Below are positions 1-32,049 of a stretch of DNA of 32,049 bases, piece after piece. The stretch is taken from positions 1-32,049 of the forward strand of contig CANQVE010000028.1 of NCBI GenBank assembly GCA_947627205.1, given 5' to 3'. A program made the translations under genes and the position numbers. Source of the DNA: an uncultured Clostridia bacterium (GTDB taxonomy: Bacteria > Bacillota > Clostridia > Oscillospirales > Ruminococcaceae). Below the pieces are notes generated by a model. The model saw nothing but the letters and a program-made list of their open reading frames with translations, did no database searches and was not told where the DNA came from. Numbering within the stretch: the first letter of the stretch is position 1; every line of letters begins with the position of its first letter.

Positions 1-75
1 TCCTATCCTCAACTTTATTTTGATCTCCTTATTTTTTTATATTTTTTGTCTCACATCATTGACAAAAGTACATTT
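1..75 (-). repeat. Left copy of a 75-bp window-spanning inverted repeat
   Basis: The reverse complement of 1-75 matches 31973-32047 with 6 mismatches; bases 29-75 are identical to 31973-32019. Read outward on the minus strand it contains TTGTCA, an 18-bp spacer and TATAAA, then TAAGGAG, so it looks like a promoter and ribosome site for a gene leaving the window. TTTTGTC and GACAAAA form 7-bp inverted arms around a 10-bp centre, like an operator. The match is seen directly; promoter and operator roles are inference. Confidence 0.85.
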
Positions 76-110
76 TTTATATTTTTTTGTATTTTTCTTT
101 TAAGCACGAT

Positions 111-689
111 TTATGACAGCATAGCGTCTGCTATATGCGTTCCGTTCGGATGTACTATAATGTAAATGTATCCGCTTTCAGTCTTTCCCCTGACTGCTCC
201 TGCGGCGCTTGCCTGCTGGTCAGGATAGAACGCGCCCTCGTCTCTTATATATTCAAAATAATCGTCCATTGCGCTTTGGATAGCTTCCTCTTTACCCGCT
301 TTCGGTTTTACCAGAAGTATTTTATAAAGCTGGGCGCTTATCGTATTTGACATCAGGCAGTAGTCCTCGCAATCTGCGAGGACTATTTCTTCATTGAACA
401 GAGCGTTTACATAATTCTGTTCCGATACAGTTTCCATGCTCGGCCATTCGTCTGCGTTCAAAGCCTTGTCAGCCATTTTTTCAGCTGCAGAACTTGATGC
501 CGAACTATCCGAGGACTGCGAACTGTCCGAACTTTGCGAACTCTGCGAGCTGCTCGAACTTGAAGATGATATGACAGAGCTCTGTGAACTGCTCTGAGAA
601 GCGCCCGATGAATTTTCCGTATTATTTCTGCACCCGCCAAGCGTTATCATGGCTGCGGCGCATATTATTGCAACAAATATTTTTCTCAT
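111..689 (-). CDS. DUF4358-type lipoprotein
   Basis: This 192-residue protein starts with a lipoprotein signal peptide (MRKIF, hydrophobic core 5-17) ending in LGG|C20, so it is predicted to be lipid-anchored on the outer face of the membrane. Residues about 24-70 are a low-complexity Ser/Gln/Asp linker that lifts the domain away from the membrane. The C-terminal 120 residues resemble the DUF4358 domain of Firmicute lipoproteins, with a conserved-looking YKILLVKPKAGKEE strand-helix segment and a YFEYIRDEGAFYPDQ helix. AAAGGAG lies 7 bases before the ATG. A TATAAT-like -10 lies on the minus strand near 740, but I see no good -35. The function of DUF4358 proteins is unknown. The family call is from memory of its pattern and is moderately sure; the lipoprotein call is firm. 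Confidence 0.8.
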   Translation of the reverse strand: MRKIFVAIICAAAMITLGGCRNNTENSSGASQSSSQSSVISSSSSSSSQSSQSSDSSQSSDSSASSSAAEKMADKALNADEWPSMETVSEQNYVNALFNEEIVLADCEDYCLMSNTISAQLYKILLVKPKAGKEEAIQSAMDDYFEYIRDEGAFYPDQQASAAGAVRGKTESGYIYIIVHPNGTHIADAMLS

Positions 690-782
690 ACTGTTACTCC
701 TTTCTTTTTGTCATTTGTATTGTTTGTCGTTTTCATCATTATATACGTTTTTATCTTTCGTTACGATTTTGAAATATACACC

Positions 783-810
783 AAAAAACAGCCGCGAACT
801 GCGGCTGTTT
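783..810 (-). terminator. Rho-independent terminator after the zinc protein gene
   Basis: AAACAGCCGC and GCGGCTGTTT pair around a 5-base loop (786-810). On the minus strand the stem is followed by a T run, so it ends transcription from the zinc-protein and sigma-factor side. It lies about 145 bases past the zinc-protein stop. Confidence 0.85.
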
Positions 811-859
811 AGATTTAATGCTCTTAGGAAAGACGCCCATCATGGTGGATCAAAAAATG

Positions 860-925
860 TATAACCTGTACAATCAGTACATCCTGTACGACCGGAACAC
901 CGGTACAACCTGTTCAACCGTTTGA
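860..925. repeat. Degenerate 9-bp tandem repeat (GGTTGTACA-like)
   Basis: On the minus strand this stretch repeats a GGTTGTACA/GGATGTACT-like unit about six times. In one frame the units read Gly-Cys-Thr triplets, as in collagen-like Gly-X-Y tails, but stops and frame changes break them. It lies between the zinc-protein stop and its terminator, so it is transcribed. It may be the decayed 3' end of a longer gene or only a simple repeat. Confidence 0.5.
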
Positions 926-952
926 ATGCTTCCCGCGCGCATTATCCGGCGA

Positions 953-1228
953 TCACTCGCCTTTCTGCTTTGCGAAGCACTCGCTGCACAGAACCGGTCT
1001 GTCACCCTTAGGCTCAAACGGAACGCGAGCTACACCGCCGCATACAGCACAAGTTGCCTCATAAAAAGTTCTCGCGCCTCTGCCTGCGTTCTTTCTCGCA
1101 TCGCGGCAAGCCTTGCATCTCTGCGGCTCGTTTTCAAAGCCCTTTTCTGCGTAGAATTCCTGTTCGCCAGCGGTGAACACGAAATCAGCGCCGCAGTCTT
1201 TGCACTTCAGTGTCTTGTCAGTGTACAT
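953..1228 (-). CDS. Small zinc-ribbon protein with a CxxC-x17-CxxC motif
   Basis: The 91-residue product has two four-cysteine sites. The first is CKDC (9-12) paired with CKAC (38-41). The second is CAVC (60-63) followed by exactly 17 residues and then CSEC, which fits the CxxC-x17-CxxC zinc-binding family. Such proteins are small soluble zinc-ribbon proteins of unknown role, possibly binding nucleic acid or protein. AAGGGG lies upstream of the ATG with suitable spacing. It sits 105 bases after the sigma-factor gene in the same direction and may share its transcript. A terminator follows at 783-810 after a degenerate repeat. Zinc binding is inferred from the cysteine spacing, and no enzymatic motif is visible. 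Confidence 0.85.
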   Translation of the reverse strand: MYTDKTLKCKDCGADFVFTAGEQEFYAEKGFENEPQRCKACRDARKNAGRGARTFYEATCAVCGGVARVPFEPKGDRPVLCSECFAKQKGE

Positions 1229-1333
1229 AGATCTACCCCTTAAAAAATATAATATTAGCCCTCATCGGATTTTACCGACATCTCAGCGCAAAGAATATTT
1301 GCACAGCGCTTTTTTTAAGCTATTCGGGACATA

Positions 1334-1885
1334 TCAACCCTTGATAATTCCGCGGAGCTTTTTCCTCGCGCGAGCCAGCGCATTGTCTACAGACTTTTTA
1401 TCCACGCCCAGCTTTTCTGCAAGTTCCTCATAAGAAAGCCCCATAACAACGCCTTTTATGCACTTAAACTCAAGCTCCGACAGTTCTTTTTCGATGGTGC
1501 GTATCATATCATCGCCGGCTTCCCTTTGGATCATCTCTTCTTCGGGAGTAGGCTTCAGATCCGCGACCGTATCCAGTTCTTCTTCGCCGGCAAGCCGTTT
1601 TGCGCGGTTTACTGAACGCTTTACGGTATTTTTGAGCCTGTTTTCAATGCACACCGCCGCATAAGCCGAAAACTCGCCTTTTTCTTCGTTATAGCTCTTT
1701 ACGGCGCTCATAAGCCCCTCCATACCGTCGGAAACAAGTTCTTCATGATCGGCGTATTCCGAATACTTTTTCGCAAGGGCAAAAACGAGCTTTATATGCC
1801 TTGAGATGATCTCCGCGGCGTATCCGCCGTCCGAACGATTTCGGTCGATAAGCTCTTTATCGCTCAGCATTGAATTATCTTCCAA
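1334..1885 (-). CDS. Sigma-70 family sigma factor, SigH-like
   Basis: About 183 residues with two recognisable sigma domains. Region 2 covers about 20-85, including an LVSDGMEGLMSAVKSYNEEK helix like the core-binding and -10 recognition segment of SigH-type factors. Region 4 covers about 120-180, with the helix-turn-helix SYEELAEKLGVDKKSVDNAL. A region 3 is essentially absent, as in SigH and ECF-like factors. I chose the TTG at 1885 because AGGAG lies 7 bases before it; a longer TTG start at 1906 has no ribosome site, and the ATG at 1870 is too far from AGGAG. A consensus promoter lies immediately upstream. It is probably an alternative sigma factor for stationary phase, competence or sporulation-type genes, but the regulon cannot be told from the sequence. 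Confidence 0.85.
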   Translation of the reverse strand: MEDNSMLSDKELIDRNRSDGGYAAEIISRHIKLVFALAKKYSEYADHEELVSDGMEGLMSAVKSYNEEKGEFSAYAAVCIENRLKNTVKRSVNRAKRLAGEEELDTVADLKPTPEEEMIQREAGDDMIRTIEKELSELEFKCIKGVVMGLSYEELAEKLGVDKKSVDNALARARKKLRGIIKG

Positions 1886-1909
1886 TGTTATGCTCCTATC
1901 GTTCAATAT

Positions 1910-1938
1910 ATTTTATCACATCTTATACTTTTTGTCAA
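1910..1938 (-). promoter_or_regulatory. SigA-type promoter for the sigma-factor gene
   Basis: On the minus strand TTGACA (1938-1933) and TAAAAT (1915-1910) are separated by exactly 17 bases, just upstream of the TTG start at 1885. This supports a start of transcription near 1903 and a very short leader. Confidence 0.8.
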
Positions 1939-2009
1939 CAATTTCTTTTCACATTTATCAAAAAATCGACATATTAGCGAAAAAGTTCAAAAAAAATTAG
2001 GCATTTTAA

Positions 2010-2555
2010 CTATGTTCTATACTTTGCTCTGCCCGACTTGAAAATATTCCCGCCCACGCAGTCTATAGCGACGATCAGCGGAAAATTCTCGAATTTCAGG
2101 CGCTTTACGCTTTCACAGCCGAGATCCTCAAAAGCAATTACTTCACACTCTGTTATGCACTTGCAAGCGAGTGCGCCCGCGCCTCCCACGGCGCAGAAAT
2201 AAACAGCTCCGTTTCTTTGTATAGCGTCGCATACGGCATCGCTTCTTTCGCCTTTTCCTATCATTGCCGAAAGCCCCAGATCGAGAAATCTCGGCGAATA
2301 TACGTCCATTCTGCCCGAAGTCGTAGGTCCGCACGAGCCTATTACCATTCCCTCACGCGCGGCTGTAGGTCCCGCATAGTAAATCGCAGCGCCCGAAAGC
2401 TCATACGGGAGCTTTCCGCCCTCATCAATGAGCGCGTTTATCCTCTTATGCGCGGCGTCCCGCGAAGTATAGACAACGCCCGACAAAAGCACTCTGTCGC
2501 CGGCACGGAGAGTTTTTGCTTTCTCTTTAAGCTCGGCGGTATTCATTTCTATCAT
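2010..2555 (-). CDS. Fe-S fumarate hydratase / L-tartrate dehydratase-type beta subunit
   Basis: The 181-residue product matches the C-terminal (beta) part of class I Fe-S hydro-lyases, which interconvert fumarate and malate or act on tartrate as an alpha-beta pair. Visible signatures are LRAGDRVLLSGVVYTSRDAAHKR near the N-terminus, GSCGPTTSGRMD, and MIGKG. Length is normal for a separate beta subunit. I chose the ATG at 2555 because AAGG lies 8 bases before it; a TTG at 2573 and an ATG at 2546 are alternatives. The usual partner alpha subunit is not next to it: the upstream gene in this direction is the DivIVA-like gene. Either alpha lies elsewhere or this is a stand-alone paralogue. The beta-subunit call is firm, while the substrate cannot be told. 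Confidence 0.9.
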   Translation of the reverse strand: MIEMNTAELKEKAKTLRAGDRVLLSGVVYTSRDAAHKRINALIDEGGKLPYELSGAAIYYAGPTAAREGMVIGSCGPTTSGRMDVYSPRFLDLGLSAMIGKGERSDAVCDAIQRNGAVYFCAVGGAGALACKCITECEVIAFEDLGCESVKRLKFENFPLIVAIDCVGGNIFKSGRAKYRT

Positions 2556-2593
2556 AAGCTTTACCTTATCCAAAAAATGTTTTAATAAATAAA

Positions 2594-2627
2594 TCGGGAA
2601 TAATTCTCCGAAAAGTCAAATTCCCGA
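2594..2627 (-). terminator. Probable terminator of the DivIVA-like gene
   Basis: TCGGGAAT (2594-2601) and ATTCCCGA (2620-2627) form an 8-bp stem with an 18-base loop. On the minus strand the stem is followed by a T-rich stretch (TTTATTTATT). It lies between the DivIVA-like stop and the hydratase start and could instead be a leader element of the latter. Confidence 0.5.
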
Positions 2628-2631
2628 CTTA

Positions 2632-2690
2632 TATCAGGCTGTCGATAAAACCCAAAGCAGACCTTTCGGCAGCCTAAGATCTGACTTTAT
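2632..2690. repeat. CAGGCTGT palindromic element, copy 1
   Basis: ATCAGGCTGTCGATAAAACC begins here, and AGGCTG pairs with CAGCCT about 30 bases on. The first half resembles both arms of the terminator at 19100-19155 (ATCAGGCTGTTAATAAA and, on the other strand, CAGGTTGTCGATAAAA). It is probably a dispersed terminator-like or palindromic repeat. Confidence 0.5.
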
Positions 2691-2714
2691 TTACAAACCG
2701 TTACAATTCTCCGA

Positions 2715-4076
2715 TCAGAAACTTCCGAAGATATCCGAACTCATGTCATCATCATCGCTTGAATCGCTCATATCCATATCGCCAAGGCTCCAGATATCGT
2801 TGTCGGAGCTTTGTTTATCATCACTGCCCGAAGAAGCAGGAGCTTCATCAGACGCGCCGTCCTGTTTTTCAAGTGCGTCAAGCTCGCTCTGTAGACTCGA
2901 CCAGTCATCACTTGAAGCCTCTGAAGCGTCAGCAGTCTTTTCCTCGAATTCGGACGATCCTCCGCCGAACGTAGCTTCAGCCTGTTCAAGAAGTTTCTGC
3001 ATCTCGTCCATCTCACTGCTCTGTCCAAAATCAGGACCTGATACGTCATCAGCTTCTACAGTGTCCGCAAGGTCAGCCGACAGATCGCTGTTTATTTCGT
3101 CCGACGCTTCGGCTTTTGCGCCCGAGAACATATCTTCGCCAAGGTCAATATCGAAAGAACTTGCTTTCTGCTCTCCCGCATCATCAGATGAAATATCGGT
3201 GTCAAGTCCGAGCGATGTTTCAGCTCCTGCTCTTGAACCGTTTGTATCGGAGAAACCAAATCCCATATCGATCTCGTCGCTGCCCATACTTCCGCTCATA
3301 TCGCTGTCATCGGAACTTCCGCCCGACATACTTGCGATAAGATCGTTTATATCATCCATTGCGCTCGAGGTATCGCTTTCACCGCCGAAGTTACTTCTTC
3401 CCGTTTTGGGAACGTCAGCTGTCGGAGCGGTAAAGTCCGAAAAGTCGGGCATTTCAAAAGAAGCCTCGCTCTGACTTTCCGAGATCTCCGAGGCGCTGTC
3501 CATAAGCTCTTTGCAGCCCGCGTTTACGCTGTTTGCAAATTCACGCAGTTTTGCCATAAATCCGCTGAGGTCTACGCTCTTTCCAGCGCCGCCAGCGCTT
3601 CCCATAATTTCGGACGCGGTCTTTTTTGCCTTTTCAACAACTTCCGCCGCCGTCTTATTTGCCTTTGCGACAGTTTCCTTAGCTGTCTTTTCGGCGTCCT
3701 CGATTATCTCTGACGCGCGCTTTCTCGCGGCAGAAGTGCCGTCGGACTTTCCGGCGGGAATATTCACCGAAACGCCCGCGTTTTTGAGTTTTCTTTTCAG
3801 CTCGTCTACCTGGTCGATAAGGTCCTCGGAATTTTTACGTTCCGTTTTGACCTGGGCTTCAAGCTGTTCGATCCTTTCCTTTGAGGCAAATTCGATCTGC
3901 TTGATCTTTTCGTCGCTTCCGTCAACTACTTTTTTAACGGACTCGTATTTTTTCTCGATCTCTTTCTTTTCCGCTTCAAGCTCGCTCATTCGCTTGCTTA
4001 AACTCGCTATGTACTCGTTGACCTCCTGCTTATTAAAACCCATTGGGCTTGTACCAAAGCCTTTACCTGCTGGCAT
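2715..4076 (-). CDS. DivIVA-like coiled-coil protein with an acidic Ser/Asp-rich tail
   Basis: The 453-residue product opens with MGFNKQEVNEYIASLSKRM, which resembles the DivIVA N-terminal crossover motif (F-x4-V-x2-[FY/Y]). A long coiled coil follows (about 28-100), then an Ala/Lys-rich helical repeat at about 118-160 (EDAEKTAKETVAKANKTAAE). The last 230 residues are disordered-looking, highly acidic and Ser-rich, ending in DDDDMSSDIFGSF. DivIVA proteins bind curved membrane at poles and septa and recruit division or wall-synthesis factors. The N-terminal match suggests a similar membrane-scaffold role, but the long acidic tail is unlike classical DivIVA. GGGGAGA precedes the ATG by 8 bases, and a clear promoter lies at 4141-4169. 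The exact role is not known. Confidence 0.75.
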   Translation of the reverse strand: MPAGKGFGTSPMGFNKQEVNEYIASLSKRMSELEAEKKEIEKKYESVKKVVDGSDEKIKQIEFASKERIEQLEAQVKTERKNSEDLIDQVDELKRKLKNAGVSVNIPAGKSDGTSAARKRASEIIEDAEKTAKETVAKANKTAAEVVEKAKKTASEIMGSAGGAGKSVDLSGFMAKLREFANSVNAGCKELMDSASEISESQSEASFEMPDFSDFTAPTADVPKTGRSNFGGESDTSSAMDDINDLIASMSGGSSDDSDMSGSMGSDEIDMGFGFSDTNGSRAGAETSLGLDTDISSDDAGEQKASSFDIDLGEDMFSGAKAEASDEINSDLSADLADTVEADDVSGPDFGQSSEMDEMQKLLEQAEATFGGGSSEFEEKTADASEASSDDWSSLQSELDALEKQDGASDEAPASSGSDDKQSSDNDIWSLGDMDMSDSSDDDDMSSDIFGSF

Positions 4077-4140
4077 TGTGAATATCTCCCCTCAAAAAAT
4101 TTAGACGGCGGTAGGCGATCCTATTTTCCGCTTTCAATCT

Positions 4141-4169
4141 ATTATAACATAAATTTTCAAGATATACAA
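4141..4169 (-). promoter_or_regulatory. SigA-type promoter for the DivIVA-like gene
   Basis: Minus-strand TTGTAT (4169-4164) and TATAAT (4146-4141) are spaced by 17 bases, about 65 bases upstream of the start codon. Between here and the next promoter at 4302 the DNA is AT-rich, and I see no other feature. Confidence 0.75.
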
Positions 4170-4301
4170 GTGTTTTAGCAAATTTTATAAATATGTATAT
4201 TTTCTTTAACTATTTTTGTGGAAAACCACTAATGTTTTTTTAATAAATTTGTGCTAATCATAGATTTTAACAAATTGTATAATCAAAAATAATAAATGCG
4301 G

Positions 4302-4330
4302 TTGTTTTTTCGGCAAAAAAAGTGTATAAT
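4302..4330 (+). promoter_or_regulatory. SigA-type promoter for ireB
   Basis: TTGTTT (4302-4307) and TATAAT (4325-4330) are spaced by 17 bases, about 37 bases before the ireB start codon. Confidence 0.8.
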
Positions 4331-4366
4331 ATGCTTATGAAATAAACAAAGAAAGGATATGATAAA

Positions 4367-4612
4367 ATGAAAGATAAAACGGTTACATTTTCGGTGCATG
4401 AGGACAGAGAAAACGAAATGAAAGAAATTCTTATGACCGTATATGATGCGCTGAAGCAAAAAGGCTACAATCCCATAAATCAGCTTGTAGGCTATATCCT
4501 TTCGGAAGATCCTACATATATCACTACGTTCAACAACGCGCGGGGACTTATACGCCACATTGACCGCGACGAGCTTTTACAGGTGATAGTTAAATCTTAT
4601 CTGTCCGAATGA
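4367..4612 (+). CDS. ireB: IreB family regulatory phosphoprotein (UPF0297)
   Basis: The 81-residue sequence closely follows the IreB/UPF0297 family end to end: [46 protein letters not shown] and VKSYL. In Enterococcus faecalis IreB is a cytoplasmic target of the PASTA kinase IreK and restrains cephalosporin resistance; phosphorylation is on two N-terminal threonines. Here Thr5 and Thr7 lie in the matching N-terminal segment (DKTVTF), so the switch may be conserved. AAAGGA lies 9 bases before the ATG, with its own promoter and terminator. In many Firmicutes this gene sits with ruvX and a DUF1292 gene near alaS; here it is alone. The family call is firm. Wall-stress regulation is inferred from the family. 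Confidence 0.95.
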
Positions 4613-4626
4613 TATAATAATTCCTC

Positions 4627-4646
4627 GCTCCGCATTTATGCGGAGC
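4627..4646 (+). terminator. Terminator of ireB
   Basis: GCTCCGCA and TGCGGAGC form a perfect 8-bp stem with a TTTA loop, followed by five T residues. It lies 14 bases after the ireB stop. Confidence 0.9.
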
Positions 4647-4707
4647 TTTTTCATTTGTTTTCCGTAATATTTTTACAAGAATAATCGGCTCGATAACTCC
4701 AAAAAAT

Positions 4708-4732
4708 AAACTTGCGGCAAGACCGCGAGTTT
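4708..4732 (+). promoter_or_regulatory. Leader hairpin just before the DUF1540 gene
   Basis: AAACTTGCGG and CCGCGAGTTT pair (one T-G contact) around a CAAGA loop. There is no T run after it, and it ends 13 bases before the AAGGAG site. It could modulate translation or mRNA stability of the next gene. No clear promoter was found for that gene. Confidence 0.4.
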
Positions 4733-4758
4733 ACTACTTTGTGTTAAGGAGAATTATT

Positions 4759-4935
4759 ATGGGAACGGAATATGCAAACAAGCACATCGGCTGTACTATC
4801 CACAACTGCGAACACCACTGCTGCTGTGAAGATTACTGCTCTCTCGACAAGATCGAGATCGGCACTCACGAGGCTAACCCCTCTGTCGTTCAATGCACCG
4901 ACTGTCTTTCTTTCAAGGCTAAGCCCGGAGTTTAA
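4759..4935 (+). CDS. DUF1540 small cysteine-rich protein
   Basis: The 58-residue product carries the DUF1540 pattern: GCTIHNCEHHCCCEDYCSLDKIEIG followed by TDCLSF near the end. Eight cysteines and several histidines in so short a chain suggest a metal-binding mini-domain, probably zinc. AAGGAG lies 7 bases before the ATG at 4759, which is much better than a TTG-type start 18 bases earlier. A hairpin precedes it in the leader, and a hairpin at 5005-5029 separates it from the convergent gene. DUF1540 proteins are common and often present in several copies in Clostridia; no biochemical role is established. The family call is good, with function unknown. Confidence 0.85.
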   Translation: MGTEYANKHIGCTIHNCEHHCCCEDYCSLDKIEIGTHEANPSVVQCTDCLSFKAKPGV

Positions 4936-5004
4936 TCTCCGTTGTTTTATAGGCAAAACGTTTGATACGCAAGAATGTTTTGTCTCGGAAATATTTATGA
5001 AAAA

Positions 5005-5029
5005 TGCTCCCGCAAATTCTGCGGGAGCA
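5005..5029 (-). terminator. Terminator between convergent genes
   Basis: TGCTCCCGCA and TGCGGGAGCA make a perfect 10-bp stem around AATTC. On the minus strand a TTTTT run follows, so it chiefly terminates the glycosidase and membrane-protein transcript. On the plus strand the tail is only ATTCTT, so it may also weakly stop the DUF1540 transcript. Confidence 0.9.
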
Positions 5030-5044
5030 ATTCTTATGCGCGTC

Positions 5045-5461
5045 TTAGTGCTTTGCCCTTGATTTCCTGTTAAAGATCTTCAAGGTGAAATGCACGAATA
5101 TTCCTGCCAAAAACAAAGCCACACCCATGAAAAGATATACATAAACAAGGTCATTTACCGTTCCGTATATTTCAAGAACACCCTCGAAAATACAGCCCAC
5201 CGTAATAGTCGCCACTCCCGAATTATAGAGATTATAAGCGACTTTATGCGGTTTTTGTGCTCCTATTACTGCCGCGATAATGTTCGGCATTACTCCGCAT
5301 AGAAGCGGTATTCCGAAAGCATATACCATATAATAGGAAATTACGCCGTGACTGAATATCTCGTAAACACCGCCGAAAAAAGCCGTAAACGAAGTTATGG
5401 CAGTATATGCAAGAGCTGTCTTTGCCGCCGGCTTTGAAAATTTACCTGTCGATGTAGACAA
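5045..5461 (-). CDS. Small membrane protein of unknown function
   Basis: The 138-residue product has about four hydrophobic segments (roughly 13-33, 42-66, 80-100 and 104-128) and a basic C-terminus (IFNRKSRAKH), so it is an integral membrane protein. I do not recognise a named family and see no catalytic motif. Its start is a TTG at 5461 inside the last codons of the upstream glycosidase gene (20-base overlap), with AAAGGGG about 11 bases before it, so the two genes are translationally linked and made from one transcript. The likely reading is a partner or membrane accessory of the glycosidase, but this is from position only. A terminator follows its stop. Confidence 0.7.
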   Translation of the reverse strand: MSTSTGKFSKPAAKTALAYTAITSFTAFFGGVYEIFSHGVISYYMVYAFGIPLLCGVMPNIIAAVIGAQKPHKVAYNLYNSGVATITVGCIFEGVLEIYGTVNDLVYVYLFMGVALFLAGIFVHFTLKIFNRKSRAKH

Positions 5462-6416
5462 TGTCGCTTATTCCCCTTTCTTTTATCACGTCGCCGTGAG
5501 AGGTAGGCTTGTTTACTATCCGTCCGTTGAATATCATGGTCGAAGAACCGCCGCCGTCAAGATTATACCCCGTCGTAACGCCCAGGTCTATCATTACCCC
5601 CGCAAGCTGAAGCAATGACAGTCCCGCGCTCTCGCTGGTGCGTCCGTCTGATACGATAAAGACATAGTGCAGGCTGTCGATAATTCCTATAGCGGTTCGC
5701 GGATTGCTCACGCTGTGAGCATAAACTTCATCATTTTTATTAACAGACGCCTCTCCGTTTTCAACAAGCGCAGGTCCGAATGTAAACACCTGCCAGGCGC
5801 CTTGGTCGTAAAGTTCCTGAGCGGTAACATCTTTTTCCTTTATTATTCTGAAAGAACCGTCGGGATAAACTACAAGGTCCTCCTGGTTATTGGAATATTT
5901 CTTTTCCTGATAAAGTATTCCGTTTCTTATAACATAACCGCCCGTGCGTATACCGTAATAATCGCCGTTTACAGCGAAAATAGCGTTTGCGCTCTCGGCT
6001 ATCTCCGATGTATACTGTATCACGTTATGCCCGAATTTTCCTTTTGCGAAAGCGGTTTTCAGATACTCTGCCGACGACAGCTGTACATCCGCGATATAAC
6101 ACTCCGTATCGTATATCCTGCTTTGTGTTATATTTATCATTATATTATCGTCAATATAGCTGTTCTCGGTTATAATAGGTTCCATAGGCTCGGGCGGCAG
6201 CTCGGGCTGACTGCTCTCGGAGTTTTCGCTGTCGGGCTTAGGCTCCGAGTCGGAACTTTGTTCTGCAACCGACGAGCTTGGTCTGAAAGAAACGCTGTCT
6301 GTAGGAACATCAGACGCACGTTCAATAACAAACGTGTCGAGAGCGATATATGTGGTAAATGCCGTAAGGACAACGCTGTAAGCAATGCACCACCAATGTT
6401 TCCTGAAAAAATTCAT
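5442..6416 (-). CDS. Phosphodiester glycosidase family protein (NAGPA / DUF2233 domain), membrane-anchored
   Basis: The 324-residue product has one N-terminal membrane helix (about 9-31), a Ser/Glu/Pro-rich stalk (about 45-85) and a C-terminal domain with signatures of the phosphodiester glycosidase (NAGPA) family: AVNGDYYG, SNPRTAIG and YNLDGGGSSTM, then a GISDIVYIDR end. The family takes its name from human uncovering enzyme, which removes GlcNAc from a phosphodiester. Bacterial members are extracellular and thought to act on glycan or teichoic-type phosphodiesters, or on wall and biofilm polymers. GGAG lies 10 bases before the ATG, and TAGACA-17-TATAAT lies upstream. It overlaps the next, membrane-protein gene. 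The substrate is unknown. Confidence 0.88.
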   Translation of the reverse strand: MNFFRKHWWCIAYSVVLTAFTTYIALDTFVIERASDVPTDSVSFRPSSSVAEQSSDSEPKPDSENSESSQPELPPEPMEPIITENSYIDDNIMINITQSRIYDTECYIADVQLSSAEYLKTAFAKGKFGHNVIQYTSEIAESANAIFAVNGDYYGIRTGGYVIRNGILYQEKKYSNNQEDLVVYPDGSFRIIKEKDVTAQELYDQGAWQVFTFGPALVENGEASVNKNDEVYAHSVSNPRTAIGIIDSLHYVFIVSDGRTSESAGLSLLQLAGVMIDLGVTTGYNLDGGGSSTMIFNGRIVNKPTSHGDVIKERGISDIVYIDR

Positions 6417-6468
6417 AAATATATTTCTCCGTAATTTACAAATTCAATTCTATCAAAAATACACAGTC

Positions 6469-6497
6469 ATTATAACACACTTTTTTTTATTTGTCTA
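6469..6497 (-). promoter_or_regulatory. SigA-type promoter for the phosphodiester glycosidase gene
   Basis: Minus-strand TAGACA (6497-6492) and TATAAT (6474-6469) are spaced by 17 bases, 53 bases upstream of the start codon. Confidence 0.75.
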
Positions 6498-6528
6498 CAA
6501 TTTTCGCAAAATTTTCAGAAAATCAAAA

Positions 6529-6556
6529 AACAGCGCGGGAATAATTCCGCGCTGTT
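6529..6556 (-). terminator. Terminator of the first M23 gene
   Basis: AACAGCGCGG and CCGCGCTGTT form a perfect 10-bp stem with an 8-base loop. On the minus strand a TTTT run follows. It lies about 18 bases past the stop codon. Confidence 0.9.
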
Positions 6557-6573
6557 TACTGATATTTCACTTA

Positions 6574-7950
6574 TCAATAGTATGTGTACTCATAATTGAA
6601 CGGATTTACTGCAACGCCGTTTACACGAACCTCAAAGTGCAGATGATAGCCCGTGCTCCAGCCCGTCGTGCCGACATTTCCGATAACGTCGCCCTGCTTT
6701 ACCTGCTGACCTTTTGTAACGTTTATCTTCTGACAATGAGCATACATTGTTGAGATACCGCCGCCGTGGTCGATTATTATGTAGTTTCCGTAACCGCCGC
6801 CGCAGCCGCAGCTGTATTGCTTTCCGTAATTATGGGGGCAGCCCGTGTATACCGTGATTACCGTTCCCGACTGTACGGCGCGAATTTCCGCTCCCGCAAT
6901 TGAGCTTGAAGAACCTACTATGTCAAGACCTCTGTGCTGACCGTTTCTCCAAGGATCATATCCGAACGGTGTGGAAATTCTCTTATATTTCGAGCTTACG
7001 GGCCAAATGAAACCGTCCGCCGAATAATTCGGCTGTCCGTTGTTTTTCTCCTGCTCAATTCTGATAAGCTCTTCGAGTTCCTTGTTGAGTTCGTCCATTT
7101 TCTTCATGGACTCTTTTTCGTCATACTGCAGAGCGCTGACCTTATTCATAAGCTCTTTGTTCTTCTGTGCAAGTTTCTGAAGATAGGCTTTCTGCTCTGC
7201 GGCGTAACTGTCAAGCTCGGCTTTGGAGCTTTTCAGAGCAGCCATGTCTTCTTCAAGTTTGGCTTTTTCTTCCGAAAGCTCGGATTTTTCCTGTTCCAGC
7301 CTGCTTATATCCTCTTTCAGGTCTTCTATCAGCTTTTCCTGGTCCTTTATATCTGCAAGGAGCTTTTTCATAAAGTTCAGGTTTTGCGTGCTTATATTCT
7401 CTATTACATCGGAATATACAAAATAATCATACCAATCGTCCGAGCCGCTGAGTATCGGGATAGTGTCCGAAACGTCGTTCATGTACATTGCTCTCGCAAG
7501 CTCTCCGAAGCGTTTGAGATTTTCCTTGTTCTTCGCTTCAAGCTCGGAAATATAAGCCTTTTTGTTTTCTATGTCGGTCTCTCTGTTTTGTACCTCTTGT
7601 TCAACGTTTTCGATCTCTATCTGTTTGTCGTCAATGCTTTGCTTTTGTGCAAGTATGAGTTCCCCGTATTTTTCAATTTCGAGAGTAACTCCGTCTATAT
7701 GCTCGTTTATGAGCTTTATAGAAGCCTTGTTCTCGTTTATATCCCCGTTAAGTCCGTCTATCTGCTTTTTGCGTGCTTCGTTTTCTTTCTTTATTTTGTC
7801 TATCTGCGCCTGCAAGTCGTCAATGCTCGTACTTCCCGAAGCGCTGTTTTCATTCAGAAAGGCCGCATTCGGCAAAGTCAGCGCCACGACGGCAGCGCAA
7901 AATGCCGAGCATATTTTTACGCCGAACGGCACATGCCTTTTATGTGACAT
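6574..7950 (-). CDS. Coiled-coil M23 murein hydrolase or activator (EnvC/PcsB-like), copy A
   Basis: The 458-residue product has an N-terminal signal peptide or membrane segment (about 10-30), a long coiled coil with a break (about 40-300) and a C-terminal LytM/M23 domain (about 312-458). Zinc-site residues are present: HRGLD (H339, D343) and HLHFEV (H436, H438), so it is probably an active metallo-endopeptidase on peptidoglycan cross-links. The break, RFGELARAMYMND then PILSGSDDWYDYFVYSDVI, resembles the region of PcsB/CwlO-type proteins that contacts FtsX, so control by FtsEX during division is a fair inference. An unusual Cys-rich insert (GCPHNYGKQYSCGCGGG) lies in the M23 domain. GGAGGGG precedes the ATG. 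It is a paralogue of the gene at 15151-16503. Confidence 0.92.
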   Translation of the reverse strand: MSHKRHVPFGVKICSAFCAAVVALTLPNAAFLNENSASGSTSIDDLQAQIDKIKKENEARKKQIDGLNGDINENKASIKLINEHIDGVTLEIEKYGELILAQKQSIDDKQIEIENVEQEVQNRETDIENKKAYISELEAKNKENLKRFGELARAMYMNDVSDTIPILSGSDDWYDYFVYSDVIENISTQNLNFMKKLLADIKDQEKLIEDLKEDISRLEQEKSELSEEKAKLEEDMAALKSSKAELDSYAAEQKAYLQKLAQKNKELMNKVSALQYDEKESMKKMDELNKELEELIRIEQEKNNGQPNYSADGFIWPVSSKYKRISTPFGYDPWRNGQHRGLDIVGSSSSIAGAEIRAVQSGTVITVYTGCPHNYGKQYSCGCGGGYGNYIIIDHGGGISTMYAHCQKINVTKGQQVKQGDVIGNVGTTGWSTGYHLHFEVRVNGVAVNPFNYEYTYY

Positions 7951-8011
7951 AAAATTTCCCCCTCCGTCACTAAATTGAGTAATGTTCTCCCAAAATACTC
8001 AATATATGTTT

Positions 8012-8040
8012 ATTATACAATATTCAACATAAAATGTCAA
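8012..8040 (-). promoter_or_regulatory. Consensus SigA promoter for the first M23 gene
   Basis: Minus-strand TTGACA (8040-8035) and TATAAT (8017-8012) are both perfect, with a 17-base spacer, about 62 bases upstream of the start. Confidence 0.9.
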
Positions 8041-8241
8041 GGTTTGTTTGTATGAAAAGTATATGAAATTTTTTCCCGCTAAAATTGCAAAACGAGCATA
8101 ACTTGCACCAAAATGAATTTTATATTTCACGGCTGGCATTCAAAAATAACGGGTTTTTGTGGAAGATGAATAAAATTTAAAAATTAAATTGTCGCAATGC
8201 ACAAAATCTCAAAGCAATTTTGAAAAAAATTAAAAAAATTC

Positions 8242-8270
8242 TTGCAAAATCAAGTATGGTGGTGTATAAT
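8242..8270 (+). promoter_or_regulatory. SigA-type promoter for gdhA
   Basis: TTGCAA (8242-8247) and TATAAT (8265-8270) are spaced by 17 bases, 63 bases upstream of the gdhA start codon. Confidence 0.85.
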
Positions 8271-8315
8271 TAAAAAGCGAGTTAATTTATTTAACAAGTC
8301 AATTTTTTATTTTAA

Positions 8316-9686
<1,371 letters not shown>

Positions 9687-9716
9687 AGATTGTCATTTAA
9701 ATCAGCTTCAAAAAGT

Positions 9717-9953
9717 TTAAAGCGGAGAGTTCAGGCTCTCCGCTTTTCTTGTCATCTTGTATTGTCTTTGGGTTTGCTTTTTTTTGTGCTGAACTGGCGT
9801 TATTGCATCGGAATTTTGCATATAGCGCTTTACATATTCTTTAAGAATATACTCTATCCGCTTGTTTTTACTTCTGCCCTCTTCGCGAGCGATTTCGATC
9901 AACATATCATTTAAGGTTTCGTCAATACGCAAATTAAAGAATACAGTACTCAT
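9717..9953 (-). CDS. Ribbon-helix-helix (Arc/CopG-like) regulator
   Basis: The 78-residue product starts MSTVFFNLRIDETLNDML, a typical DNA-contacting beta strand, followed by two helices (about 14-26 and 29-45, IAREEGRSKNKRIEYILKEYVKR), which fits a ribbon-helix-helix dimer. The tail (46-78) is basic and Gln-rich. GGAGGT precedes the ATG, so it is a real gene. The last nine codons lie inside the hairpin that terminates gdhA: the reverse complement of the hairpin reads KAESLNSPL plus stop. There is no toxin gene next to it, so an antitoxin role is not supported. It may regulate itself and the divergent lipoprotein gene through GTAC motifs at 9979-10020. Confidence 0.78.
   Translation of the reverse strand: MSTVFFNLRIDETLNDMLIEIAREEGRSKNKRIEYILKEYVKRYMQNSDAITPVQHKKKQTQRQYKMTRKAESLNSPL
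9720..9745 (+). terminator. Terminator of gdhA
   Basis: AAGCGGAGAG and CTCTCCGCTT form a perfect 10-bp stem with a 6-base loop, followed by TTCTT. It doubles as the 3' coding end of the convergent regulator gene. Confidence 0.9.
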
Positions 9954-9977
9954 TTCACACCACCTCCATGCTTAAAT

Positions 9978-10020
9978 AGTACACAAAATTGTACAATATT
10001 TCTAGCTTTATTTTAGTACT
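9978..10020. promoter_or_regulatory. GTAC-motif cluster, candidate regulator operator
   Basis: AGTACACAAAATTGTACAAT (9978-9997) contains two GTAC cores 12 bases apart, and a third AGTACT is at 10015-10020. It lies between the ribbon-helix-helix gene and the promoter of the divergent lipoprotein gene. Ribbon-helix-helix proteins often bind short palindromes upstream of their own gene. The operator role is inference. Confidence 0.4.
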
Positions 10021-10029
10021 ATTTTGGTA

Positions 10030-10058
10030 TTGACAGCAAAATATATTTGTGATAAAAT
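10030..10058 (+). promoter_or_regulatory. SigA-type promoter for the repeat-domain lipoprotein gene
   Basis: TTGACA (10030-10035) and TAAAAT (10053-10058) are spaced by 17 bases, 49 bases before the first start codon. Confidence 0.8.
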
Positions 10059-10107
10059 AATATTATCCTCAAAATAAAAAGTAATTATATACGAGGATAT
10101 ATTATTT

Positions 10108-11364
10108 ATGAAAGGGAAAAGTAAAATGAAAACAATGAAAAAGCTTATATCTCTGCTTTTAGCACTGGGTACGCTGATTGTGTGCTTGAGCTTTACGGGA
10201 TGTAACGCAACAGTCGATACCACCCAGACGCTTACCGTAAAATTCAAGGGCGTAAACGGCTATGGAACAGCAACATTAGAGGACGAATATGACTGGATAG
10301 ACGAAGTAAACAAGAGCGACGACGAATTAGAACTTCTTGCGAACGAAGTAAAAATGCGCGAAGCAGTTAAATATTCGCTCGACAAGACAGACCACCTCTC
10401 AAACGGCGATGAAGTTACGGTTACGATAACCACCAAAGAGGTCAAGGATCTTAACATGAACTTTAAGGACGGCGAAATTAAATTTACCGTTGAGGGACTT
10501 AAAGAAGCGGAAACATTCGACCCGTTTGAAGATTTGAACATAAGTTTTGAGGGATATGCGCCGAACGGCACTCTGAACATATCGGGCGGCGACGGCACTC
10601 TGACTTTTACTGCCGACAAAACAAAAGGTCTTAAAAACGGCGACACCATAACAATAACGGCAAAACCGTCTGTGGGCGATATGGAAAGATATATCGAAAC
10701 CTATAACAAGATTTATTCTCCCGAATCCAAAGAATATACCGTTGAAGGGCTTGCGGCATATGTGACAAAGCTTGATGAAATACCGGATGATGTTCTGAAC
10801 AAAATGAAAGCGCAGGCGGAGGACGCAATAAAGGCGACTGCCGCAAATAAATATACCGCTGATGGCTGTGTATTTAAGAGCGCGGATTTCCTGGGATATT
10901 ATTTCCTCAATGCAAAGGACGGCACTTCCACCAATCCCCGGAATGCAATCTACTGCGTTTATAAATGCACTCAGACGCTGAAGGGCGCTGCTCCCGGACC
11001 AAACAACACTGTTTTGCAGGATCAGGTACATGACGATGTTTATTATACATGGTATGCATTTACAAATGCCATGATACTGCCCGACGGCACCTGCTCAGTC
11101 GATATGTCAAGCGGCAGCCTTACCTCTGCTCAGACTAATGCGACAATAGGTTATCGCACGTTCGTAGGATACAACTATTATGTATTGTACGGCTATAAAG
11201 ATATTGACGCTATGGTAAATGATACTATTACCAAAAACGTTGACAAGTATACATACGAAAACACCGTCAAGGACACCGAACCGTCTGCTCCCGCAGATTC
11301 CGAGCCCGATTCTTCGGAGGATTCATCGGAGGCATCATCAGAAACTTCTTCATCGGCTGCATAA
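10108..11364 (+). CDS. Lipoprotein with two repeated beta domains
   Basis: The 418-residue product has a lipoprotein signal (K-rich start, hydrophobic 13-29, FTG|C32), so it should be anchored outside the membrane. Two related segments follow: LTVKFKGVNGYGTATLE with LSNGDEVTVTI at about 42-113, and LNISFEGYAPNGTLNIS with LKNGDTITITA at about 142-200. Each ends in a strand like FTVEGL or YTVEGL, so they look like duplicated beta-sandwich domains. A third domain (about 240-385) is Tyr-rich with two cysteines close together (YCVYKC), and the tail is Ser/Glu-rich. GAGG precedes the ATG at 10108; an ATG at 10126 with AAAGGG is as good. I do not recognise a characterised family, and no function can be assigned. 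Confidence 0.85.
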   Translation: MKGKSKMKTMKKLISLLLALGTLIVCLSFTGCNATVDTTQTLTVKFKGVNGYGTATLEDEYDWIDEVNKSDDELELLANEVKMREAVKYSLDKTDHLSNGDEVTVTITTKEVKDLNMNFKDGEIKFTVEGLKEAETFDPFEDLNISFEGYAPNGTLNISGGDGTLTFTADKTKGLKNGDTITITAKPSVGDMERYIETYNKIYSPESKEYTVEGLAAYVTKLDEIPDDVLNKMKAQAEDAIKATAANKYTADGCVFKSADFLGYYFLNAKDGTSTNPRNAIYCVYKCTQTLKGAAPGPNNTVLQDQVHDDVYYTWYAFTNAMILPDGTCSVDMSSGSLTSAQTNATIGYRTFVGYNYYVLYGYKDIDAMVNDTITKNVDKYTYENTVKDTEPSAPADSEPDSSEDSSEASSETSSSAA

Positions 11365-11392
11365 TCTAACAAGCAAAATTAGATAAACCCTG

Positions 11393-11426
11393 TCGGACTT
11401 AAACCGGATCATCGGTTTAAGTCCGA
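11393..11426 (+). terminator. Terminator of the lipoprotein gene
   Basis: TCGGACTTAAACCG and CGGTTTAAGTCCGA form a perfect 14-bp stem around GATCAT, followed by TTTGCTTTT. Confidence 0.9.
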
Positions 11427-11513
11427 TTTGCTTTTCAACAATCTGGTACGTTTATCGGTTTTTCTTTGAGTTAATGCCTTAAAATCATTTTTTCAGTTTA
11501 TGCCGAAAATATC

Positions 11514-11542
11514 TTGACAAAAAAATAAGAATTTGATATAAT
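11514..11542 (+). promoter_or_regulatory. Consensus SigA promoter for ilvB
   Basis: TTGACA (11514-11519) and TATAAT (11537-11542) are perfect with a 17-base spacer. The leader to the ilvB ATG is only about 58 bases, too short for a T-box, and I see no leader peptide or attenuator. Confidence 0.9.
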
Positions 11543-11606
11543 TAAAAGAACGTTAAAAATTGTTTTTTAAAGAAAAATATTCAAACAGAATTCTGGAGTG
11601 TGGACA

Positions 11607-13247
11607 ATGCAGAGAATGACCGTTGCGAAAGCAATGACTGAGTGTCTTAAAGCCGAGGGGATAACGGATATTTTCGGCTATCCCGGAGCGGCTATATGCC
11701 CGTTTTATGACGAGCTTTACAAATCGGGAATAAATCATATTCTGGTGCGCCACGAGGTGAACGCAGGTCACTCCGCGTCGGGCTATGCGAGAATAACGGG
11801 CAAGCCTGCGGTGTGCGTTGCAACAAGCGGACCGGGCGCGCTAAACCTTATAACCGCCATAGCTACGGCGTATATGGATTCAGTTCCGATGATAATTATC
11901 ACGGGGCAGGTAAACTCCGACCAGATAGGGCGCGATGTTTTTCAGGAAGCCGACATCACCGGCTCTGCCGAGCCTTTTGTAAAGCACAGTTACCTTTTGA
12001 AAAAACCCGAAGATACCGCAGAGGTGTTTAAAAAAGCGTTTTATATCGCAGGCACGGGCAGACGCGGTCCTGTGCTGATAGATGTTCCGTGTGATGTTCA
12101 GAAAGCGGAAATTGACTTTGAATATCCCGAAAGCGTGGATATAAGAAGCTACCGTCCGAGTTCCAAGGGAAACGGCTATCAGATAAAGCGCGCGGCGGTT
12201 ACTATTCTTGAAGCAAAAAAACCGCTGATAATCGCGGGAGGCGGACTGTTTTCGGGAAATGCCGCGGAGCTTATGAGAGAGCTTTCGGAAAAGCTCGACA
12301 TTCCCGTTATCTCGACGCTTATGGGGCTTGGAGCTATGCCTACGGACAACGAACGCTATTTCGGCATGCTCGGTATGCACGGCTGTGAGAGCGCAAAGTG
12401 CGCAGTGAACAACTGCGACACGCTTATTCTGCTCGGCGCAAGACTTAGCGACAGAACATCCGCTCCGATAATGCTTAAAAAAGGCCTTACTGTCATTCAT
12501 ATTGATATAGATCCTGCGGAGATAGGAAAAAGCGTTGCGGCTAATATACCTATAGTAGGCGATATAAGCATAGTTTTGGGACAGCTTCTTGAACAGCTGA
12601 ACAACACCGTTTCCGAAAATGCCGTTTTAAATCACGGCGAATGGAAAGCTATGCTTTCGCAGAGCCGTGTTGATAAAGGCATAAAGCAAGTGGAAAAGGG
12701 TTTTGTAAACCCGAAGTGGTTTATCCGCGAGCTTAACAACTATCTTCCTAACAGCTCCATAGTCGTTGCGGACGTAGGCGAAAATCAGTTCTGGACGGCG
12801 CTTAACATTGAGCTTAAAAACGGACGTTTTCTTACTTCGGGCGGAATGGGCACAATGGGCTATTCCCTGCCTGCGGCTATCGGAGCAAAGACAGCCGAGC
12901 CGAATGCCGAAGTTATCGCGGTATGCGGCGACGGATCTTTCCAGATGGAAATGCCCGAACTTGCGACCTGCGTTCAGCACAACATCGCGGTAAAGGTAAT
13001 AGTTATGAGAAACAAATATCTCGGAATGGTAAGAGAATTTCAGACCAACCATTACGGGAACAGACTCTATGCGGTTTCACTTGACGGAAGTCCGAGCTAC
13101 ACGAAAATCGCCGAGTCCTACGGCATAGAGAATATGCTCGTAGACAGCGAGGAGAGCGCAAAAGAGGGCATAAAGCGCCTTACGGAAAGCAAGAAGCCGT
13201 TTTTGCTCGAAGTTGCCGTTCCCGAAATGCTCGAAACCATACTTTAA
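11607..13247 (+). CDS. ilvB: Acetolactate synthase large (catalytic) subunit
   Basis: The 546-residue protein is a full-length acetohydroxyacid synthase catalytic subunit: thiamine diphosphate- and FAD-dependent condensation of pyruvate to acetolactate, or with 2-oxobutyrate for isoleucine. Seen are FGYPGAAICPFYDEL and the glutamate of RHEVNAGHSASGYAR that activates thiamine diphosphate, then SGPGALNLITAIA and GDVFQEADI-like GRDVFQEADITG. The thiamine diphosphate/Mg site GDGSF is at 441-445 with the MRNKYLGMVREFQ segment. I chose the ATG at 11607 because GGAG lies 8 bases before it; a GTG at 11598 is too close. First gene of ilvB-ilvN-ilvC, 12 bases before ilvN. A degradative AlsS is unlikely given ilvN and ilvC. 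Confidence 0.97.
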   Translation: MQRMTVAKAMTECLKAEGITDIFGYPGAAICPFYDELYKSGINHILVRHEVNAGHSASGYARITGKPAVCVATSGPGALNLITAIATAYMDSVPMIIITGQVNSDQIGRDVFQEADITGSAEPFVKHSYLLKKPEDTAEVFKKAFYIAGTGRRGPVLIDVPCDVQKAEIDFEYPESVDIRSYRPSSKGNGYQIKRAAVTILEAKKPLIIAGGGLFSGNAAELMRELSEKLDIPVISTLMGLGAMPTDNERYFGMLGMHGCESAKCAVNNCDTLILLGARLSDRTSAPIMLKKGLTVIHIDIDPAEIGKSVAANIPIVGDISIVLGQLLEQLNNTVSENAVLNHGEWKAMLSQSRVDKGIKQVEKGFVNPKWFIRELNNYLPNSSIVVADVGENQFWTALNIELKNGRFLTSGGMGTMGYSLPAAIGAKTAEPNAEVIAVCGDGSFQMEMPELATCVQHNIAVKVIVMRNKYLGMVREFQTNHYGNRLYAVSLDGSPSYTKIAESYGIENMLVDSEESAKEGIKRLTESKKPFLLEVAVPEMLETIL

Positions 13248-13259
13248 CGGAGGCAGAAC

Positions 13260-13757
13260 ATGAAGCATACTATTTCCGTTCTGGTCGAAAATCACGCGGG
13301 CGTTCTCGCGAGAGTTGCGGGACTTTTTGCCCGCAGAGGATTTAATATAGACAGTCTTGCCGTAGGAGTTACGGACGACGTAAACATTTCGAGAATAACT
13401 ATTGTTGCAGACGGCAGTGATTATACTCTCGAACAGATAGAAAAACAGCTCAACAAGCTCATTGACGTTATAAAAGTAAAGACGCTCGCGCCCGAAAATA
13501 TGGTGTCGAGGGAGCTTATACTGATAAAAGTCAGCTGTTCTCCGAAGCAGAGACCTGAAATAATAAGCATCTGCGAGCTTGCTCACGGAAAGATATCGGA
13601 TATTTCCGCAAATTCAATAACCATTGAGATATCCGACAGCACAAATGCACTGAACAATTTTGAAGAACTGCTGCGTCCCTACGGCATAAAAGAGATAGTC
13701 CGCACGGGAACTATTGCAATACAGAAAGGCGAAGCGGCTGTTTCTGTAAGAAACTGA
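13260..13757 (+). CDS. ilvN: Acetolactate synthase small (regulatory) subunit
   Basis: The 165-residue product has an N-terminal ACT domain (about 3-75: HTISVLVENHAGVLARVAGLFARRGFNIDSL split over beta-alpha-beta) and the C-terminal small-subunit domain (about 85-160). This subunit binds the catalytic subunit, raises activity and mediates valine feedback inhibition in characterised members. The ligand-site region NHAGVLARV is intact, so valine control is plausible. GGAGG lies 6 bases before the ATG, and the gene starts 12 bases after the ilvB stop. A 57-base gap leads to ilvC. The length is normal. Called ilvH in some genomes. Confidence 0.95.
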   Translation: MKHTISVLVENHAGVLARVAGLFARRGFNIDSLAVGVTDDVNISRITIVADGSDYTLEQIEKQLNKLIDVIKVKTLAPENMVSRELILIKVSCSPKQRPEIISICELAHGKISDISANSITIEISDSTNALNNFEELLRPYGIKEIVRTGTIAIQKGEAAVSVRN

Positions 13758-13799
13758 TATGTGTCAACAACGCTTAAAGGCGCTAAAATAATATTTTAA

Positions 13800-14834
<1,035 letters not shown>

Positions 14835-14861
14835 TAATATTTCACTGCACACATAATTTTA

Positions 14862-14892
14862 AACGCCGTCCGTTATCCCAACGGACGGCGTT
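14862..14892 (+). terminator. Probable terminator of the ilv operon
   Basis: AACGCCGTCCGTT and AACGGACGGCGTT form a perfect 13-bp GC-rich stem around ATCCC. The tail (GTTGG) lacks a T run, so it may act more as a 3' stabiliser or a weak terminator. Confidence 0.65.
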
Positions 14893-14897
14893 GTTGG

Positions 14898-15101
14898 CAG
14901 TGTACAGTATACAGTGTACAGTATTCAGTTATGGTGTCCGCTTCGCGGATAATATTAGATTGTTATCGAACTAAAACGTTTTGAAATATACCCATAAAGA
15001 TGGGCTTGTGTGCCTGTTTATTAAAATCAATTTAAATCTTATCCGCCGCAAGGCGGATACCTTTGCTGTACACTGTACACTATACACTGAATACTGTATA
15101 C
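14898..15101. repeat. REPIN/MITE-like inverted repeat element
   Basis: The ends are related in inverted orientation. Each has tandem CAGTGTACAGT units (14898-14929, and reverse complement in 15066-15101) next to a small hairpin: TCCGC-TTC-GCGGA at 14937-14949 and ATCCGCC-GCAA-GGCGGAT at 15041-15058. The arms flank an 86-base AT-rich centre with no reading frame. The layout of two inverted hairpin repeats resembles REPIN or non-autonomous transposon relics. No transposase is nearby. Confidence 0.6.
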
Positions 15102-15150
15102 ATGCGTTGTGCATTTTATACCGTGTACCGACATTGTAAACCGTATATTG

Positions 15151-16503
15151 TCAATAAACGTCGTGGTACGTATACTTCAGCGGATCAACTCTTACTCCGT
15201 TTTCGCGCACCTCAAAATGCAAATGCTCGCCCTGCGACCAACCCGTTGTTCCTACTATCGCAATAACATCGCTTTTTGACACCGTTTGTCCGACGCTTAC
15301 GAAAATTTTTCGGCAATGAGCGTAAAGCGTTGAGATCCCGCCGCCATGGTCGATTATTATATAATTTCCGAAACCGCCTCCGCAGCCGCAGCTGTAATTC
15401 TTCCCGTAATCATGCGGACAGCCCGTGTAAACTTTTATCACCTTTCCCGACTGAACGGCGTAAATGTTCCTGCTTGAAACCGAAACTCCCGTTCCGACAA
15501 TATCTATACCGCCGTGATTTCTTCCACCGAAAGCCGTATCCCAGCCGAAATATGTAGTAAGCCTATGAAATTCGGGATCAAGCGGCCATCTGAAATCACT
15601 GCTGTGGTCCTCGGTGCTTCCCTGTCCGTTTTGCTGTAACTTTCTTATCTCTTCCTGCAGTTGCCTGTCATATTCTTCTATCTCTTTATTCGTTTTGTCA
15701 ATATCGTAGTTTAGACCGTCTACTTTGTTCTTCAATTCATTGTTATCCGAAACTAAGCTGTAAAGATAATTCTTCTGCTCTGCGGCGTAGTCGTCGAGTC
15801 TTTTCCGCTCATCTTTAAGCTCGGACATCTCACTGTCGAGCTTCTCTTTTTGCTTCTGAAAGCTCTGCTTGTCCTGTTCAAGCTGTTGTTTTTCGCTTTC
15901 AAGGTCATTTATCATCTGCTCGCAGTTTTTTATCGACGCAGTGAGCCTTTTCATAAAACCAAGGCTCTGCTCGCTTATATTTTTAATTACGTCGGAATAG
16001 ACAAAATAATCATACCAATCGTCCGAACCGCTGAGTATAGGGACAGTGTCCGAAACATCATTCATATACATTGCTCTCGCAAGCTCGCCGAAACGTTTAA
16101 GATTTTCCTCGTTTCTTTCCTGAAGTTCGGATATCTCGGAATTTTTGCTCTCTATTTCAATTTCTTTATCTGCAATAGCTTTTTCTGCGGTTTCTATCTC
16201 GGCTTTTTTTGCGTCGATCTCCTCCTGCTTTGCGATAATAAGCTGACCGCTTTTGGTTATCTCGTCGTTTATACTGTCTATTTGTTCGTTTATAAGCTCG
16301 ATAAGTTTATCGTTATCGCTCATCTCGCTTTTATATTTCTCTATAAGCTGTTTTCTCTGTTCATTTTCTTTACGCTTAGCGTCTATCTGCGACTGAAGCC
16401 CCTCGACCGTAGCGCTGTCGGCTCTTGACAGCGGAACTATCGCAAGCACTGCCGTCAGAAAGACAGCGCACACTTTCTTTAAAAATGACGTTTTTCTCCC
16501 CAT
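15151..16503 (-). CDS. Coiled-coil M23 murein hydrolase or activator (EnvC/PcsB-like), copy B
   Basis: The 450-residue protein has the same layout as the gene at 6574-7950: signal segment (about 9-27), coiled coil (about 30-290) and M23 domain (about 300-450). Zinc ligands are kept: NHGGID (H330, D334) and HLHFEV (H427, H429). The coiled-coil break RFGELARAMYMND to DDWYDYFVYSDVI is nearly identical in both copies, as is the Cys-rich insert (GCPHDYGKNYSCGCGGG), while the rest of the coil has diverged. This suggests both dock on the same partner, by analogy FtsX. I chose the ATG at 16503 because GGGAGG lies 7 bases before it. No terminator was found after its stop. Confidence 0.92.
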   Translation of the reverse strand: MGRKTSFLKKVCAVFLTAVLAIVPLSRADSATVEGLQSQIDAKRKENEQRKQLIEKYKSEMSDNDKLIELINEQIDSINDEITKSGQLIIAKQEEIDAKKAEIETAEKAIADKEIEIESKNSEISELQERNEENLKRFGELARAMYMNDVSDTVPILSGSDDWYDYFVYSDVIKNISEQSLGFMKRLTASIKNCEQMINDLESEKQQLEQDKQSFQKQKEKLDSEMSELKDERKRLDDYAAEQKNYLYSLVSDNNELKNKVDGLNYDIDKTNKEIEEYDRQLQEEIRKLQQNGQGSTEDHSSDFRWPLDPEFHRLTTYFGWDTAFGGRNHGGIDIVGTGVSVSSRNIYAVQSGKVIKVYTGCPHDYGKNYSCGCGGGFGNYIIIDHGGGISTLYAHCRKIFVSVGQTVSKSDVIAIVGTTGWSQGEHLHFEVRENGVRVDPLKYTYHDVY

Positions 16504-16572
16504 AACTATCCTCCCCAAAACAAATAAGACAAAAACGTTCAGGCTTTTACAACCCGTACTTTCTTATGTTTA

Positions 16573-16601
16573 ATTATATCATTTTCGACAATAATTGTCA
16601 A
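16573..16601 (-). promoter_or_regulatory. Consensus SigA promoter for the second M23 gene
   Basis: Minus-strand TTGACA (16601-16596) and TATAAT (16578-16573) are perfect with a 17-base spacer, the same strength as the promoter of the paralogue. Confidence 0.9.
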
Positions 16602-16752
16602 GGAAAATATGAAGTTCTCTATAAGACTTAACGAACTTGTTTTCCCCTCTGGACTCCCCTTTCAAAAAACTTTCGTGCGCCGCTCGTTTTGTAGTTTAAA
16701 AATCAAACGTTGTTCGCCGCTCAAAACAGCTTCTAATCCCTTGCAAACACTC

Positions 16753-16861
16753 TTCAGACTGTATAGAAAGCCCCAGATGTTAGAAAGCGTGGCTACGGCT
16801 AGGCTTTGTGCCTGCCGTAGTCACGCTGACAACGCAGATGGGGCTTTATATACAGTCTGAA
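16753..16861. repeat. 109-bp imperfect palindrome with 13-bp identical ends
   Basis: The ends are TTCAGACTGTATA in inverted orientation, followed on both arms by AAAGCCCCA after one mismatch. Further in, AGCGTG and CTACGGC pair with CACGCT and GCCGTAG around a 13-base loop. The transcript of either strand would form a long hairpin. It could be a MITE relic, a terminator-like element or a structured RNA. No poly-T tail follows on the plus strand. Confidence 0.75.
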
Positions 16862-16939
16862 TTTTCGTCATTATTTCAAAATACCTACTGCTATAGTAGT
16901 TTGTTATTGTTTACAACCACCGAAAATAAAAAAATCCAC

Positions 16940-16968
16940 TTGATTTAATAGACTAAGTGTGTTAAAAT
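16940..16968 (+). promoter_or_regulatory. SigA-type promoter for the two-component genes
   Basis: TTGATT (16940-16945) and TAAAAT (16963-16968) are spaced by 17 bases, 43 bases before the response-regulator ATG. Confidence 0.7.
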
Positions 16969-17011
16969 AAACGCGTAAAGTGAAATAATTATCCCGAAAG
17001 GAGTGCCAAAT

Positions 17012-17755
17012 ATGCATCATATCGCCGTTTGTGATGACGAAGAAATTTGGATAAAAGCCACCATCGAACACCTCAACAACTATTTCGCCAAGCATAGCGA
17101 AATACCCATAAAAATACACTCTTTTCAAAACGGGCTTGAACTCCTCGAAAAAGCAAACGGCATTGATTTCGACCTTTATATAATAGACGTTCTTATGCCT
17201 GCAATAAAAGGCATTGACTTAGGGCGAAAGCTCCGAGACAACTCTAAGGACGGAATGATAATCTACCTCACTTCTTCAAAGGATTTTGCTCTCGAAGCGT
17301 ATGATGTACAGCCGTTTCACTATCTCATAAAGCCCCTCGAAAAGGAAAAGTTGTTCTTAACGCTCGACAGGGCGTTTGATATAATCAAAAAGAGAAAGAA
17401 CAGCTCTATCGTCGTAAAAACAAAAGACGGCATTTTGTCGCTTGCGTTCGACGACATCATTTATGTAGAATATGCGAACCGAATTTGTCAATATCATCTT
17501 AGAGACGGGCAGACTATCTCCCAAAGCCGTCAAAGGCAGTCTTTTGCGGAAATAAGCTCGCCGCTTCTTGAGGACGACAGGTTCAGCCGCTGCGGAGCAA
17601 GCCTTGTTGTAAATCTTTATTATGTCAATGCCATAAATAAAGACCAGCTCTATTTCAAGGACAACCCCGAACCGCTGTTTCTGCCGAAAAAATCGGGAAC
17701 TCCGCTTCTGTCGGCGTGGCTCGACTATTGGATGAAAGGAGAGAAACACCAATGA
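17012..17755 (+). CDS. LytTR-family response regulator (AgrA/VirR-like)
   Basis: The 247-residue protein has an N-terminal receiver domain (1-120) with the acidic pair D8-D9, phospho-acceptor D59 (IIDVLMP) and conserved K107 (IKP), then a LytTR DNA-binding domain (about 131-245) with VKTKDGILSLAFDDIIYVEY and FSRCGASLVVNLYYVNAI. LytTR regulators such as AgrA and VirR bind pairs of about 9-bp direct repeats spaced by two helical turns. I chose the ATG at 17012 since AAGGAG lies 8 bases before it; a GTG at 17003 overlaps that site. Its stop overlaps the kinase start (ATGA). The likely target is the pilus promoter downstream, which carries 21-bp-period repeats. Confidence 0.95.
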   Translation: MHHIAVCDDEEIWIKATIEHLNNYFAKHSEIPIKIHSFQNGLELLEKANGIDFDLYIIDVLMPAIKGIDLGRKLRDNSKDGMIIYLTSSKDFALEAYDVQPFHYLIKPLEKEKLFLTLDRAFDIIKKRKNSSIVVKTKDGILSLAFDDIIYVEYANRICQYHLRDGQTISQSRQRQSFAEISSPLLEDDRFSRCGASLVVNLYYVNAINKDQLYFKDNPEPLFLPKKSGTPLLSAWLDYWMKGEKHQ

Positions 17756-19059
17756 GCGAGGTTCTCAGGATCTCTTCGGGAATATGGTCGACAATACACA
17801 TTGTTATCCTGTTTATACTTTCTTCTTTCCCGAAGCTCTATTCCAAAAAGTCGATAGCCGTTCTGTGCGGGATAATGGTTTTTATTATTGCAGCGAACAT
17901 CATGCTTTTTTTAAATCTCGGACAAGACGGTTTTGGAAAGATCATACTGATCTCGGTTACATTTCCGTTTTTTATCGCCGCTTTTGTTCTCTCAAAGAAA
18001 CGCGGCACGCAGTTTGTCTTTACGTTCTGCCTGGTAAACACGGTTTCTACGGCAATTATAGTGCTTTCTCTTATCCTCAATTATTACATTTCCCCAACAA
18101 CCAACCTCTTTATGTTTATATCAAGGATAGCGGGATTTCTGCTTATTGAAATAGGGGTAATAAAAAGGCTCCGCAGGCAATATTTTGAGATACAGGAAAG
18201 CGTCAAAAAGGGCTGGGGAATATTTACCATGACAGCCGCGGCGTCCCTTATTATAATGATAGCTTTGTCTACATTTCCCTCGGTCATTTCGGATCGTCCC
18301 GACGATATGCCCATGCTTATAACGCTTATCATTCTTATTCTGCTTATGTATCTGATGATCTTCCAGACACTAAGCAGGCAGAAAGAGCTGAACGAAATTG
18401 AGCGTGAAAACGAACTATGGCAGATTGAACTCAAGCAGATGCAGCGGCGCATTCGCCAGATGAACGAGGCAAACGAGCAGATAAAAATAGCCCGCCACGA
18501 CATGAGGCACAGGCTTTCGGGAATAGACGTTATGCTCAAAAAAGGCGAGATAGACGAAGCGGAAGAATACATAGCCTCGTCGCTCAAAACGCTTGAATAC
18601 AGCGGAGAGAAGCTGTATTGCAAAAACGCGGTGCTTGACGCTATATTCAGCTATTATTTTTCTCTTGCAAAAGAAGCGGATATAGAAGTAGTACACGATC
18701 TGAACATTTCAGACGAGCTTCCCGTTAAAGCGTCGGAGCTTTCGGTCGTTGTGGCGAACGCTCTTGAAAATGCAATTCACGCTTGCGAGGCAATAAATGT
18801 TGACAATAGGATAATACGCTGTCGCTGTATTGAAACTCCGCAATTTATGCTTCAAGTCAGCAACCCTTATTCAAATGAAATCAAGACGGACGAAAACGGC
18901 ATTCCCATTGGCGCCGACGGAAACCACGGCATCGGAACGCGCTCGATACTTGCATTTTGTGAAAAATACGGCGCGCAGGTAAACTATAAGATAGGAAAAG
19001 ACATCTTTTCGATAAGGATCGTAATTCAAAAACTCCCCCCCCCGAAGATTTTTAACTAA
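17752..19059 (+). CDS. GHKL sensor histidine kinase (AgrC-like)
   Basis: The 435-residue protein has about seven hydrophobic segments in residues 8-205, a short coiled coil (about 208-245), a phospho-acceptor region RHDMRHRLSG with H249, and a GHKL ATPase domain with N-box ANALENAIHAC (N336, N339) and G-box GIGTRSI. This matches membrane-sensing AgrC/CitA-type GHKL kinases that pair with LytTR regulators. I chose the ATG at 17752 because GGAG precedes it and it overlaps the regulator stop. Nine consecutive C residues at 19035-19043 encode the Pro run near the C-terminus, and slippage there would change the last residues. No agrB/agrD-type genes are adjacent, so the ligand is unknown. Confidence 0.92.
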   Translation: MSEVLRISSGIWSTIHIVILFILSSFPKLYSKKSIAVLCGIMVFIIAANIMLFLNLGQDGFGKIILISVTFPFFIAAFVLSKKRGTQFVFTFCLVNTVSTAIIVLSLILNYYISPTTNLFMFISRIAGFLLIEIGVIKRLRRQYFEIQESVKKGWGIFTMTAAASLIIMIALSTFPSVISDRPDDMPMLITLIILILLMYLMIFQTLSRQKELNEIERENELWQIELKQMQRRIRQMNEANEQIKIARHDMRHRLSGIDVMLKKGEIDEAEEYIASSLKTLEYSGEKLYCKNAVLDAIFSYYFSLAKEADIEVVHDLNISDELPVKASELSVVVANALENAIHACEAINVDNRIIRCRCIETPQFMLQVSNPYSNEIKTDENGIPIGADGNHGIGTRSILAFCEKYGAQVNYKIGKDIFSIRIVIQKLPPPKIFN

Positions 19060-19099
19060 ATTTCAACCGATTTTAATTTTTATCGGTTTGTATAATGAT

Positions 19100-19155
19100 A
19101 TCAGGCTGTTAATAAATTCCCTGTTTTGCAGACAGGATTTTATCGACAACCTGAT
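19100..19155 (+). terminator. Strong terminator after the kinase gene (CAGGCTGT element, copy 2)
   Basis: ATCAGGCTGTTAATAAA and its partner TTTTATCGACAACCTGAT form a long imperfect stem, with CTGT/ACAG pairing at the tip, followed by T residues. It insulates the regulators from the pilus operon. Its arms resemble the element at 2632. Confidence 0.85.
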
Positions 19156-19175
19156 TTTTTTCGCGAAAAATTTTT

Positions 19176-19211
19176 GACTAATTTGGTGAAAAATTCGACC
19201 AATTTGGTGAA
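19176..19211 (+). promoter_or_regulatory. Two direct repeats, candidate LytTR regulator binding sites
   Basis: GACTAATTTGGTGAA (19176-19190) and GACCAATTTGGTGAA (19197-19211) differ at one base and start 21 bases apart, two turns of DNA. They end 5 bases before the weak -35 of the pilus promoter. This is the arrangement known for AgrA/VirR-type LytTR regulators. The repeats are seen directly; the binding protein is inferred to be the regulator at 17012. Confidence 0.75.
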
Positions 19212-19216
19212 TTGTC

Positions 19217-19245
19217 TTTAAAAATTAAAGAAACTGTGGTATAAT
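19217..19245 (+). promoter_or_regulatory. Activator-dependent-looking promoter of the pilus operon
   Basis: A perfect -10 TATAAT (19240-19245) is preceded at 17 bases by TTTAAA, a poor -35. The repeats at 19176-19211 abut it, so transcription probably needs the bound regulator. The leader to the adhesin ATG is about 46 bases. Confidence 0.75.
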
Positions 19246-19297
19246 GGCAAAAGAATTTTTGAGTTGCCGCTTATACGGCTTGTCGGAGGAAAACGAT

Positions 19298-22200
19298 ATG
19301 CAGAACCGAAATAACACTTCAAATAAAAAACTGCATAGCAAAAGGGCTCTGTGGCAAAGAATACTTGCCTCGGTGCTTTGCGTTTGTCTTGTCGTTCCTA
19401 TGTTGAACGGCGTTGATCTCACATGGAAAATGCAATCGAAATCGAATATAGCTTCTGCGGCTACAGCGGAAGAGGAACAGAAAGCGCGCGCAGAAGAATA
19501 CGCGAAGAAGTTTGATCTGGATGATCTTAAATGGAGCGGCGCTACCACGGAAAACGGGAGCATAAACTACGGCAATTCTATGAGGACTTATCTTGACTGG
19601 CGTACAGGATCGAATGCAGGAATGAACCAAAGGAATTATATCCATGTTTTCGCTTTTGAGGGCGATACTATCTGCTTCGGTTCAAATGTTTTTAACTCCA
19701 CACTGAACGAATCAGGATTAGCGGTAGCTAACACTACTGAAAAGCAAGATATACATAATCGTTTTGGCAATGAGAACGCAACCATAGATATTGTGCTTAT
19801 TGATCTTCAGGGAAACCGTATACCTTTTGATGTAGTTCAAAACGGCGCAGGGCATATCCCGAATGTACAGACAGAAGTTCTCGCGAAAACCATGGAGACT
19901 ATAGCGGGAAAAAGCGGAAAAAACAAAAGCGGCAAAGAATTTACTTATACTCCCCTTACCTATAAAGTAAAGGAAACGGGCGTTTATACATTTGAATTTC
20001 ATTCCTATGATAACTCCGGAACTTCCGGTGTCACTATAAAAAATGACACGGTTGAAAAAGTTTCGGGAGTTGATGTTAAAAACACATTTTACGATTTTTA
20101 TACAAGTGTTAAAAATAATACTACTAACGAATATTATACTCCAACTGATAATGATCACGGCGGTTTGGTCGCGGCGTGGGATATAAGCGTTTTTAATGAA
20201 ATGGATCAGAAAGAAACAGGCAGAGTTTATGCAGACTATCTTTCTTTACAGCAAAACGGAAACTCTACAATAGAAACTTATTATGTACTGACTACAGACA
20301 GTTATATCTATAGGTGGGATTGGAAAGGAAATGCTCCTTATACATACTATTTCTTTACGGATAACCGCGGTCTTATTGACAATGTTACGGGAAATACTAT
20401 TTATAAATCCGCAAAAGGTTATACTAACAACGGAGAAGATTATACAAAATTCGGAGCGGAGTATAAATATCCTACAAGTATAAATACGGAAACTTCTAAA
20501 ACGTTTTCCATATTCTTTGAAATGCCGAACACCGACCTTGAGGGGCATTTGTATTCAAAGGCTCTACAGCCCGACCCGGCGGAGGATATAAAGTTTATCG
20601 ACAAGGTTTCTGTAGAGGGCAAGGAAGTACCCGGCGCTTATCAAGGGGCGGGCGGATATTTCTCGTTTAAAACAGGAGAGGCAACTACAGCCACGCTGAC
20701 GCTCGATTTCACAAAGCTTAAAGACGAAAAAGGAAATCCTGTAAGCGTAAGCTATGCTCCCGTAAGTATTTCAAGATCGGTAACACCTCATTCCATAAAC
20801 TATTTTTACTGGGACGGAAAAGACGGAAACGGAGAAGTTATACCCAAAGGAAAATATAACATAACCGATCTGATTACTATCACCACAAAAGCGGGAGAGA
20901 TACATTTCCCCGTAAACGATTTGGAAAATGCCCAAAAAGGCTTTACCTTTACACGCGTCAGCCCTATCTATGACAAAAACGGAGAACGGTTAGACACGCC
21001 CGGTTCTATCCTTGACGCAACAAAGAGCGTAATTTATTATGACGATTCCGCTATTTATTACGGAGAAAAGATAGGAAATACAGATAATACAGAAGCTGAC
21101 GTAAGGAACGACGCCGGTAGTTATGTGTTACGCGAACATTATAAGGACATGGGAAGTCTGAAAGATGATTCAACAGGAAAATCAAACAGCGTATATTTTC
21201 GGTATAACAACGTAAAACCCGGAGTGAACGGCAACGAATATTATATCAGAAGTCAGTGCAAGGATTATGTAGGCGGTATTACTGCACTTAATGACGGAGT
21301 TACGGGCTTTACTGCCGAAAAATTTATCCGCATAGGCGACCATAGCCATACCACAAACAAAATTGAGTTTTACGGTGAGGATGGCAAATTCCTCCAAAAA
21401 GGTGAATTTGACGATCAGATGTCGATGATAAACTATCTCGACAGCGCTAAATACCCTGTTGGAGTTACAAACTCAAATGGAGAAACATCTGTGACTGTTG
21501 GCAATACCAAAGAATACTATTATGGTAGTGTAAGCGACTACGGACTTGTAAACTACTGGACATTTATTCCCTCACAGCCCGTAAAGTTTAATTCCGAAGT
21601 CGGAACTATAGACATAGTAGAGGGAGATTCTTTCAATCTTTCTTGTCAGGTATTCTTTGACAACAACAGCAACGGAATTTACGACCAGATGAAAGACGAG
21701 GACACGCTACTTTCCGGCATTACTCTCAGACTTTACCGCAAGACGGCGGACACAAGCCCGAAAGAGGGCAAAATATACTACAGAACAGGTTCATCACCCA
21801 CAAAAGTTAATAGCAGCGATACGATTACAACCCCGAGGAATACTATAATCGCTGTAAATTCAGGCACAATAACTAACCCCCAAGCAGAAGGACTTTTTGA
21901 GCTTTACCGCGAAGCAATTACCACTGTAGGCGGATATGTGTTCAGTAATATTCCCTATTCAGACGGAGACCAATTTGTATATGAAGTTGTACGTCCGAAT
22001 AATAGTTATGTTCTGACTTCGGGAAAAACAAAAGGCATGACACGAACACCATCAAACGGTCATATCATAGGAAATAACTATGTTCTTTATAATTATGACA
22101 CGACCGCTTTCGGAACGGAAGTTCAGGTTATAACTGTAGGCGAACAAGAAAAACAAATTAACCCAAAATATAAAAGCGACGGTATGAGCAACAACTACAC

Positions 22201-25200
22201 CCGCACCATATCGGCGATCGACGTAGGCTATAACTATACTACATACAAGACCGTAACGCTTCAAAAGACATGGGAAGCAGCGGTTTCGACCGAAGAAACG
22301 CCCGTGCCCGTGTTCGAGCTTAGCTATGTAGATAACGAAAATAAAACTCATGTCTACGAGGAAAGGCCCCTCGCAAAGATTGATAAACTGTCATATTCTT
22401 ATCCCCTGCTTTCAAACTCAATAAACGGAAAACTGATAAACGACTGGTATGTTTCGGCGGAATACTATATAATAGATGACGTGCTGTATAAGCAGGTGTT
22501 TGAATATTCGCCCGAAGCGGGAGATTATTCGAGCTTTGTAGGAACGTGCTATAAATATACGGGCGAGAAAATAACAGACCAATTTAGTCTTCCCGATACA
22601 AACGAAGACGGAGTGAGCGACTGGAGCGATCTAGCGGGAATTACCGAATGGACAGTATCGACCGAGTCGAAATATCATGCGGTACTTGACAGAATACTTG
22701 GCACGCAGGAAATAAACATAAGCATTACAAACTCGGAAGATCCGGGTATTATCGAAGTTCTGAAATACACAGGAGCATTAGAGGACAAAAATTATCTTCA
22801 GGGCGCAACGTTCCGTGTATATACGAACAGCGACACCGAAGATCCACTAACGCTTGAAAAGGTTCAAGCAAAAATCGACAGCGGAACAACCGAAGATCTG
22901 CAATGGCTTGCCGATCATCAGGTGGGAAGTTCCACCACAAGAACAAACGGGCGCGTTACGTTTGCGGGACTTGATACGAAGAAGCACTATATCGTGCGCG
23001 AGATGTACGCCCCCGCGGGCTACAGACTTATGGAAGCGCTCTATATGGTCCACCCCTACAACTGTACAGAACATAAGTTAGCCGAGGGAACAAGCGAAGT
23101 TGAAACCGAAAAGTGGAACATGCAGAACTTCTTCTTTGACGAAAAAGGTTATGTACAGGCGGCTATAGCAAATATCCCCGCAAACGGAGATATGGCGATA
23201 AGAAAACAGATAGTCGGGCGCGCATGGAACAGTGAGGACAGTTTCTCTTTTGACCTTACTTTCTGGAACGGAAACAACAAGCTTAGCTTTTTGAGCGATA
23301 CTTATAACTATCCCGGAGCGATCGAAATATCGGAAGATGAACTCACTATTTTAAAGGCTTCGGGTGGAGAAACGACTTTCAGAAAAGCTCTTGAAGATTT
23401 TATCAAAGCGATAAATGACAGCGAGAACGATGTAGTCGTAAACTATCTGTGCGATTTTGCGAAGAATGTTTTTTCAATAAACGGCACAAAGGATATCGAA
23501 GAATCGCTCGTAGACACAAAACAGTCGGTTTCGCTCGTTGTTAATGCCGAAACAGATGAGGACGGAATTCCTGTTGATAAAAACCCCGAAGACGCTATCC
23601 TTAATACTTCAAAGGATACAACTACGCCTTTGGAACATCAGATTCAAAACAGCCACCCTTTCCCTGCCGCGGGAACGTATACATTTACGATAAAGGAAAA
23701 TGTTCCCGATAATACAGGAACAATGAGATATACGGGGCGCGTTTATACGCTCGTGGTAGAAGTAACGAGAATGCCAATCGATGGTGTTGTTGATGGCACC
23801 ACGTTGAATTTAGGCAACTCTTATCTCAGAGCGGAAGTAAACCAGATCTACTATCAGGATCCGACCACAGACGGCGCAGAATACCCCGAAGATTACGGTC
23901 CGAAGCAGATCTACGCGGGCGTTGCTCCTACGTTTACAAACGAGTATTATGTACAGCCCGCAAAGCAAAGCACAAGCTACGCTATTGAAAAACAGTTCAG
24001 CGGAAGAATGGACGAGGACGGAAATCTACTGAAAGACTGGCTCGAAAGCGATAAATTCACAATCAAGATAGAGGGCGCGGACGACATAACAAAAGAAGCT
24101 CTCTTAAACGGAAACATCTTTATTGGCGGTCTGAAAGAAGAAGCTCCTTACAGTGAATCAAAGACGCTTGTCTTTACGAAAGACGGAGTTTTTGACAGCA
24201 AGGGCAATACGTTAAGCAAAGATGACGAAAAACACTTATTCAGATTTGACGAGCTGGATTTCAGAAACCTTGCGTTCCCTGTTGAATGGGTGTTCACGGA
24301 AAAAGCTCCGTCAGGATACAATATAGGCGATGTTGTTCCGAAAGACGAGAACGAGGATAAGTATGTAGTCCTTTATCTTGACGACGCAAGAGCAAAGGAA
24401 TTGGGAGTATATCCCGGAAGCTACTTTGTTGAAAATTTAAGTGCTGAATTAACTGAAAGCAATCTCTATCCCGTAATTTCTCGGACGCAGGACATTGTTT
24501 ATACTCTGATGATAAGCGAAGAAAACGGCAGTATAGCGGGCGTTACTTATGACACGACAAAGTATAAAATGGTCATTACTCTTAAAAATGCCCTCAATGT
24601 CAGCACTTCTGCAGGAGGACTTGCCGAAGCAGTTACGGACGGTATAATCGACGAGATCGAGATAAACCTTTATTCGATGAAAGGCGCAGAAGAAGATTTA
24701 AAGGCATACTGCAAGACCGACCAGCACGTTGTGGATAACTTTGACGCTTGGAGTAATCCCGAAAAATATTTTGCTCATTATACGACATCAAGCGATAACA
24801 CGGCTACTTGTACTGTTTACTACGTCAATTCTGATGGAGTGATAAGAGAAGCACAGATAACGGAAACCGACGGATCAAAGAAATATGAGGTGTTCTATTC
24901 GGACGCCTTGCACGAAATAAACGCAACTAACTTTGAAACGTATATTAAGAACGGCGTTACTTTCATAATCAAGCGCGAGGAACATTCTGCCACGAATACT
25001 CACGAAATGCCGTTTAAGAACACTTACACGGAAACCGCAAAGTGGACACCGAAAATTACAAAAACGATAAACGGCAGAAGTTGGCTTGAAACAGACAGCT
25101 TTAAGTTCACAATAGAAGCAACTTCTTGGCCGGGATATGACGGTGAACATAAAATAGACGGCTACGAATTGCACAAGCCTAAATTCACTGATAATGATAT

Positions 25201-26581
25201 CGTTGTCGCATACACCAACTTGACGACGGCAGGCGGAACGACAGCCGAGGCTTCAATGCCCGAAATAGAGTTCAATGCTCCGGGTACATACACGTTTACG
25301 GTAACCGAAAGTTCGGCTTTACCGGGCGGAATGAACGTAAACTACGGAGAAGTAACGCTTACAGTGACCGTAACGAGCAAAAACGACGGTACTCTGACAG
25401 TTGCAAGCGTAACGGCTAAAGACGGTGAAGCCGATATAACAAGTTCTTTTATAGACATTTCTGCGGGAAATGTTAGTCTGAACTTCGTAAACACCTACAG
25501 CGAAACGGGAACATTCCACCTATACCTCACAAAGACGCTCAAGGGAAGAAAATGGACAGACGAAGAATTTACCTTTATCATCACTCCCGATACGGCTACT
25601 TTGGCGGCAATAGGAAAACAACTCAAAATTCCCGATAGTTGGACAGACAATAAGGACGGAACATATTCCGTAACTATTAAAAATGATAAGGATAACTCAA
25701 CTGACGTAACGGAAGAACTGAAAACTACGCCTTGGACAACAAGACAACTTGATTTGGGAGAGCTTGTTGTAAAAACTCCCAGAGAGGCAAACGAAGCATA
25801 CAAGTTTACAATTGCGGAAGATACATCGCAATTTGCTTCTACTGAAGAAAATATTCTAAACGGTCTCGATTGCGCTCAGCCGAGCATAAATCTACAGATA
25901 AATGCGATTTCTGACGGAAAGAGCGCCGGTGATCTTACATTTACGGCGACGTTTGCAGCCGTAGGAACAGACCTGCCCACTGCAACACCGACAAGCGAAA
26001 TTACGCTTCCATTTACTAACGCGGACACAAGGCTTGGAACAATAACGGTGAAAAAGACCGTAAGAGATCAGCCCAAGGACGAAAAATTCTCGTTTACGCT
26101 AAAGCTGACAAAGCCGAGCTCTAACCTTGTTTTGGAGTTGAGCGAGCTTGAAATAACTCTTAATGGCACAGCATATACGCCTACATGGACAACAAGCGAA
26201 GATGGAAACTCGTTTACTTTAACATTTGAGTTAGGAAACGGAGAGTCTCTTATTATTGAGAATGTTCCTTATGGCACGGAATATGCGGTCAAGGAAGCAG
26301 ATTACGGCGGCTTCCACCTACAGGAAGTCAAGGACAAAGACGGCAATGCTCTTGCGTTGTCCTTTGACGGAAAAGGAGTAATCGGCAGTGTATCGACCGA
26401 CAACAAAGATGTTGTTCTTGAGTTTGTAAACTCGCGGTTCTATGATATGCCGTTTACGGGCGGAGCGGGCGTTCACCCGTGGGTAATACTCGGAATAATG
26501 CTTATGGTTCTCCCGCCGACTGTTTATTTGTTTTACAGGAAAAGGCGAAACAAAGAGTTCGCAAAGTCCTTTAAAAAATAG
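19298..26581 (+). CDS. Giant multidomain pilus adhesin with MPFTG anchor
   Basis: The 2427-residue protein has a signal segment (hydrophobic about 20-40). A large N-terminal region (about 60-770) probably carries binding; it includes a FlgD-like WDGKDGNGEVIPKGKY strand pair near 505. Next come an SdrB-like unit (FFDNNSNGIYDQMKDEDT, near 780), a Cna-B unit (about 984-1130), a SpaA-type domain with E-box REMYAPAGYR (about 1148-1255), FctA/Spy0128-like domains starting near 1295, 1561, 1914 and 2071, and a last Cna-B unit (about 2246-2365). Lys, Asn and Glu patterns in these folds usually form isopeptide cross-links. The anchor is MPFTG (2384-2388), a membrane helix and a basic tail. GGAGG precedes the ATG at 19298. 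It is probably the pilus tip adhesin. Confidence 0.92.
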   Translation: MQNRNNTSNKKLHSKRALWQRILASVLCVCLVVPMLNGVDLTWKMQSKSNIASAATAEEEQKARAEEYAKKFDLDDLKWSGATTENGSINYGNSMRTYLDWRTGSNAGMNQRNYIHVFAFEGDTICFGSNVFNSTLNESGLAVANTTEKQDIHNRFGNENATIDIVLIDLQGNRIPFDVVQNGAGHIPNVQTEVLAKTMETIAGKSGKNKSGKEFTYTPLTYKVKETGVYTFEFHSYDNSGTSGVTIKNDTVEKVSGVDVKNTFYDFYTSVKNNTTNEYYTPTDNDHGGLVAAWDISVFNEMDQKETGRVYADYLSLQQNGNSTIETYYVLTTDSYIYRWDWKGNAPYTYYFFTDNRGLIDNVTGNTIYKSAKGYTNNGEDYTKFGAEYKYPTSINTETSKTFSIFFEMPNTDLEGHLYSKALQPDPAEDIKFIDKVSVEGKEVPGAYQGAGGYFSFKTGEATTATLTLDFTKLKDEKGNPVSVSYAPVSISRSVTPHSINYFYWDGKDGNGEVIPKGKYNITDLITITTKAGEIHFPVNDLENAQKGFTFTRVSPIYDKNGERLDTPGSILDATKSVIYYDDSAIYYGEKIGNTDNTEADVRNDAGSYVLREHYKDMGSLKDDSTGKSNSVYFRYNNVKPGVNGNEYYIRSQCKDYVGGITALNDGVTGFTAEKFIRIGDHSHTTNKIEFYGEDGKFLQKGEFDDQMSMINYLDSAKYPVGVTNSNGETSVTVGNTKEYYYGSVSDYGLVNYWTFIPSQPVKFNSEVGTIDIVEGDSFNLSCQVFFDNNSNGIYDQMKDEDTLLSGITLRLYRKTADTSPKEGKIYYRTGSSPTKVNSSDTITTPRNTIIAVNSGTITNPQAEGLFELYREAITTVGGYVFSNIPYSDGDQFVYEVVRPNNSYVLTSGKTKGMTRTPSNGHIIGNNYVLYNYDTTAFGTEVQVITVGEQEKQINPKYKSDGMSNNYTRTISAIDVGYNYTTYKTVTLQKTWEAAVSTEETPVPVFELSYVDNENKTHVYEERPLAKIDKLSYSYPLLSNSINGKLINDWYVSAEYYIIDDVLYKQVFEYSPEAGDYSSFVGTCYKYTGEKITDQFSLPDTNEDGVSDWSDLAGITEWTVSTESKYHAVLDRILGTQEINISITNSEDPGIIEVLKYTGALEDKNYLQGATFRVYTNSDTEDPLTLEKVQAKIDSGTTEDLQWLADHQVGSSTTRTNGRVTFAGLDTKKHYIVREMYAPAGYRLMEALYMVHPYNCTEHKLAEGTSEVETEKWNMQNFFFDEKGYVQAAIANIPANGDMAIRKQIVGRAWNSEDSFSFDLTFWNGNNKLSFLSDTYNYPGAIEISEDELTILKASGGETTFRKALEDFIKAINDSENDVVVNYLCDFAKNVFSINGTKDIEESLVDTKQSVSLVVNAETDEDGIPVDKNPEDAILNTSKDTTTPLEHQIQNSHPFPAAGTYTFTIKENVPDNTGTMRYTGRVYTLVVEVTRMPIDGVVDGTTLNLGNSYLRAEVNQIYYQDPTTDGAEYPEDYGPKQIYAGVAPTFTNEYYVQPAKQSTSYAIEKQFSGRMDEDGNLLKDWLESDKFTIKIEGADDITKEALLNGNIFIGGLKEEAPYSESKTLVFTKDGVFDSKGNTLSKDDEKHLFRFDELDFRNLAFPVEWVFTEKAPSGYNIGDVVPKDENEDKYVVLYLDDARAKELGVYPGSYFVENLSAELTESNLYPVISRTQDIVYTLMISEENGSIAGVTYDTTKYKMVITLKNALNVSTSAGGLAEAVTDGIIDEIEINLYSMKGAEEDLKAYCKTDQHVVDNFDAWSNPEKYFAHYTTSSDNTATCTVYYVNSDGVIREAQITETDGSKKYEVFYSDALHEINATNFETYIKNGVTFIIKREEHSATNTHEMPFKNTYTETAKWTPKITKTINGRSWLETDSFKFTIEATSWPGYDGEHKIDGYELHKPKFTDNDIVVAYTNLTTAGGTTAEASMPEIEFNAPGTYTFTVTESSALPGGMNVNYGEVTLTVTVTSKNDGTLTVASVTAKDGEADITSSFIDISAGNVSLNFVNTYSETGTFHLYLTKTLKGRKWTDEEFTFIITPDTATLAAIGKQLKIPDSWTDNKDGTYSVTIKNDKDNSTDVTEELKTTPWTTRQLDLGELVVKTPREANEAYKFTIAEDTSQFASTEENILNGLDCAQPSINLQINAISDGKSAGDLTFTATFAAVGTDLPTATPTSEITLPFTNADTRLGTITVKKTVRDQPKDEKFSFTLKLTKPSSNLVLELSELEITLNGTAYTPTWTTSEDGNSFTLTFELGNGESLIIENVPYGTEYAVKEADYGGFHLQEVKDKDGNALALSFDGKGVIGSVSTDNKDVVLEFVNSRFYDMPFTGGAGVHPWVILGIMLMVLPPTVYLFYRKRRNKEFAKSFKK

Positions 26582-26614
26582 TAAAATCAAATGATTTTAA
26601 GGAAGGAGTTTTTT

Positions 26615-28606
26615 ATGAATACTTCAACAAAACATTTTTTACCTAGAATAATAAGCGCGGTAATTGCGGTTCTGCTGGCGCTTACGGTGGCTGTACCCGC
26701 AATGGGGGCGGCTACTGAAGGTGAAAATCTTACTATCACCATTAAGAATAACAAAGGTCTGCCTGCAATGAGCAAAGATATGTTTGCGGTTTATCAGCTC
26801 TTTAAAGGTACACCTCAGAAAGACGGAGACGCAGGCGAAAATGATTGGGGCGCAACAAGCTGGAACAATTATGTTTTAGCGGATATTGAATGGGGCGCAA
26901 GCGTTACAAAACCTGCTGAATTTCTTAATGCATTGCAAAAGTTAGACGAAGATTGGACAAGTGATGAACACGGCAAACTTTTTGATACTGTAAAAACAGC
27001 CGCTGACCTTGCGAATGTTCTTGTAGGAAAAGACAATGAATTTATGCAGCATTTCGCAAAGTTCCTCGTTAATTCAAAGCAGCTCACGGCTTTGAATAGC
27101 GAACAAATAACAGAGACGGTTTATAATGATGACACTGACCATGCAAAAGACACTTTAACTTATAAAGTAAAAGATGCAGGTTATTATCTGCTGGCTGAAA
27201 CCGGCGACCATAGTGATGAACACGGTGAAGTAAACGACGCTGAATCCGAATATATTATAGCGGTACTCGGAAATCAGACCATAAACCTTAAAGCTTCTAT
27301 ACCTACCGTAAGGAAATATATAAAAATTGATAAAGATACAAAAGCAAAGGGTACTTCTGCCGACATAAACGAAAAAATAACATTTGTTATTGAAGGCACG
27401 CTCCCCAAGAACTACGGCGACTTTGTAGACGGCTATGAGTATATTTTCCATGATTATCTTGCTGATAGCTTTACGATCGACAAAGACCCTTTGGACACAT
27501 GGATCACAGTTACCATTACAACAGGCGAAACAACATATACATTGACAACTGACCAGTTTGCTGTAAATGCGAGCGGAACAAGTGACGATTCTAAAATAAA
27601 TTATGCACCATGTTCTCAGGAAATCGACATTGCTGATTTAAAGGAACTGGAAGGGAAAGAAGATGTTGACGGTAATGAAATAACAATTACCGATAAATCC
27701 GTTATCAGAGTTGAATACAATGTCATTCTTAATGAAAAAGCCACATTAGGAAATACAGGAAACAACAGCAAGGCTACGCTTCAGTATTCTAACGACCCTA
27801 ATGACGTAATCACAAGCAGCAACCACACAAATTCAAGCAACGTTTATGTTTATACTTACGGTCTTGATTTGAAAAAGATCGGAAGCGACAGCGCACACAG
27901 TACTGGACTTGGCGGAGCAGGATTTTTGCTCTACAAAACCGACAGCACCGGCAAAAAAACATTCTGCGCAACATTTGATACTTTAACGGATTCAACTTCA
28001 AGAAAAGTTATAGGCTACCGTTTTAAAGGTTGGGCAAATGCTGAAACTGTAGATAAATTGATAGAAAATTACAATGTTGCTAAAGAAGCATATGACAATG
28101 CTTCAAATGACAGCCGTACAAATTCCGGTTCAACGGAAAACACTGCTCTTAACAGCGCATTAGACGCTTTAAAGGTTTATTTGCTTAATTCTTCAAATGC
28201 AGAGGGAGAAATTGGCGTAATTCCCGATATTACAGGTATTGCGGCAGATACATACGCTCTCAAAGAGGTAGTTACTCCCGCAGGCTATAACACTATGGCT
28301 GACTTTAATTTGAAGATTGAAGAAAAATTAACAGAGGCAACGGGAATACTCGAAAGATTTACTTATACTTCCGATACAAACACATTGGGAACGACCTACA
28401 GTGCTTCAAGTGAATCAGATGTATTTAATAATGGTCTTATCCCCGACACTCTGACAAACATAAAAGCTCCTCTGCTTCCCTTTACGGGCGGTATAGGAAC
28501 AGTTATATTCTATGTTCTCGGCGGAGCGCTTGTTGCGGGAGCTATAGTGTACATCATTATTATTGCTAAAAAGCGCAGAAAAGAAACCGAAAACTCTGAT
28601 AAATGA
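26615..28606 (+). CDS. Major (backbone) pilin with LPFTG anchor
   Basis: The 663-residue protein has a signal peptide (about 8-33, cleavage near AMGA), an N-terminal pilin domain, a segment SIPTVRKYIKI whose Lys (about 234) is a candidate for the pilin-motif lysine used in polymerisation, and a middle isopeptide-type domain (about 240-415). A C-terminal Cna-B/SpaA domain follows (about 417-605) with GLDLKKIGSD, GAGFLLYK and the E-box YALKEVVTPAGYN. The LPFTG signal is at 621-625, then a membrane helix and KKRRKE. This is the layout of SpaH/EbpB-type major pilins. I chose the ATG at 26615 because GGAAGGAG precedes it; an ATG at 26591 has none. It starts 33 bases after the adhesin stop. Confidence 0.92.
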   Translation: MNTSTKHFLPRIISAVIAVLLALTVAVPAMGAATEGENLTITIKNNKGLPAMSKDMFAVYQLFKGTPQKDGDAGENDWGATSWNNYVLADIEWGASVTKPAEFLNALQKLDEDWTSDEHGKLFDTVKTAADLANVLVGKDNEFMQHFAKFLVNSKQLTALNSEQITETVYNDDTDHAKDTLTYKVKDAGYYLLAETGDHSDEHGEVNDAESEYIIAVLGNQTINLKASIPTVRKYIKIDKDTKAKGTSADINEKITFVIEGTLPKNYGDFVDGYEYIFHDYLADSFTIDKDPLDTWITVTITTGETTYTLTTDQFAVNASGTSDDSKINYAPCSQEIDIADLKELEGKEDVDGNEITITDKSVIRVEYNVILNEKATLGNTGNNSKATLQYSNDPNDVITSSNHTNSSNVYVYTYGLDLKKIGSDSAHSTGLGGAGFLLYKTDSTGKKTFCATFDTLTDSTSRKVIGYRFKGWANAETVDKLIENYNVAKEAYDNASNDSRTNSGSTENTALNSALDALKVYLLNSSNAEGEIGVIPDITGIAADTYALKEVVTPAGYNTMADFNLKIEEKLTEATGILERFTYTSDTNTLGTTYSASSESDVFNNGLIPDTLTNIKAPLLPFTGGIGTVIFYVLGGALVAGAIVYIIIIAKKRRKETENSDK

Positions 28607-28616
28607 TCTGCGCGGT

Positions 28617-28636
28617 CGGGACGGTTTGCCGTCTCG
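28617..28636 (+). promoter_or_regulatory. Intercistronic hairpin between pilin and sortase genes
   Basis: CGGGACGG and CCGTCTCG pair (one G-T) around TTTG. No T run follows, so it is not a classical terminator. It may stabilise the pilin mRNA or reduce read-through to the sortases, which need less protein than the pilins. Confidence 0.5.
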
Positions 28637-28659
28637 CACGCGGGGTTATGTAGAAAGAT

Positions 28660-29526
28660 ATGGGAAAAACCGCAAAACCGAAAAGTAAAAAACATACCGC
28701 GGTTTCAGCCGTAATTCTGACGCTTGTTCTTCTTACGGGCATTGCGCTGCTGCTGTATCCGACTGTAGCGGATTATATAAATTCTCTCGACTACAGAAAG
28801 GATATCGAAAAGTATCAGGACGACGTTAAAAAACTTGACGATACGACAAGGCAGAATATGCTAAAAGAAGCAGAAGAATGGAACATAAGACTTGCCGAGA
28901 AATCGGAGCTTATGAGTCTGCTTACAAGCAAAGAACACACGACCTATAACAGCCTTTTAAATCCTACGGGTACGGGCATTATAGGTTATATAGAAATTGA
29001 AAAGCTGAAAATTTATCTTCCTATCTACCACGGAACGGAAGAATCTGTTCTCCAGAGCGGCATAGGACACCTTGAGGGCTCGTCGCTCCCCATAGGCGGG
29101 AAAGGAACTCATGCGCTTTTGTCGGGGCACAGCGGTCTCCCCTCCTCAAAGCTGTTCAGCAACATAGACCAGCTTAAAAAGGGAGATACGTTTGTTATTC
29201 ATGTTCTCGGAGAAGTATTGACATACAGAGTTGAAAGCTCGGCGGTTATGCTTCCCGAAGATGCCGAAAAGCAGGAGTTTTATCCAGGCCGCGATATTTG
29301 CACGCTTATGACCTGCACGCCGTACGGAGTTAATACACACCGACTTCTTGTACAGGGAGTGAGGGTGGAAAACGTTGCGGAAGAAAAGCCCGAAATGCCC
29401 GTTGAAGAAGAAATTCCCGAAGAAGAAATGCCCGTTATACTTTGGGTGGCAATTTTCGGGATTCCGGCGGTAATTATCGCCGCGGTGATAATTCTTCTTG
29501 TACGGCACAAAAAGCGGCGGAAATGA
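28660..29526 (+). CDS. Class C (pilin-polymerising) sortase, first copy
   Basis: The 288-residue enzyme has an N-terminal membrane helix (about 14-36), a sortase domain and a C-terminal helix (about 261-282), the layout of class C sortases. The catalytic triad is visible: H157 (LLSGHSGLPSSKLF), C219 (TLMTCTPYG) and R228 (VNTHRLLV). Class C sortases cut the sorting signal of a pilin and join it to a lysine of the next subunit, building the fibre on the outer membrane face. The usual lid motif Asp-Pro-Trp/Phe before the domain is not found; the corresponding stretch reads WNIRLAEKSELM. The ribosome site (GAAAG) is weak. It follows the pilin after a 53-base gap with a hairpin. Confidence 0.93.
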   Translation: MGKTAKPKSKKHTAVSAVILTLVLLTGIALLLYPTVADYINSLDYRKDIEKYQDDVKKLDDTTRQNMLKEAEEWNIRLAEKSELMSLLTSKEHTTYNSLLNPTGTGIIGYIEIEKLKIYLPIYHGTEESVLQSGIGHLEGSSLPIGGKGTHALLSGHSGLPSSKLFSNIDQLKKGDTFVIHVLGEVLTYRVESSAVMLPEDAEKQEFYPGRDICTLMTCTPYGVNTHRLLVQGVRVENVAEEKPEMPVEEEIPEEEMPVILWVAIFGIPAVIIAAVIILLVRHKKRRK

Positions 29527-29533
29527 GGCGGCA

Positions 29534-30409
29534 ATGAAAAAAGAAAAATCAAATTCGCCACTTCCTATAATAATAATCGTTATTATGATGGCGACGGGAC
29601 TCGGCTTACTGCTTTATCCGACAATTGCCGACATGATAAACGATTCTCAAAACCAAAAGGCAATATCCGAATATAAGGACAATGTCGAGTCGCTCGGAGA
29701 AAGCGAATATCAGAAGATACTCGAAGCAATAAGCGACTACAACAAAGACCGCGCGGAGCATACGCCTTATCTTACAAAACTAACAGCCGAAGAAAGAGCC
29801 GTTTATGAAAGCCTTTTGAATGACGGCGGAAACGGTCTTATAGGATATATCGAAGTTGAAAAATCGGACGTATATCTCGGCATTTATCACGGCACAGACG
29901 AAAGCGTTTTACAGACGGGGGCAGGTCATCTCGAATCGTCGAGCCTGCCTGCAAAAGGAGAAAGCGTTCACGTTATGCTTACGGGACACAGCGGACTTCC
30001 GTCGGCGCGTCTGTTTACCGACCTTGACAAACTGAAACCCGGCGATAATTTTACACTGCACATACTTAATGAAACGCTTGTTTATGAAGTTCAGAGCGTA
30101 AAGAGAGTGCTTCCCGAAGAGCTTGAATCTCTAAAGATAGAACAAGGTCAGGAGCTATGCACTCTTATAACCTGCACTCCGTACGGCGTAAATACTCACA
30201 GGCTTACGGTCACGGGGAAAAGAATTGACGCTCCCGAAAAGACCGAGGACCTCTCCTCTGCCGAGCAGACGATAACTTCCACTTGGAATTGGTGGTTTGT
30301 GTTCCTGCCTGCGGTGATATTTATACTGATGACAGCGGGCGTTGTTATACTGCTGTATTTCAGAAACAAAAAGAAGAAAGCCCCTTTTAACAAGGAGGAT
30401 AATAAATGA
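29534..30409 (+). CDS. Class C (pilin-polymerising) sortase, second copy
   Basis: The 291-residue enzyme is a close paralogue of the preceding gene: N-terminal helix (about 10-28), H152 (LTGHSGLPSARLF), C214 (TLITCTPYG), R223 (VNTHRLTV) and C-terminal helix (about 255-278). The lid motif DP-W/F is again absent (YNKDRAEHTPYLTKL). Two class C sortases in one pilus locus often differ in specificity, for example polymerising the backbone versus adding the tip or accessory pilin. I chose the ATG at 29534, 7 bases after the previous stop; a longer in-frame start overlaps the previous gene and has no good ribosome site. Its TGA overlaps the next start (ATGA). Confidence 0.93.
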   Translation: MKKEKSNSPLPIIIIVIMMATGLGLLLYPTIADMINDSQNQKAISEYKDNVESLGESEYQKILEAISDYNKDRAEHTPYLTKLTAEERAVYESLLNDGGNGLIGYIEVEKSDVYLGIYHGTDESVLQTGAGHLESSSLPAKGESVHVMLTGHSGLPSARLFTDLDKLKPGDNFTLHILNETLVYEVQSVKRVLPEELESLKIEQGQELCTLITCTPYGVNTHRLTVTGKRIDAPEKTEDLSSAEQTITSTWNWWFVFLPAVIFILMTAGVVILLYFRNKKKKAPFNKEDNK

Positions 30410-31332
30410 AAAAACGCCTCATATCCATATTATTATGCATGGCATTGTTTTTAATAAACATTGTTCCGACATCTGCCGAAGCTGTCGGGAGGATATATGT
30501 TATGCTCAAATATGGAGATATGCCTGTAGCAGAAGCGTCTTTTCAGATCTACAAAGCCGCAGATATGACCGAGAACGGAATGACACTTGCCGAGCAGTTT
30601 TCAAACTATCGTGTAAGTATGGCACAGGATCCGAACAGCGACGAATGGAAAGCGCTTGCTTCTACTCTCGAGGCGTATGCGGCGGCGGATAAATTAGAGC
30701 CTTTTGATGAACAACAGACAGACGAAAGCGGAATGCTTTGTTTTGACGGACTTTCGGACGGCGTTTATCTTGTAACGGGTTCGCCCGTTATTAAAGATGA
30801 CCTGCTGATACTGCCGCAGGCGGTATTGGTGACTGTTCCCTATTCAAGCGATTCGGGAGAAGCCGATTATGATGTAGTCGCTTCGCCGAAATACATATCG
30901 CGTGATTTAAACGGCGGTGTTCTGGAAAGACGCGTGCTGAAGATATGGAATGATGAAAATAACACTCAGAGCCGCCCACAGGAAATAACCGTTCAGCTTC
31001 TATGCGACGGTGAAGCTTATGACGAGCAAGTTCTGAACGAAGAATGCGGATGGGGATATACCTGGAACGGGCTTGATCCTGCTCATAACTGGCAGATAAC
31101 AGAAAAGGAAGTTCCCGATGATTATACTGTAAAAATAACACAGCAAGGCACGACCTTTACCGTTACAAACACAAATGACACCCCTGCTCCCCCGCCGACA
31201 AAGCCCGATGATCCCGATCTTCCGTACACGGGAATGTTGTGGCTTCCTGTTCCTATACTTATAGCTTTCGGCGCGGTAACGCTGTTTGTCGGAATAATGC
31301 TTTTTATCAAGAAAGAAGATACAGATGAGTAA
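30406..31332 (+). CDS. Minor (basal or accessory) pilin with LPYTG anchor
   Basis: The 308-residue protein has a signal peptide (1-24, TSAEA), an N-terminal beta domain (about 27-168) and a Cna-B domain (about 174-258: RRVLKIWNDENN to GTTFTVTNTND, with WQITEKEVPDDY as E-box). A Pro-rich stalk follows (259-271), then LPYTG (272-276), a membrane helix and KKEDTDE. A small Cna-B pilin with a Pro-rich tail at the end of a pilus operon usually anchors the fibre to the wall or forms its base. AAGGAGG precedes the ATG, which overlaps the sortase stop by ATGA. The last gene overlaps its end by 8 bases. Confidence 0.92.
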   Translation: MKKRLISILLCMALFLINIVPTSAEAVGRIYVMLKYGDMPVAEASFQIYKAADMTENGMTLAEQFSNYRVSMAQDPNSDEWKALASTLEAYAAADKLEPFDEQQTDESGMLCFDGLSDGVYLVTGSPVIKDDLLILPQAVLVTVPYSSDSGEADYDVVASPKYISRDLNGGVLERRVLKIWNDENNTQSRPQEITVQLLCDGEAYDEQVLNEECGWGYTWNGLDPAHNWQITEKEVPDDYTVKITQQGTTFTVTNTNDTPAPPPTKPDDPDLPYTGMLWLPVPILIAFGAVTLFVGIMLFIKKEDTDE

Positions 31333-31948
31333 ACGCAGAAAGCTCGGCATTGTTTTTATACTGATCGGAAGCGTATTTATTCTCTGTGCTGTGGGACTTA
31401 TAATTTACAACATCTGGGACGACAACAGAGCACAGGAGTCGGTAAAAAATGTGCTGAGTGAACTGAAACTTCCCGAAAAAACAGTTGAAGCAGAAGATGA
31501 AGCAAGCGACGATCCCGAAGTGACGGTCCCCGATTATTTGCTTGATCCAAACCGCGAAATGCCTACAATAACTGTAGACGGCTACAAATACATAGGAAAA
31601 GTAACTGTTCCGTCGATAGAGCTTGAACTGCCCGTTATGGAAAAATGGGATTATGTACGGCTGAAAATAGCGCCCTGTCGGTATTCGGGCTCGGCGTATC
31701 TTAATAATCTGATAATCTGTGCGCACAATTATGCCTCGGTTTTCGGCAGGCTAAAAAACCTTTCGGCGGGAGACCTTGTAATGTTTACCGACGCCCAAGG
31801 CAATGTATTCAGATACGAGGTAGAGCAGCTCGAAACCCTTTCGCCGAGCCAAGTTAAGGATATGAAAAGCGGTGACTGGGATCTTACGCTGTTTACCTGT
31901 ACAGTCGGAGCGCTGAAGCGTATAGCGGTAAGATGTGAAAGAATTTAA
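31325..31948 (+). CDS. Third sortase, short form (anchoring or class D-like)
   Basis: The 207-residue protein has one N-terminal helix (about 8-28), a linker (about 45-70) and a sortase domain from about 85. Catalytic residues are H134 (ICAHNYASVFGRL), C192 (LTLFTCTVG) and probably R199 (KRIAV). It lacks the C-terminal helix and the CTPYGVNTHR motif of the class C enzymes, so it is of another class, with class D or a diverged form likely. In pilus loci such an enzyme commonly attaches the finished pilus or the basal pilin to peptidoglycan. It overlaps the minor-pilin gene by 8 bases and ends the operon. A weak AT stem after the stop is the only terminator candidate. Confidence 0.88.
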   Translation: MSKRRKLGIVFILIGSVFILCAVGLIIYNIWDDNRAQESVKNVLSELKLPEKTVEAEDEASDDPEVTVPDYLLDPNREMPTITVDGYKYIGKVTVPSIELELPVMEKWDYVRLKIAPCRYSGSAYLNNLIICAHNYASVFGRLKNLSAGDLVMFTDAQGNVFRYEVEQLETLSPSQVKDMKSGDWDLTLFTCTVGALKRIAVRCERI

Positions 31949-31972
31949 AACGGCAGTTATATTTTTTTAAAT

Positions 31973-32047
31973 AAATGTACTTTTGTCAATGATGTGAGAC
32001 AAAAAATATAAAAAAATAATGAGAGCAAAATAAAGTTTAGATTACGA
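31973..32047 (+). repeat. Right copy of the 75-bp window-spanning inverted repeat
   Basis: It matches the reverse complement of 1-75; the first 47 bases are identical. It again contains TTGTCA-18-TATAAA and the TTTTGTC/GACAAAA arms, but the ribosome site seen on the left (AAGGAG) reads AATGAG here. It starts 25 bases after the last sortase. Confidence 0.85.
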
Positions 32048-32049
32048 AT

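Follow-up and report, generated by a model that had tools for sequence, protein, structure and literature searches.

To our knowledge, little is known about how gut Clostridia time the production of sortase-assembled pili. The better-known pilus regulators, those of streptococci and enterococci, are of the RofA/Nra, Mga, or AraC types. The locus analyzed here raises the question of whether a clostridial pilus operon is switched by a LytTR two-component system encoded directly 5′ of it, acting through a pair of direct repeats at the pilus promoter. The window, by which we mean the whole 32,049-nucleotide stretch of DNA that was analyzed, is a contig of a 2.25-Mb genome, and a preliminary description of it had proposed a pilus switch of this kind. 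We consider it likely (with a probability of roughly 0.8) that the repeats are the operator of the adjoining LytTR regulator and that the phosphorylated regulator binds them and activates pilus transcription.

The pilus operon

As the preliminary description had claimed, a pilus operon lies 3′ of the repeats. It combines two class C sortases scoring above the NCBIfam cutoff with proteins that carry sorting signals, the combination that marks a sortase-pilus operon. Its genes are as follows.

19298..26581, + strand: very large pilus protein, 2427 aa; FTG-type C-terminal sorting signal; SpaA, FctA/Spy0128-like, and DUF7601 domains; TIGR03786 domain
26615..28606, + strand: candidate major (backbone) pilin, 663 aa; LPFTG sorting signal; PF16569 and NF033902, both below cutoff
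28660..29526, + strand: class C sortase 1; NF033745, 254.4 bits (cutoff, 160)
29534..30409, + strand: class C sortase 2; NF033745, 234 bits (cutoff, 160)
30406..31332, + strand: Cna_B-domain minor pilin, 308 aa; PF05738, 64.6 bits; LPYTG sorting signal
31325..31948, + strand: third sortase; PF04203, 61.4 bits; general TIGR01076, 44.8 bits (cutoff, 39.35)

The 2427-aa protein is probably the tip or adhesin, and the 663-aa protein is probably the backbone pilin, an assignment that rests on matches under the curated cutoffs (PF16569, 26.0 bits against 30.5; NF033902, 64.8 bits against 95). No NCBIfam class model matched the third sortase at its cutoff. Presumably, the pilins are assembled into a pilus. 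Elsewhere in the window, two similar genes on the minus strand (6574-7950 and 15151-16518) encode proteins of 458 and 455 aa that look coiled-coil by eye and carry what we take to be a probable M23 peptidase region.

The adjoining two-component system

Directly 5′ of the repeats, we found the LytTR regulator and GHKL kinase that had been described there, in two genes that overlap by 4 bases.

17012..17755, + strand: response regulator; receiver domain at residues 4-116, LytTR DNA-binding domain at residues 140-219
17752..19059, + strand: sensor histidine kinase; hydrophobic N-terminal half, HDMRHR phospho-acceptor-like motif (residue 249), GHKL ATPase

The regulator thus has the domain order of a LytTR response regulator, a receiver followed by a C-terminal LytTR domain, with a GHKL-type kinase alongside. 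Its receiver aspartate (D59) is invariant in the regulator alignment. Both of its Pfam matches exceed their cutoffs (PF00072, 56.5 bits; PF04397, 27.3 bits, with a cutoff of 22.6), the LytTR match being weak at 27.3 bits; PF04397 matches 51 of 75 aligned regulator homologues at an E value of 0.001. In an AlphaFold2 model of the regulator (mean pLDDT, 91.9), the five best PDB matches were full-length ComE chains (E values, 2e-13 to 2e-11), and the LytTR domain of AgrA ranked 27th (TMt, 0.78). The full-length superposition on ComE is loose (TM, 0.43 to 0.49), so the two domains are placed differently in the model and in ComE. The protein models as a REC-LytTR regulator, with ComE as the closest structure. 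The kinase was assigned from PF14501 (56.1 bits), the HDMRHR and NALENA motifs, and computed hydropathy. Quorum sensing of the agr type was also considered: the AgrB profile PF04647 matched none of the four genomes that have the locus; as a control, it matched 1 of 14 named genomes, below the cutoff.

The regulator's own promoter region (16540-17011) contains no repeat pair at distances of 18 to 24, and therefore no feedback through the pilus operator is predicted. An inverted-repeat element (16753-16861; 23-nucleotide arms with CAGACTGTA termini) lies 5′ of the regulator promoter. At two orthologous loci (L054 and L055), a similar element lies between the regulator promoter and the regulator gene, a position from which it could affect regulator expression.

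The genome has three further LytTR genes. One of these regulators (L052) is preceded by a pair of its own, TCCGATTTCTTAA and TTTGACTTCTTAA, 21 bp apart, which matches at 10 of 13 positions and differs in sequence from the pilus pair; it lies about 207 bases 5′ of its regulator gene, ahead of a promoter-like site. That this regulator has a different pair speaks for separate operators per regulator.

Repeats, promoter, and terminator

The stretch between the kinase gene and the pilus operon holds the following elements.

19100..19162, + strand: intrinsic terminator closing the regulator-kinase transcript; hairpin, then a T run
19176..19190, + strand: distal repeat of the putative operator, GACTAATTTGGTGAA; LytTR-like 9-mer ACTAATTTG at 19177-19185; invariant in all four species
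19197..19211, + strand: proximal repeat of the putative operator, GACCAATTTGGTGAA; 9-mer ACCAATTTG at 19198-19206; invariant in all four species
19217..19245, + strand: pilus promoter; weak −35 TTTAAA at 19217-19222, 17-bp spacer, consensus −10 TATAAT at 19240-19245, TG before the −10
19174..19222, + strand: 49-bp invariant block comprising both repeats, the spacer, and the −35; 0 of 49 columns variable in four species

The preliminary description had placed two 15-base repeats with one mismatch 21 bases apart, and this is what the window contains: the repeats are identical at 14 of 15 positions and start 21 bases from each other. Likewise, the proximal repeat ends 5 bases before a weak −35 that is followed by a perfect −10, as had been stated. 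Written as 9-mers, the layout is ACTAATTTG-12-ACCAATTTG-10-TTTAAA-17-TATAAT. The gap of 12 bp between two direct repeats of about 9 bp falls within the 11 to 13 bp given as a rule for LytTR operators (PMC6193735), and the site lies just 5′ of the −35, at the typical distance of 10 bp. The proposed agreement with the known spacing of LytTR direct repeats was thus borne out against the operator geometry as set out in that source. A −35 this weak, together with a −10 that matches the consensus, is what would be expected of a promoter that depends on an activator. Transcription would be expected to start near 19252.

A strong terminator had also been claimed between the kinase gene and the pilus operon, and the folding calculation agrees: 19090-19165 folds at −21.1 kcal/mol (z, −4.29), and none of 200 shuffled sequences was equally stable. 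Because this terminator isolates the regulator-kinase transcript, the operator-promoter region is the pilus operon's own entry point.

We compared the window with 200 dinucleotide-preserving shuffles, scoring 15-mer pairs with at least 14 of 15 identities and excluding low-complexity words. One distance-21 pair was found in the real window and none in any of the 200 shuffles. At distances of 16 to 80, the window has two pairs, against 0.12 per shuffled window; the other pair (position 3619, distance 33) is unrelated to the operator repeats. In the whole genome, the two-repeat pattern is present once when up to 3 mismatches are allowed.

Conservation in four species

The orthologous locus, with the same gene order, is present in 3 of 60 relatives, and orthologues of the regulator (93 to 98% identical) and of the sortase (94%) occur in these same 3 of 60. 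In these three relatives the kinase is about 96% identical, and the two large pilus proteins are 71 to 74% and 54 to 62% identical to those of the window. The preliminary description had made its case depend on conservation of the repeats at orthologous pilus promoters, and they are invariant at all three. The 49-bp invariant block stands in an intergenic alignment of the four species in which 52 of 248 columns are variable, 10 of them within the 15 bases directly before the block. An equally long invariant run arose in 1 of 20,000 column shuffles, a test that ignores shared descent.

The exact operator core occurs once in each of the four genomes that have the locus. When up to 3 mismatches were allowed, a second match appeared in one of the four, while two of them gave a single match with a reversed-pattern control. 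We also weighed a palindromic reading of the repeats, in the form of a larger inverted repeat at 19169-19195; its outer arms are variable, whereas the direct repeats are invariant, and the palindromic reading is disfavored because the outer arms are not conserved.

Regulator homologues and congener operators

For regulator homologues, we started from the best 80 of 516 loci and removed 3 orthologues and 5 near duplicates, which left 72. In the 300 bases 5′ of each regulator gene, we looked for 13-mer pairs at distances of 13 to 35. Pairs with at least 10 of 13 identities were found at distance 21 in 28 of the 72, against 0 to 6 at each of the 22 other distances and 2.1 in shuffles; with at least 11 of 13 identities, the count among the same 72 (from the best 80 of 516) was 13, against 0 to 3 and 0.37. 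Many of these pairs resemble TTTGCGCAAAATTTG written twice (L056-L132) and mostly lie 50 to 110 bases 5′ of the regulator gene, and a few, such as those at L079, L085, L106, L107, and L111, are chance-like in appearance. At 16 of the 28 loci, the best promoter-like site (score of at least 9), often TTGACG-17-TATTTT, lies 5′ of the pair, with little or nothing downstream of the pair (score of at most 6); many pairs sit so near the start codon that little downstream room remains. A promoter site 5′ of the pair suggests autorepression of the regulator gene. Given the repression-like layout at these 16 of 28 loci, the direction of control is not fixed by the family.

An initial scan of relatives for the repeat motif of the window gave nothing clear. 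A related operator was spotted by eye in congeners: GTCAATTAAGTGA written twice with 20-bp spacing, of which there are 19 sites in 4 of the 9 genomes searched, the reversed-pattern control giving 0. Among the 18 pairs in fetched DNA, 14 have their best promoter-like site in exactly the window's register, with six bases between GTGA and the −35 and a spacer of 17 bases. The other four comprise two pairs located at regulator-kinase junctions (L161:10810 and L044), the leading pair in an array of three repeats at L161, and the pair at L046. Because the congener sites lie beside LytTR genes, they are presumably bound by a LytTR protein.

These congener operators (genomes G013, G019, G020, and G030; loci L158-L165, L042, L044, and L046) probably constitute a multi-target regulon driven by LytTR. 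At least three precede proteins with an LPXTG-like pattern (L046, L163, and L165), and others lie before large proteins whose N-termini look hydrophobic by eye or at regulator or kinase genes. The array in G019 (L161:9926-9978) has three operator repeats in 20-bp steps before a −35, 5′ of a gene divergent from a regulator gene. In the same genome, the regulator and kinase beside the paired operator at L046 (10141-10590 and 9554-9868) look broken, with short open parts and one internal stop; G019 also has another regulator homologue with an open frame.

Both comparisons, that of the homologue pairs and that of the congener operators, are independent of the window, and both support the reading of its repeats as a putative LytTR operator.

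How general is the coupling?

The preliminary description had suggested that the same repeats be sought before Cna-B pilus operons in related genomes. This held for the three orthologous promoters and did not extend outside the four-species clade, as the following two surveys indicate. In a sample of 197 genomes from the order, which excludes the three congeners with the orthologous locus, the two-repeat pattern occurred in one, namely, the window's own genome, and the exact operator sequence is therefore not widespread. Homologues of sortase 1 (E value, 1e-40) were found in 56 of 245 genomes, in 71 rows. From these, we examined 68 other sortase loci, chosen as sortase 1 homologues rather than by individually assigned class and made up of 67 of the rows and one locus found separately; the four rows left out were two from the window, one second sortase of a locus already counted, and one that was not fetched. 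Within the fetched stretches, a LytTR profile matched 2 of the 68 loci (L210 and L256), which is a lower bound because several stretches were short or ended by contig ends. A receiver-containing profile also matched L206, L208, L218, L219, and L261. In the intergenic DNA of the 68 loci, distance 21 was not prominent (8 pairs, against 0 to 12 at other distances).

At L210 (15300-17485), a regulator and kinase adjoin pilus genes, and a 21-bp pair (10 of 13 identities) stands before a TTGACA promoter-like site at the kinase. At L256 (8295-10345), a regulator and kinase lie 5′ of the sortase.

Approached from the regulator side, homologues of the window's pilus genes were found at 1 of 77 other regulator loci (from the best 80 of 516), many of whose stretches were short or cut; this was L068, where they lie about 5 kb from the regulator. 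This region, which is also that of L201 (reverse strand), belongs to an Oscillospiraceae MAG; it has a pilus operon with a 3484-aa protein that shows an LPXTG-like pattern and, about 5 kb downstream, a LytTR regulator with its kinase. Its 21-bp pair (10 of 13 identities) precedes a 1280-aa open frame between the pilus operon and the regulator, not the pilus operon; from the look of its N-terminus, the large protein behind the pair is probably secreted.

The closest pilus operon outside the clade is that of L202, whose sortase 1 is 61% identical. It starts at a contig end, with its promoter out of view. In this genome (86% complete), we found no close homologue of the regulator, only weak receiver matches, and the first 300 residues of the large pilin, used as a query, gave no match, a null that is uninformative by itself. 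Since this pilus operon occurs in a genome in which no close regulator homologue was found, the pilus and the switch seem separable. Judged from these surveys, the LytTR-pilus coupling is clade specific.

Model and alternatives

How might such a switch work? A signal from outside would reach the GHKL kinase in the membrane, which would phosphorylate the LytTR regulator. The regulator would then dimerize, and each of its two LytTR domains would occupy a half-site, both on the same DNA face and directly 5′ of the weak −35. Bound in this way, it would recruit or position RNA polymerase and thereby turn the pilus operon on. A paired docking site fits a sensor-controlled regulator encoded next door, so an outside signal probably switches pilus production on, and the position of the repeats 5′ of a weak −35 argues for activation. 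The sequence itself shows which parts are present, how exactly they are spaced, and that they are conserved and nearly unique; it also shows that the same spacing and promoter register recur elsewhere in the family and the genus. Binding by the adjoining regulator, dependence on phosphorylation, and activation rather than repression are what the model would add to these, as is the “self-contained, signal-controlled” character that the preliminary description had given the switch. The computational predictions of that description, as far as they could be tested, held at the locus itself (geometry, invariance, one exact copy per genome, and pairs at homologues). Because the regulator's own promoter has no pair, though homologues often have one, the link between regulator and operator rests on adjacency, geometry, and conservation.

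We think it unlikely that the adjoining regulator acts from the repeats as a repressor, keeping the pilus operon off until a signal removes it. The pair in the window lies 5′ of the weak −35, clear of the promoter, its layout is that of the activated VirR, SilA, and LytTR-system promoters as described in PMC2838878, PMC2766830, and PMC6193735, and 14 of the 18 congener pairs have the same promoter register. What speaks for repression is the group of 16 of 28 homologue loci (from the best 80 of 516) at which the best promoter-like site is 5′ of the pair, though in many there is little room downstream.

Slightly less probable again is a different binder: either another LytTR regulator, of which the genome could supply three, or some unrelated factor for which each repeat would be a palindromic site (ACCAA-T-TTGGT). 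The proximal repeat is indeed an 11-bp near palindrome, from which the distal repeat differs at one position; against this, the arms of the inverted repeat vary on the outside while the direct repeats do not. Another LytTR regulator would have to be reconciled with the separate pair of L052 (21 bp apart, 10 of 13) and with the co-occurrence of regulator and pilus genes in the same four genomes.

That the repeats are a chance or neutral duplication, as the second, unrelated pair at 3619 (distance 33) might lead one to suppose, is very improbable in view of the absence of any distance-21 pair from 200 shuffled windows and the run of 49 columns without change where 52 of the 248 aligned columns vary.

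The preferred reading, activation by the adjoining regulator, may be part of a wider picture. Here, a dedicated, one-operator LytTR two-component switch would directly turn on a sortase pilus in gut Clostridia. It would belong to a theme running through the genus, with LytTR regulators controlling cell surface genes through paired operators in one fixed promoter register and with half-site and target changing by lineage; in this clade, the operator would be at the pilus promoter rather than at the regulator's own gene, as in many homologues. We would give this wider picture about even odds.

Since regulator, operator, and promoter can be named to the base, the signal can be sought with a reporter in a laboratory host. 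Moreover, a promoter register common to operators of different half-site sequence offers a practical way to find LytTR targets in uncultured Clostridia.

Comparison with known systems

LytTR-type repeats are described as 9 to 10 bp long with gaps of 11 to 12 bp, and one-base changes in the gap abolish activity (PMC2766830, which also cites VirR as a LytTR regulator). In the LytTR regulatory systems, the gaps are mostly 12 bp, with a strong bias to a position 10 bp before the −35 (PMC6193735).

The VirR boxes of the VirR/VirS system of Clostridium perfringens resemble the window's site: they consist of two imperfect direct repeats that share a helix face and directly precede the −35, and both repeats are needed for transcriptional activation (PMC2838878). 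However, as that account presents it, VirR/VirS governs toxin and other genes in a multigene regulon, whereas the window has a single site before a pilus operon, and the half-site sequences differ. As in the window, the 9-bp direct repeats of HdrRM/BrsRM are in most cases separated by 12 bp and frequently placed 10 bp before the −35, and repeats such as ACCAGTTAT or ACCACTTAT resemble the window's ACCAATTTG (PMC6193735). Those systems, as described there, have a membrane inhibitor as partner and are autoregulated; in contrast, the window's regulator has a receiver domain and a GHKL kinase, with neither a membrane inhibitor partner nor an operator at its own promoter.

Other regulators have also been linked to pili. 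Of two streptococcal pilus loci, one has a RofA-like regulator alongside and the other has none (PMC5249243). In group A Streptococcus, FasBCAX includes a ComE-like regulator that affects a sortase pilus and has a putative dimer site 5′ of a −35, but unlike the proposed switch, it acts indirectly and negatively: FasA turns on the small RNA FasX, and FasX in turn reduces pilus translation (PMC12675982). FpsR of Ligilactobacillus ruminis, like the proposed regulator, is a two-component regulator that promotes pili in a gut commensal (PMC12688256). Titles and abstracts, which made up most of the literature surveyed on LytTR operators, pilus regulators, and adhesins, yielded no LytTR regulator acting directly at a sortase-pilus promoter. 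Another counterpart of the proposed switch is AlgR at fimU in Pseudomonas aeruginosa, where a LytTR response regulator directly activates a prepilin operon, with higher affinity when phosphorylated; that case concerns type IV pili (PMC4064291). Thus, the LytTR operator mechanism is a known one, and it is the sortase-pilus target that is apparently new.
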